Shown here in pieces: positions 1 to 64,000 of a stretch of DNA of 64,000 nucleotides (within the stretch, counting starts at the first letter, position 1; each line of letters starts with the position of its first letter). Under the pieces are notes generated by a model. That model saw only the letters and a program-made list of their open reading frames with translations, was not told where the DNA came from and made no database searches. Made by a program: the position numbers and the translations under genes. The stretch is taken from positions 79,835,627 to 79,899,626 of the forward strand of contig OX375878.1 in the NCBI GenBank assembly GCA_947359465.1, written 5' to 3'. The DNA comes from Metellina segmentata (lineage: Eukaryota; Arthropoda; Arachnida; Araneae; Tetragnathidae).

Positions 1-955
1 GCATGGTTCGAAAAAACCAAACCAAATCTTGTTCCAAAATGAACACTTAAACACTGGAGTCACTCCTCATAACAAAAATAAATATGGAAGTTTGTTACAA
101 TCTAAAACTAAGCAATGAATACTTTAAAAAAGCAAAAAGTTCTTGCTATTCAAAGCAAAAAAAAAATTGTAGACGAGATGTTAATAAATGGGTAGTTAGT
201 TTGATCAATGAAATTGTGTTGTGTGACTTTTAAAACAAGATTCATTCACTTATATATTTGGTCAATAATTTTCTTAAATAATTTTGAATATTGTTTAAAA
301 ATACTTGTTTCATTTAATTATTGAATTTTTTTACTATAATTTATTAATTTTAATTATTTATTTATTAATTAATTATTTTATTATATATTAACTTTTTATT
401 AATTTTAATAATTAATCAATAATTTATTGATACTATGTCGTATGTAAAATGTTGGCAAGAAATGCTACTTATGACTGGGTTACCAATGTTGGAGAGTATG
501 CATATAGAATGACAATGTCCCTTACTACAGAACAGTGCTCTATAGATAATGCAGGTGGCACTTGCCGATATCAATCCTTATATGAATGATTTAATTTTGT
601 TTTTTCTAACTCATCCTAAAGATTGTACAGCATGTTTTGAAACACCCTTAAATAGTTATACTTTGCACTTTTTAAACAGTATTTAAAAAAAAACTTTAAA
701 AGTTTAATCAAAAATTGGAAAATCATGAGGATTAACAAATTAAATTCAGAAAACTGGCATTTCAAATTTTCCTGTCATAACTTCTTACACAACATTAATT
801 ATTTATATTTTCTAACAAACATATTTTAGAACAATTTGTAAAATGAGGGAATGTATTACCTTTATCTTATATTATTTCCAAATGAAATATTTTGTTTTAA
901 AAATTGAATACAGTAAAAAAGCATAAAAAATTACTTATGCAACACGTCTACATAC
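1..955. other. AT-rich intronic sequence, downstream of glucosidase exon 5
   Basis: This stretch follows the donor site of the fifth alpha-glucosidase coding exon, so it should be intron 5. It is very AT-rich, especially around 240-430. I could not recognise the next GH31 exon on the minus strand, so the catalytic exons probably lie before base 1. The only island of more balanced composition is about 430-600, which holds a short open frame described separately. Confidence 0.5.
449..589 (+). CDS. Unidentified 46-residue open frame
   Basis: A short ATG-to-stop frame stands out from the AT-rich surroundings in composition. It contains a Cys-Ser-Ile-Asp-Asn-Ala-Gly-Gly segment and a second cysteine. 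I do not recognise the family. It lies inside an intron on the strand opposite the host gene, so it may be a remnant of a transposon or processed pseudogene, or chance. Confidence 0.15.
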   Translation: MLARNATYDWVTNVGEYAYRMTMSLTTEQCSIDNAGGTCRYQSLYE

Positions 956-1052
956 CCATAGCATTGCTATTCAGCAAGAAAACACCATGAGCACAGCCAT
1001 CTTCCTCTACATTCATGTAAAATGGATGAACACCATAGAGATTAGAAGAACT
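956..1052 (-). CDS. GH31 alpha-glucosidase coding exon 5
   Basis: This 97-bp exon is bounded by an AG acceptor and a GTATGT donor. It begins in phase 0 with three serines and encodes NLYGVHPFY and [10 protein letters not shown], both hallmark GH31 N-terminal domain motifs. An alternative acceptor two bases further on would run into a stop after two codons. The donor leaves phase 1. Confidence 0.88.
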
Positions 1053-4000
1053 CTGCATGTTTTCAGAAAAGAGCAAATCAAACAATGCTGAAACAATTCC
1101 ATGCATTTGAAAATGTTTGCAAAGTAAAATTAATTTGCAACTATCTAAGAATGATTTGGGTTATCAATATGAATGGTTGTAATTAATTTTTAAATGATTT
1201 CTCTTAAGCTTTCTTTTTTTAAAAGATATTACTTATGCACAGTTAAAACTCAGTAACCACCTTTTACAATTGAAAGAAACAAAATTTAAGAGAGAGCACT
1301 CATGTATTCTAACAATTGGTGGTGAGTTAACATGGGGTATTCAATATTAATTTGCTTTAGGTGGGCAATGTTTTTAAATTCTTGTTACTGCAAAATTTTA
1401 CATGTTTCTTCGAAAGAAAATATATGTTAGAGGAATTTATTAACTTTAGACAGTCTTATATTTCAGGACTACCCTAGAAGCACTTGCAAAATAGTAAAAA
1501 TAAACTTTTTCAATGCTTTTTAACAATCAGTGCTTCTTAAAGAGGCACCAAAACTTCTGAGAAGTCACAAAAATTCTTAAAATAGTGATTTGGAAAATGT
1601 TGTTACACAAAGAAAAGTTGCTCCACCTGGCAATATTTTAAAATAATAGCAAAAGGTTGCCTTTTAATAGCAAATGGCAACTCTGATATTTCTTCTGAAA
1701 AAAAAAATATGTATTGGACTACATGTTGAATAACACAAAAACGAAAAACAGCAGGTAAAAGTTTCACATTTCAATAATAAGTTATCAATCTTGCATTTGA
1801 TGAAGGTATACCTGTTTGTAGAAAAATTAGTATTATAGCAACATAGTAGTTAGGATGAAAGTAAAAAGGCAAGGCCTATGAAAGCATATAATTTTGAAAT
1901 TTAAGTATTATAGGCATTTATTCATGCTAAAATTTAGATTTACACAGCAAGTATCAAACTATATAATGCTTAATCCAGGGTAATAAAAATACCAAAATAT
2001 TTTCAAGATATTGAAGAACTATTCATGAAATCATTTTGACTGTAATACCTCCAGTGTAATCCAATGATAAACATTAGATTTCATAGAAAAACTTAATAAA
2101 AATGTTTTTCTATCCAAACTTACATCTGTAGAAGAGTCTCTGGCAAACATGCTCCATTTTTTCCAATCAACACTGCGTTTATATGTTGAAGATGTGTGTT
2201 CTCCAAATCCATAGATATTAGGAGTAGATAGACGTGTAGATATTTGGATGTATTGTTCAGAAAATATCATTCCTGGAATATTTGTATCAAATCTACAGAA
2301 AATGTAAAGCATCAGCAAAAGAGGTAAAATAGATAAATTAATTAAGTATTCAGTATACACTCTTTGTAAGCAATTAAAATGTAAACTGATTTCTTTAAAA
2401 CATAAAGTTAAGAATAGGCATACTCCTCTGTTCACACTTAATAACTAACAAGCATTTAACATACTGTATATTCAAAAGAAAAGTGTACAGAATTGCTCAA
2501 TACATTTTCTTGTTTGCAAATTAAAGATTAGACAAAATCCTGAAATCCACTTAAGAGAAATTGTTAGATTTTAAGCTGGTTATGAAAAATGCATTCTAGC
2601 ACTTTATAAAAAGTGCAGGGGAAAATAATAATTAGTGAACTTAATTATTGTTACTTAACTTTGGTGAGCCAAATTTTCCCTCTTACTCCTATTAATAAAC
2701 ACCACACCTCTGACATACATTTCCAAAAATTTGAGCGCTCTCATATTTCATGTAATGGAATTTCAAAATTTGTTTCTCTTGTACAATGTTCAATGCAAAG
2801 AATACAAGTCTTACATTTTTGAAATTATATCAATATATTTATAACTATATGATGTCAAGGATACTATAAAGCTAATGATACATATTTAAATACTATCAGG
2901 CCTACACAGCGTCACCCGACAGTTCTTTTCATGTCCATGTGTCCACAAAAGTTGCACAAAATTCTGACTACCTGAGATATGGATCTAATGTAAAATTTTG
3001 TGCAGATTTCAAATCGTTTAAATTTTTACTCTATCTTTAATGATCACGAAGATAGAAACTCAAAAAGTCCTTTTTGTGTTCATAATGAATATCTTTGTCA
3101 AATGTGGCCAAATTCGTATTGCGGAAATGTAAAAGTTCTTTTGAAAAATTATTTATTTAAAGAAAATCACATTTAAGGTATCAATCTGGTGTAAAACGTG
3201 TTAGATATTCAAATAAAAGTACCACAAAAATACGTTAATTCAAATTACTGAGATTTATTAAATATGCAAATAAGAAATATATGAATGAAATGAATTTAGA
3301 ACAGATTAATAAATGACGATCACAAAAAAGGCATGATACATTTCTTCAAGTCATTTTTCAAAAGTCAACAACCACGCACTGTTGCCATATAGCAAAAGAG
3401 AAACTTACATACAAGTATCAGTCAATCTATGTGGTTCGGACATAGAGCAGCATTTCCAACACCCACCCTTGCTGATATGTGTCCACTCGCAAAGAAAAGG
3501 ATAATCTAAATACCCAATTTACTCTTACATCTACACAAAGTTTGTTTTGTTACAGACTTCGTAAGTATATCAGCAACATTGTCTTGAGATGGGACGTATA
3601 CAAAATTCACTACTCCCTTGTTGACAAGATCACGCAAGAAGAAATACTTCAAATCTATGTGTTTGCTTCTTTCCGAGGTTTCTTGATTCTTGGCAATACA
3701 CATTGCTCCTTGATTGTCTACCAAAATGGGTTGGGGTTCACCAATGAACATCTTCATCTGTAATTCATTCAGCAAGTTTATGTTCCATAGAACCTCCTTT
3801 GCAGCATGGCACATTGTGACATACTCTGCTTCCGTAGACGAGAGTGCAGTGCAAGTTTGTTTTCTACTGCACCACGAAACAGCTGCTCCTGCCAGGACTA
3901 TGACGTATCCACAAAAGGATTTCCGATCAATTCGATCACCACCCCAATCCGCATCAGAGTATATCTTCAATATTTCTCCCGTCTTCTTGTACGTTAGTTG

Positions 4001-7000
4001 CTGATCTTTAGTTGCTTTCAGGTACCTGAATATATGTTTAATACCTCTCCAATGATCGTCAGTATGATGCTCATTGAATTGACTCATAAAAGTCGACGGA
4101 TATGACAGGTCTGGCCGCGTTCCACAGGCTAGGTATAGTAGACTTCCAACCGCTTGTCTGTAGGGTACAGTTGCCTTTTGGATGTCAGGATCTGGTAAGC
4201 GATATTTCAAACTAGGGTCTAATGGAGTCAACGCACCCTTGGCACTTTCCATCTTGAAGGCGTTGAGGATTTCTTCAGCATAAGAGGATTGATCCAAAGT
4301 CAATGATCCATCCTCTTTCCTGTCTATTCTCATGGACAATATATGCCTTGCTTCACCCAGATCTTTAGCTTCAAAGCGCTTTTTTATCTTGACTTTAAAA
4401 GCTTCAATTTTTGCTTTCTTCTTTCCAAGGATAAGTAAGTCATCTACGTATACACCTATGATGACTTCTCTTTCATCGTCATAGTATATACATGGTTCTG
4501 CAATTGAACGATTTAGGCCACACTGTCTTAGAAATTCATCTAAGCACTTGTTCCATTCAAGCCCCGATTGTCGCAAACCATATAAGCTTCTTTTTAAATG
4601 GCAAACAAGATGTTCGTTCCCTCTTTCAGCTGTCCCTTCAGGTTGAATCATGTAAACATCTTCTTTCAGAGTGCCGTTAAGGTACGCAGCTGTTATGTCC
4701 ATTTGATGTAATTTGTAATCCATTTCAATGGACAATGCTAGTAGTACACGAATGGACTTCATTTTTATTACTGGCGAAAAGGTTTGATTGAAATCAACAC
4801 CAGGGATTTGGGAATATCCCTTTGCAACCAATCGTGCCTTGAATTTGGAGACGTTTCCTTTTTCATCGTATTTTCTCCGGAATAGCCATCTTGAACCAAT
4901 AGCTTGGGTATTTGGTGGTTTTGTGACTAGTTCCCAAGTTTGATTAAGTCTCAAGTTATTAAGTTCTTCGGTAATAGCTTCTTTCCATCTCTCCACATAA
5001 AGGGATTTCATTGCTTCTCTCAAATTTGCAGGGTCTTTTTCATCTAGTGTAGACAAATTTGGTTCAGCTGTCATGTCTTCTTTCACTTTGTACAAAACAT
5101 AATCTTCTAAGTACCTTGGTGGTTCTCGAGTCCTGTTGCTTCTTCTAATTAGATCATCAGCATTTGTGGGATATGCATCTGAATTGGTATCTTCATTTGC
5201 TTCTTCAATTTCACTTGCTTCATTATTACCATCTTGCATTACCTCAAAACTATCCGAATTTCCTTCATCGGAGGAATTTGTGGTAAGTGTCTCATCTGGG
5301 ATGTCTCTATCAGGTACATGGAGTGTAAACTCTTTTGTATCAGAGTTTGAAATTGATAATTTTTCTTTGAAAGGGAAAACGGTTTCTTCAAATGTCACGT
5401 TTCGGCTTACAAAGAATTTATCATTCTTAACGTTCCAAAGCTTGTATCCCTTAACTCCCTCCACATATCCAATCATGATGCATTCTTCTGCTCGGGGAGC
5501 TAGTTTTCCACTAATTTGACTATTGTCAAGTTTAGAGAAAACTCTACAGTCAAATACTCGAAGATTATCAATGTTTGTTTTTCTGCCAGTCCATATATCA
5601 TTTGGTATATTTCCATCCAATGCGGTTGTTGGACATCTGTTTCGAATATAACAAGCAGTATTAACAGCATCAGCCCAAAGATGACTCGGTATGCCTGACT
5701 GTATAAGCAAGCAACGTGTCATGTCGAAAAGAGTTTGGTTTGCTCTCTCGGCAATACCATTCTGTTGTGGTGTTCTCGGTACAGTCAGTTGACGAGAAAT
5801 CCCATGTTCTCTCAGGTAATCATCAAATGCATGGCTAATGTATTCTCCACCATTGTCACTACGTAAAATTTTGATTTTGGCACCATGAATATTTTCTACT
5901 TGTTTCCTGTACTCATCAAACTTCTCCAATACTTGGCTCTTAAATTTCATCGGCCTCACCAACATATATCTTGAGAAATCATCAATAAAGGTCACCAGGT
6001 AATTTGACCCTCCCTTCGAAACAGGTGAAATTGGTCCAGTGACATCTGAGTGGATGATTTCTAGTGGTTTTGAGGCTCGTTCTGCTTCTTTAGTAGGGAA
6101 TTTATATTTCTTCATTTTTCCTAGAGTACATACTGTACACAGTTCATTTGTATCTTCATTACTTTTTTCTACAGTCAAGTTCTTCAAGGTGTTAAAGTTC
6201 GTATTGAGTTTTCTTACTCCTTCCAAGTGAAGGTGGCCCAATCTACTGTGCCACAATTTTTCTTTGACCGATCTCGTCAAGTAGGGGGTTTCAGGCATTT
6301 CATCCACTCGATAGAGTCTTCCATGTCGGTATGCAGTCAAGATAAGTTCTTCAGTTTCATGTTTCAAAACCTCTGCCTTTCCTTCTTTGAAACGTACTTC
6401 ACATCCCTTCTGTTCTATCCGGCCAACTGATAGTAGGTTTGCTCTGAGGTCAGGAATATACAAGACATTTTGTAATGTGATCTTCCTTGAGCCACAATCG
6501 TCACTGAGATTCAGTGAAATGTCTCCAATCCCAGTCACTTTAACTTTTTCAGAATTGGCAACTTCAACCATCGATGATGTAGATTTCAGGTTTGAAAATT
6601 TGTGCCGATGTGATGACATACGCTCAGTGGCTCCACTGTCTAAAATCCATGAGTTTGAGTCGTCAATTCCACGATGGTTTATTGTTAAAGCATGATGGGT
6701 TTCTTCATCTTTGACAGTTTTTGCCGAATGTTGGTTTCTTCTAGATTCATCACAAAATCTTGATATGTGGCCCCATTCTCCACAGGAAAAACAACGAGTG
6801 TTCCTCTTAGTTTTGGTGTCATATCCTTCAAAGTTATTTGTGTTTTTCTTTGGTACATGTCGTTTAGAGAATTTACTCGTCCCTTTGAAGTTCTTTGTAG
6901 TTAAGGCTCTTTCATCGGGGATCTGAGTTGAATTTTCTTCTGCTTTACGAGATATTCTTCTTTCTTCTACAGTAATTCTTGCCTTTACTGTCGTCGTCGT

Positions 7001-10000
7001 CAGATTTTCTTCATCTTTTTCAAGGCTTAGGATTAAGGGTTCATATGCTTTTGGCAAGCCTATGAGCATCACTAGTGCAACTTCTCTATCTGTGAATGCA
7101 TATCCTCCATTAGCAAGCTTTCTGTGAATGTCGATTAGTCTTCCTAAGTAATCTTTAACTGGTTCCCCAGGCTTCATGATAACGTTGAAAAAATCACGTA
7201 TCAACTGCAAAATGTGCAAAAGTCCGAATTGGGTGTGCAGCTTCTTCAAAATGTCCCAAGCTTCGGCAGCACGGAGACACTCCCCTATATCGTCCAAAAA
7301 TGTGTCTTCAACTATTAGGAGTAATAGTGACAATGCTTCTTCGTTTTTTCTTCTTTCATCATTCGTCAGTTCCGGACCAAATCCAGGTTGAATGGCCTCC
7401 CAACAGCGTTTCTGGACTAACGCTGCCCTGGCGCGAATGCACCATGTGTGATAGTTCTCGCCATTTAGTTTGCAAAATCTGTGTTCTTCGTTAGCCGCCA
7501 TCATTTACATAAACAAAAGCTTTCTTCTAAAAAAATGCCTTTTACCTCTTCGGAAAGTCTTGTGTGTCTTCTATTTCAACGTTCCGACTTCTTCTGAACG
7601 TATTATTTCTTCAAGACGAAATCAATGAATGGCACTTCGCTTTTAAGTAAATGTTCATCAACAAATATCAATATTTGCTACTTCAAAAAAAAAAACAGTT
7701 CGTTTTTCAATAGATCTCTTTCTTAACGATGCTTCATAAAAAAAAAATGGTACTTTCGTTTCTTCAGTAAGAGTCCAACTCGTGCTGATAACGTGTTAGA
7801 TATTCAAATAAAAGTACCACAAAAATACGTTAATTCAAATTACTGAGATTTATTAAATATGCAAATATGAAATATATGAATGAAATGAATTTAGAACAGA
7901 TTAATAAATGACGATCACAAAAAAGGCACGATACATTTCTTCAAGTCATTTTTCAAAAGTCAACAATCATGCACTGTTGCCACATAGCAAAAGAGAAACT
8001 TACTTACAAGTATCAGTCAATCTATGTGGTTCGGACATAGAGCAGCATTTTCAACAAAACGTTCCGCAAATTTCAAATCTATAGAAATTTTCACTCTATT
8101 TTTAATGATTGTGAAGATAGAAACTTGGAATAAAGAATATAAAAGAAATAAATGCCAGTCAAAATTTTTTTGTTTTGTTTAGCTTTGTTGTTTGTGCTGA
8201 GGACATGAAAGGAAAAAATTAATTTAGAATCTGTGATCTCTTTACACTTTTGCCATTCTAAGGAAAACAAATAATAAATTAATTACAAAAACTACCTTAT
8301 CAGGGTTGCCAACCTTTTCAGAGCAGCTTCTGGAGCGTTCTCCTTAAATTTCAGGAGTTTTGAGGCTGCTTCAGGTGCAACGCGAAAATAAGGACAAAAA
8401 TAAAATATCTGCATATTTTTCTTTAAAAACAGTCATAAAATTCCCTATTAGCACAAATTATTTATTTTGAGTCTCAAATGCGGACGTTAAAATCCGGAAT
8501 TGTCCAAAATCTGGAAGTTTTGCTAACCAGAGTTTTTGTTTTTCCCACTTTTTTCCATCTTTCTGACAATTTTCAAAGAACAAGGAGGTAAGCCTGGACC
8601 TAATAGTTGAAACAACGCAAAATAACAGACATGTTCAGAGTAAATACCACACAGAAAAATTAGAAGATTTGCAAGTAAAATTTCTTGCATTGTATTAAAA
8701 ATTTCTATTTATAAATTATTGCTATTTATGTATCTATTTTAGTATTGCAAACACAAAATTCGCGCAGGGGAGGTTAGATTAAGGTTTTTTTGACAAAAAA
8801 ATGCAAATAATCCGAAATGGCTGAGGGCCGGAAGATTCCGGATTTTGGACTTTGTACTGTTTTAAGGATAAAAAATTACATGTATACATGAAAAGTTTTA
8901 TCCTTAAATTATAGAAAAAAATTCTAATACACAAATTCTTCGAAAAAGGAAAATTTTACCCTTTTCATAGGGGAAATTTCCCTTTACCCTGCATTGACTC
9001 GATTTCCGGAGTGAACCAAAGATTACACAGAGTTGCGAATTTTCGATGTTTTAGCGGCGAAACTCAGGAAGCTCCTGAGTACTTGGCAACTCTGCCTTAT
9101 AAATCCTTTAAAAACTAAAAAATGTTGTGCAAATAAAACCTTAATTAAAAACACTCAGCATCAGAAACTAAAGAGAGTCAATCAAAACATTGTACAGTCA
9201 CAACATTTAAAGGTTATGAAAGCAATCACCAAAATAGTTTTTCATGCACCAAATGTGTAATGATTCAATTAAATATGTTTATTTGTTATTGAGTTAAAAG
9301 CTGACAATGCTTTATGTCAAAAGATGTGTCCCGATATTATTGGTTACATGACAGTTTTTCTTTAATGATCAATTAAGCCAGTGATTCTCAACCTTTTTAA
9401 TCTCATAGCACACCATGGTTAACACGCCTTCGTCCAAAAAAAAATTCAAGGACTTTTCAAAACCAAAAATATTTTTTTCAAGGACCTAAAATTTTTTATA
9501 GCGACCTAAAGCAAAGCATGTGCAAAAGTTGTCAATTAAACAGAAAAATGTGAAAAATATATTTAAAAAAAAAAAAACACCAATTTTTTTTTTACTCTTT
9601 TTTAAACTTCTGACAGTCAAAGAAAAGAGGAAAGATTGTCATCAATTTTGGTTATAACTTGGATTTTCTTTCATCACAGAACCTGTGAATTTTTTTGCAA
9701 AGTAGGCTTTTCGTCTCAATGCTAACTATCAGGCTATTTGCACGCATATCAATTTCGGTCGTGCGGTAAAATATTGTACGATAAATTCTTTGGTGGCACG
9801 AGGAAGAGTATGGGAGCTTGACACATGGTTCGATCGACACAATCTTCGTTTTCGTTTTGCTCTCGTCCACGGCCACTACAGAAGATGGCTGTCGTGGTTT
9901 ATTTTGTTTGAGAAACAAAACAAATCCAAAGTTTTGACTGCGGTGTTACGGATTTTTTGTTCTCTGGTCCAAGTTTCTATCTTCTCGATCGTTAAAGATA

Positions 10001-13000
10001 GTAAAAATTTCAACGCATTTGAAATCTGTAGAAAATTTTACAAGGATACCTTAAATGTGCTTTTCTGTAAATCAATAACTTTTCCACTGTAACTTTTATA
10101 TTTTCGCAATACGAATTCGGCCACATTTGACGAAGATATTCATTACGAACACAAAATATGTCTATAAGAGGTTTCCTATCTTCGCGATCGTTAAAAATAG
10201 AGCAAACATTTTAACGGATTTGAAATCTGCGGAAAATTTTACACCAGATTGATACCTTAGGTAGTACACATTTTATGCAAAGCCCGAATTGTGAGCGTGC
10301 TTGAAGAAACTTCTTCGTTTTACAAAAATGGATAATTCAGTATCCTAAACTGTTAAGTTTTCATTCTTGAACGTACAACGTCGATTGTATAATTTCTTTA
10401 ATATTATAAAAATGAAAAAAAAAAACAAAAAAAAACAGTGACCCCCTTCAAAAAACCTTAATATTTTCTTTGTATTCATCAATCCCCGAGACAATTTTAA
10501 GAAATGTTCAAAGAGGCGGAACTCTTTCATGTTTGTATAGTTTATGCAAAAAAGCGATGGGACGACGCATCAATGAAACATGGTGTATGACCTTGTGTGT
10601 TCATATATACATATCATGTGGTTCATGTATACATCACCCATTATGGTTGTTCATATATATAAAACGTGGTGTCAAAACACATAACACTTCAGAATGATAC
10701 TAAAATTGCGCACCTGTCGTGAAGGAAACTAGTTTGGACACAAGTTCCAATGCAATTATGTACTAGTCAAAAAAATCAAGTACTTTCAAGGACTTTTTAC
10801 CAAGTTTCATAAGTTGCAAGGGCCCCTAGTTAGGAAAACAAAATTCAAGGACTTTTCAAGGACCGTGGGAACTCTGCACACATCAACCAGTTTCTCAAAT
10901 TCTATGGCCCATCAAATAATGCAAGTTCTTTTTTTCCGATTTGACAAAAATATTCCATTTTGATTTATTTAATTACAAAAATTATAATAAGCATTTCCTC
11001 TCTTTGTCCCAAATTGGCCTTTTTAAAACCTTTTAGGAACTGCATGATAATTTGTAATAAAAATATTTTAAAATATTTATATTGGTATTACTTAAAATAA
11101 CTTTTAAAAACACTTGTCAAAAGCAAAATGTTGAAATTAAATTAGGTACACAATTTAAACTGCTTCATGATTCATAAGGCACATGAGCCATTCTGATTGA
11201 AAATCACATGGTTAAATTAACCATGTGATTAACAGTTAATCTATCACTTTATGACAAATTCTGATTTTTGGGATAGTTTCTAAATAAGTACAGTACAATC
11301 AATAGAAAACATAACTACAAAATTTTAGTTTCATCCATTCACTCCTTTCTTTCAACTACTCTTTCTATTAATATACAAATTTGTTATTTTTTAACCAGCA
11401 ACCGATCAACTTCCTTATACATGAACAATCAGTTTTCAGGTAGTTCATTTTTAAAATCACAATGAAATATTTAGGGGTTGCAGTTCTTGGCATGTTTTAA
11501 GGGGATCCTGAAGAAAATTTGAAACTAAGAAATTTTGTAGCTTATTTTACTTTTTGTGCTTCATTGAAAAATGTTGTTCACAAATGTACTGTCAAATCAG
11601 AATATAAGAGATAAATAAGACATGATTGTGAAGCGAAGGTTGTGTAACTCTGGATGGTAGGTTTTCAGGAAGAAAGTCAGGAAATATCAATGAAAATTGC
11701 ATACTATTTAAAAAAATTACTATCCTGTAGGGCAGCATGCAGCTCTATACAGCTAGTAAGTCAGTGGGTTGAACATCCCTGATGTAGAGTAAGAAAAAGA
11801 TGCTTACATTACTGTCCCAGTATCATTCCTTTTCACTAAGACACCAAACTGTGGATCATTCATAAAATCAATAGAGTATTCAGTGTCGTATGGAGATTCA
11901 GCAGGAGGAAGGGGGACTTCAATGGGAACTTCAAAGCGCTTTTTGGCTTTATCAGCAAACTAATAAAAGCAAGAAATTGAGTTTGTCAGAAAAAAATATC
12001 TTCAAAACATAAATAATTAGTACATTTTAAAATTTCAAACAGAATGTTTCTTTTTCACCAAGTAGCATTGTGAAACAAGAATGTAGTTTTCAGAGGATAC
12101 ACACAAAAAAAAATTAGCATTGGTAGCTAAAATCAAAATGCAACAAAGAACTTGAACAGAAATAAATATGAATGTTCAAACAAATCAAGTAGTCAGACTG
12201 TTCTCGAAGCTTTAACATGGAACAGTCGAGAGATAATTATAAATTCAAAATTTGGTGGACGAAACAAAAAATAATTAAGTGTTGAATGTTCCCAATTTCA
12301 AAGATAGCTTGATAACATTTAGGATTCAAGAGAAAACTGAAAGGCTGAAATGAGAAATAAATTAAAACAAAATTGGGCAATTCATTGTGAAAATATAATG
12401 TTAAACACTATACCTTGAGCCTAAGCCGATTTTTGGTTTCAAAATACACTTGAAGGCTAATGGAGTCAACTTCATCATCAAACATTTTCATTTGGGTAGT
12501 CCTTACGAGATCCACATGATACCCATTTGAAGTCCTTCGAACTTCTTGGAATGAATAACCATAACCATCTGGATAAAAGCAAAGAGGTTGAGAATCTTGT
12601 GTTCTCTGAACCCAAATACATCTGCAAGAGAGAAAACAAGACATTTCATTAATGCTGTGTTTAAATAAATATAAAATACAGAAATTAGCATTTGGATTTT
12701 AATAAATGCAATTTAAAAATACATATAGAAAAGTATCAAGAACATAATTTTTAAAACACAACTTATATTATTTTGGAAGTTGTGTGTGAGGACTTTTAAG
12801 AAATGAACCAGTCAAACTTTTAATGATATAACTTGAGACTGTTTTTAAAACTTCTCTTGCAAGAACTTTATAAAAATTTCTGATTCATTACCAGTAATAA
12901 ATTCGACCTACACTTGAATATGCTACACTCACAATATTAAATCGCAGTTTGATTTACAAACAAACTCATTAGACACCTTAATACAAAAGATAAATTCCTT

Positions 13001-13881
13001 CTTGGAATCACTCCCTTAAAAACACAATTTATTAGAAAATATTGAAGAAATAAAAGATGTAGCATAATTTCTTTAGTCAATTCCATTCATAATTCTTTTT
13101 TAATTTTCATGATGATAAATATGCTATTTTGCAAACAGGAAAAATAGCACTTTTTTAAAGAAGTTCTTAAGTAAAAGGAGCCAATTAAAATGTGGGAACA
13201 TCTTAATAGAAAGATAAATTATTTCCTGGTAGTTCAATCATTTCCTTAAAGACAATGTAGTAAATAAGAAAATATATTCTAAAAGATGTTGCATATTTTC
13301 TTTAGCTAATTATAATTATTGATCAGTAAATTTTCATGATGATAAACAGGAGAAAAAGCAGTGGCATTGAGAAGTTCTTTAAATCAGTGGAGCCAATTAA
13401 AATTTTGAGAACACATCTATGGGACATGTAGGAAACAAAAACTGCTATATTCAAATAATAATTATAAGTATATCATAAAAACGTTGAAAGGGACTTGCCA
13501 GAAATTTGTACTTTATAACTATAATTTTAAACATGTCCTTTGCCATAGTAATGTTGATTCAAGAACCAAAATCATTGAAACTGTATTACATTAGTAAACT
13601 AAGAAATAAAAATTATATAGCAGCAAAATTATGTAGTCTTACCCTCTGTCCAAGCATTTCTCGTAATTCAGAGGCATATCTGGGTTGCAATCCACACGAA
13701 TGAGAAAACTATTAATGTACACTTCTACATAAAGAATGATACAGAAAAGAGCAATCAATGCCGAAGCAGTTAAGGAATAAAAAATGTACCACTTTGCATT
13801 TTTAAGAACAATTTCTTTTCCCTTAATAGTGAAGGAAGTCGGAATTTTAAAATGTGATGTTTCAGATTCACTGTTCGCCAT
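956..13881 (-). CDS. GH31 alpha-glucosidase, type II membrane protein, 5' part (exons 1-5 of a partial gene)
   Basis: Five coding exons join in phase to give the first 288 residues of a glycoside hydrolase family 31 protein of the acid alpha-glucosidase/maltase-glucoamylase/sucrase-isomaltase group, which hydrolyse terminal alpha-1,4-linked glucose. Seen: about 30 cytoplasmic residues; one hydrophobic segment at residues 31-52 with no cleavage motif, so a signal anchor; a P-type trefoil domain at about 63-98 ending in the typical Cys-Phe-Tyr-Pro; then the GH31 N-terminal beta domain, with NIYGFGEH at about residue 225 and NLYGVHPFY and FLLNSNAM in exon 5. Family knowledge: these enzymes act in lysosomes or on the gut or secretory surface. 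The catalytic barrel with its aspartates is outside the window, so activity cannot be judged. The start ATG has a strong context and follows a likely splice acceptor, implying a non-coding first exon upstream. Intron 3 (2293-11807) contains a Copia retrotransposon. Confidence 0.88.
1053..2123. other. Glucosidase intron 4
   Basis: A 1071-bp AT-rich intron bounded by the GTAAGT donor of exon 4 and the AG acceptor of exon 5. I see no open frame, transposon end or tandem repeat in it. Confidence 0.6.
2124..2292 (-). CDS. GH31 alpha-glucosidase coding exon 4
   Basis: This 169-bp exon opens in phase 2 after a pyrimidine-rich acceptor ending CTGTAG and closes in phase 0 at a consensus GTAAGT. It encodes the stretch with [11 protein letters not shown] and the [10 protein letters not shown] segment, matching the conserved GH31 pattern of N-I-Y-G-L-G-E-H followed by W-x-x-W-x-x-F-x-R-D. 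Confidence 0.92.
2935..3198. repeat. Dispersed repeat, left half, split by the Copia insertion
   Basis: This sequence continues at 8057 once the Copia element and one copy of its 5-bp target duplication are removed. An inverted relative lies at about 9968-10262: both share the blocks around the words for 'aaattttacaccagattgatacc' (read on the opposite strand) and the GATCGTTAAA-type motif. Within the 9968-10262 copy the unit occurs twice, so the family looks like a short tandem or dimeric repeat. No coding capacity was seen. Confidence 0.6.
3199..3461 (-). repeat. Copia 3' LTR
   Basis: 263 bp, beginning TGTTAGATATTC and ending CCAACA on the plus strand. It is the same length as the partner LTR at 7794-8056. 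By eye the two differ only by about seven substitutions and no indel. Confidence 0.95.
3462..3470 (-). other. Polypurine tract of the Copia element
   Basis: Read on the minus strand the bases abutting the 3' LTR are AAGGGTGGG, the expected position and composition for the primer of plus-strand DNA synthesis. Confidence 0.7.
3506..7504 (-). CDS. Copia Gag-Pol polyprotein
   Basis: One open frame of 1332 residues encodes all Ty1/Copia functions in the Copia order. Seen: Gag with a CCHC zinc knuckle (C238, C241, H246, C251); an aspartic protease with Asp-Ser-Gly at 289-291; the integrase zinc-binding region (H419, H424, C456, C459); the integrase core with D487, D550 and E586, giving the D-x35-E spacing; a reverse transcriptase from about 839 with YVDD at 1019-1022; and RNase H with the SDADW motif near 1184 and SSTEAEY near 1223. 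All catalytic residues I looked for are present and no frame break occurs, so the protein may be functional. Gag and Pol share one frame, as in many Copia elements. Confidence 0.95.
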   Translation of the reverse strand: MMAANEEHRFCKLNGENYHTWCIRARAALVQKRCWEAIQPGFGPELTNDERRKNEEALSLLLLIVEDTFLDDIGECLRAAEAWDILKKLHTQFGLLHILQLIRDFFNVIMKPGEPVKDYLGRLIDIHRKLANGGYAFTDREVALVMLIGLPKAYEPLILSLEKDEENLTTTTVKARITVEERRISRKAEENSTQIPDERALTTKNFKGTSKFSKRHVPKKNTNNFEGYDTKTKRNTRCFSCGEWGHISRFCDESRRNQHSAKTVKDEETHHALTINHRGIDDSNSWILDSGATERMSSHRHKFSNLKSTSSMVEVANSEKVKVTGIGDISLNLSDDCGSRKITLQNVLYIPDLRANLLSVGRIEQKGCEVRFKEGKAEVLKHETEELILTAYRHGRLYRVDEMPETPYLTRSVKEKLWHSRLGHLHLEGVRKLNTNFNTLKNLTVEKSNEDTNELCTVCTLGKMKKYKFPTKEAERASKPLEIIHSDVTGPISPVSKGGSNYLVTFIDDFSRYMLVRPMKFKSQVLEKFDEYRKQVENIHGAKIKILRSDNGGEYISHAFDDYLREHGISRQLTVPRTPQQNGIAERANQTLFDMTRCLLIQSGIPSHLWADAVNTACYIRNRCPTTALDGNIPNDIWTGRKTNIDNLRVFDCRVFSKLDNSQISGKLAPRAEECIMIGYVEGVKGYKLWNVKNDKFFVSRNVTFEETVFPFKEKLSISNSDTKEFTLHVPDRDIPDETLTTNSSDEGNSDSFEVMQDGNNEASEIEEANEDTNSDAYPTNADDLIRRSNRTREPPRYLEDYVLYKVKEDMTAEPNLSTLDEKDPANLREAMKSLYVERWKEAITEELNNLRLNQTWELVTKPPNTQAIGSRWLFRRKYDEKGNVSKFKARLVAKGYSQIPGVDFNQTFSPVIKMKSIRVLLALSIEMDYKLHQMDITAAYLNGTLKEDVYMIQPEGTAERGNEHLVCHLKRSLYGLRQSGLEWNKCLDEFLRQCGLNRSIAEPCIYYDDEREVIIGVYVDDLLILGKKKAKIEAFKVKIKKRFEAKDLGEARHILSMRIDRKEDGSLTLDQSSYAEEILNAFKMESAKGALTPLDPSLKYRLPDPDIQKATVPYRQAVGSLLYLACGTRPDLSYPSTFMSQFNEHHTDDHWRGIKHIFRYLKATKDQQLTYKKTGEILKIYSDADWGGDRIDRKSFCGYVIVLAGAAVSWCSRKQTCTALSSTEAEYVTMCHAAKEVLWNINLLNELQMKMFIGEPQPILVDNQGAMCIAKNQETSERSKHIDLKYFFLRDLVNKGVVNFVYVPSQDNVADILTKSVTKQTLCRCKSKLGI
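7794..8056 (-). repeat. Copia 5' LTR
   Basis: 263 bp, the upstream LTR in element orientation. Just inside it the minus-strand sequence reads TTATCAGCACGAG, in the position of a primer-binding site. I could not match it confidently to a particular tRNA. The leader 7505-7793 between LTR and start codon holds nothing else recognisable. Confidence 0.95.
8057..8130. repeat. Dispersed repeat, right half
   Basis: This is the continuation of the repeat interrupted at 3198. It starts with the second copy of the AAACG target duplication and resembles, on the opposite strand, part of the copy near 9968-10262. Confidence 0.55.
8295..9110. repeat. Possible degenerate MITE
   Basis: Both ends carry related inverted words: ATCAGGGTTGCCAAC near 8298 and, read on the minus strand, AAGGCAGAGTTGCCAAG near 9100, each followed by a CAGGAGCTTC-like block. 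No transposase frame and no clear target duplication were seen, so this is tentative. Confidence 0.3.
9968..10262. repeat. Inverted relative of the Copia target repeat, with two internal units
   Basis: Two related units of roughly 80 bp share CTATCTTC, GATCGTTAAA, a conserved 'tttgaaatctg' block and 'gaaaattttaca' before 'gatacctta'. The same blocks occur in reverse orientation around 2935-3198 and 8057-8130, and a weak echo is seen near 15880. Confidence 0.55.
10765..10877. repeat. hAT-like terminus with CAAGGACTTTT repeats
   Basis: Read on the minus strand the right end begins CAGAGTTCCCACGGTCCTTG, a hAT-type terminus, followed by AAAAGTCC. The same 'caaggacttttcaa' word also occurs near 9448. 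The opposite end was not located. Confidence 0.35.
11202..11230. repeat. Perfect 14-bp inverted repeat
   Basis: Arms 11202-11215 and 11217-11230 are exact reverse complements separated by one base. It lies at the right border of a degraded hAT-like element and may be a transposon scar. Confidence 0.8.
11808..11959 (-). CDS. GH31 alpha-glucosidase coding exon 3
   Basis: This 152-bp exon opens in phase 0 after ATTAG and ends in phase 2 at GTAAGC. It encodes [12 protein letters not shown] and [11 protein letters not shown], corresponding to the conserved N-terminal beta domain in lysosomal alpha-glucosidases (R-x-E-V-P-L-E, then F-G-V-I-V-x-R). Confidence 0.9.
12414..12621 (-). CDS. GH31 alpha-glucosidase coding exon 2, trefoil and beta domain
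   Basis: This 208-bp exon completes a split glycine codon and starts with the Cys-Ile-Trp of the trefoil domain. It continues to [12 protein letters not shown], then the GYHVDLVRT segment and ends in [10 protein letters not shown], which aligns with the Glu-x-x-x-Arg-Leu element of GH31 proteins. The donor is GTATAG, weaker than its neighbours. Confidence 0.9.
13643..13881 (-). CDS. GH31 alpha-glucosidase coding exon 1, start and membrane anchor
   Basis: The exon encodes residues 1-80: a short hydrophilic N-terminus, a hydrophobic helix at 31-52, and the first two trefoil cysteines (65 and 76). The start chosen is the ATG at 13881-13879, in a strong CAGCCATGG context. A TTTCATCCCATTCCGCAG acceptor-like tract lies two bases before it, so the upstream in-frame ATG would be intronic. 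The donor is GTAAGA. Confidence 0.88.
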
Positions 13882-15037
13882 GGCTGCGGAATGGGATGAA
13901 ATGAACAAATGAAAGTTAATCTGATGAAAAAAGAAGAGAGCATAAACATTAGATCGGAAAAAAGATTACAGAAAAATAAAGAGCATCCCAGATAAAACAT
14001 CAATGATGAGCAGTCACAAGAAATTCTGTCCCCAATAGTTTCGTAATTACACGCGGCGTTTACCGAACTACGATAAGAAATCTCAGCGGTAATGCGAAAC
14101 CGAAAGCAAGAACAATTGTTATGCGCAACTGAACTGTCAAGGCAATTTCAGATTTACACAGCAGCATAAAATAAAGGAATAAAACAGTACCACCTTGGAT
14201 TTAGCGCCGAGAAGAATAGAGGTATCTTTCAATATACGTAAATATGCGACCTTGAGAACTGAGCCGGTTTCATTGTTCATATTTTCCCTCCTCCTATTAG
14301 GTGCTGTTCTGCCACGCTTCTCGGTTTCAGTTTTCATCAGATTTGAAAAATAAGAATAAGAACGTTCTTACGCTTCGCGTTTGTTGAAAAAATAAAACTT
14401 CAAAAGCTTGAATTTTTTACACGTTTTTTTGTTGTTGTAAACAAACATTGAGGCGAACAATAGAACGTGGAAAGGCGATCCGGAAATTTCAGCAGCAGAT
14501 TTCCGGTTTCCGGTCTTGTTCGCGCGGTTATTTAAATTTTTTACCAACCAACAAACCTCCCTTTTTTCGTGTTGCTCAAAGTAAGACGTTTGTTCAACAC
14601 TCCTACCTTCCATAATCTTTTGTACTTACGCCCGTGGTGTTTTCAGTTTTTCTAATGATTCGATTGTTGAGTTCTATTTGAGCTTTGTTGCTAATCACAG
14701 TGTAAAAAATGAATGAATTTTTTCTTGTGGGAATAGGAATTTAAAAGAAATTTCACACCCCTTAGGAGAAAGATATTTCATCATCAATGTTTTCCAAAAT
14801 CAGAATTCATACAAAACAACATTATCATTCATTTTCTTGACTGTATCCGTAGTTCTTCCCTTCGTAGCTATGGCAACCGTTCCTGGTTTTCATAAATCTG
14901 CACATAAATCTGTGTTTACACATCCCATATAATTTTCTTCATTGTTTGATGTAAAAATTTGAGAAAAAAAACTGTTGGAACTTCAATTTCTGAGCATGGA
15001 CAAAAGCAAGTGATGATTATTGGGAAAGATCGAGGAA
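13882..15037. promoter_or_regulatory. Head-to-head intergenic region between glucosidase and enkurin
   Basis: About 1.16 kb separates the two divergent start codons. It is less AT-rich than its surroundings between 14040 and 14640, as expected for a promoter. It must contain the 5' untranslated exon(s) of the glucosidase gene and the enkurin promoter. A minus-strand open frame at 14137-14337 with good composition could be part of a first exon, but I cannot show that. Confidence 0.5.
14864..14877 (+). promoter_or_regulatory. RFX X-box upstream of enkurin
   Basis: GTAGCTATGGCAAC matches the X-box consensus GTHNYYATRRNAAC at every position. X-boxes bind RFX factors, which drive ciliary genes in animals, usually from within a few hundred bases of the start codon. 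This one ends 160 bp before the ATG of enkurin, a flagellar and ciliary protein. Binding is inferred. Confidence 0.7.
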
Positions 15038-15108
15038 ATGCAGCTTCCCTCTGAGAGTATATACAATTTAATATTGAATTCTCCTGAAATTCCAAAACGA
15101 CCACCGAG
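15038..15108 (+). CDS. ENKUR: Enkurin exon 1
   Basis: 71 bp, starting at ATG 15038; the frame upstream meets a stop eight codons earlier. It encodes the conserved ESIYNLI motif and ends in phase 2 within the arginine of KRPPR at a GTAAAA donor. Confidence 0.88.
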
Positions 15109-18100
15109 GTAAAAAAATATTTGTTTTCTCTTTTTATAGTTAAAAATGTCCTCATTTGTAACAAACTCATTGTGATTAAATGAAAATGTGCTCAACATGT
15201 TCTCTCCGTTCCATGTTCCTTTCATAAAGAAGTGCATTAAACGCTTGTTTTATGCTGTCATATTTTTAAACTACTCCCCTTTTGAATTTGATTAAAAAAA
15301 GAATACTCATATGTATTTTTACATGATAATCTTGTAGCGACTAAACTATAAAAGAGACAGTCCAGTCTACTTTCACGAATTTCAATCCCTATTTACTGAA
15401 ATGTGAAAGTACTTCGATTATTGATTTCTTGATATCAGTTTTCAGACATGTTTATGCACCTAATCTGTGCCTCTTTAGGCCATGTTCACATGGAGTTTTT
15501 GAACACGCGTTTGATAAGAGAATTTTCTATTATGCAAAAAAATTGTGTTGTTATTAGGCGGATTGGTGAAGTGAGACCTCGTATTCGTTAGATAAATGAG
15601 ATGGGATAATGTGCATTAGTGATACCTAGTATTTCGATACTATACGCAGTATTTTACTCATCCTGTAAAATTGATATTTGAACTTATACGAGGTATCACG
15701 TCTTAACCAATGATATGTCAAATAGGTAAAAATAAACAAACTCATGAATATAGAGGTGACATAATTTAAGACACTAGTGAGCGGATAATACAACTAGAAT
15801 AAAAAAAAACAAGGGGGTGCTTACAACAACAACAAAAAAATCATTCCTTTCTGCCTTTGCCATGGTCGTAGGTAAAGTAAAAATTTCAACAGATTTCAAA
15901 TTTGCGTAAAATTTTTCGTCGTTAGGCTTGTTGAATGTTTTGAGTCAACGGCCATGAAAATAAGGTTGGAAATTTTTATTTTCCTGTTCACAGGACCTGA
16001 ATTTGGTTTTCTTAGACATGTATAAAAATGACTATTAGAATGTTTAAAAAATGATAAAATGCTAAATGATAAAATTCATCTAAAATATATTGAAAATGAC
16101 GTAAAAATTTGATTGATATTCTTTCGATTGCCAGCCTAATTGCCTGTAAACAAAGTGTGTTTTTGAACTGCAATACATTGATTAATGCAATATAATCAAT
16201 CGCCTTTGTGACCAGAAAGTACAACCTAAACAGGTTTTTATTGAATTTTCTTTCGTAACGTATATATATAGAATACGATGCGTTCTGTTGCTCAGCCAGT
16301 GCCATCAATCTTGGTTGTAAGTCTTTGCATTGGATATTTTCGAACGTTTTTCAAAACTATTTTCGAATGACGGGATTATTTTGGTTCTGGGAACCGGTGT
16401 AAGCCAGAGGATAACAAAGAACCAAGGCTTTATGTAGTTCAAATTGTGGTATTAAACATTTTCATTAACTCAAAAATCTTCAAAGTATTTGTTATTTACA
16501 AAAAGTTTCTCTTTCCAGTGTAGATGAAATAAAATTTCCACCAATAAAATATATTAAAAGAAGGATTCTGTGTATGTGCTAAACGTTGATGATGGATATT
16601 TTGGGCGCTAGCAGATGAGTTATTTGTAATGTGTTTTTATCGTAAAAGCGAAACTGTGTATCAGAAATTGCAATATTTCTTTTAAACTTTGATCAAAACA
16701 AAACTGTCTGGAATTTACTAAACAATTTTCTAAAAGTTTCAAAATTGGCAGAATAGGGAAATTGTAAACGGAATTTCTGTTCATATGGCATTTTCTACGA
16801 AATACTATAAAAAATATGACATACAGAATACGGTACCTGTGATAACCTTCTTTGTCTGTTGTGTTATTTTAGTAGGTTTAATCGTGTTTCCTTCGCAAAT
16901 TTTGATTGAATTTTCTTTTCGAACACATTTTGTCACAAAAAGTGCAAAAGGTCGTATGTCTAAAAACTGCAATTTTCAGGAGAGCAAAAAAACTAATAGT
17001 TTTCCTTATGATTTGATTCTATTTTGTTATATATATTTGGTTGTAACTTTTATTGGATAAGCTGATAACATAAGAGATTTTGCCGCCAGGTGGAAATCAC
17101 AAAATGCCACTTATAGCAATAATAAAAGAAAAAATGGTATTTTTGACATTCAACCTTTTGCACTTTGAGTGACGATATATAACAACAATTAAGTATTTTA
17201 AACACAATTTTCCCGGAGTTCCGACTATCCTAAACGAAAACTAATCCTCCAACACCTAAATTATTTCAGGGTTTTTGCATCACAGATGTAACCGCGAATA
17301 AAATAACGATTGGAGAATATTTCAAATAATATTTTATTAAAACCTACGACAAAACAAGAAAAATATGTTAAACTACAAAAAATCTCCAATAATGACCAAA
17401 ACCAGCATACATCGAAAACCGGAAGATTGCAAACAGAATTTCCATCACCACGTACATATAATATAAAAATTTCGATAAAAGTAACAATAGCACTAACTAC
17501 AAGATTAAAATATAAATTCTGCGAATAATAAGCTTACAGTAAAGTAAGTTTAGTGAATTAGGTTAAATAAGTTAATTTACAAAAGTCATATCGAGTTCAA
17601 GTTAACACAATAATGTGAAAAATGAATGAAAATCGAAACTTATTTTACATATTTTACGTTGAAGACAATAAAAGAAATTATTTTAAAGTTTAGCTTTCAA
17701 TTTGCTTTATTGCCGCACGTTGATTAAGACGCACGATTAAAGACGTTTGCCGCACATGAGAACTAAAATAGACTGCCAAGAAAATGATTCAACACCACGG
17801 AGGAACTCCTGGGAGAGAGGAGTTGGGTGTTATCGCGATGGTAAATAACCCCTTGAATACTCACGTGACATGAAAGGTAAAACTACAGGTTGTAAGACCT
17901 ACCGGACGCATAGATATGTTGTCCTCGTATCATCATGAGAGGTTACCGCTTGTCATAAGTGCTGATCAGACGCTCCCTAGACCATTACACTTGGAATTAC
18001 AGTGGTGCCATGATGTAAAAACTGGATAATTTAAGGGGTTAGGTACCTTTTAAATGTCAAAATATGCAAAAAAAAATCACTACATTTCGAATCTTAATAT

Positions 18101-21100
18101 CTCCATGAATAAATTATTTACATAAATGAAATTTTGTATGCAGATTTTAACTACCTTTATCTTTTGTAAACTATTTTTAAAAAATTACTACCTCTTAAAT
18201 ATATTGTAAATTGGACCAAAATGAAATGCATTGTTTTTGTTGTTAGAATATTATATGGTGCATTGCGCGCAGTATTCTGGGCAAAATAATTATTATTCTG
18301 AGCTGAATTTTTTTATATACTTAAAAATATAGAATAAAATTACAATGACAAACTCTTGTATTTAAAAAAAAAATTATAACAAAAAATTTTTTTAATAAAA
18401 AAAAAATTGAATTTTTTTTTCAACACAAAATTAACTTTTTTTTCAAAAACTTTCAACAGGATAGACAAAAAAGTTGGTCATTTTAAACATATATATGGTT
18501 TACATAATCAATTAAAATTTCATGTAATTCTTACCAACCATTCCAGAGAAATCTTGCGCGCAAGTGGTAAAATCACAGTTTTGAGATATCGTCGTTAAAA
18601 ACAATTCGCTTGTGAAATTCTTTCGCATTAAAGGAAGGAAACAAATGAAACTAAAAGTAGAAGTCAAATACATTGTAACCAGATAAAAAATAAAATTAAT
18701 TAAACAATGTACATGGAGATGGCTTTAGCAATATAGAGCGTAGTCAAATTACATTTTTGTGATCACTTATATCGACGAAGTACAAAATGTAAGCAAACCA
18801 TTTGTCTCTAAATGTTTGATTAAGGGCTTCACTCTTTTAACCATAACTTCCGTTCTAGAGTGAAATTTTACACCAGGTTTGTTTTAAAACGTTACTAAGA
18901 AACAGAGCATTCAAATTAGATCATAATAATTTTTTTGAAAATTTAAAAGGTACCTAATCCCTTAATTATTAAATAAATTGTTCGACTAAGATGGAGTTCC
19001 ATCGGCTTCAAGAACAATCTTCAATGACAAAGATGAAGTTGGTAATAATTACAGTATTGTATTTAGGTTGCTTTGCTATGACATTGTCTCTAATACGAAT
19101 GAGTCATTAAGAGGCATTTTTCCAAACATGCGCAGAATTTTGGAAATGCCCGAAAACTGAAAGTTCCCAATAAGTGAATAAAATTTATATTTGTGATTTA
19201 TTTGCTTTTGATATTCAATGGATGATTGCATTCATGACCGTAAGTTAATGTATTTTAATTTCTATTTTATCTAAGATATCAGTCGAAATACAATGGCTTA
19301 ACAAGAAAATTTTACGAATCCATAAAGAAATCACACCAGACAATGGGCCATGCACACACCCCACTTAGTAAGCCGAAGGAATACCTGAAAAAACATACTC
19401 GAGAAATTACGAGTCCCATGACAGGTGAGCCCTATTAAATAATCATGGCATAATTCCATTGTTTAATAAACTCTGCAGGTCATAAAATGCATTCCAAAAA
19501 TAAAAGCTTTTCAAGCTTATATCGGAGAAGAGTTTTGTTATTTAAAGATAGATTTGCTTGTAAGACTAGCAGATTATCTGAACATTCCACATTTTTTAGT
19601 GCTAGAAATCTTAAATTAGGTTTTCTAAACTTAGTTTTCGGGTTTCATAGGTTTTGAAACTCCGTTTTAGGTTTTTATAGGCTTGAGTAAAAATATCCCT
19701 ATAGATTATTAGGTAATGAATCGATATTTTTTTTAACTTAAAAAACTTAGTTAACTGCACATAAAGTTATTATAATCGTTTAAGAGTTTCTTGTTTCTTT
19801 CCACAGAATGCAAACCATTCTATTGCTTGGATAAAGAGCATAAGAAACCTCCTGTTCCAAAATGTGATGATGATCCTCCTCCAATCTTTCACGATGGTGC
19901 AGAAAAAAATTTTGTTAAAATAAATAAATTGACCGTTTTGAGGAAGCCGGCTTTGAAACCCGCCCGCAAGTCGATCGATACAAAGAAAGGAGATTCGTTC
20001 TTCCTGGAATTCTCCGGGCTTGTCCCGAAATTCAGCATGAAAAAGGTAGCCATCTTTTTTCGCTTTGAATATTTCCAAGTATGAATAAATATTTTAACGC
20101 TTTGAGGCACATTACTAGTTAGTATAACAAAAAAAAAGAGATAAAATGCGTGAGTTTTTATTGCCGAAAAATATAAAAGAGTAGACTTTAATAAATTTTG
20201 TGTCCTTTTTTTACAATTTACAAGAAATAATTTAATTTTCAATTCTCTTTAAAGTATCTGAATACGTTCGGGAAGTCCTTTTTAAGATGTTCAAATCATA
20301 CTGGCCTTTTATTTTTAAGGTAAAACAACGTATGTAAACACATTATAAAACAGAAAAATCGCTAAAATTTATAATTTATTACAAAAATTGACAAAGTTAG
20401 GTAGAAAAACATTACAGTTGAAAAACTTATGAGTATATTTGTCTAAAATTATGCACAAAATTTCCTATATGTCAGCTAAAGCCTGAACTAAAAGATATGC
20501 AATATTCCTTCCCAATCATGAGATATATAGAATAATGTAGAAAATAAGATTTAAAAAAAAATTTCCACAACGTCGAGTTTCCCTTTCAAGAATATTCTAG
20601 TTCAGGCCTTCCAAAGCAAATATAAAAATCCGTACACCAAATTATTCACAAATATATGTTACATTTCTAGTAATAGCGTTTCTAGTGCAGAAAGTTTGTT
20701 CAAAATCACAATCATTGAACTGCATTTAAAGATTTGAAAACGAACTAAAAAAACAACTGTCACGATTAATTAAAATTGCTATATCTTCGCTTTCGTCTAC
20801 CTTACGGACAAAATAAAAGCAGTTTTGTAAAAAAAAGTCATAATGTTAAGAATATTGAATTAAGTATGAAATTTAAGTATAAAATATCTTCTTTTCAACG
20901 TTGTCCAATACCTCAATTCATATCTGAAAATCCCGTTGTGCTTTTGATTTATTTCCTTAAAAGTATTCTGCTTTATTTCAATTATTACTTTGAGTTTTAT
21001 TTTCTGATGTTTAAAAGTACATTTTGCAGTTTATTTCTAGTGAAAATATGAGACACGATATTTCCCTTCTTCTTATATCATCGATACCCTGTTAACTTAT

Positions 21101-24100
21101 CGAATGTGAAATACGTAACTTTCCAGGGGAGCAATAAAAAAAGAGTTTCATTTGAGATTTCAAAATCAGCGCAATGGAAAAAAATGTTATCGATGTTTCC
21201 GTGTATGTTGAATTCTAGTTGAAACTGCCATGGTGATTTATGAATAGGTTATTGCTACTAAACCCCTCATACTTTATATCACTTTGTATTTTACGATTTT
21301 CCCAAACTCTGTTTTAAAAGTATCTCTGTATACAAATTCAATTAATTAGGAAAGGACATAGGTAAAAAGTAGAATGCATTTGGTTTTCATATGAATAATT
21401 TCCAGAATTAAGTAACAAATATTTTATATTCTCCATCCAACAAAGATTTTATGTAATCATGTTTTGCGCGGGAAAAACATTATTATTTTCTTTCACATAA
21501 ATATCTAGAAAAGGTGCATATTCGAAACTTTACCGTAGATATTTCCTGAACTCATACGGCTTCAAAGTCAAAGTTTTTAACACTGGACTTATCTTACCCA
21601 ATGCTATGCATATGAGCAAGGGAGTGCAAACATAATTAAGCATTTTTTTAAATTCGATAGTTTAACATGGTATTGTGCGACGATATAATAAAAACTCGTA
21701 TATTCAAGAGGTTATTTTTCATCTGTGCAATCCTAAGTAATAATACACCTACGCCATAATTAAAGTCACGAGGTTTAATACATGATTTAAAAGAGTTAAT
21801 TTCTTAAAACTCGCATTATGCGCTGGCGTAAAGAAAGTAGGGATATGAACTCAACCCATTCCAATTTTGATTTTCAGTGTATCTGTTTGTGTACTATAGG
21901 AATTCGGAGAAACTCCAAAATACCTTGTCCAGCGCCGGAAGGATCTAGATTATTCAAATGAATTGTATAGAAAGTCGTTCTCTCGGAGTAAATTAATAAA
22001 AATGAGTGACGAAGAGAGGAAAGACCTTTTAGAAGTGAGTATGAGTATTTCATTACGAAATAAAATATTTGTTCACTCTGGTTATCATACAACTATTGCA
22101 ACACCCATTTTCCTTGCGATTATAACATGTGCTCATTGCGAAACGTTTCGTAGTTTGTATCGTCAAGTTATAACTTCCTGTTCGTGGACTGAACGTTATC
22201 GTGTTATCGAACACTTTCCCAACACAGAAAAATATTCTTTAACTGTAATATACACCTAATTCTGTTTTTGCACGATGTATACATTCCTGAAGAATACGTG
22301 TAAAAATATTCGTGTGAAAAAGACATTGTGGAAAAGACAATGAAAGAAAAGAAGATTGGTGTTCCGGATTTAAAAAATAAGTAAAAATAATTATAAAAAA
22401 AAAAACATTGAAAAGATTCGTTTTAAGCGTATAATTTTATTTCAACAAAATATACATGCAATAATATATAGTGAAAATGTAAAAAAGGAAATTTGCATTT
22501 GAAATGAAAAAAATTCTTTTATGAACAAAAAATCTGTTTCACACATAACAAGATTTAATTAATTTTCACTTTCTGACAATAAACGGCGTATACGTTTCCG
22601 TACGAATGGAATACCACTGATATCACTAGAAACGTTGTGGACATCGTCTTCCTTTATTAATGAATTTCTTTCTGTGGTCTCTTATGCATAATCAGCACGA
22701 GTCTCCTCTGGGTGCTGATGTTTCACTGGTTTTACGAACGAATTCCGTTATTTATCGTTGAGTTCGTGTTTTGGTTAGGCCATTATATAATTTTCTGTAA
22801 GAGGCTGTCAACAACTTCAGTTCATGTTGAAACTTCCCAGCGCGTTCCTCATTATTGCGTGTAATAACAAGTAGAAATGATACTATTATGTAGGCCTCAA
22901 ATATATATATAAAATAAAAAAAATAAAACATTTATTAGAATTTTTTTTTTTTGGGGGGGGGGAATTCTTAAAAATTGGCTTGGCCCGCTGGTGTTAAATC
23001 AAAATGACTCGCATAAAAAGATAATGAAATATTTATTTTTAATTCGAGTTCAATCAAATTCGTGTAAAAACAGAATTAGATGTATTCAACTTTAACTGAT
23101 TTTTTAAAATTGATCAGTTAATCCCTATGTACATGTTCTTTAAATCTGCCCTTTACCTGCAGTGAGGGCTCTGGAATTAGTTGTTGGATCAATAGCGTCT
23201 GTATGTGTGATTGTGCCCGTACTACGTTCAAACGGTTGAATATATTTTTATGAAATTTTGCATACTTACTGTGAGTACTTACATTTATTTAGTCCCTGAC
23301 CTTGGTTGCGTTAGTCTGATCTGTCCATTTTCTCGTTCTATGTATAATTTTGTGTCTGTATGTTTGCATAAGTATCGCATGAATTTTATTCCATACTGAC
23401 AATTCTTTTGGTGGGGTCAGATGTGACCACTGCTCACTAACCCCCGGTGATTGCTACAAATTCATATTTGGTTTGCGTAGCAACCCAAATGGGAATACAT
23501 AGCCTATTTGATAACAGCCATCATAGCGTTGCCAGTGGTGTTGATTTGCTTCGCAAACCAAATGGGAATTCGTAGTCTATGGGAATAATTTCCCTGCATC
23601 TGAGTACACATACTTAATTGAACCATAATTTGGTAATTTGGTGTAATTCCGGAATGTGTATGAAACATTGCGGTTACTCGGATTGTTTTACCAGTACTGC
23701 TGAAAAAGCAATTATTAAAGAAAAAGGTTTTTTACGGAATTTTTACTATGGTACTTCCTTTTTTTTTTTACTTTAAGTCTCATTTTTCCACTGCAGTTTT
23801 ATTTCACTGTTTTCTGTTGTAAATGTATTGAATATTAATTTAATCAATTGTAATTCCTTTTCACCACACGCAACAAAACACCAAAAAGTATTCGATTCAA
23901 AGTGGCATGCAAGTCAGAAAAAAATAAATTAAGTTGAACTTGCAGTTATTGATATAACTTTAATGTTAAAACAAAATCAAAACTAGGACTTTTGAAATTC
24001 TAAAAATTCATTGACATAATAAAATAGTGACAGAAGATCAAAATGGCTTATTTTACGTGATGGAGCTATACTTAAACAGCTTGTAAGTGTCAAAATTTTA

Positions 24101-27100
24101 TTAAAAACAATGATTTTCTTAAAGGTATCCGAACTTGTTCGATACCCTTTTTTTCATGTGGTATAGAAACATTTTAATGATATTTTTATGTTTAGTGCTA
24201 TTAAACAATAGAATTGGGCTATAAATGTTTAAAATATATATTAATAATTTTGTAAAAATGATAATTTTGTATGAAATTTTAAAGAAATTAGTCAACCAAT
24301 TTAATAAATTGATGCTACCAAAATAAACAAAATGCATTTTTCTAGGGAATTAACTAGAATCAAAAGGATATTTAAATAAACAAAATTTTTACATGCAATC
24401 GAAAAATAAATGTAAGATTTTTAATAGTTTTACAGTCCTGTTTCTTAAATAAATAACTATCATTTAAAAACTTTTCAACTAGGCATAATTATTCTATTTC
24501 CTTCCCTGGACAACATTATAAAGAACAAGTTCTCAAAGTTTTACGAGAATTCGTCAATAACTTTTTGTGTTATATCATTTGGAGTGAGGAAATAATGCAT
24601 AAATATTAATTTAGAGTAAAAATACACTCATGTCCATAAATTAAGGACAATGTCAGCTCCGGCAAATAAAGGTTCAGAAACAAAACAAACGTGACTTATT
24701 CATGAAGCCCATTTATTAAACAAAAGATAAAGAACAAAAAAGATGGTGTATGTATGATAACATTAAAAAAAAAACTACGATTTTTGCTCACTGGAGCAAT
24801 TACAAAAAATATCGATCTTACAAAAACTTAACATGACATGGTTGGTATGATGGTTAATACATTGTATGTCTCCCAGACGATGAAATACAATCCATACAAC
24901 GCCTAGGCATGCTGAGGATCAAATTATCAGCTGATCTTGGGGAATATAACTTCACTCAGCAAGCAATGGTCTCCAAAGTTCCGGTACACATGTAAAAGGT
25001 GGTTGATGGGCTGCAACTCGTCGGTCAAGCATGTTCCACACATGCTCTATCGGATTCAAGTCAGATGAGAATGCTGGCCATTCCATACGGGTGATATCCT
25101 CAGATTCAAGGCATTCGTTTACAATGTTTGCAATGTGAGGACGGGCGTTGTTATCCATAAACACAAATCCTGTGCCCATGGCACCCCTAAACATACGTAC
25201 ATGTTGTTCCAGAATGTTGTCCCGATAAATTTGGCCTCTCTTGGTTCCGATTTGAACATGTAGATCTGTTCTGGAGCCCAGTATAATTCCGCCCCAAACG
25301 AGCATTCCTGCACCACCGTAACGGTGTCGTTCAATGATGTTGTCTTGGAGGTAGCGGGTACCTGGCGGTCTCCATATGAACGTCCGCCGTGAATCAGACT
25401 GCAAATTAAACCTGGACTCGTCGGAAAACACCAGACATGCCCACTGTGACGATGTCCACAATTGCATGTTCTCTACTCCAGGCTAACCGCTGGCGACAGT
25501 GAGTTTCCGTGAGTGGAACACATCTGACAGGCCTGCGAGCATATAGACCAGCATGTCCCAAACGTCTATAAACGCTTTACCTTGAAACTGTCGTACTCGT
25601 GGCTGAAGATAGCTGACGAGAAAGGTCGGAAGCTGTGCTCCGTATGCTTCTTTTTGCAGTTACTGCCAAATACCGGTCGTCATTCGGCGTTGTAACTCGG
25701 GGGTGACCTGTACTGTAACGTCTACTGACATTTCCATCATTTTGGATTTGTTGCCAAAGCCTAGAGATGACACTTTGGGCGATTCCAAGTTCCACTGAAA
25801 TTTCGGTCTGAGTACGCCCACATTCCAGGCGGCCGATAATTCTACCACGTATAAAAATCATCGACATACGTCCTCTGCGCCATAATTATTCGGTTGTGGC
25901 ACTGAGCGGCTTAGAGAACGCTTGTGAACAATTTTACTTCTTTGCTACCATTCCTTATATACAAGTCTCTTACACTCTCGTCATTGTGACGTACTATCGG
26001 TGTCATCTGATGGCTTCCTGTAATTTGGATATTATTCTTGAAGATGTGTGCGATAATTCTACAGGTGAAATTTTTACTTTAGAGTTCGATTTCCATGTGA
26101 TTCTGAACTATCCTTAATTTATGGATATGAGTGTAGTTTGAAGCTTATCGTTTGCACTCTCCTTGTTTTTACTGTTTGTGTAAACAATTTTGTTTTTCAC
26201 TTCTCTTTAAAAATGATCAAAATACTTCCAAAAGAGAAACCATTCAAAGATTTGAGAAAACTTTCTAAAATTGTATTTGCATAAAAACGTAAAATCAAAA
26301 TTTTGACAGGTTGTTTGGTTTTTTAACGACCACTTCCGGTGTTTTCCATACCTATGAGGGTCGCGCGGAAAGTAATACCCGATTAAGCATGCGCACCACT
26401 GTGACATTGGCAGATGCACCGGTCAAGGTGAACCAGTTTTAGGGACTCATCTACTAACTGTTTACTGAATTACATTGCTTTATAACGGTTATTGTTGTTT
26501 TGGTAAGCAAATAAAACGTCCAAGAAATCGAGCATGCCGCCAAGTGTGAAGTGAGATCTGTGATCCGATTTTTAAATGCAACAAAATGTGCGACAAAGCG
26601 AAAGTTATAGTGAAATCAAAGCAGTGAAGGGTGATGTGATGGATGAATCATGTGTTCGTCGTTGGTGCCGAAATTTTAATGAGGAAAGAGAGAATGTCCA
26701 TGATGAGGAACGATATGGCCGTCCAAATGTCAGTACGGATGAGCTTTTCAAGTCTGTCGACAAATTCATCAAACAAGATCGACGTGTGACTTTGAATGAA
26801 ATTTTTGACAAATTTTACGTGTCTCGCACTATTACAAAGTGGTAACAGATTACCTCAAATGCAGAAAACATTGTGCAAGGTGGGTACCACGTATGCTCAA
26901 TGACGACCACAAAATCAAGCGAATGGCTGCAGTGTTAACCTTTTTGGAACGCTACTCAAATGAAGGAGATGCGTCTTTCTCATATTGTTACAGGAGATGA
27001 AACTAGGGTTTCTTATGCTACACCTGAAAGCAAACGTCAGTCTATGGAGTGACAACATGCTCGTTCACCAACCAGGCCAAAAAAGTTTAAACAAGGAAAC

Positions 27101-30100
27101 TCGACTCACGGAATATTGCTTATTGAGTTTATGCTACGGGGAGCCTGCAAAAATAGCGATGCATACTGTGAGACATCGAAGAAGCTACGGCGTGCAATTC
27201 AGAATCGAAGACGCAGCATATTGTCTAACGGCGTGGTCCTCTTACATGTTGTCTAGCGGCGTTGTCTTCTTACATGACAACACACGGCCTCACGCAGCCG
27301 CGAAAACGCAACAGTTCATCTGCAAGGTTCTTTGGGAAATTCTTGACCCCCCCCCCCCATTTAATCCGGACTTAGCCCCCAGTGACTTTCATTTGTTCGC
27401 TAAACTTAAAGTATTTCTGGGTGAGAAATATTTTACGAACGATGAGGAGCTTACTGACGTTGTTACTGTTTCTTTCTCAATGGACTGGTGGCAGAGGAGT
27501 ATGACGCTGGTATTCAAAAGCTACTGACGTTGTTACTGTTTCTTTTTCAATGGACTGGCGGCAGAGGAGTATGACGCTGGTATTCAAAAGCTACTGACGT
27601 TGTTACTGTTTCTTTCTCAATGGACTGGCGGCACAGGAGTATGACGCTGGTATTCAAAAGCTACTGACGTTGTTACTGTTTCTTTCTCAATGGACTGGTG
27701 GCACAGGAGTATGACGCTGGTATTCAAAAGCTACTGACGTTGTTACTGTTTCTTTCTCAATGGACTGGCGGCACAGGAGTATGACGCTGGTATTCAAAAG
27801 CTACTGACGTTGTTACTGTTTCTTTCTCAATGGACTGGCGGCAGAGGAGTATGACGCTGGTATTCAAAAGCTACTGACGTTGTTACTGTTTCTTTCTCAA
27901 TGGACTGGCGGCACAGGAGTATGACGCTGGTATTCAAAAGCTACTGACGTTGTTACTGTTTCTTTCTCAATGGACTGGCGGCAGAGGAGTATGACGCTGG
28001 TATTCAAAAGCTACTGACGTTGTTACTGTTTCTTTCTCAATGGACTGGCGGCACAGGAGTATGACGCTGGTATTCAAAAGCTACTGACGTTGTTACTGTT
28101 TCTTTCTCAATGGACTGGCGGCAGAGGAGTATGACGCTGGTATTCAAAAGCTACTGACGTTGTTACTGTTTCTTTCTCAATGGACTGGCGGCAGAGGAGT
28201 ATGACGCTGGTATTCAAAAGCTACTGACGTTGTTACTGTTTCTTTCTCAATGGACTGGCGGCACAGGAGTATGACGCTGGTATTCAAAAGCTACTGACGT
28301 TGTTACTGTTTCTTTCTCAATGGACTGGCGGCAGAGGAGTATGACGCTGGTATTCAAAAGCTCGTCACAAGGCATGACAAATGTTTAAATTTGCAAGGGG
28401 ACTATGTATAAAAGTAATACAAGGTTTGAAAATGTAAAGTAAAAAGTGTGTTTCAGAAAAAATTTTATTGGTCTGTATTTTATTTAAAAACGGGTATTAC
28501 ACTCCAAACGACCCTCGTACTTCCGGTTTTTTTCCCGCCTTGATTAAAATCTTAATATCTTTACAACTAATTAACTTAGAGAGTAATCAAATTTTTTGTG
28601 GAAAGTAAGGAATGTATTTTGTGGAAAGTATCAAATAAGATCAAAAACCTTTTTTGGAATTTTTGGTCAAAAATAACATTTTTAACGTGTTTGGATACTT
28701 TAAAAATGCTGTCAAATCGATTTGTCTTTTCTTTATAAATGGTAATTGGTGACCTGTTTAGGTCGGTATCAGTCATTCAATTTTAAAACGATTTTTTTAT
28801 TAGACGTGACACAAAGTGGAACAATGAAGAAAAAATGTATTCGCTTTTAAAAACTTTCTGATGAAAATATCTTTTAAATTAATGTTTAATCCTATTCTTA
28901 ACGATAGTGAAATTCTAAAATATCGTTTGATCGATACAAGAGTGTCACAAGTAAAAAAATATTGGTAAGTAGATTAGGTGCGAGAGTATGTACCGTAAAT
29001 TTTTACGAATTGTGCAATTCTACAGGATAAGAACTTACGAAAGGAAATTTCTAATCCTCTCAAAAATAGTGTTACCATAGTAATAGTGTTCACCATACTC
29101 CAGTTTGTAACTTTAGCAAGAGTGCGATGTGTGTAGAATGATGATACGAAAGACAAAAGGTGATTATATATTCTGGTTATTTCTTCAATCTATAGTTCAC
29201 CGATTCTACCCGAGTAAGGTCGGATAATTTTGTAAATTGGGCAATAAAAAGTTATGGACTTATAAGCCAATCATTCGGCGGTGTTACCACTGTGGTTATC
29301 CAAAAGTATTCGGGGCTTGATTTGAGAAATGGTTCCAGAAGAAACGATAAAGACACATCGTCTTTAAAAAATAGGAACATAATTTATAGCCACTCTTTTA
29401 AGTTGGTAGTTCAATTTCTATCGCACTGGCGGACCACATTTGACTATTGGTGTGACGCTCCGAAATCAATCTCTTAGTGAAAGATACGATTCGCCTCGTA
29501 ATTTTGAACCATGGTCAGATGACGAGTTCAACACCTGATCTGGCACCCCACTCTCCAGACTTCCACTTCATGCCAACGCGAGGTTATTTGAGACCGATTT
29601 TGATAGATTTAACGTTCTCCAGTCCCCACATACACGGCGGTCTTTGATTGGATCGATTTTCGAACTCACAACCCTCCAATTTATAATCCTCGACTCTACC
29701 ACACTGTTAAGATCCATGTGCTAGTCTATGCACAACGAAATAAATCTTTTTCTGTACCAGTATCAGGAATATAATTTGTCAGAAACACTGTTATAAGCAG
29801 CTGTAACGTTATGTTTCCCAGAAAGACTGTTATACAGTAGAACATCATGATAACGGACTAATAGGGGCTAAAGATTGTCCGTTTTAATGGAAGTCCGGTT
29901 TATAGCAAATAATTTTTTAGGGGTGTAATGCAATAGGGTGTACAACATTGAAAGTTCAGTAGGTAGCTATAAAAAAGTGGCCTTTTTTATGTGAAATAAA
30001 AACAGCCTTCAGCATGGCTTGAATTGAAAAAGATGTGTACGTATGTACACTGCATTAATCTTTAGAACAAGAAGGTCCTGGGCTATGTTGATTGCTTACA

Positions 30101-30714
30101 TTCATTGGTTTGAAAAAATAATTTATCTAATCGATTGCTTGCGAGGTGTTTGTGTGTGTGTTTGGGGGGGGGGGGTTTAAAACTCGTCAGATCAAAATAA
30201 GCACCCTTTAGTATTATTACAATTTGTTAACCGTCCATTATAAGCGACGTTCGTTGTAATAGGGTCCATTATAATTAGGTCATACAGTATTATGTTTTCT
30301 AACTATGTTCACACCATAATTACAAAATTATTCTCTCTCCAAAGCATGCTCCCATGTTTATCAAAGAACAGCCTGACTTTATCATTTGTCTTTAATATAA
30401 TACTAAATTATTCAGCGTCTATTAAGTCAGAAATGAACTGCAATATTAATTGTTATAAATTGTTGTTTGCATTTTGAAGCTTATAAAATTACCGTTTGGG
30501 GTTGAAAACTGTTTTTTTTTTCTTTCATTGACAGGGTCTACAATCTAACTGGAAGCAATTGCACCACCGTTACATGTCTTTGCCTCTTGTGATTGATACC
30601 AAGACATTGAAGAATCGGAAATTAGAGCTCGAAGAAAAGCTGGATCACTTAGAACATGACATTCATTTTCTAAAGAGAAACGAGGAAAACGATATTTATA
30701 TAGTGCCTGGATAA
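15038..30714 (+). CDS. ENKUR: Enkurin, complete five-exon gene
   Basis: Five exons (15038-15108, 19276-19424, 19807-20045, 21900-22034, 30535-30714) join in phase to a protein of 257 residues, close to the length of vertebrate enkurin. Known: enkurin is a TRPC-channel and calmodulin-binding adaptor of sperm flagella and motile cilia, and a microtubule inner protein of axonemal doublets. Seen: ESIYNLI at residues 6-12; a proline-rich KRPPR end to exon 1; the SKPKEYLKKH block; FLEFSGLVPKF near residue 145; the C-terminal enkurin domain from about 154 with TPKYLVQRR, the MSDEERKDLLEGLQSNW junction and a Lys/Glu-rich coiled coil. Upstream is an X-box; the neighbour downstream is tail-to-tail. Introns hold a MITE, a Tc1 element and a mariner element, none breaking an exon. 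Confidence 0.93.
15109..18030. other. ENKUR: Enkurin intron 1, first part
   Basis: Mostly AT-rich with no supported gene. A short plus-strand frame at 16785-17060 encodes two hydrophobic stretches but has no recognisable homology. A more GC-rich island at about 17770-18020 differs from its surroundings in composition and is probably an unidentified repeat. Confidence 0.4.
18035..18961. mobile_element. TTAA-flanked MITE
   Basis: A 927-bp non-coding element has inverted ends GGGGTTAGGTACCTTTTAAA (left) and GGATTAGGTACCTTTTAAA-like (right, read on the minus strand) and is flanked by TTAA at 18031-18034 and 18962-18965. A TTAA target is typical of piggyBac-type transposition. No transposase frame is present. 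It sits in enkurin intron 1. Confidence 0.65.
19276..19424 (+). CDS. ENKUR: Enkurin exon 2
   Basis: 149 bp. The acceptor is the CTAAG at 19271-19275; using the next AG at 19281-19282 would break the frame with exon 1. It encodes RYQSKYNG and LSKPKEYLKKH, matching the family's conserved proline-lysine block, and ends in phase 1 at GTGAGC. Confidence 0.9.
19807..20045 (+). CDS. ENKUR: Enkurin exon 3
   Basis: 239 bp from a CCACAG acceptor to a GTAGCC donor, phase 1 to phase 0. It encodes a proline-rich KKPPVPK segment and the FLEFSGLVPKF motif that marks the entry to the enkurin domain. Confidence 0.92.
20046..21899. other. ENKUR: Enkurin intron 3
   Basis: AT-rich intron of 1854 bp. I see no transposon ends, tandem repeats or supported frames. 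The branch-side end has two AGs; only the one at 21898-21899 keeps the frame open because a TAG precedes it. Confidence 0.6.
21900..22034 (+). CDS. ENKUR: Enkurin exon 4
   Basis: 135 bp, phase 0 at both ends, so exactly 45 codons. It encodes EFGETPKYLVQRRKDL and MSDEERKDLLE, the start of the conserved C-terminal enkurin domain. Donor GTGAGT. Confidence 0.93.
22035..24622. other. ENKUR: Enkurin intron 4, first part
   Basis: AT-rich, with a T11-G9 homopolymer run near 22940-22965. About 23165-23400 matches, in reverse orientation, a repeat at 40730-41000. At 23460-23580 the word 'aaaccaaatgggaat' and neighbours occur twice. No gene was seen. Confidence 0.5.
23165..23400. repeat. Dispersed repeat, copy 1
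   Basis: It shares several blocks with the reverse complement of 40730-41000, including 'atatatttttatgaaattttgcata' versus a near match, 'gtgagtactta', 'gttctatgt' and the terminal 'attttattcca'. Orientation is opposite to copy 2. No coding capacity. Confidence 0.55.
24625..26133 (-). mobile_element. Tc1-like DNA transposon
   Basis: 1509 bp between TA dinucleotides (24623-24624, 26134-26135), with ends CACTCATGTCCATAAATTAA and, read on the minus strand, CACTCATATCCATAAATTAA. One transposase gene lies on the minus strand and is broken. It sits antisense in enkurin intron 4. Confidence 0.9.
24952..25877 (-). pseudogene. Broken Tc1-like transposase
   Basis: Recognisable pieces lie in different frames. 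The N-terminal helix-turn-helix region (about 25867-25577) has RGRIIGRLECG and the GHPR linker; the catalytic part (25467-24952) has FSDESRF with the first Asp, FMDNNARPH with the second, and SSDLNPIEHVW with the final Glu. The DDE residues survive, but at least a frameshift and a stop between the two pieces, and probably another near the start, make it non-functional. Ends of the element are well kept, so it might still be mobilised in trans. Confidence 0.85.
26576..28400 (+). pseudogene. Broken mariner transposase
   Basis: The N-terminal part (26576-26845) has RRWCRNFNEER and the GRP linker of mariner DNA-binding domains. After a frame break the catalytic part (from about 26900 to 27527) has TGDET with the first Asp, FLHDNTRPH with the second and PDLAPSDFHLF with the third, the mariner DD34D pattern. 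The C-terminus runs into the 70-bp array, whose unit is not a multiple of three; the normal 3' coding end reappears only after unit 13 (RHDKCLNLQGDY near 28370-28400). Confidence 0.85.
27451..28360. repeat. 70-bp minisatellite, exactly 13 units, inside mariner
   Basis: Units start at 27451, 27521, 27591 and every 70 bp to 28291, ending at 28360. They are nearly identical, with a GGCAGAGG/GGCACAGG variant; units 5-10 alternate between the two, implying copying of a 140-bp dimer. AGCT occurs at both borders of the array, consistent with slippage or unequal exchange at a 4-bp match. There are no spacers. Confidence 0.97.
28520..29399. other. ENKUR: Enkurin intron 4, stretch without identified elements
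   Basis: AT-rich sequence between the mariner element and a SINE. I see only short chance open frames and no repeat ends. Confidence 0.5.
29400..29712 (-). repeat. tRNA-derived SINE, copy A
   Basis: Read on the minus strand the head has GTGGTAGAGTCGAGG (A-box-like) and GAGTTCGAAAATC (B-box-like) preceded by AATTGGAGGGTTG, and is followed by CAATCAAAGACCG. The body shares 'cgtaattttgaa', 'ggcaccccactctcca' and neighbours with copies at 37060 and 37565. It is a pol III-type element, non-coding. Confidence 0.65.
29836..30291. mobile_element. Probable pogo/Tigger-type MITE
   Basis: The left end ACAGTAGAACATCATGATAA followed by CGGAC, and a right end that reads TACTGTATGACCTAATTATA on the minus strand, resemble the AGTAGAACCTCGTTAT termini of pogo-like elements. 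Internal GTCCGTT and GTCCATTATAA words repeat near both ends. No transposase frame. Confidence 0.45.
30535..30714 (+). CDS. ENKUR: Enkurin exon 5 with stop
   Basis: 180 bp from a pyrimidine-rich acceptor ending GACAG to TAA. It encodes GLQSNWKQLHHRY, PLVIDTKTLKNRK and a coiled-coil tail (LEEKLDHLEHDIHFLKR), ending in IYIVPG; vertebrate enkurin ends in a similar Ile-Ile-Tyr segment. It follows exon 4 in phase 0. An ATTAAA lies about 20 bp after the stop. Confidence 0.93.
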   Translation, partial: GLQSNWKQLHHRYMSLPLVIDTKTLKNRKLELEEKLDHLEHDIHFLKRNEENDIYIVPG

Positions 30715-32384
30715 AAATATTCACTTAAATATTAAAATTTGATTAATAGGAGAAATTTAAAAATATACGTTTATAAATTTACAGTAAAACAGAGTTTGTT
30801 AACAATGTTGTTTTATTAAACGGTTCTTAATTGATGATAAAGTATAAAAATTACAAAAAGTGATCTTGACATAGATTATGGCCATAGCATTGGCATAAAA
30901 CTCGGAAACTCTGTGATTAAATTTATCATTACTACTATTATTATATGTTAGCCTAATTATATTTTCTACAGTATTACGTTTTAGCATAATTATATTTTCT
31001 ACAGCATTATATTTTAGCCTTTTTATATTTTCTACAGAAACATGTACACAGTATATTTTTTTCGTTAGTGGTTCAAATGGTTAAGCCAATTTCATACGGT
31101 TTTTATCTGTTACATCTACAACTGGAAGTAACACTCTTCGATGTAAACTTTCATATTCACAATTACAATGGGGTTAATGAAGTTTTCTGGTGTTTCAATT
31201 TTAATAAAGAGTTACTTTAATAAAATACAATGACTTTTTACTAAAATAAATTTTAATAGGAACATATATATATACATTTCTACAATAAAATACGGCACTT
31301 TTTACAAATGACAGAAACACAGCACTGCCTTAAGTACACGTTCGTAATATCAGAATGGGCGCAGTACACTTAAGTATTTAAAATAAGGATTAAAAACAAC
31401 CTATTTTCGATAAACTGCATCTTCAAAAGTTGCTGTGTATGACAAGAAATAGCAACTGTTAACTGTGTTTATGTACAAGCTATTTTGCCTAATGCAGTAA
31501 TTTAGGTTTATACTTTTAAATTAAACAATATTTTATTTTAATTTCAAACTCAATATGCCTACAACACAAATATTTATAAGAACTTGCGCGCAATTTTCTG
31601 AGTTAACCAATGCATTTTCTAACAAAGTAATGATTAAATGAGTTATAGAGTACTTATAATTTAAATTAAAATATATAAATGTACCTCAAGTTACACAAAA
31701 CAATGAACTAATCAATTAATATTTCCTGACTATCAATTGATTTTTTAAGCAAATTTCGTCATATTATATTCAAATGTTTTATTAAAATTCTTACTTTTGT
31801 GCAAAATTTTAGTTTATTTTGAAGCTCTCTAACGATAATTTTAATTTCATTCCTAACTTCATTAGTCTAAGTTTAAAAGCTTATGAGCTACATAGTGCGC
31901 ATATATTAAAAATTACCATTCTGAGAAAAATGCGATTACTGTTGAGCTGAAATAGTTAAAACTGAAATATGGATGCCAGAAAAATCTTAATGGTGAACAA
32001 ACTAATGCGAATTTTTTATGTCGTGTCTTTTACCAAAATCATAACATTTCAGACAGTCTAAATTCATCGAAATTAAAACATCGATAATTTTTGAAATTTT
32101 AAAGGTACTGTGCCTTTTTTAAAGTTTTTATTAAAAATACATCTTTGAACACTATAATTATTTTTCAGAACAGAGCAGAATTTGTTTTTCAGAAAAATGT
32201 AAATTAATAGAAAGGCAAGTTTTTATGATACAGAAAATCAGAATAAAATAATTTAAATATTATTTTGACATATTTTATAGAAAACACAATTTTTCTGTTT
32301 AGAAAGTATCAGCTCAGTCACTATCTCATCAGCATCAACGTGATAGCTGGCGATTGAATTCGTCTTTAAAAACGTCTGTCAAAG
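30715..32384. other. Tail-to-tail intergenic region
   Basis: This separates the stop codons of enkurin (plus) and the DEG/ENaC gene (minus). It is AT-rich. Near 30955-31040 a 'ttatattttctacag' word recurs three times. An AATAAA on the minus strand at 32132-32127, about 255 bp after the channel's stop codon, is a candidate polyadenylation signal. No gene was seen. Confidence 0.5.
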
Positions 32385-32564
32385 TCATGTTTGGCCGGAG
32401 AATTTATAGATTTTGTTTCCACTTCTTTGCATAGGATCACCTGTTTTACAAAAAGTTGCTTTGATCAGATCCCACAGAAACTCGAATACTTCAACGAAAG
32501 TCACCAAAGTCAGACCCATGAAGAAACCCAAATTTCCTCCTACGTTCGCTACTAAAGTTTCCCA
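32385..32564 (-). CDS. DEG/ENaC last exon, pore and second membrane helix
   Basis: 180 bp including the stop, phase 0 acceptor TTTTTCAG. It encodes [15 protein letters not shown], the pre-pore block, then the membrane helix [19 protein letters not shown] and a short cytoplasmic tail. The selectivity-filter position reads Gly-Leu-Thr, where most family members have Gly-x-Ser. Confidence 0.93.
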   Translation of the reverse strand, partial: WETLVANVGGNLGFFMGLTLVTFVEVFEFLWDLIKATFCKTGDPMQRSGNKIYKFSGQT

Positions 32565-35500
32565 CTGAAAAAGAATGTAAAATTATGACAATTTCCGGTG
32601 AACAAAACAAAACGTGAGACATAAGGAAAACTTCTTACACTGTAGGAAGCCACTTCGCGATCGTTGTCGACTTGGAAAGTATTATAATATACCTTCACTC
32701 CAACCATAGATTTACTGAAAAAGAATGTGTTCATATAACGTAAAAAGTCATTTAAAAATTCAACTGATTTAAATTTAACCCTCTGGGGGCTCACATGGAT
32801 TATTCCATCTTGAAACCTACAGTCATCCCTGTATGACTTCTAACTAATTTTGACCTTCTTGGCCAATATAATCTTTCCGAGAAATTCTTTTCTAAGAAAG
32901 GAGGAACCAATAGAATAGTTCTAAAAAATTCTATTCTACAGAATAAGCCAATAAAATCGTTCCATAGGATTCAGTTTTAAGGAGAGGACCATCAATATAT
33001 TTCTAACGGATGAAAGAATCCAAGTATTTTTCTTTAAAAAGATTATTTTCTAAGGAGAGAACCATCTGTCTTTTTAAAAGTTGAAATAATCTATAGATTC
33101 TTCTTTAGAAAGATTCTAATTGAAAGGAGAGGACCATCAAACTCTTTCTAAAGGTTAAAAGAATCCAAGGATTCTTCTCTAGAAAGATTCTACTCTAAGA
33201 AGAGGACCATCAGAATCTTCTAAGATTGAAAGAATCCTTGGATTCTTCTTTAGAAAGACGCGGCAATTTAGTCATTAAATATGTTGTGAGGTTAATAGAA
33301 ATTCCACACTACTTGCATATCTCGCTACGCTTATACATTATCTACGAACTACTACGAAACTACATACTACTATTACTAACATACTACTACGAAAGCTGCG
33401 GCACTGATATACGTCACGCCCTCCGCTATTAAATATCGTGTTGGAAACAACATTTTGCATTAGTCGCATGCAAGATGCAACGGAGTGCAGAGTTATCTGA
33501 TTTCGAGAAAGGTGTAATCGTCGGGTATCACAGAAATGGCCGATTCTTAAGGGACATATCTAGCGAGCTGAATGACCCAAAATCGACAGTGGCCTATATG
33601 ATTCAGAAATGGAAAGTGAGCGGTGGTTGTCGGAATGTGCTTCGAGTCGGCAGACCCACGAAACTGGGAGATAGAGACCGACGAGTGCTGTCCAGAGAAA
33701 TTCGAAAGAACCGCACCCAACCGTTGAACCACATATTCCAGGAGTTTCAAGAGGCATTCGGGGGTGTTGTTTCGATTAATACCATCCGTAAGGAAGCACA
33801 TCTGCTTGATTTTCGTGGTCGTGCTGCGGCCCATAAGCCTTTGATCACAAAGTCCAACCGCGCTGCTCGGTTAATGTGGTGAACGTGGACCGTAGATCAG
33901 TGGAAACGGGTTCTCTGGAGCGACGAATAAAGGTTCACCCTCTACCGTTCGGATGGCAGAGTCTGGGTTTGGCGTTTGCCTGGAGAACGCCTCCTGTTAG
34001 AATACATTGTGCCCACAGTAAAGTTCGGCGGAGGTGGAATTATAGTCTGGGGGTGTTTCTCCTCGTATGGACTAACACCCTTGGTCCAAATTCATGGTGA
34101 GCTCAACGCCGAAGCCTACTGCACTATTTTGGATGACAGTGTACTTCCTCAGTAGTGGTAGTTTTACGGGTTGGACCCATGTTACTACCAGGACGACAAC
34201 GCCAGCTGTCATGTTGCGAGGTCCACCATGGATTGGTATGCTGACAATAGGGTTAACCGAATGGACTCGCCTACCCAGAGCCCAGACCTGACCCATATCG
34301 AGAAACTCTGGGACGAGTTGGATCGCTGAATTAATGGGTGCTACAACCGTCCAAAATCGGCGAGGGAACTTACATGTCTTCTCCAAGCCGAGTGGAAGAA
34401 AATACCACTAGCAGTCATACAAGAACTTGTGGAAAGCATGCCCTGGAGGTTGAGGCTACAATTGCCACTCATGGAGGCTCTACCAACTATTGAATATGAA
34501 TATTTTTTTTTCTTTTCTGTCATAGGTGTTCAAATACTTATTGGTAGATAGTGTACTATATGCCTTATATGTGTTTGAAAAATATCTTTTGTCTCTTAAA
34601 GTTCAAAGAACTGAAATGTCCTACACTGGTTTCCACAAATTCAGAAACAAATGGAAAAATCACTGTAACTCAAAAGTTAAGAAGCTATTTGGATGAAATG
34701 TGGTGAAAATTTTTAAATCTTGTACTACGGAAAACAATAATGACGTACAAAATGGGTAAGATACATTTTGTCAGAAACATGCAAAAGACAAAAACAAACA
34801 AACATATAAAGTACAAATTAAACAGATAAATAAGAACGGATGTAACATAATAAAATAAGTACAAAGACATAGTTGGAAACCTCATTTGCTTTTAAAGTTT
34901 AGTCAAAAAGAAAAACTGCTTGTGTTCCAAAGAAACAGAATATCAAGAAAAGATCTTCAACAGTTTATGCATACTTGTACACGAGAATAACATTTTTATA
35001 AAAGTATTCAAGGTAAGATAACCATGGCCCATTTTTTAAAATTTAGATAAATCTACTGTTTAATTTTAGTCAGACAAGGAAAAAGATTGGTAATATACAC
35101 TGACACAAGAATCTGTAAAAAGAAAATCATTGTTTGTGAAACAAATCTTACAAAATAGAACTTTATTACTATCACCGTCAAAATAAGTTGCAAGTCTGTT
35201 AAAAACTTTAAGGAAACCAAATCTGTAGTTATTAAAAATAGAATATCCTCTTCTCTGTTCTATCTATGAATAAAGAAGTGAGTCGAAATGATTAATAAAG
35301 TTTGATCAATACAAATAAATATGATCTTACTCTCCAGTGGTATTTGTAACGTTATGTTTTCCGTTTTCAGTAGTAACTAATGTTCGAATGGCTTTTATTG
35401 TTCGAAAGTAGTTTTCATTTAGCTTACTTGAAGAAACAGTAGAACGGAACATTGTTTCTCTGCAAACAAACAAAATCAGTTAGATATCTATATGTACTTT

Positions 35501-38500
35501 GTAGATAATATTCAGCAATCTACAATACGAGATAAAAGAATCATTATTCACACATTTATTTTCCAAAATAAATTTCATTATTTAAAAATAAATCATCTTT
35601 TCACAATTGGTCCAATCATAACATTTACAAGAAAGGAATATCGAGCAAAACCTTTTACATCGATGCCAGATCTACAACTTCTGATTAAGCTTTCAGTAGC
35701 GAAATATACTTTATATAATAAAGAAAAGTAAGAAATGTACTGAAATAACTACTTTCATGACAAAACCGATAACTTCATTTGCTAATTTCATGCAACTTAA
35801 TCAGATGCCTTTCTGCAGTTAGATGTTTACTAACCAACACCTGACCAAACAGATTTTGCTTGTTTTTTGGAGAAATTTTTACCCCCGATGCGTCTCCCTG
35901 TTGTAATCAGTCCCCATACGTGCAATTGCAATGGACGAGATGTCGGGAACGCAATGATGGCCAGTCGATGTGTTTTCAATATTCTTAGACTTCATAAAAG
36001 TACATGACAAAAGCTGTTGTACTGTCACCAATGGCGATTCCATTACCTGCACCTCGTGCGACCATCAATTTTGATGTTGCACCACCACATCTGACCATTA
36101 TCACACTATAGTATACTTTATCGTTTCACGTTATATCAACTGAAATTTGGAGCAGGAAAAACGACTGAATTGATTCACATCTACTGTGAGTCACTACATT
36201 GAGTCAGGATAGGAATTTTGTTTATTAACGGAGCCTACGGTTGAAAGGGAATTTCGAACTAATACGAACATCTATGTTCTAACCGATATTAAAAACAAAA
36301 AACCAGGACGCATTTAACCAGTCTTGAGTGCAAACCACTAGGCTACCAGATAGGCTACCAGATTCAGCGTACACTTCGTAAAATCTTCCATTTGGGGAAA
36401 CAGTGCAGTGGATTCCCGCGCATGTTGGCATTGCTGAAAACAAGTTGGCTGATGCCCTGACAAAAGAAGCAAGACTTTTAAACACCAACAAAGTTACTCA
36501 TGTCACTCTCAGCGATATCAATTCAGTGGCTAGGGCAAAGCTCAACGATAGGAAAATCAAAATCAAACACCAAATCCCTGAAATCAGTACCAGTAGAACT
36601 CTCGCCAGCACACTAACAAGACTCCGGACGAGACACTTTAGGGGGATGAAGATTAATAAAGACAGGACAAGGACTTACTGCCTCTGCAAAAACTGCCCAG
36701 ACATAGAACTAACCCCCAAACATCTTTTCACCGGTCCCGCTATTTTGGCGCAATTGCAGCAAATAAGTGACAATTCGCGAGAGGACTTATATGAAGAAAA
36801 TTGCCTTAAAATCGCAGATGCTGTATATGGGACCTTTGGTCCTATTAAAATTTATTTTCTATCCATGACACGACACCAACCATCCAACCAGATCGGCTCT
36901 AGACTTAGAAACGTATCTTGGACTTTACTCCTATCGCCCTACAAATTTCACACTTCATGTCGTATTATGTCGAAGCAATCGATGTTAGTGCGCTAAACTG
37001 GAGAGTTGGAAATTCAAGAACCACGGTGTATCGGTTACATTGTGATAGTACAATTCAAAATTTTTACTTTAGGCTCACAATACAAGTTACGGCGATGGTC
37101 AGGTAGATATTTCATTTCCGTCGCGCTGGAGCAACACAACAGGCTATTGGACGGTCTGGGAACAATCCCCAAGGGAAAAGGTGCGAGGAAAACATCACGT
37201 AATTTTGAATCCCGGTAAGAAGACGAGGTCACACCTGAGCTGGCACCCCACTCTCCAAATTTCCATACTACGAAACGTGAGGACATTTGACTCCACGACA
37301 GAAGTAACGTGCGTCAGCCCCTCCCCCCCTTTTACATGACGGTCTTTGGTTGGATTAGAACTCGCAACCCTCCAATTGCTAATCCGTAACCCTTTTATCT
37401 ATCACCCAGGACTCCCACATAGTGGAAAAGGTTTTCCGGTACCATGCAATCGAGGTTCTAAGCTGAAGGAGGTCTGTCAAAGTATTTGTGTCCTTTGTGT
37501 GCATCCTTTTTTTCTAAGACCAAAGTTTATATCACATTCCGTGGATTTATGATAGTAATTGGTAATTTTTAATTAACGTCGTACTAGAGCAACACAACGG
37601 GCTATTGACGACGGTCCGTGATCAATCCCTTAAGAAACAGATCCGCGGACAACACCTCGTAATTTTGAACAACGGTCAGATGACGAAGCAACACCTGAGG
37701 TGGCACCCCAATCTCCCACACCAACCCAACTTGAGGACTTTCGGCCACGACATATTTAAGATGCACCTGCAACCACTACACCATATGCTTACAAACATCC
37801 ATTCCCGGATTCGAACCAGGAACCTTCCCCTCCAGAGGCTAACACCTTAAGAAGTTTAAGGTGTTAGCCTCTAGATCGTAAGGGCCATCATACCGGTTGG
37901 TAGGCGCATTTATGATAGAGTATAAGTGTACAAAGGAAAAGAAAGAAATTTATTGGTGCAAGATTAAACATTTATATATGTACTTAAATATATATTTTTA
38001 ATTTAATGAGTTTTTTTTAAAGTGGTCAGGGGGTGCTTGATCAACATCTAATAAGTACTGAGACCTTTCATATAACCTGGCACTAGGGTCCTTTAAGTAA
38101 ATTGGTTCTTAGGCCAGAACTGCAGATGGAGGCTGTCATTGAGATTTTCTTTGAACTTTCCTGGATTAAATCCTTTCCTGTGCTCTAATAAAATGTTACA
38201 CGAGTAGCTTTATTTTATACTAGCAAAATACCCGACCTTACTCGGTTTGAATTGGTTTACTCTAAATTGAAGACATAATCAAAATATATTCATTCCAAGT
38301 GGTCTTATTCTTGTGTTTTATTTTTGAGAAGATCTCCAAAAAGGTGAGGGGTGCTGACGGCACAGAGGCCTCACAAGCACCAGCCTTGGCCAAAGTGTCC
38401 GCAATCTCATTTCCCTCAAGTTCGACGTGGGAAGGAATCCACTGCAGATGAATCCGATGCGATATGGAAAGCCGTTTTAACTTGTTGAGTATTGACACTC

Positions 38501-41500
38501 CAACACTATCTCTCACACTTTGCAATTGGTCAAGTGCTGTATTGCACTTCTACTATCAGACAGAATCCATATCTCGTTTCCATGGGGAAGCAACACAAGA
38601 GATTCAAGGGCTTCATCAATGGCTATAAGCTTACTGCGAAATACTGAACAGTAGTCGGGATTTCTCCTCTGAATTCTTTAGTCATGGTCTTGCAATTTGA
38701 TGTAAATTCCACTGCCAGATCGATTACAATCATCTCTACTGCCATCCGTGTAAACCCGAACTGCGTCTCTTGGAATCTCTCCAATTCTCTCAAGAGCTAT
38801 TTGCCTTAGATAGGCAGGAAGATCTGTTTGTTTGTTCACATGTACAGGCAAGTCAGAATGAAAAAAGAAACCGTCAAGATCATCCGTTGGCTCAATACAT
38901 TGTGTCAAATGATGTGGTTCTACAGCACTTTCAACTAGATTAAAAGAGAATATTTGGCTAAAGGGACTATTTCTCCTGAGTCTCTGGTTATTATACCAGT
39001 CTTTGAAGTAGGTAGAAGTACGATTTTGAGAACCAAGTCCGCTGAGTTTGTTGTAGTATTTTGTTAGGCATGCACGTCTCCTAAGGTTAAGGGGCTGAAT
39101 GTCAGCCTCAAAAAGCACAATTTCCCTGGGACATGTGTTTCTCAGACCAGTGATGATCCGAGCAGCGCTGAGCTGGACCTTTCAAGTTTCTGAAGATTTG
39201 TAGCAGAGGTGCAACAGTAAATTGGAATTCCATACTCCAGGATGGGTCTGATTAGTGAGATATACGTGTTTCTAAGTGTGCTAGCATCCGCACCCCAATC
39301 ACGCCCTGAGATAAACCTTAAGATGTTGAGTCTTTTTCTTGCCTTCAGTACAAGATGATCAATATGTTTGTTTCCAAGAATTTCAGGGTCCAACACGAAT
39401 CCCAAATATTTTGGATGTTTATCCACAGCTAGTGGTTGACCATTCAATGAGATATTAGGATGGAAATTATATAGCTTTCTATTGGTTGTGAAGAAGCTAA
39501 CCGTAGACTTAGTTGGGTTGAAACAAAGTTTGTGGTCTTCAGAAAATTTCGAATGTCCTCAAGGACAAGATTAATGTCTCTCTCTAATTTCAACACATCA
39601 GAGTCCGATTTCCAAAGGACAATATCCTCCGCGAAAGCACCGACCTCACATTTCCTCTTGATGACACTCTCAATACCAGATAAGTAAAGTGAGAACAAAG
39701 TTGGACTCAGTACTGATCCTTGAGGTACTATATACATTCCCTTGAAAGATCCTAAAACTTCTGGAGAGGGAATTGTTAAACTTTACTCTGATATGCCTAT
39801 TTCTCAAGAAATCGTAGATCCATGGAAGGGCTTTTCCGCCAATTCCAAAAAGTTTATATAGTTTTATTACTAGTAAATTATTCCAGACTCTGTCAAAGGT
39901 GACGGTATTCACGGTCAAATGATCGACCATATTGGCCCGAGTGGAAGACAAAGGTTTCTGGACATTATAAATTGCTCCTGGAACAAGGGGCAGCTTCCTC
40001 GAGACTGGAGGAGAGCAACAGTCATTCCTTTAAAAAAATCTGGCAAAACTGACGGCACCCCGGAGAGTTATCGACCCATCGCCTTGATCAGCATAGCTTG
40101 CAAAATAATGGAGAAAATGGTTTGGAAAAGACTCACATTTCACTTACATTCCCACAATCTTCTCCCGGAGGAGCAATATGGTTTCAGAGAGGGCCATAGC
40201 ACTACTGATCAGCTACTTTACTTCTGTCAAAGGATAAGAGACACTCACAACAAGAAACCTACTAACCACACTGTTGCGGTTTTCCTGGATTTATCCAAAG
40301 CATAAAATTTAGAAATGTGAAATTAATTCAGAGCGAAAGAAACAGAAAATATCACTGCTCGCACGAATCTTGTTCATTCCCGTTCGTTTAAAAATATCGT
40401 CTGTCCCAAATATTCGGAAATCGTTTTCATTGCGCAAAGAACAAAAATAAGACTGGAAATAAATGAAATATTATAGCTGAAATTCCATAAAAAAATAATT
40501 ATTTGAAGAATAATTACTTTTCCAGCAGTACTGGTAAAGCAATCGAAGTAATCGTAATATTCAATATACATTCCAATTTTTCCAAAACTACTAAATAATG
40601 GTTGATTTAAGTATACTTTCTTAGGTGTTTTAGCATGAAACTCAACTAAATATAACAATAAAGAAATGTTTGATATTGCATTCACTAAACTAATAAATAA
40701 TATATAAAATAAAATACATTAAAATCAAATATCTGGAATAAAATTAATGTGATGCCTGCACAAACACACAAAATCGAACATAGAACAGAAAGACGGACAA
40801 ACAGACTTTCGAAACCAATTCCACTCACTAAATGAAGATAAGTACTCACTGTATGCAAATTTCCATGAAAATATATTAAACCGCGTGGACGTGTATAGGG
40901 CACAACATACAGACAGACAGACTGACGGACAGACAGACACCAAACGCGAAAATGGTGGATTCGGCATCAGAAGGGTCCAAAACGGATAGAAAACTTGAAA
41001 TGGGTCGAAAATATTGAATGTACAAACAAACACTCCATTCTTATTTATATCGATAAAAACTTTCTTTTGAATACAATTCACCAACCACTCTTGTTATTAG
41101 TACAGCATTGTGACCCCTGTAGTTACTATCCAAAAAGATTTGCGTGTGCGCCTGCATTTTTTCCACTGTCATGCAAATTTAATGATGTAATTTTGGCTGA
41201 CTTAGTAAACTTAATCTTTAGAAATATTTTCACTTTCATTTTAATATTAGAACACATGAGGATAAAAAACATTTTCTACATAATATGCTATAAAAACTTA
41301 CTTGCAAGGAGGGTCACATCCACATAAAATCTTTCCTTTTTCGATTTCTGTTATAACTTTGTTCATGCATTGATCTAGAAAAGCAAATATACATTGAAGT
41401 TATGGTATACGTTCATCTGAAAGAAGTCGTGCAAAGTATTGCGCAATTGTAATATTTTGATATCCAGTTTGAAACTTGACATTAATTGTAGTGGAATAAA

Positions 41501-44500
41501 CTTTGTCATCCTGTAACACAAAACCTAAAATACCATCTCTAACCTTTAACCTGAAACCGCCAACACTATAACTATGAAACTTACGACTATCAGTACTATA
41601 AAACTATGTAAAATCTTATGTTGTGTGATTAAAGAAAAAATAAGGCTGAAGAATCTGTGTTGTGTTTACATCTCACTGAGGAATAGGGTTACATGGCGTT
41701 TCCTTGTCCACAACGTTTTTCCACTGCATGTCTGGGGTACTCAAAAAGACAATGCCCTTTCATCGGTACTTTTCGAAAGGATGAGTGAGCAATAAAACCC
41801 TAAGTAGTACACCCTCTTGCAAATAGTCAGAATAGTACATGCAATTCAATTTGGGAAAGTGTCGCTTTCGTACCGCATGCTCCTATCTTGTATAGTACAT
41901 CATCTGTGAAAGTAATGTCTTTTGTATGGTTCTCTGTGATGTCACTGAACTGTCGTACTATTTTGTAGACTGTGTCCTCTAGAAAATAGGAGGGGTTAAA
42001 AAAAAACAGAATTGACCTGTGGAAAGTGGATTTGCTGGCATTGATCATGAGCATTTTTTATGAATCAAATATGAATTCAAGCATTTATTATGAATCTGGG
42101 ATTCAATGGAGGTTTGAGCCGCCAAAAGACAATTACAGTTTTAGTGCTAACGGAAAGAGATCTTTTTGATGGCAGGACGTGTTATCTGTGATGAACGTGC
42201 TTCTCGAAAGTGGAGGTTGTAATATCCTGAGACCTCGTAGCATAGTCGCCCTCGGCCAATACCTTCTATAGACGAATGGGTATTGGCCACTGTATAGGAG
42301 ATGCTATAGGCCCACTCCAGCAGTGATCGACGACACTCTAGCCCCAAACCAAGAGACCACAAGTCGGCGAGTAGTACTGCTCACCTAAAAACTTTGCTAT
42401 GAATTTGCCTTCGACCCCTCATAACAATTTAACAAACTGACACGAAAATACAGCATGGCAGCTCAACTGTGCTCTAAACAGAAAAATGAGATTATTCTCC
42501 TGGATTGTAAATATGCTTGTAATTGATTGCCTATAGACTATGTACAAGAATTCTAATAACATTGTCTTGAATTCAAAATTAAAAGGTTATAGTGTTGAAT
42601 TGAGATAGTAATTACCAGAACACAGTGCAAGTACAGTATCTATGAGTTGCATTAAATTATTTATTTTCTTATAGTTTCTAAAAACGTTTTTTTTTTTTTT
42701 TTTTTTTTTTTTTTGTTACGAGGATAAATCATTAAATTTGATGGTTTAGTTAGGATCTTAACGTTAACTACTTCAGTTAATTGTATGAAATGAGCTAAGT
42801 CGTTTATGTACTATTTGTTTTATTTTTACTGATGTGCTTACCTATAAAATATATTTCGTAATAACATCACAAAGTTTTTATAGCTAACTACACCACAGAA
42901 AAGTGCAGGTGCTATTGTTCTCGGAAACTTTAAAATATTCATGGAAGACCACGTAATGCAACACACGTAATACGTGTATGTACATATATATATCATTACG
43001 TAACTCATACGTGTATATACGTGTATCATACGTGTATATATCATTACGTAACTCATTTATTAATTGCGTAACATAAGACGGGATGTTTCTTTTTTATAGT
43101 ATTTTTGTTTGAATGGTTTTTCAACGTGAATTGTTCTTTAGTCCTGGGTTTTAATTTAAAATAACATAATTCTCCTTTCAGCAAACCTGAAAGTAATTTT
43201 GAAATCTAATTATTCTTTATGTATCCAACAATTCTAATGGAGAATAGAATGATTATCTCTCTCCCCTTCTCTCTATATTCTACCTTTCTTAATTAAAGCA
43301 GTAATATTAATATTTTGTTATATTCTTTACGGATAAAAATATGTTCTTCTGTATGTATTTCTCATGATATATGTATTTCTCACGTTAATTACATTTTGTG
43401 CACATGATATTACTGTGAAAATTTTACCATTAAAATATTTTTTTTTGTGGCTTTGGGGAACGTTTTTTACATACGCTAGTGTACGTACAATAGTGATTTA
43501 AAATGATAATTTTAATAATTATATTTATTGAAATTATATACATGCTTTTTATATACGTATAATGCAATTATATAAATACTTTTATTCTCGTTACATAAAA
43601 TAAAATTGCAATCTGCTAAATACGCAGAGAATCTAAAGCCGCAATGTTACCCTTTCCGTATTCTTTATTCGTTTAAAATCTAGAATTACATGAATTTAAT
43701 TTAATAATTTAAAAATAAATTTCATTTAGGATACATTTAAACGTAAGGAGATTTTGAGCACTGACGTTTCGTATTGAGGAATTGAACAAAAATGATTAAC
43801 AGTCAGCATCAAAAGTTTAGATTCTAAGGAAGAGTTAAAATTTGAATAAAAGTTAGAGCTTTAAATTCTTAGAATTTCACAGCAATTTGGAGCTTTTGAT
43901 TGATTCTAAAACTTACAAAACATGTTTTACATAAAGTTTGTGATTTTGATTTGAACTATAACATATGTTGTGCCTAAACTTTCGGTACAAAATAATTCGA
44001 ATATATTCCTTACGTGTTCTAAGAAATATGAGAGGTAGTCTTAATTTAGTTATGCTAATAATGTGTGTATATCACACTTCCACTGCAAGATTTTTATAAC
44101 TCAAAAAGATCGACTTTGAGTTTTTGTAGTATTACGAGTGCCCCCGTAGTTTCTGTAAAATTTTCGTAACTCGAATCTTGAAAATGTCAGACCAATGTCG
44201 ACCAACAGTCTAGTATTCACAGAGGCTTTGAAACTTTTAAAATGCCACTCCAGGAAAAATGCACTTTTTGAACTGTAACACTTTTGCAGTGGGAATGCAA
44301 GAAGAGCGCATTGATATCTTTTTTAAACTTCACCTTATATAAGTTTAAATCAATGCAGTCGCAAACTGTGCACTTTTTTTTACAAAACTAATGAAGGGCT
44401 TACACTGCTCTGAATTTGAAATATCACAGAAAGCGTATCGTGTTGTTGTCTTCAGAAGCACTGACCCTCTCAGATATTGCCTTCTTGTGCACTCGCATCT

Positions 44501-47500
44501 TTTAGTCAAATGGCGATGACGACAATCCTTTTCGCATCCCTAAAACGAAACGAAAAATATCGTACAAATTTCATAGATTAACTGTGCACTGTTTTAATAT
44601 CAAATTGAGTTTATATGACTGTGGAATTTGGTAGGAATACTTTAAAATATTGTTACAGTTAATGGAATAAAGTCATGCGACAATCGGAAGCTTCTGTCAC
44701 ACTTGTAACGCTGATATTAAGGAGGAAACACGGAATGATCAGTAAAAACGAATATTTAATCATTCACTCTTATGAGGTATATCAAAATATGTGGGTTGAT
44801 GTGACTAAGACATGATATGGCGTTGAAATGAGGATGAAAACAGAAGAGTTACAACAGTTTTCGAAGTACTGAAAAGTAAATATATGAAATGTGGAGTAAA
44901 TATATTATTTATTTGAAATGAATTTACTGTTATTGAAAATCATATGGATAATTTATTACAGCATTTACACATCAATGATGAATTTAACACAGGATATAAA
45001 AGCGGATATTCGAGTTAACAGAATTAGCTTAGATTATCAGGAGTTAATAGTACGAAAGCAACAATTATGCATCGAGAAATATTTGAGCAATAAGCTTCAA
45101 TTATTTGTGAAAACAACTTGGGTAGCAAGGTTGCGTTTAAAAATGAAGATAAAAACAAGCAACAAAAATTAGGAATGTCTTTAGCATGGTATAAATGGAC
45201 TTGAAAAAATTCAGGTTAAAGGGGTATAGTCTAAAGTAGGTATGACGTAAATGATCGAAGTATAGTTGCTTGATTGGGTTTCATGGGTTATATTTGGCCA
45301 TAATACGCCAAGCACAATACAGACACACAAGACAGTTGATGACATACACACAAGGATGGTTTTACTGTAATGAAAGAGAGATATACAGACAGAGACGAAT
45401 TCAACGTTACACATGTTATGGGAAGGGTGAACTGAAATTGAGGAGCATGGATAAGTTCGATAGTTTTTAAATCCTACAACTCTCTCTCTCTCTCTCGCGC
45501 GCGCGCAATTGGTTAATGCAGTTGGCATAGATTGCAGAATGGACATGGACGAATTGAACATGGTTCAATTCCTGGTTCAAGTAGGTCCATGGTTCAAGAT
45601 CGTTGCTGATAGTTTTTTGAAGCTATAAGACCGACATAAGGAGTTGTCTTTAAAAAATATTGGTGTCAGATCGATGTTGTTTAAAATATTGATGGAAGTT
45701 GCAATGATCTCAATGATTATCTCACCAGAATTGAATATTGGGACGGAATTCCCATTGATGTGATGAATTCACTTTTCTTCATGCATGTTCCCCACGGTTC
45801 TCCCAGTCTGGTAGTCTTAGCGAGTGTCACCTCCACAGCAGACATATCTAAAGGCCTGATGTTAGTGCCGTACTCCGCAACGAAAGGTAGATCGTGTGGG
45901 TCGTGAATGACCACTCGGACTCCTATTTCACGAGTCAGAAGCTCTACTTTTTGCCGAGCTGTGACGTGAAGAATTATTTGAAGACCTATGGAAGAAAGTT
46001 TGTTATATACGGGAAACTTAACCAAAAATTAACCTCCTAATATTTTACTATCATCCTCAGATAAGTCAAGATTCTTAGAATTGTAGTAATAAGTGGAAAA
46101 ATAATGCCTACAATCTCAGTCTATCAAAACGTACTTCAAGGTTGAGATTCGTTGCACTGTTACATATACACTCTATAACAAAAAAAAAATCGACTCACCA
46201 AGAAGGAATCATCCGAATGCTTTGAAATTTCGTATGCAGAAATGTTTTGACCAAATATGCAAATGATTAAAATTTGGTGTCCAATGAATGAATAGTACGA
46301 TCTCCAGCGCATCGGAACTGCGCATCCAGCAGATGTATATGTTACCGTTAAAGTATGAAATCCGTTATTTTATAGAATACCTAGTTATTCCATGAAATAA
46401 CTGATCGTGTCCGTTAAAGTGTAAAACTCTCTTGTATTTCATGGTTTAACTAGTTATTTCATAGAATAATGATCTGCAGCCCGTTAAAGTGTAAAATAAT
46501 CTATATCATATATCTTGTTGTTTGGTGCCCCATGTATATTGCAGTCGGACAATGGAAGAGAATTTCGTAACAAACTTATTGATGACTTAAAAGTAACTTG
46601 GCCAGAGCTTAAGATCGTGCATGGCAAACCAATACATAGCCAAAGCCAAGGCAGTGTTGAGAGAGCCAATCAGGACATAGAAATTGCGTTGACGACTTGG
46701 ATGCAAGACAACCAGTCAACTTCGTGGAGTAACGGGTTAAAATTTATCCAGTTTATGAAGAACAGAGCGTTCCATTCTGGTATTAAAAGGTCCCCCTACG
46801 AGGCTATGTTTGGTTGCGCAGCTAGAGTTGGACTGTCAACAACTGCCATTCCGAAGGAAGCACTTAATTCGTTGGTCGACGAAGATCAATTACAACATAC
46901 TTTGACTGCAATGAATGTTTCTTCTCAACCTGATAATGAAAAAGTAGTTGAACAAACAAAAGTAGTTGATAATGAAAACTTGTTGTAACAAATGATTTTA
47001 TGGTACGTTTCCATAAATACCATTTATACGCTGCATAAATTAGATAAATTGCTTCTTTTTCATTTTAATTGTCTATCAATAGTTTAATTTCATTTTAGAT
47101 AAATTGTCTATTTTACACTTTAACTGTCTTTCATTAGTTAATTTATAGAATACCTAGTTATTTCATAGAATAACTAGTTAAAGTGTCAAATTAATAACAT
47201 ATTACACACTTAAACGGACACGATCAGTTATTTCATGGAATAACTAGGTATTCTATGAAATAACTGCATTATATACTTTAACGGTAACATATATAAGGAG
47301 ATGTTCTTGAACTGTTGTTAAAAATTTCTGCTGCATTGCGATTTAGGATACCTTTCAACGACAGAAAAAATGCCTCGCAGCAGGATTCGAGATCATTACG
47401 AGCAACTTTCAGAGTTTGAAAGAGGTCGTATCATTGGATTGAAAGAGGCAGGTTGGGCAAATCGGAGAATCGCTCGTCATGTGAGTCGAAGCGATGCGGC

Positions 47501-50500
47501 GATTAGAAGATGCTGGCAAGAGTGGGTGGACTATGGCAGATTTCAGCGTCATGATGGAAGTGATCGACATAGGGCCACAATAGATCGCGAGGACAGAGTG
47601 ATTGTCAGATCAGCTGTCACAGCGCCTGATTCATCGCTATCAACCATCAGTCGTGCGACCCACACACGAGTGTCCACCATGACCATTCACAGACGGCTGG
47701 GAGAGCAAAATCTACGCTCGTACCGACCGTTACGCCACCTGCCACTCACGCCTGCACACTGTCGAGCCAGATTACGGTGGTGCTTGGCTCGATCAGGCTG
47801 GAATGATGCTGACTGGAACGTATAGTCTTTAGCGACGAATCTCGCTTCCAACTGTGTCCTGACGATCATCGAAGACGTTTCTGGAGACGTCGAGGGCGGC
47901 GTGCCGGTCCTGCTTTCACTATTGCACGCCACACGGGCCCTCAACAAGGAGTTATGATCTGGGGTGCCATTTCCCTTGATAGCCGGACCCCTTTGGTCGT
48001 CATCAGAGGTACACTTACTGCACAGCGGTACGTTGACGACATTCTATTACCTATTTTGCTACCGTTCCTTTCGCAGTACCCTGGGCTTATTTTTCAGCAA
48101 GACAATGCCATACCACATACGGCACGTGTTGCTACGAACTGTCTTCAAGCTTGTCAAACATTTCCTTGGCCAGCCAGATCACCAGATCTCTCTCCCATCG
48201 AGCATGTCTGTGATATGATGGGAAGGCGACTGCATCCGGTAGGGAATGTTGATGACGTAGTCCGATATATATAATTGGAGCAAATTTGGCAATACATACC
48301 GCAGGAGATCATCCGGGAGCTTTATCGGTCTATGCCACGTAGTGTGGCAGCTTGCATCCAGGCTAGAGGCGGGTCAACACCTTATTGAGCTCGTTACTGT
48401 AACTCTGAAATAAATCATTCAATTGTTCTGAAATTTTAATCATATTCTATTCTGTACATAATTTTCCCTATCCACCAATTTTTGTCTCCATCGGACAACT
48501 CTTTTTTGGTGCGTCGATTTTTTTGTTATTGAGTGCATATAGAGGAGGACGGTAGCTAAAGAGAGGTTATTTAAAGCCCGATAGTAAAAATTTTATTGGT
48601 TTAAACTCAGCCAAACTTGATGTTAGTATTACTTAGATCACGGGGTTTCTATTCCTAAAATATAGTTAAGATTTTCGCTACCATAGAAAAGAATACCGTT
48701 ATATGCTCTAATTTCGAAGTAAATTAGGCATATAGGAAGTACAGAAAGTTAATATTTTACAGAATTTCTTTTATCATCACTTACAGATGTGATTCAATGT
48801 ATTTTGCCTTGCAAGAGTTCTATAAAATACATTCTCTAAAGAGAATTTGTACAACAGTGCTGTAGATATCCATTGATTTGATTGCAATGAAGCGTTATTA
48901 GCTCCTTAAAAGAAGTTGAATAATCCACGTGTCCATGGTATATCAAGTTTTTTTTATATGACACAACAACCTAGAGTCAGAGGTGGGGAGGAGATATCAG
49001 GCGAACGAGTTGGTCAGTCACCGTCGCTAACGCTCTCTCAAATAACTGGCATGTCTTTGAAATGCTGGCCGAATGACAAAATAAATTTTCGCCGAAAATA
49101 TTCTAATAGTAAAAAAGTTTGTTAATCCACCTCAGATGAAACCAAACTCAGCTTACTTTTCGTATAAATTGCCACATACCATTGACTTGACAGAAAAACC
49201 TAACAGGAATAATACGCACCAATGCAAGTTTCTACCAGGTTTTCTTTCAGATATGAACTATTAAGTTATACCATTTTGCACATTGCACGCAATGTGTATA
49301 CAGCACGGGAATGGGTATACAGCATTTTCGATAAAATGGAACTAATGGAGAATTTGCTAAAGCGACACTTAATAGAGGGAATAGCCAAAGAACGTGAAGA
49401 GGCCCATACTTTCAATAATTTCCGTACCTTTTGCACGCACGCGATCTGCCTTTTAGTTCCTTGTTTATGAATCTCGATGATGGAACCGGCCCTGTTCGTG
49501 GGGTGGGGAGCACTCAGACTATAAGAAAAATATTTCTGAATATATAATAATTCTATAATTTCTGAAGCAGTTTTTCCGCCTATTACTCTAGTAGTCTATA
49601 AGTGGGCTGGTTGTTTTAAGGTATGACACTAACTGAACTTCTAAAAATGTTTTACGAATTTCTGAAATTGAAAACCATAACGTTAGGTTACTTTAGCACA
49701 GCACATGTGATAAACCCTCGGCTAGAGTGATTTCCTGTGGTGTCTTGCGAGACTGCCAAACTTCAGCCACCTCTTCTGTAACGTTCTCCCCACAGGTGAT
49801 TACGAACACAGATAGGTTATAAGAACAGTTGTTCTTGTGTTCTGGTTGCTACTGTTCTATTAGACGAAGATCGATGTATGACAGTGCTTGTGTTCTGATT
49901 AGGGACGCGACATCGATGTCGATGTTTAATAAAAAAACATCGTATCGATGTTTTATAAAAACATTAATGTATTTACCATCGATGTATTGGTGCCGAAGTT
50001 TTTTTAACATCGATGTTTACACCTGTCGATGTTTTTGCGTTGTCGATGTTTTATTTTTAAATAAAAAAAGTACCATTATAAAAATTAAAAAAATAACCAA
50101 ATAACATAATTTTTATAATCAGTAAATTGAATATACTTTTAGACCAAAGTGGCCAAGAGTGAAGGGTCTGAAAAGTAAGGATGCGACATCAATGTCGATG
50201 TTTTCATACATCCATGTTTTATAAAAAACATTGTTGTATTTACCATCGATTTATTTGAGCCGATGTTTGTTTAACATCGATGTTTTAACATTGTCGATGT
50301 TTTATTTTTGAATGAAAAAAGCACCATAGTAAAAATTAACAAAAATAACCGTGCAACTAAGTATTTGTCAGTGATGGCGACATCCGTTCCATCAGAAATA
50401 GTTTTTGCCCTAACAGGTGGGATAGTTAATGAAAAAAGAAGTAAGCATAAGGTGGAGAAAGGCGAAGTTGGCAGTGTCTCTCTATTCTTGGCCACTACAA

Positions 50501-53500
50501 CACACATTGTCTATCAAATTAGACATCGCTCGGTCACTGTGACATCTTCACTATAAGATATTTTTTAATTTCCAAAAAGTTAACAAATATGTATACAAAT
50601 ATCATCGGAGGTGAGGTGGATTATCAAACTTTCGTCACTTAGAATTTGTTTCGGGGAAATTCGAACTTTTTTTGGGTCCACCATATTGTTTACGTAATCT
50701 AATATAAAGTGATGGTCCATCCTGTATAAGTACTGCAGATTTGAGACATCTATGCTGATGAAGTTGAGCAATAACAAAATTGAGCAGCATTGTTCGATAC
50801 CCCCAGCATTGACTGAACAAGTTGGATTATTGATCTGATCTCTTCGAAAAAGTGTGTACCGATAAAGAATGAGGCTGTAAATCAACACCAAACTGTTACT
50901 TCCGATAATTGCAAAGTAATCTTCTGAAAGGCATAAGGGTCTTCAGAAGCCAAAATGTCTTGATTCTGTAAGTTTACTATTTACTATCTATTCAGATGAA
51001 AATGGGAGCTTTATCACTCCACAGGAGCTAGCTCTCTGTGCGAGCTAGGAACGTTACCAAAGAGCAAACAGGGAAATCCTGCATTTCCTCAAAGCAATTA
51101 ACTAAGCGTAGCTGAACAAATTTTGAAAAAACGTCAGCAATTTACGTATGATTTCCCATACTAGTCTTTCTGCCTCAACCAAAGAATTTAAACAATTAAC
51201 GTCTGCAGATATATTTACTCTGATTTTTCTGTTTCAAACGTTCTATGTATTTCCTATCTTGTAGCAATGTATCCAACACAGTGTATACGTTTGTCGTGAT
51301 TGTCGTCTCAATAATTGAGTCCTGATTCACATGGGCTAAAATTATTTACATATATTCCATATTGTCGGATTGGTCCAGAGTATCAGTCTGATTTCTTGCT
51401 CCTCCTATTTTCAAAAAATAACGCCCTTCTAATACCACAGATTTTTTAGTAAATTTTCACATCAGAGGAATATTTATGAGATGCTTCTAACATAAAAAGA
51501 CTTTTTTCAAAAGATTACTAGGAATAAAATCGAGAATTTCACCATAGTGGTGTCTAACTTCACAAACTACAAGCTTTCATGCTATGATTTCAAGGCTGCT
51601 TTCCTTCATCTTTTCGGAAAGTACCTTGAAGTAGCGTGACGTCTAAATTGGAGTGAGATAAGCTCTCACTGGCGGACATTCGTTAAGATAGTGGGAAGAA
51701 CCCAACATAAAAGCGAAATGAAGTTATATTTGTGGAATGATGTCTAATTTAAAATTTTATGACACATCATCTCCGAATAGCCTGGTGCAGATACCGAGAA
51801 GTATCAGCTTCTGGACAAGAAAATAAAGATAAACTTGTCTGGAACTCACACCTTATGATTAAAAAATAAATTTCAAAACGTTTCTTTTTTCTAACATGCC
51901 TTAAAGTTCTATTTCAAGGGATATTTTGTGTTTGATTATCATACAACCATTGGTATTTTGTATTTTCTTTACATTCTGTGCCTGGAAACATAAAATGTTG
52001 TACTCACCAAAACAAAAGTTGTTGAATGGAGATTGATTGATTGACTACAGATCTATTTCTAATTGTGAGCATGATCTCAGGGATCCGCTTTTGAATTGTC
52101 GCTATGATGTAGTGAATGGTAATCTACTGTGATTCTTCGATAGAGAGTAGCTGTGAACCGCTCTAGTGTCGTAGTGGGCGCTCCAACGTAATGTTGGCTG
52201 GCTATCAGTTCGGGTCGGAGAAGCCCAAGCGGCAGTAGGAACCTGATCTAGGATAAACCAGGATGGGTTCCGGGGAAAAGCCGTTTCTTTGGCCAAGTAG
52301 CGACAGGAACTTCCTAGTGTGCCACTTGATAACTAGGGTTTGCGGCCCTAGGCCAATAGCTGTACTCTTACGAATAAAGGCTATCCGGCAGCCGACGGGG
52401 CCTACATAGCAATCTATGAAGAAAACATATCCGGCTCGACTCATGACTCCTGTTGACTGATATTATGAGCCGGGCCACATATATTCGAGCACACCTTGCC
52501 ACGGATCGATCACGTCCACTCCCCGTCCAGCCTAACCCGGGCGGATGAGGGAATTTTCGGACGGCGAGTCCTAGGTCCCTTCTCCTCAAGTTTCCTACTC
52601 GAGGAAATTGATGGAACGGGCCTACATAGCATCAGAGATGGCGGTAACTACACACATTTTACCTGACGGAGATGCGAGAACAGCCGCCGGTCTGTCGCCC
52701 CCATGTTGGAGGAAGCTTTCAGAGGGTGATGCCTGAGGCTTCTTTCTAGCTTCATATACTGACCAGAGTTCCACGATGATTAGAACTTCACCGGCTCAAC
52801 TCTGATGCGGGGCTATCTTGACGAATGATTTGCCTTTCTCTCTCTCTATGCCCCCTCTGATGATACCTCGGGCATACACTCTTGGTTATTTATGATGAAT
52901 TGGCCTGCAATGAGTCTTGAGAACCTCGCATTGATTGAAATTTAGAGCTGGGACCACGACACAGTCACCTTTCATGACACTCGAGGTCTTTCCAGTCCTA
53001 AGTGGACGAATCCATTATGTCCAATCACGGATGGTGAGGATCGTATTATCGTAATAGAATTATCGTAATTGTGAAAATTCGAATATTTTGGATAATATTT
53101 GTGCAGTTCCTATCGTTGAATACACGTGACTCAGAAAGTAAGTTATTCAAAAGAATGTAATGTGAATATCTATTCAGATAAATGAAAGATATCTTGCACC
53201 TTTTAGGACTATTCAAAAATATGCTTACCACTACTACTTCCATAATTATAAACATCAATGGGTTGTTCATTGGATGTTCCCGCAATTCCTAAGTAATTGA
53301 ACATATAGCATTTCCCATACTTGGGATGATAGAGTACAGTGAAGTTCCTAGAATACAATCGGTTATTTTGATTAATCATTTTCATCTTATGAGTTAGTGA
53401 TATTCTTATGAGTTAGTGATAACAGTATTTCTAGTTTTCGTAAAGTTTATTTCATAGAAACATAGCAAGACGAAAATATTTTTCAGATGAACCATCTTCA

Positions 53501-55950
53501 GTTCCTGATGTTATAATTATTCGAGAACAGTTTTAAAAATTTGTTAAAATAATAAATTATGTTCATCAGACTTTAAAACGTCCATGATTAGGAAAGATTT
53601 CTTTTAGAGAATTACGGATAGCTTGTAGCACAATATCCTGTTGCAAAGGTAGAAAAAAGATGATAGGTAGATGATAACAAAGGTAGATTATAGAAAGGAC
53701 TGCAGACTTTTTCTCTACTGCTTGACAATTTCCTATTTATTATTTGTAATAAGTGTATTGAAGCAGAAGCGTATTGAATCACCAGAAATATTCTGGATTT
53801 TAAATCCATCTGGATATGAAGAATATATATTTGTTTAAATCCTTTAGACGAATAAAATGCACACAAAATTCATTCAATATAAAGTATATGTGAATATTAT
53901 TGTCTAATTTAGAACCACTTTTCAGATAAGTGTTAAATACTGTTTTATGTATTTTAGAAACCAAAGAAGACTATATTATCTAGCTTGTTTTTATCTATTA
54001 AGAGTTACAAATTAACAATGTGCATCGAAATTAATCTCACTCTCTGAAGCATGGAGAACCTTCAAAACTACAGGAGATGATAAGATTGTCAAAGTTGAGT
54101 CCGTATTCAACCAAATCATCAGTAGTTGGCAGCAGGGCTTCGTCTATGTCTGCTAAGTCGTAGGTGGAGGCATTTCGAATCAATTGCACGACATGCTGGA
54201 TTTCAGGATCAACGAAGGATGACAATATATCTGAAAGTAAGAATAAAATGCTGAAGTAAACTCTTGAAATCTTTAAAGACGGAAAAGAAAAAGTTGAAAA
54301 CATTAAAATTTTTATTTTCTTGGAATAAATCGAACTTAAACTCAATAAAAGAATCAGTGGTGTAGCCATATAATTATTTTTACAAAAGTTAAAAATTGAG
54401 TTTCTTATGCCATTTTCAAATGTTTTTGTGTTTTTACATTTGATTTCAGTCATTAAACTTTAAAAGTATTATGGAAACATAATAAAAAGTAACATTTCGG
54501 ATCGAAGCACAAATGACTGAATGTTACGAAAAATATTTACAAAATAAATTTCACTGACTACCATTAGCAAATATATATATATTCAAACACTGTTCCAATA
54601 AAATTAGCTTTTACTTTTATTTCACTGGAGGATTGATACGATACTCAGTTATGTAAGAAGTGGTTGAGTTTTCCCAGAAAAACAATCTTTAATCTCAGCC
54701 TTCAAACTTCGAAATGATAAAAGTAATTAAACTATATCATATATGGAATATCAATACAAAAGTAAGTTATAATAATAAAATATTTTATTTTTGATAAACT
54801 TCGAATCATAGTTCCGTCATGAAGTACATCACTATTTGGTCTGAAACTTTTCTTCGATAACTGGATAAAGGACCATATTTGAGAGAATGTTTAGTAATAA
54901 GTAACTCGCATTTACAGCTCACAAATGATAAACAACCATGCCCGTCGAAATGCGTTGCAATACCATAACAGTATCATTCAATATATGCTTCATTTAATAC
55001 TTTAAATTTCGCTGATATATGAAATATCTATGTTTTAGTGCGCAAGGGTGTTTGGATCATAGTTCTGAAAATTTACGGATGAAAGATTTTCATGCATTTA
55101 AAGTATTCTATTTTTAAAGCTATTTTGAACGTTAGAAACCAACTCATTTGGGAAAAGCTAGAGGCCCCTCTGGTTATGCCATTGGTTAAAATCCTAACCG
55201 AGGATACTACAGCTTTTTTCACACTGATATAATCCGATCAATCGGAATTTATTAGAAGTCGACTAAAGTCGATTCAGGTGCATTGAAGCAGGACGCTTCG
55301 GATTCAGGCAACGTGAAAGGTTTTGAGACGAACAAGCTATTTCTTATGGAAGCGGCTTTCCCGAATCTTCTTTAGTTAGTTTCTATTGTAGTCGGATTGA
55401 CCTGGATTCAATTGGTGTGAAGTAACTCTAAACAAATTCATCGTACGATATGTTGCGAGTAAAATATCAGAAATATGTTTAACCAAACGATATTTCATGA
55501 AACGTAAAAGTTCTGATTGATATTCTATCAGACGATAATTATTCATTCAGCAGATAAATTTGATAAATCTTTTGCAAACGATCTTTTTTATAACTTAATG
55601 GTTTTCCCTGCTCTACCACCAAAAAAATCCGTGAATAAGCAGAACCAACAGATAAAAAGAAATATGCAAATTTACCATTTTCGTCCTGCTGAGATGCGAT
55701 TGGCCAGCTCTTGTACACAGAATCGTAAGAGCAATAACACTGTTGTTTCCCCGGTCGATCAGCTGGATCTGAACTACACGTTGGGTAGTCATCTTTACAG
55801 AATTTAAATGAGCAAGCACAGTGAGTACTGTTGCCTGTCAGGCAGAATTCTGTAACACAGGGATTCTCTACGCAATCACACGTTTCGCTGAACCACGACC
55901 ATTGGCACAAGGGATCTCGGTAGCACTTGTCCCGATATTCTTGATCAGTT
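32385..55950 (-). CDS. DEG/ENaC (pickpocket/ASIC-like) sodium channel subunit, 3' nine exons
   Basis: Nine exons join in phase without a stop to 478 C-terminal residues of an amiloride-sensitive-type sodium channel subunit. Such subunits form trimers with two membrane helices and a large cysteine-rich extracellular region. Seen in order: a 12-cysteine extracellular exon; [14 protein letters not shown] and [17 protein letters not shown], the classic C-x-F/Y-x-G-x-x-C and N-F-T...Y-G-x-C-Y-x-F-N blocks; GLQIILHV and [14 protein letters not shown], the palm strands; [17 protein letters not shown] and [14 protein letters not shown]; then [19 protein letters not shown]; and finally the second transmembrane helix with [17 protein letters not shown]. 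The first transmembrane helix and start were not found and probably lie beyond 64000 or in unrecognised exons. The introns carry many transposons, but every exon frame seen is intact. Confidence 0.92.
32639..32714 (-). CDS. DEG/ENaC exon, penultimate
   Basis: 76 bp, phase 2 to phase 0, TTTTTCAG acceptor and GTAAGA donor. It encodes [20 protein letters not shown], the last palm strand leading into the pore segment. Confidence 0.9.
32870..33260. repeat. Degenerate ~72-bp tandem repeat, about five units
   Basis: The marker word GGAGAGGACCATC or close variants starts at 32981, 33054, 33126 and about 33199, spacing 72-73 bp, with a weaker unit near 32900. Each unit also has a GATTCTTCTTTAGAAAGATTCT-like block that is itself partly palindromic. 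It lies in a DEG/ENaC intron, directly left of a Tc1 element. Confidence 0.8.
33336..34553 (+). mobile_element. Tc1-like DNA transposon
   Basis: 1218 bp between TA dinucleotides (33334-33335, 34554-34555), typical Tc1 length. The right end reads CACTATCTACCAATAAGTA on the minus strand and the left end CATTATCTACGAACTACTA, an imperfect inverted pair. It contains one decayed transposase gene and lies in a DEG/ENaC intron, antisense to the host. Confidence 0.75.
33475..34510 (+). pseudogene. Decayed Tc1-like transposase
   Basis: The DNA-binding part is open for 135 codons from ATG 33475, with [16 protein letters not shown] and the GRPTKL linker. After that the catalytic half is scattered over frames: WSDE near 33915, the [12 protein letters not shown] block near 34030-34060, QDDNASCH with the second Asp near 34190 and [12 protein letters not shown] with the Glu near 34290. 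Several stops and frameshifts make it dead. Confidence 0.8.
34560..35330. other. DEG/ENaC intron stretch
   Basis: AT-rich intron sequence after the Tc1 element and before the exon at 35331. I see no repeat ends or coding signal. Confidence 0.5.
35331..35459 (-). CDS. DEG/ENaC exon, extracellular
   Basis: 129 bp, phase 2 at both ends, TTTGCAG acceptor and GTAAGA donor. It encodes [18 protein letters not shown] and two Asn-x-Thr sites (NVT, NTT), so it may be glycosylated. It follows the CDPPCK block as expected for the family. Confidence 0.88.
36395..36850 (+). pseudogene. LINE fragment: RNase H end and C-terminal tail
   Basis: An open stretch has [20 protein letters not shown], the last catalytic block of a LINE-type RNase H, followed by about 130 residues with a [17 protein letters not shown] zinc-finger-like segment typical of Jockey-group C-termini. 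The reverse transcriptase part is missing, so this is a 5'-truncated copy. Confidence 0.8.
37060..37432 (-). repeat. tRNA-derived SINE, copy B
   Basis: On the minus strand the head contains GGTGATAGATAAAAGGG and AATTGGAGGGTTGCGAGTTC followed by CAACCAAAGACCG, the same layout as copy A at 29400-29712. The body shares 'ggagcaacacaac', 'cgtaattttgaa' and 'ggcaccccactctccaa' with copies A and C. Confidence 0.65.
37565..37855 (-). repeat. tRNA-derived SINE, copy C
   Basis: The body shares 'agagcaacacaacgggctattg', 'cgtaattttgaac' and 'ggcaccccaatctcc' with the other copies. On the minus strand the head reads GGTGTTAGCCTCTGGAGGGG followed by GGTTCGAATCC, a perfect pol III B box. A second, opposite head follows at 37856. 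Confidence 0.65.
37834..37872. repeat. Perfect 17-bp inverted repeat at SINE heads
   Basis: Arms 37834-37850 and 37856-37872 are exact reverse complements around a 5-base loop. The arms are the tRNA-like A-box region GGTGTTAGCCTCT, so two SINE heads appear to face each other. Confidence 0.85.
38262..39897 (-). pseudogene. Jockey-type LINE, 3' two-thirds (RT palm, thumb, RNase H)
   Basis: Read on the minus strand: [13 protein letters not shown] (second half of RT motif A) at 39897, the [10 protein letters not shown] block, [17 protein letters not shown] (motif B), FAEDIVLW (catalytic box, with Glu replacing the first Asp of the usual A-D-D), [10 protein letters not shown], then RNase H with VYTDGSRDD near 38730 and [20 protein letters not shown] near 38430. 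The frame changes several times, so it is dead. Its 5' continuation lies inverted at 39898-40304. Confidence 0.88.
39898..40304 (+). pseudogene. Jockey-type LINE, inverted 5' part of the RT
   Basis: This plus-strand piece has [12 protein letters not shown], then [52 protein letters not shown] and ends in [10 protein letters not shown], the first half of RT motif A. The next residues of that motif, FDRVW, start on the opposite strand at 39897. Both pieces are therefore one LINE copy with an inverted 5' segment. Confidence 0.9.
40730..41000. repeat. Dispersed repeat, copy 2, with ACAG microsatellite
   Basis: Its reverse complement resembles 23165-23400. It also contains a degenerate (ACAG)n run at 40911-40945. 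The right part (GGTGGATTCGGCATCAGAAG) looks like a conserved repeat core. Non-coding. Confidence 0.55.
41302..41374 (-). CDS. DEG/ENaC exon with CxC block
   Basis: 73 bp, phase 1 to phase 2, TTCTAG acceptor and GTAAGT donor. It encodes [24 protein letters not shown], the conserved cysteine block before the last extracellular part. Confidence 0.93.
41375..44403. other. DEG/ENaC intron
   Basis: About 3 kb without a supported gene. It contains a more GC-rich island at 42150-42370, probably an unidentified repeat, a T28 run at 42687-42714, and at 42960-43060 short repeats of 'catacgtgtatat' and 'atcattacgtaactcat'. Confidence 0.5.
42687..42714. repeat. T28 homopolymer
   Basis: A run of 28 thymines. 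It could be the tail of an old retroposon on the minus strand, but I see no element attached to it. Confidence 0.9.
44404..44539 (-). CDS. DEG/ENaC exon with cysteine-rich thumb block
   Basis: 136 bp, phase 0 to phase 1, GTTTTAG acceptor and GTAAGC donor. It encodes [18 protein letters not shown] and [11 protein letters not shown], matching the family's C-x-x-x-C...C-x-C and tyrosine/cysteine pattern. It is bounded by introns of 3.0 and 1.2 kb. Confidence 0.93.
44540..45725. other. DEG/ENaC intron with (TC)n(GC)n microsatellite
   Basis: AT-rich intron. A (TC)7 run passes directly into (GC)5 at 45481-45504, a possible Z-DNA-forming tract. No other element recognised. Confidence 0.6.
45726..45985 (-). 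CDS. DEG/ENaC exon, palm strands
   Basis: 260 bp, phase 1 to phase 0, TTCCATAG acceptor and GTGAGA donor. It encodes [39 protein letters not shown] and [11 protein letters not shown], all hallmark DEG/ENaC extracellular blocks. Confidence 0.94.
46340..47289 (+). mobile_element. GINGER-type DNA transposon, internally deleted
   Basis: 950 bp with long terminal inverted repeats (about 46340-46424 and 47205-47289) that begin TGTTACCGTTAAAGT, fitting the TGTNR start of GINGER elements, and an exact 4-bp duplication TATA (46336-46339, 47290-47293), the GINGER target size. Internal copies of 'aactagttatttcatagaata' recur below the ends. It carries the second half of a retroviral-type integrase. It is inserted in the 5' part of a Tc1 element. 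Confidence 0.88.
46515..46988 (+). pseudogene. GINGER integrase-like transposase, C-terminal part
   Basis: The open stretch encodes [15 protein letters not shown] with the second catalytic Asp, [19 protein letters not shown] with the catalytic Glu, and [18 protein letters not shown]. This closely resembles the GINGER/KRBA2-type integrases found in DNA transposons, which cut and paste using a gypsy-like integrase. The zinc-binding domain and the first catalytic Asp are absent, so the gene is incomplete; the frame ahead of 46515 is part of the terminal repeat. Confidence 0.85.
47370..48387 (+). pseudogene. Tc1-like transposase with two lesions
   Basis: The protein is almost complete. The DNA-binding half runs 151 codons from ATG 47370, with [17 protein letters not shown] and RRIARHV helices. 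Near 47824, right after the tryptophan before FSDESRF, the frame slips, as if one base were lost. The catalytic half then has FSDESRF (first Asp), FQQDNAIPH (second Asp) and [12 protein letters not shown] (Glu). A stop after VRYI at about 48272 removes the tail, which otherwise reads on through [12 protein letters not shown] to a stop at 48385. The sequence is otherwise well conserved, so the copy is young. Confidence 0.92.
48538..49890. other. DEG/ENaC intron stretch
   Basis: No supported gene or element. Around 48960-49060 and 49490-49520 the composition is more GC-rich, which may mark small unidentified repeats. Confidence 0.4.
49895..50360. repeat. Two tandem degenerate copies of a CATCGATG-rich hAT-type end
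   Basis: The blocks starting AGGGACGCGACATCGATGTC near 49901 and AAGGATGCGACATCAATGTC near 50177 are followed by the same order of words: GATGTTT, ATAAAAAACATT, TTTACCATCGAT, TTTAACATCGATGTTT, GTCGATGTTTTATTTTT and a 'gaaaaaagcaccat' tail. The two copies, 275 bp apart, look like a local duplication of a hAT-like subterminal region rich in CATCGATG palindromes. No transposase frame. Confidence 0.6.
50580..50900 (-). pseudogene. DDE-transposase remnant (Tc1/mariner superfamily)
   Basis: On the minus strand, across two frames, [20 protein letters not shown] resembles the block around the second catalytic Asp in arthropod mariner-like transposases (F-x-Q-D-G-A-P-P-H). No other catalytic block is clear. 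It is a small, decayed fragment. Confidence 0.4.
52080..53040. repeat. GC-rich block, unclassified repetitive sequence
   Basis: About 1 kb is markedly richer in GC than its surroundings and has sharp edges. It contains repeated words ('gggcctacatagca' near 52399 and 52618; 'gatgagggaattttcgg' near 52544) and a (TC)n run near 52838. It has no long open frame. It most likely is the untranslated part of a retroelement, but I could not name the family. Confidence 0.4.
53229..53347 (-). CDS. DEG/ENaC exon with NFT...YGKCY block
   Basis: 119 bp, phase 2 to phase 1, TTCTAG acceptor and GTAAGC donor. It encodes [20 protein letters not shown], one of the most conserved extracellular blocks in the family, then a Ser-rich end that joins GLQIILHV in the next exon. 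Confidence 0.94.
53348..54040. other. DEG/ENaC intron
   Basis: AT-rich, 693 bp, no repeat ends or coding signal seen apart from a duplicated 'ttatgagttagtgat' near 53388 and 53406. Confidence 0.6.
54041..54230 (-). CDS. DEG/ENaC exon, extracellular finger
   Basis: 190 bp, phase 1 to phase 2, TACTTTCAG acceptor and GTGAGA donor. It encodes [17 protein letters not shown] and [17 protein letters not shown], the start of the conserved C-x-F-x-G-x-x-C block. Confidence 0.92.
54231..55675. other. DEG/ENaC intron
   Basis: About 1.4 kb, AT-rich. I see no transposon ends or coding signal. Confidence 0.5.
55676..55950 (-). CDS. DEG/ENaC exon with 12-cysteine extracellular module
   Basis: 275 bp, phase 2 to phase 1, GATTGCAG acceptor and GTAAAT donor. 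It encodes [37 protein letters not shown] and QQCYCSYDS: twelve cysteines in about 92 residues. It lies where family members have the region between the first membrane helix and the finger. I do not recognise the exact module; it resembles EGF-like or other small disulfide domains. Confidence 0.82.
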
Positions 55951-56432
55951 CTGCAATCGAACGAAACCGAAAGAGTATTCTGAATACAAACATTCATAAT
56001 GCATTGCATGTGTGGGGGAATCTAATACTAAATTTTATCTTAAATGAACCTTTTCGACATCCAAACTTGAATGTGTAATATTACCGATCACAAATTCACA
56101 CACACAAAGAAAAGTTGTTTTACAATATGTTGTAAACGTAGCCACTAACTTTTAGTACAGTATATTTGTAGCAGCGTAATCTATCAACACCATGAAGTAC
56201 TTTTTTGGTCGACAAAGTTTGATCAAGTTTTTACACGTGTTGCAAAATTGATAACTGATGGATCCTAAAACGCTCACTTCCAAAAACAAACTGATGGTCC
56301 TTATGACAAATACAAGAGGGCACTGGCAACAATGGTGTGGGGTTCGGAGGTTCCCCTACCAACACAAGGAGGAATGGGTATTGGGGGAACGAGACATCCC
56401 TAGGGACGTTGGCGGGGGTGTCAGTGAAAGGA

Positions 56433-57360
56433 CACTAGCGCGTCTTTTTAGTAATGGCTCTTCGTTACGTGGACGATTCTATTTAGGACCGTAGGGAGGT
56501 CGGTAGATATTAAACTCGTGATAAGTGAATCGATTCTTCAGTTTGATTCTTTCGAAACTTGTTTTGATCATTTGATCTACAGTGAGCTATGATTATTTAC
56601 TTGTCTGGTAGTCTTTTTTTTGTGTGTCTTCTATGATTTTTTGAAGCAGATTGATGGAATGTATGATTGATGGAAGGGTACTTATACTTTAAAGAGCTTC
56701 TTTTCGTGAAGCAACGATCGCCTAATGGCTAAAGTCACCCACCTTCAGATTAGCGTCGGCAGCGGAGGATGACTTCCCGAGTTCGAACCCAGCTGTCGGA
56801 AAATTTTTTTGATCCTCCAAATTATTTTTTAAAAATTCCAATTTAATTCCTTTTCATTCAAATTTACTTTTCCTAATTTTTAATACCCTTTTCATATTTT
56901 TCCAAGCTTCCGTTGATTTTACATAAATAATCTAAGAACCACTCCTGAACTCACTACCAGCTGATATTTTTCCGCCCCTCTGCCGTCCCCTTTGCTTTAG
57001 GATGATGGTGTCGTATCCACCGCTGGCTTAGGACCATTCTGATGTAACAAAAAGCATACATAAAACACTAACTTATATAATTATTAACTTATATAATAAA
57101 AGGATACAATTTTCGGCTCCCACCTCTACCCACCCATAGCCATGGATCTGAAAAGAAAAGAAGAAAGCAGAAAGGAAGAGATAAATCGCCAACAACTATA
57201 AACCTTGATGACATACGTATCTAGGTCATGTGATCCGATTAGCCGACCAAGTTGGACTTGGGTAAAGTACTATCATGGGATTGAGGCGCCTGTCCTCCCC
57301 ACGGTCCTAAATAGAATCGTCCACGTAACGAAGAGCCTTTACTAGAAAGACGCGCTAGTG
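56433..57360. repeat. Inverted-repeat block with 71-bp arms
   Basis: Arms 56433-56503 and 57290-57360 are reverse complements with about five mismatches in 71 positions, around a 786-bp centre holding a tRNA-Arg-like sequence. Related GC-rich flanks extend to about 56290 on the left and 57535 on the right; the right flank ends in an AATAAA and resembles an LTR 3' end. Class unknown: fold-back element, or two oppositely oriented repeat copies. Confidence 0.7.
56708..56797 (+). other. tRNA-Arg-like sequence (tRNA-derived SINE or pseudogene)
   Basis: CGCCTAATGGCTAAAGTC resembles the D-arm of tRNA-Arg (GGCCTAATGGATAAGGCG) and gives an A box; CTTCAGAT resembles the anticodon loop; GAGTTCGAACCC gives a B box. 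The variable region is too long and the acceptor stem does not pair, so it is not a functional tRNA. It is probably the head of a SINE. Confidence 0.6.
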
Positions 57361-57816
57361 TGAAAGGACACCCGGGTTAGGGGGAGAGCGGAAAGAAAAG
57401 AAGGAATTCGACCCGCGGAGACGACAGAGAACGGACGATGAGGGGCTCTCTGCTGCTGTATTGTATAATTGTATACTGTATTCATATCTTACCAAGAAGT
57501 GTCCAAATAAATAGATGAAATATATCTATGAAGTGTTGCCCTCTCCACTAGACAAACGAACCACTCACCAGAAATAGAGAAAAGGGTGCGGAGTGATAAA
57601 TGGTATGCATTTCGATAGTGGCCCAAAGAGAACAATTGAATTGCAATGCTATGTCAATCACTTCCAACAATTGATTGAAGTTCTGTGATAGCAGACACTG
57701 CTTCCATACCTATCACGGCTTCACTCTTCGTTGCCATTGAGCCTTCGCTTCACAGCGTCTCTTACGCGGCTGTCATAGGAAATACAGGGCAGTCAAACAG
57801 TAGGAATTGTCTATTG

Positions 57817-58416
57817 CAGGGGTTCCCAACATTTTAGTAACTGCGTACCACCAGTCCCATATTTTTTTAGAAACATATATCTAATATCAGAAAAATGCCA
57901 ATGGTTTGTTTTATTTTAATTAAAATACTAAGAAAGCTTCATATTTTATGATTAATGCACTTGTATTTCGTATTAAAGATGTTTTAAAGAAGGAAAAAAA
58001 ATAAAACGATTGTTGAAAATTTGTTTCAATTTTACTCACAGGTCTGAAAACAAATAATTTTAAATAATTAGTACAAACTAAGCAAACAAAAATTAATGTA
58101 ATCAAAAATCAATTTTCGGTTCGAAACTTGTTGGTTTTTGTCTTTTATTAAAATATTAATATCAGGAGCAATGGAGCTTAACTTCACTCTTAAGTCCTCT
58201 TCAACACTTACTCTGTTTCTATATTAATTTTTTACATACAAAAGTTGAGAAAAACCACTCTCACACAAGTAGCTAGTAACAAATGGCATAAGAAATAGCA
58301 TAACTTGGTTGTACAAACTAAACAATCGAACAAACTTTCTAGAATATTTGGGTCGCTCGTATCATCCTTGTGTACCACCTGAAACGTTGTCGCGTACCAC
58401 CGGTTGGGAATCCCTG
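57817..58416. mobile_element. hAT MITE, 600 bp, with perfect 8-bp target duplication
   Basis: The left end is CAGGGGTTCCCAAC and the right end, read on the minus strand, CAGGGATTCCCAAC; subterminal GCGTACCACC words pair as well. It is flanked by GTCTATTG at 57809-57816 and 58417-58424, the 8-bp duplication of hAT transposition. There is no transposase frame, so it is non-autonomous. Confidence 0.95.
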
Positions 58417-58424
58417 GTCTATTG

Positions 58425-58886
58425 CATAACCACACATAAAGAAGTAAATCCTTAATTTTAATACAGTTCTCACGACAATTGGCAATCAATCTACGATTAC
58501 ATATATAACAAGTATGCATTCTGGTGTCAAGAAGAGTTCTAGATGTTTGATAAGACATAAGGGGGTCCCAACTGCTTTAAAAATAAATGTACTAAATGTT
58601 TGTTGCGTTGAAATGCCATACTTAAAAGGAAGGTCATGCATGGAGATCTTTTTTTTTTCATCAAAAAGTTACTACATCACTTGAAATTTTTTAGTCATTT
58701 GAATAACATTAGAATTGTACAACATCATAAGCGTATTCCCGTATACATAATTACTATAAAACATTAAAAAGAATTTTGGACAGCGACACGCATGTAATTT
58801 ACATAAAATAATCTACTTAATCTTCCATTATACTTTTTCAGCATCCATTCCTTTAATTATTACATTAAGCAAATTAAAATATCAAA
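58425..58886. other. Unassigned stretch before the LTR element
   Basis: AT-rich, no supported gene or element. Confidence 0.5.
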
Positions 58887-58894
58887 TCTATCTA

Positions 58895-58938
<44 letters not shown>
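58887..58938. repeat. (TC)n(TA)n microsatellite abutting an LTR
   Basis: A TC run passes into about 13 TA dinucleotides, ending exactly at the first base of the LTR at 58939. The low complexity makes any target duplication impossible to read. Confidence 0.9.
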
Positions 58939-58939
<1 letters not shown>

Positions 58940-59306
58940 GTAGGAATACTAAACAACGGTAGTTGTCTACTAGTCTGGAAAGAACTCATTATAAGAGCAA
59001 CGAGACTGGTAGGAGTCAGTTGCATTGTAGTAGGAATGCAAGGCAAGACTGTCACGAGCCATTCACATTCTGGTATTCAGTTACGAGAAAATTAATAGAA
59101 CAGACACTTTTTCCCCTGGACGCCATTGAGAGCTGACGTATTTTTTCCGAGCAGAGACGACTGCTGCCGATAATGACGGAGCTTTTTTGAAATATAACTC
59201 AACTGTACATAATAATTGTATATATTTATTCATTAAATGTCAATGTGCTGTAAGATTCGAAGTCTTTAATATAGACCTTACCAAACAGAACAACACGAAT
59301 CTTACA
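58939..59306 (+). repeat. LTR 1 of the Gmr1-like element
   Basis: 368 bp, TGTAGGAATACT to GAATCTTACA. I found no difference from LTR 2 at 62287-62654 when comparing the two by eye. Confidence 0.95.
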
Positions 59307-59679
59307 AAAAATGAGGGTTCGGCCGCGATGTGAAAAACTGTTGACGACCGCGACGATTCTCCTCCTTCGTACGAGGGCGTGAACCCCTTCCGCTCCAACT
59401 AAGGGTAGCGACGACGGATTAGCAGACCCCGAAAGCAGTGACGATTGAACCGGCCGGCGGAATGTTTTGACTCCTTATGCAAACCTGGACTTGTGTTTTA
59501 ATCATCTGCAAGAACAGTTTCATGACTTCTCCTGACGTGGTGCTGATGATAGACTGAAACGACAAAAAAGAAAACGCGTAGACGAAAAAACGCGTAGACG
59601 AAAAAGACGAGTTGACGGAAAAGACGGATAGAAGGAACTTTCGAAACTGTGAGTACAGAATTTTGTTTTAATTGATGAC

Positions 59680-61239
59680 ATGGCATATTTAACTAAGGCC
59701 CGAAAAGCAGATTTGCTAACATTGATTGACGAATTAGGCCTAATAGTGCCAGCGAATCCCAAAGTAGCGCAGTGCTCGAAACTTATAATAGATTCTGAAA
59801 ATTATGACGAGGAGATAACAAAAAATCTGTTGAGTGTTATTAGAACTGAACGCGAAGAGAAAATTGAAGCCGAAAAACGCGCAGAGAAAATTGAAGCCGA
59901 AAAACAAGCCCGCGCAGAGAAAATTGAAGCCGAAAAACGCGCAGAGAAAATTGAAGCCGAAAAACGCGAATTCGAATTAAGGAAACTCGAAATCGAAACT
60001 GCTAACAGACAAGGCAACAGTTATGGTAAAACTACCAGCCTATACAATAACGATTTATTGAAATTGATTAACCGTTACGAGACGAATAAGGATATTAGCT
60101 GTTATTTAACTTTATTTGAAAGACAGATTAGTCGTATCGAAATACCAAAAACGGAATGGGTTACACATTTGTTGGGGTTACTCCCATTGGATTTGGCTAA
60201 TCTTATCACGCGTGAGCCTGACGAAAAGGCTAATGACTATGAAAATGTCAAGAGATTATTGTTGAAACGTTTTAAATTAAATCCGGAACAATTTAGGCAA
60301 AATTTCCTTTCGCATAGAAAAGAAGCGTCTTCTACTTGGAATGACTTTGCTCATGATCTGAAAAATTTCTTTGAAGAATGGACGAGTGGGTTGGAAGTAT
60401 CAAATTACCAAGACCTTAAAGAACTCATGATTACCGATCAACTAAAACGAAAAATACCCAATGACGTTCGAGACCATTTTATAGACGAGCTACCGAAAAT
60501 AACGAAAATAGACCAACTCGTCAATAAATTAGACGAATATGAAGCGGCTCGATGTCATTTAAAACCCAATAGAGATTCGAAAACATCAGACGATAAATAT
60601 AAGAAGCGTTTCAATAGGGATTTTGACAAATTAAAGCCTCGATCTTTCGTGCGCCCTGAACAAACTAACACCAATCATATAAAATGTTACAACTGCAATG
60701 AATATGGACATAAGTCGATAAATTGTGAAAAGAAAACTGAGGATGTGAGATGCTTTAAATGTAAAAATTATGGGCACAAGGCCGACGTGTGTCCCAAAAG
60801 AGATGTAAATAGAACTTTAATTAATAGCCCTTTTAATTCTCGTACTAAGCTTAGAAAATATGTTGAAATGTGCGGGAAAAGATCTAATGCGCTAATCGAC
60901 ACAGGAAGTGATGTGTCAATGATAAAATATGAATTTTATGTTGAAATTGGATCCCCAAAATTGAGTTTTGATAATGTGACTTTAATGGGTATAGGAGGAG
61001 AACACATTTCTCTTCTAGGTTTCTTTTCTACAGAAATTATTATTGATGAATGCATTATAGTTACTGATGTTTATGTTTTAAAAAATTTACCTGATGATAT
61101 TGTTCTTGGGTTCGATTGCATAAATAAGTTAAATCTTACTTTATCAGAGAGCGGAATTCATGTTTTGAGCAAACGCGATAATTTTCGAGTGAATTACGCA
61201 AGAATTGTTAATTTAGCCGAACACTTCAGATTCAACTAA
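59680..61239 (+). CDS. Gag-protease protein of the Gmr1-like element
   Basis: An intact 519-residue frame. Seen in order: an N-terminal segment MAYLTKARKADLLTLIDELG; a charged coiled coil at about 55-110 made of four near-identical EKIEAEKRA repeats (27-bp DNA repeats at 59857-59965); a SCAN-like capsid domain at about 190-290 (RQNFLSHRKEASSTWNDFA, then ITDQLKRKIPNDVRDHF); two CCHC knuckles at 336-349 and 358-371; and a retropepsin-type protease with DTGS at 407-410. The frame ends at 61239, where an RT would normally follow. The start is the first ATG after the leader. A second identical copy begins at 63028. Confidence 0.92.
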   Translation: MAYLTKARKADLLTLIDELGLIVPANPKVAQCSKLIIDSENYDEEITKNLLSVIRTEREEKIEAEKRAEKIEAEKQARAEKIEAEKRAEKIEAEKREFELRKLEIETANRQGNSYGKTTSLYNNDLLKLINRYETNKDISCYLTLFERQISRIEIPKTEWVTHLLGLLPLDLANLITREPDEKANDYENVKRLLLKRFKLNPEQFRQNFLSHRKEASSTWNDFAHDLKNFFEEWTSGLEVSNYQDLKELMITDQLKRKIPNDVRDHFIDELPKITKIDQLVNKLDEYEAARCHLKPNRDSKTSDDKYKKRFNRDFDKLKPRSFVRPEQTNTNHIKCYNCNEYGHKSINCEKKTEDVRCFKCKNYGHKADVCPKRDVNRTLINSPFNSRTKLRKYVEMCGKRSNALIDTGSDVSMIKYEFYVEIGSPKLSFDNVTLMGIGGEHISLLGFFSTEIIIDECIIVTDVYVLKNLPDDIVLGFDCINKLNLTLSESGIHVLSKRDNFRVNYARIVNLAEHFRFN

Positions 61240-62194
61240 AATTCAAACCGAAACTCATCTCGAAGTAACTAATCGTCTGGAACCAAACACTAAGTTGGAG
61301 ACAAAACGAACCATAGCAGAGGATAACAAATTTCTAAATCCAATTCCTAAAGAGGACGTTCCATTATACACTTATCACATTGATTTCATAGGTCCGTTAC
61401 CTTCAACATCTAAGAACTATCAGCATATCTTCACGGTAGTAGACGCATTCACAAAATTCACTTGGTTATATCCTACCAAATCTACGACATCAGGTGACGC
61501 AATAAATAAACTCAAACAACAACAAAATAGTTTTGGAAATCCTGCGAGGATAATCTCGGATAGAGGATCCGCTTTTACATCTAAAGAATTTACAGATTTT
61601 TGTTGCGAAAACGGGATTGAACACCTAAAAATCACAACAGGAATCCCAAGAGGCAATGGACAAGTAGAAATAATGCACAAAACCCTGATTCCAGTGTTAT
61701 CCAAACTTTCAATTGAAGAACCGATCAAATGGTTCAAACACGTTGACGCCGTACAAAGAATACTCAATAGTACAACCTCCAGAAGCACAAGATGGACACC
61801 CTTCGAACTTTTGACAGGTGTGAAAATGCGAAACAAAGAAGATCTCAAGATAGTCCAGCTTTTAGAAGAAGAATATACTGAAGTTTTTCTAGAGAAGAGG
61901 AAGAAATTAAGAGACGATGCCAAAGAGAATATCCTAAAAATTCAGGAAGAGAATAAAAGAACGTATGATAAGAAGAGGAAGAAACCTCATCAATACAAAG
62001 AGGGCGATCTTATTGCTATTCAGCGGACTCAATTTGGTGTCGGAATGAAATTACGACCGAAATTCTTAGGACCATATCGAGTGAAGAAAGTGAAACCCCA
62101 TGATCGCTATGACGTTGAGAAAGTTGGAAACCATGAAGGACCGAACTTGACGTCGACAGCAGCTGACCATATGAAGTCGTGGTTCAATAACTAA
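61217..62194 (+). CDS. Truncated integrase of the Gmr1-like element
   Basis: This frame overlaps the end of the Gag-protease frame (open from 61217) and lacks its own upstream ATG near the start, so expression would need a frameshift or a downstream start. The integrase core is complete: YHIDFIGPL with the first Asp, ARIISDRGSAF with the second, and GNGQVEIMHKTL with the Glu; then NSTTSRSTRWTPFELLTG and a C-terminal domain with RPKFLGPYRVKK. The zinc-binding N-terminal domain is missing. The join from protease to integrase core looks like an internal deletion. Confidence 0.88.
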   Translation, partial: PNTSDSTKIQTETHLEVTNRLEPNTKLETKRTIAEDNKFLNPIPKEDVPLYTYHIDFIGPLPSTSKNYQHIFTVVDAFTKFTWLYPTKSTTSGDAINKLKQQQNSFGNPARIISDRGSAFTSKEFTDFCCENGIEHLKITTGIPRGNGQVEIMHKTLIPVLSKLSIEEPIKWFKHVDAVQRILNSTTSRSTRWTPFELLTGVKMRNKEDLKIVQLLEEEYTEVFLEKRKKLRDDAKENILKIQEENKRTYDKKRKKPHQYKEGDLIAIQRTQFGVGMKLRPKFLGPYRVKKVKPHDRYDVEKVGNHEGPNLTSTAADHMKSWFNN

Positions 62195-62286
62195 TACTGA
62201 ATCAATGTATTCCCAGATACTGTTTGTGTTTTTTTTTAGGTTTGTCGTGTTCCTTTCGAGGACGAAAGATCATCAGGATGGCCGAT

Positions 62287-62654
62287 TGTAGGAATACTAA
62301 ACAACGGTAGTTGTCTACTAGTCTGGAAAGAACTCATTATAAGAGCAACGAGACTGGTAGGAGTCAGTTGCATTGTAGTAGGAATGCAAGGCAAGACTGT
62401 CACGAGCCATTCACATTCTGGTATTCAGTTACGAGAAAATTAATAGAACAGACACTTTTTCCCCTGGACGCCATTGAGAGCTGACGTATTTTTTCCGAGC
62501 AGAGACGACTGCTGCCGATAATGACGGAGCTTTTTTGAAATATAACTCAACTGTACATAATAATTGTATATATTTATTCATTAAATGTCAATGTGCTGTA
62601 AGATTCGAAGTCTTTAATATAGACCTTACCAAACAGAACAACACGAATCTTACA
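62287..62654 (+). repeat. LTR 2, shared between tandem units
   Basis: 368 bp with the same ends and length as LTR 1. It closes the first unit and opens the second, so the array is LTR-internal-LTR-internal. Confidence 0.95.
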
Positions 62655-64000
62655 AAAAATGAGGGTTCGGCCGCGATGTGAAAAACTGTTGACGACCGCG
62701 ACGATTCTCCTCCTTCGTACGAGGGCGTGAACCCCTTCCGCTCCAACTAAGGGTAGCGACGACGGATTAGCAGACCCCGAAAGCAGTGACGATTGAACCG
62801 GCCGGCGGAATGTTTTGACTCCTTATGCAAACCTGGACTTGTGTTTTAATCATCTGCAAGAACAGTTTCATGACTTCTCCTGACGTGGTGCTGATGATAG
62901 ACTGAAACGACAAAAAAGAAAACGCGTAGACGAAAAAACGCGTAGACGAAAAAGACGAGTTGACGGAAAAGACGGATAGAAGGAACTTTCGAAACTGTGA
63001 GTACAGAATTTTGTTTTAATTGATGACATGGCATATTTAACTAAGGCCCGAAAAGCAGATTTGCTAACATTGATTGACGAATTAGGCCTAATAGTGCCAG
63101 CGAATCCCAAAGTAGCGCAGTGCTCGAAACTTATAATAGATTCTGAAAATTATGACGAGGAGATAACAAAAAATCTGTTGAGTGTTATTAGAACTGAACG
63201 CGAAGAGAAAATTGAAGCCGAAAAACGCGCAGAGAAAATTGAAGCCGAAAAACAAGCCCGCGCAGAGAAAATTGAAGCCGAAAAACGCGCAGAGAAAATT
63301 GAAGCCGAAAAACGCGAATTCGAATTAAGGAAACTCGAAATCGAAACTGCTAACAGACAAGGCAACAGTTATGGTAAAACTACCAGCCTATACAATAACG
63401 ATTTATTGAAATTGATTAACCGTTACGAGACGAATAAGGATATTAGCTGTTATTTAACTTTATTTGAAAGACAGATTAGTCGTATCGAAATACCAAAAAC
63501 GGAATGGGTTACACATTTGTTGGGGTTACTCCCATTGGATTTGGCTAATCTTATCACGCGTGAGCCTGACGAAAAGGCTAATGACTATGAAAATGTCAAG
63601 AGATTATTGTTGAAACGTTTTAAATTAAATCCGGAACAATTTAGGCAAAATTTCCTTTCGCATAGAAAAGAAGCGTCTTCTACTTGGAATGACTTTGCTC
63701 ATGATCTGAAAAATTTCTTTGAAGAATGGACGAGTGGGTTGGAAGTATCAAATTACCAAGACCTTAAAGAACTCATGATTACCGATCAACTAAAACGAAA
63801 AATACCCAATGACGTTCGAGACCATTTTATAGACGAGCTACCGAAAATAACGAAAATAGACCAACTCGTCAATAAATTAGACGAATATGAAGCGGCTCGA
63901 TGTCATTTAAAACCCAATAGAGATTCGAAAACATCAGACGATAAATATAAGAAGCGTTTCAATAGGGATTTTGACAAATTAAAGCCTCGATCTTTCGTGC
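62655..64000 (+). mobile_element. Second tandem unit of the Gmr1-like element, cut by window end
   Basis: This repeats 59307-60652 at a constant offset of 3348 bp. I saw no substitution or indel where I compared them, including the leader with its GACGAAAAAACGCGTA repeats. The unit continues beyond the window. Confidence 0.95.
63028..64000 (+). CDS. Gag-protease protein, second copy, partial
   Basis: Copy of the frame at 59680, running from its ATG to the window end, about 324 residues: N-terminal segment, EKIEAEKRA coiled-coil repeats and the SCAN-like domain. The zinc knuckles and protease would lie beyond 64000. Confidence 0.93.
   Translation, partial: MAYLTKARKADLLTLIDELGLIVPANPKVAQCSKLIIDSENYDEEITKNLLSVIRTEREEKIEAEKRAEKIEAEKQARAEKIEAEKRAEKIEAEKREFELRKLEIETANRQGNSYGKTTSLYNNDLLKLINRYETNKDISCYLTLFERQISRIEIPKTEWVTHLLGLLPLDLANLITREPDEKANDYENVKRLLLKRFKLNPEQFRQNFLSHRKEASSTWNDFAHDLKNFFEEWTSGLEVSNYQDLKELMITDQLKRKIPNDVRDHFIDELPKITKIDQLVNKLDEYEAARCHLKPNRDSKTSDDKYKKRFNRDFDKLKPRSFV

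What the first reader, a model, noticed from the sequence alone, without database searches (positions are those of the whole stretch)
58939..64000. RT-less Gmr1-like LTR element in a perfect tandem array
LTRs and internal regions repeat at an exact 3348-bp offset. The unit keeps Gag, protease and an integrase core with all three catalytic residues but has lost RT, RNase H and the integrase zinc domain. The near-identical copies imply recent amplification by a helper, or LTR-LTR recombination, of an integrase-retaining non-autonomous element. That combination is unusual: most non-autonomous LTR elements (TRIM, LARD) lose integrase too.
Basis: partly seen in the sequence, partly recalled or inferred. 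Interest (0 to 1): 0.75.

Follow-up and report, generated by a model that had tools for sequence, protein, structure and literature searches.

The report
RT-less retrotransposon family with tandem arrays
A jumping element in an arthropod-like genome has lost its copying enzyme but keeps its shell, protease and most of its integrase as one fused protein; it has spread to about two hundred places, presumably with a nearly identical complete element as helper, and at the spot we were given it has piled up head to tail six times.

Summary
In detail: the unit is 3348 bp and the second copy matches 1714 of 1714 bases to the window end. In the genome the array is six units with seven identical LTRs.

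A probe across the RT/RNase H/zinc-domain deletion has 212 matches. Twenty-seven fetched loci look like separate young insertions (LTR pairs 0-2 mismatches, mostly 4-bp TSDs). A full-length relative with 98.6-98.9% identical LTRs has RT before integrase, so "Gmr1-like" is wrong.

The deletion is net in frame: in 17 of 27 loci Gag-protease-integrase is one open frame of 817-864 codons. The array's units are frame-broken.

The closest precedent in mechanism is mouse IAP 1Delta1. A smaller derivative without the gag frame or catalytic core also has 106 matches, so those parts are not required in cis for spread. Tandem shared-LTR sets recur in the family (by spacing 94, 110). Helper role and fused protein are inferred. 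Verdict: genuine, a new variant of a known kind.

The parts
58939..59306 (+). LTR of unit 1 (368 bp, TGTAGGA...TCTTACA); lies in a TA repeat
   Evidence: LTR ends fixed by single dispersed copies with matching flanks; 98.6-98.9% identical to the LTRs of full-length relative L029
59307..59679 (+). leader up to the Gag start codon (placed by similarity to relatives); primer binding site not identified
   Evidence: 98.1% to parent L029; Gag start as in relatives
59680..61239 (+). Gag-protease frame (519 codons), CCHC knuckles and aspartic protease; ends early because of a frame break
   Evidence: relatives in spiders
61213..61239 (+). frame break; the exact 40-mer over it is in all six array units and in none of 27 dispersed loci or the two parents
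61328..61330 (+). deletion junction: parent L029 2558 joined to 4393, with one base (61329) that matches neither side; RT, RNase H and the integrase H2C2 zinc domain are missing
61330..62194 (+). integrase catalytic core (codons of D at 61382, D at 61559, E at 61667) and C-terminal SH3-like domain
62195..62286 (+). 3' tail up to the next LTR; no clean polypurine tract seen
   Evidence: 94.7% to parent tail; sequence printed
62287..62654 (+). LTR shared by units 1 and 2
   Evidence: identical to LTR 1
62655..64000 (+). leader and part of gag of unit 2; the array goes on beyond the window to six units (C6:79894565-79915020)

Best explanation
This is a non-autonomous Ty3/gypsy LTR element made by one internal, net in-frame deletion of a full-length element still present in the same genome.

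The full-length partner reads Gag-protease-RT-RNase H-integrase as one frame of about 1440 codons. The derivative reads Gag-protease-integrase core as one frame of about 820-860 codons. Its RNA keeps the partner's LTRs, leader and 3' end, so the partner's RT and RNase H copy it and the partner's integrase (perhaps helped by the fused protein) inserts it, with 4-bp A/T-rich target duplications.

Shown: one common junction, dispersed insertions with near-identical LTR pairs, and a coding partner with almost the same LTR. Inferred: that the partner is the helper, that the fused protein is made, and that it does anything.

The six-unit array in the window is a secondary event at one insertion: LTR-to-LTR unequal exchange (or integration of a concatemer) of a frame-broken copy, later enlarged two units at a time. 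This part is inference from the pattern of variants.
For: Junction probe: 212 matches with up to 3 mismatches, control 0; the 100 places listed all match exactly. Exact junction in 17 of 17 loci L012-L028, in six array units and in 10 of 10 loci L033-L042; these loci were picked by searches that included the junction, so this is partly by construction.

LTR pairs: 0-2 mismatches in 15 of 15 dispersed pairs (10 of them none; two have small gaps) and in 10 of 10 (some over shorter lengths, one with 20 gap columns). The same 4 bp flank both ends in 16 of 17 loci and 7 of 10; most lie in TA repeats, and the clear cases outside them are TAAA (L016, L025, L026, L036) and TTAA (L022).

Parent L029: LTRs 98.9 and 98.6%, leader 98.1%, Gag-PR 97.0%, linker 99.1%, integrase 99.4% DNA identity to the window unit; frame 1446 codons stop to stop; left-boundary probe 165 matches. 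The deletion takes residues 539-1150 of its frame, which hold YMDD 765, DALSRYP 1024, HEKGHF 1101 and CVPCIL 1135 (meaning of the motifs recalled).

Fused frame open in 11 of 17 loci and 6 of 10.

Array: seven LTRs, all 100% to the window LTR. Four variable sites among the six units, one alternating T-G-T-G-T-G, two shared only by units 5 and 6, one private to unit 5.
Against: No expression, protein or mobility data. Copies are young, so open frames are expected by descent. In the integrase part, ten loci from the probe listing show 18 non-synonymous to 6 synonymous singletons and 1 to 1 shared, close to neutral, so selection on the integrase part is not shown. All samples are biased: L012-L028 to high integrase identity, L033-L042 hand-picked from exact junction matches. 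L019 and L020 may be one insertion copied. That the helper is this partner rather than another gypsy family is not shown. The array's flanks are TA repeats, so its TSD cannot be read. A protein search with the fused frame found no clear protein of this architecture in another species among the 120 listed of 701.
Confidence: 0.86

Rival explanations
1. The fused Gag-protease-integrase protein is an active cis-acting tool: it binds its own RNA, co-assembles with the partner's particles and gives the RT-less copies an edge, as reported for the Gag-Pol fusion of mouse IAP 1Delta1.
For: The deletion is net in frame and the frame is open in 17 of 27 loci. In 11 open-frame copies Gag varies with few amino-acid changes (singletons 10 non-synonymous to 8 synonymous, shared 7 to 6; pN/pS 0.31 and 0.29), and shared changes in protease plus linker give 0.21. 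Integrase core and C-terminal domain model well with residues 1-40 disordered and match foamy-virus integrases. Junction matches (212) outnumber parent left-boundary (165) and mini-junction (106) matches. Precedent: passages of PMC7411935 and PMC6466679.
Against: Match counts of different probes are not rates, and some matches sit in tandem rows. The mini derivative spreads without the gag frame or catalytic core. Integrase changes look neutral, and singletons in protease plus linker give pN/pS 1.93. The Gag signal comes from small numbers in copies chosen for open frames and could be inherited from, or exchanged with, the parent. One in three random deletions is in frame, so the frame could be luck.
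Confidence: 0.2
2. The array is an assembly artefact (a repeated or looped graph path) of a single RT-less insertion.
For: LTRs are identical and units nearly so; no reads could be examined. N runs (gap or withheld stretch, not distinguishable here) lie next to two family copies, L038 and L040.
Against: Units differ at four sites in an ordered way that one copied path would not give. The exact 40-mer over the frame break is in six of six units and in none of 27 other loci. Two other tandem sets of different unit length were read in sequence (L044; C1), more by spacing only; all come from the same assembly.
Confidence: 0.15
3. The array was inserted as a ready-made concatemer (for example from circular or multimeric DNA) rather than grown by LTR-LTR exchange at the locus.
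For: Flanks are TA repeats on both sides and the array begins and ends with complete LTRs; passages of PMC11899658 leave both routes open for plants.
Against: The pairwise pattern of variants fits stepwise enlargement, though one of the variants (61671) also occurs in dispersed copy L012, so conversion between copies is possible.
Confidence: 0.2
4. Each RT-less copy lost RT independently in place.
For: None found.
Against: The 100 listed places of the junction probe match exactly, including the base that fits neither side of the parent.
Confidence: 0.01

Closest known systems
Mouse IAP 1Delta1 subfamily
   Same: Non-autonomous deletion derivative of a full-length LTR element, with a deletion that fuses gag to pol in one frame; depends on full-length elements in trans; source of most new IAP insertions (passages of PMC7411935 and PMC6466679).
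   Different: IAP is an endogenous retrovirus; its 1.9-kb deletion removes part of gag and pol. Here Gag and protease are whole and RT, RNase H and the integrase zinc domain are gone, in a Ty3/gypsy element. Any effect of the fusion in cis is untested here.
TR-GAG elements (plants)
   Same: LTR element with Gag (and protease) but no RT.
   Different: TR-GAG is defined by Gag alone or Gag plus protease (passage of PMC6022998); this keeps the integrase core as well.
LARD and TRIM
   Same: Non-autonomous LTR elements presumed to be moved by a helper.
   Different: Both are defined there by carrying no domain, with 2000 bases as the divide. The 3.7-kb RT-less element codes; the mini derivative is TRIM-sized but still holds an integrase C-terminal frame.
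BARE-2
   Same: A named non-autonomous class that keeps coding parts (class named; its content is recalled: Gag start lost, pol kept).
   Different: There Gag is lost and the enzymes stay; here Gag stays and RT is lost.
Tandem LTR-retrotransposon structures (rice and other plants)
   Same: Head-to-tail internal regions sharing LTRs, near-identical units (passages of PMC11899658).
   Different: Six units here, and 14 mini-junction places in a row elsewhere by spacing; a non-plant genome.
Gmr1
   Same: Ty3/gypsy.
   Different: Gmr1 has integrase upstream of RT (passages of PMC8220671 and PMC3587641); the parent here has the standard order.

Membership tests
Ty3/gypsy (Metaviridae) | protease-RT-RNase H-integrase order in the autonomous member | tested here: met
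   L029 frame: Gag-PR, then YMDD 765, DALSRYP 1024, HEKGHF 1101, CVPCIL 1135, then integrase (motifs recalled); of the best 120 of 1027 relatives, 102 have RT, RNase H or H2C2 upstream of integrase, 18 show none, 0 downstream
Gmr1 clade | integrase upstream of RT | tested here: not met
   definition from passages
blastopia/Mdg3 lineage | RT or integrase tree placement | not tested
   only a source name of one relative (P0001); no reference set was at hand
TR-GAG | only Gag, or Gag and protease, between the LTRs | tested here: not met
   integrase core present; definition
LARD | 2000 bases or more without coding domains | tested here: not met
   definition
TRIM (mini derivative) | under 2000 bases without coding domains | tested here: inconclusive
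   1539 bp in L043, but a 147-codon frame with the integrase C-terminal part remains; L045 also holds a 92-bp piece of gag
IAP 1Delta1-like fusion derivative (works like, not member) | deletion creating one fused gag-pol frame | tested here: met
   not met in the array's own units
IAP 1Delta1-like fusion derivative (works like, not member) | needs proteins in trans from full-length copies | not testable with these tools
   inferred from the absence of RT
IAP 1Delta1-like fusion derivative (works like, not member) | fusion protein helps in cis | not testable with these tools
   no expression or mobility data
Tandem LTR-retrotransposon structure | n internal regions and n+1 LTRs in one orientation | tested here: met
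   6 internal regions, 7 LTRs
Tandem LTR-retrotransposon structure | outer TSD | tested here: inconclusive
   both flanks are TA repeats

The most novel reading that the evidence does not exclude
The Gag-protease-integrase fusion is a selected, trimmed polyprotein: a derivative that builds its own particles and carries its own integrase core but rents only RT and RNase H, so that the labour of one LTR element is split between two co-evolving families, while shared-LTR tandem growth turns their copies into incipient satellites.
Probability: 0.15. Interest if true: 0.75.

Novelty: new variant of a known kind. Interest (0 to 1): 0.5.

Why it matters
The non-autonomous LTR classes named in the passage I saw either carry no domain (TRIM, LARD), stop at Gag and protease (TR-GAG), or are BARE-2. 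A Gag-protease-integrase element without RT fits none of them. One genome here holds a coding parent, an RT-less fused derivative and a mini derivative, all with nearly the same LTR and, where measured, recent. That gives a natural comparison of what retained proteins do for a derivative's spread. The recurrent shared-LTR tandem sets, from two units up to fourteen places in a row by spacing, give a series for how LTR elements become satellite-like.

Tried and rejected
Gmr1 assignment: rejected by domain order. Programmed frameshift in the window unit: no X-XXY-YYZ heptamer was reported in 61150-61260, and 17 of 27 dispersed loci have one frame, so the break looks like a lesion of the array copy. 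Relaxed integrase: the window copy differs at 3 of 61 conserved columns, inside the 0-6 seen in 30 relatives; one of the three (R to I) is not in units 2, 4 and 6, nor in 25 of the 26 dispersed loci that could be read at that site (L012 has it, L033 could not be read). Selection: integrase part near neutral, Gag pN/pS about 0.3, protease plus linker 0.21 for shared and 1.93 for single changes; numbers small, samples biased, so I draw no conclusion. RT-less proteins in other spiders (P0043, P0127, P0129, P0139, P0141, P0200): some put Gag next to integrase parts, but they are gene predictions that may have skipped sequence, so they are not counted. Viral contigs: no relative found (the window's own genome may be left out there). 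tRNA and Rfam at gathering cut-offs: nothing in the window. Host: best single integrase hit is named Lasius niger, most others are spiders; a guess from a contig length (P0223) was compared with four loci only (53% at best to the parents) and stays undecided. PMC3701649 (passages) was of no use. Literature: searches returned no paper; others gave listings. I saw no report of an RT-less Gag-protease-integrase class in those ten listings or the passages read; most subscription papers are not in that library.
Full report
WHAT IS THERE. Bases 58939-60652 of the window recur at 62287-64000 without a difference (1714 of 1714). The period is 3348 bp. Nothing else in the 64 kb matches the unit's DNA; proteins of its relatives also match, at 21-39% identity in the matches shown, a copia element and an integrase fragment elsewhere in the window. 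The unit holds Gag with two CCHC knuckles, a weakly scoring protease with a DTGS motif, and an integrase core. RT, RNase H and the H2C2 domain were not reported. The integrase residues D, D and E, the last two 35 residues apart, are present. AlphaFold2 gave mean pLDDT 81.4 and pTM 0.60, with residues 1-40 below 50. Foldseek's best matches are foamy-virus intasome chains (E 1.4e-19, but TM only 0.47 over the whole chain); the foamy-virus catalytic core alone (3dlr) fits with TM 0.89 by target length and 2.2 A.

WHAT THE WINDOW CANNOT SHOW. The second copy ends inside gag, so from the window alone only one RT-less unit is seen. In that unit the integrase frame is shifted against Gag-protease: Gag-protease stops at 61237-61239, the integrase frame is closed at 61214, and its first ATG (61673) lies behind all three catalytic residues. 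As it stands, no ATG-started frame of this unit includes them.

THE GENOME. The window is G000:C6:79835627-79899626 of a 1.67-Gb, 173-contig assembly. The array runs C6:79894565-79915020: six units, seven LTRs. All seven LTRs match the window LTR at 100%. The units differ at four positions. One alternates T-G-T-G-T-G along the array, two are shared only by units 5 and 6, and one is private to unit 5. That order suggests enlargement by pairs of units. The exact 40-mer over the frame break is in all six units and in none of 27 dispersed loci or the two parents.

THE FAMILY. A 59-base probe across the junction has 212 matches (115 forward, 97 reverse; up to 3 mismatches; reversed control 0); the 100 places listed are all exact and include the six array units. 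I fetched 17 dispersed loci (L012-L028) out of 34 non-array matches of an integrase-plus-linker search that scored 40 of 1725 candidates, and ten more hand-picked from the probe listing, none of them among those 40 (L033-L042). Both searches included the junction, so its presence in 27 of 27 is by construction; what they add is structure. L015 lacks part of its 5' region and L020 the end of its 3' LTR; L019 and L020 share a flank and may be one insertion copied. LTR pairs have 0-2 mismatches in 15 of 15 measured pairs (10 with none; L015 and L020 not measured) and in 10 of 10 (some over shorter lengths or with gaps). The same 4 bp flank both ends in 16 of 17 loci and 7 of 10 (in one of the seven the LTR end is two bases off). 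In the other three of these ten the flank is N (two) or does not match next to a damaged LTR (one). Many of these flanks are TA repeats; the clear cases are TAAA four times and TTAA once. Gag-protease-integrase is one uninterrupted frame in 11 of 17 (818-855 residues from the Gag Met) and in 6 of 10 (817-864 codons stop to stop). If L019 and L020 are one insertion this is 16 of 26.

THE PARENT. Searching with the RNase H/H2C2 stretch of relative P0001 gave 150 scored matches (of 7172 candidates), many in frames of about 1400-1490 codons. Two of the four loci fetched from these, L029 and L030, are the full-length form of this very family; L031 and L032 are other gypsy families at 65-69% integrase identity. 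Against L029 the window unit is 98.9 and 98.6% (LTRs), 98.1% (leader), 97.0% (Gag-protease), 99.1% (linker), 99.4% (integrase) and 94.7% (tail) identical; against L030 the LTRs are 97.8 and 97.6% and the leader 90.4%. The deletion runs from L029 2559 to 4392, 1834 nt, with one base at the joint that fits neither side, and no microhomology. The net change of 1833 nt keeps the frame. It removes residues 539-1150 of the L029 frame. A probe across the intact left boundary has 165 matches. A probe in the integrase core has 430 matches, somewhat more than 212 plus 165. Seventeen RT-less sequences (L015 left out, array unit 1 in) lie 0.61-1.23% from the two parents in a 1307-nt stretch, while the parents differ by 1.07% from each other. 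The split is therefore young and lies within the parent's own diversity.

OTHER DERIVATIVES. An LTR-start probe has 1502 matches; among the 100 listed, several pairs lie about 1.2 kb apart. Fetched examples L043, L044 and L045 share a second deletion (parent positions about 716 to 4667) leaving LTRs, leader and the integrase C-terminal part; L045 also holds a 92-bp piece of gag. Its junction probe has 106 matches, a number of them in tandem rows. In L044 two such units share LTRs. L046 has a third deletion (about 734 to 3364). Probe places also show tandem spacing elsewhere: 14 mini places in a row on C11 near 25.66-25.68 Mb, and three on C6 near 111.81 Mb; three parent places exactly 5126 apart on C4 near 69.44 Mb; and three units of a form with a deletion in gag on C1 near 139.93 Mb, read in sequence. 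Except for C1, L044 and the window's array, these are judged from spacing only.

HOW IT WORKS. Shown: one deletion junction in many places, and insertions of the deleted form with LTR pairs and short TSDs. From established knowledge of LTR elements this needs reverse transcription and integration, and the element has no RT. Inferred: the partner with nearly the same LTR, leader and 3' end is the source of RT. Open: whether the fused protein is made or useful. Mouse IAP 1Delta1 is the precedent for a Gag-Pol fusion that helps in cis yet needs Gag and Pol in trans (passages). Against a necessary role is the mini derivative, which has neither the gag frame nor the catalytic core. In the integrase part the sample of ten shows 18 non-synonymous and 6 synonymous singletons (shared 1 and 1), near the neutral ratio (about 680 to 181 sites); the 17 top loci show 3 and 3 singletons, 2 and 0 shared. 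In 11 open-frame copies Gag shows 10 to 8 singletons and 7 to 6 shared changes (pN/pS 0.31, 0.29), and protease plus linker 7 to 1 singletons (1.93) and 3 to 4 shared (0.21). The Gag figures hint at constraint, but the copies were chosen for open frames and the variation may come from the parent, so this does not decide the role of the fused protein.

THE ARRAY. Shared-LTR tandems are described as common in plants, with exchange between LTRs and complex insertion both left open (passages of PMC11899658). I favour exchange at the locus followed by pairwise enlargement. Assembly error is less likely, given the ordered variants and the recurrence, but no reads were available and all sets come from one assembly. 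One unit variant (61671) is also found in dispersed copy L012, so gene conversion between copies cannot be excluded.

BEYOND THIS GENOME. A search of the protein collection with the fused frame gave 701 proteins, 120 listed; nearly all carry RT or RNase H domains by their Pfam columns, and the one that covers the whole query part (P0200, Trichonephila clavipes, 41%) still holds a piece of RNase H and is a gene prediction. I therefore claim the RT-less architecture for this genome only.

VERDICT. It is a helper-dependent (inferred) Ty3/gypsy deletion derivative with an unusual set of retained domains, in a family with several derivatives and recurrent tandem sets.

Noticed in passing
G000:C11:25663587-25678437 (probe places): Fourteen mini-derivative junctions in a row, 1.09-1.18 kb apart: a possible LTR-element-derived satellite array.
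   Followed up: no
L044 (C2:41517728-41520700): Two mini units with three LTRs, head to tail.
   Followed up: partly
L047-L048 (C1:139927000-139942999): Three tandem units of a form lacking about 0.5 kb inside gag (parent 1128-1643) but matching the parent from there through RT to integrase.
   Followed up: partly
G000:C4:69436880, 69442006, 69447132: Three parent left-boundary places exactly 5126 apart, so probably full-length units in tandem.
   Followed up: no
window 59851-59968 and copies: A short repeat coding for a charged EKIEAEKRA-like stretch of Gag differs in length between copies.
   Followed up: partly
window 3195-8056: Complete-looking copia element on the minus strand, one frame of 1332 codons, with LTRs of at least 267 bp at 97%.
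   Followed up: no
window 27312-28521: Tandem repeat of 70-bp period, fourteen registered copies, nine of them (reference included) at 98% or more.
   Followed up: no
window 24952-25482 and 47322-48274: Frames that look like Tc1/mariner-type transposases (recalled from reading the translations; not searched).
   Followed up: no
P0127, P0129 (Araneus ventricosus): Predicted proteins with Gag-protease joined to an integrase C-terminal part without RT or catalytic core; could be other derivatives or gene-model artefacts.
   Followed up: partly
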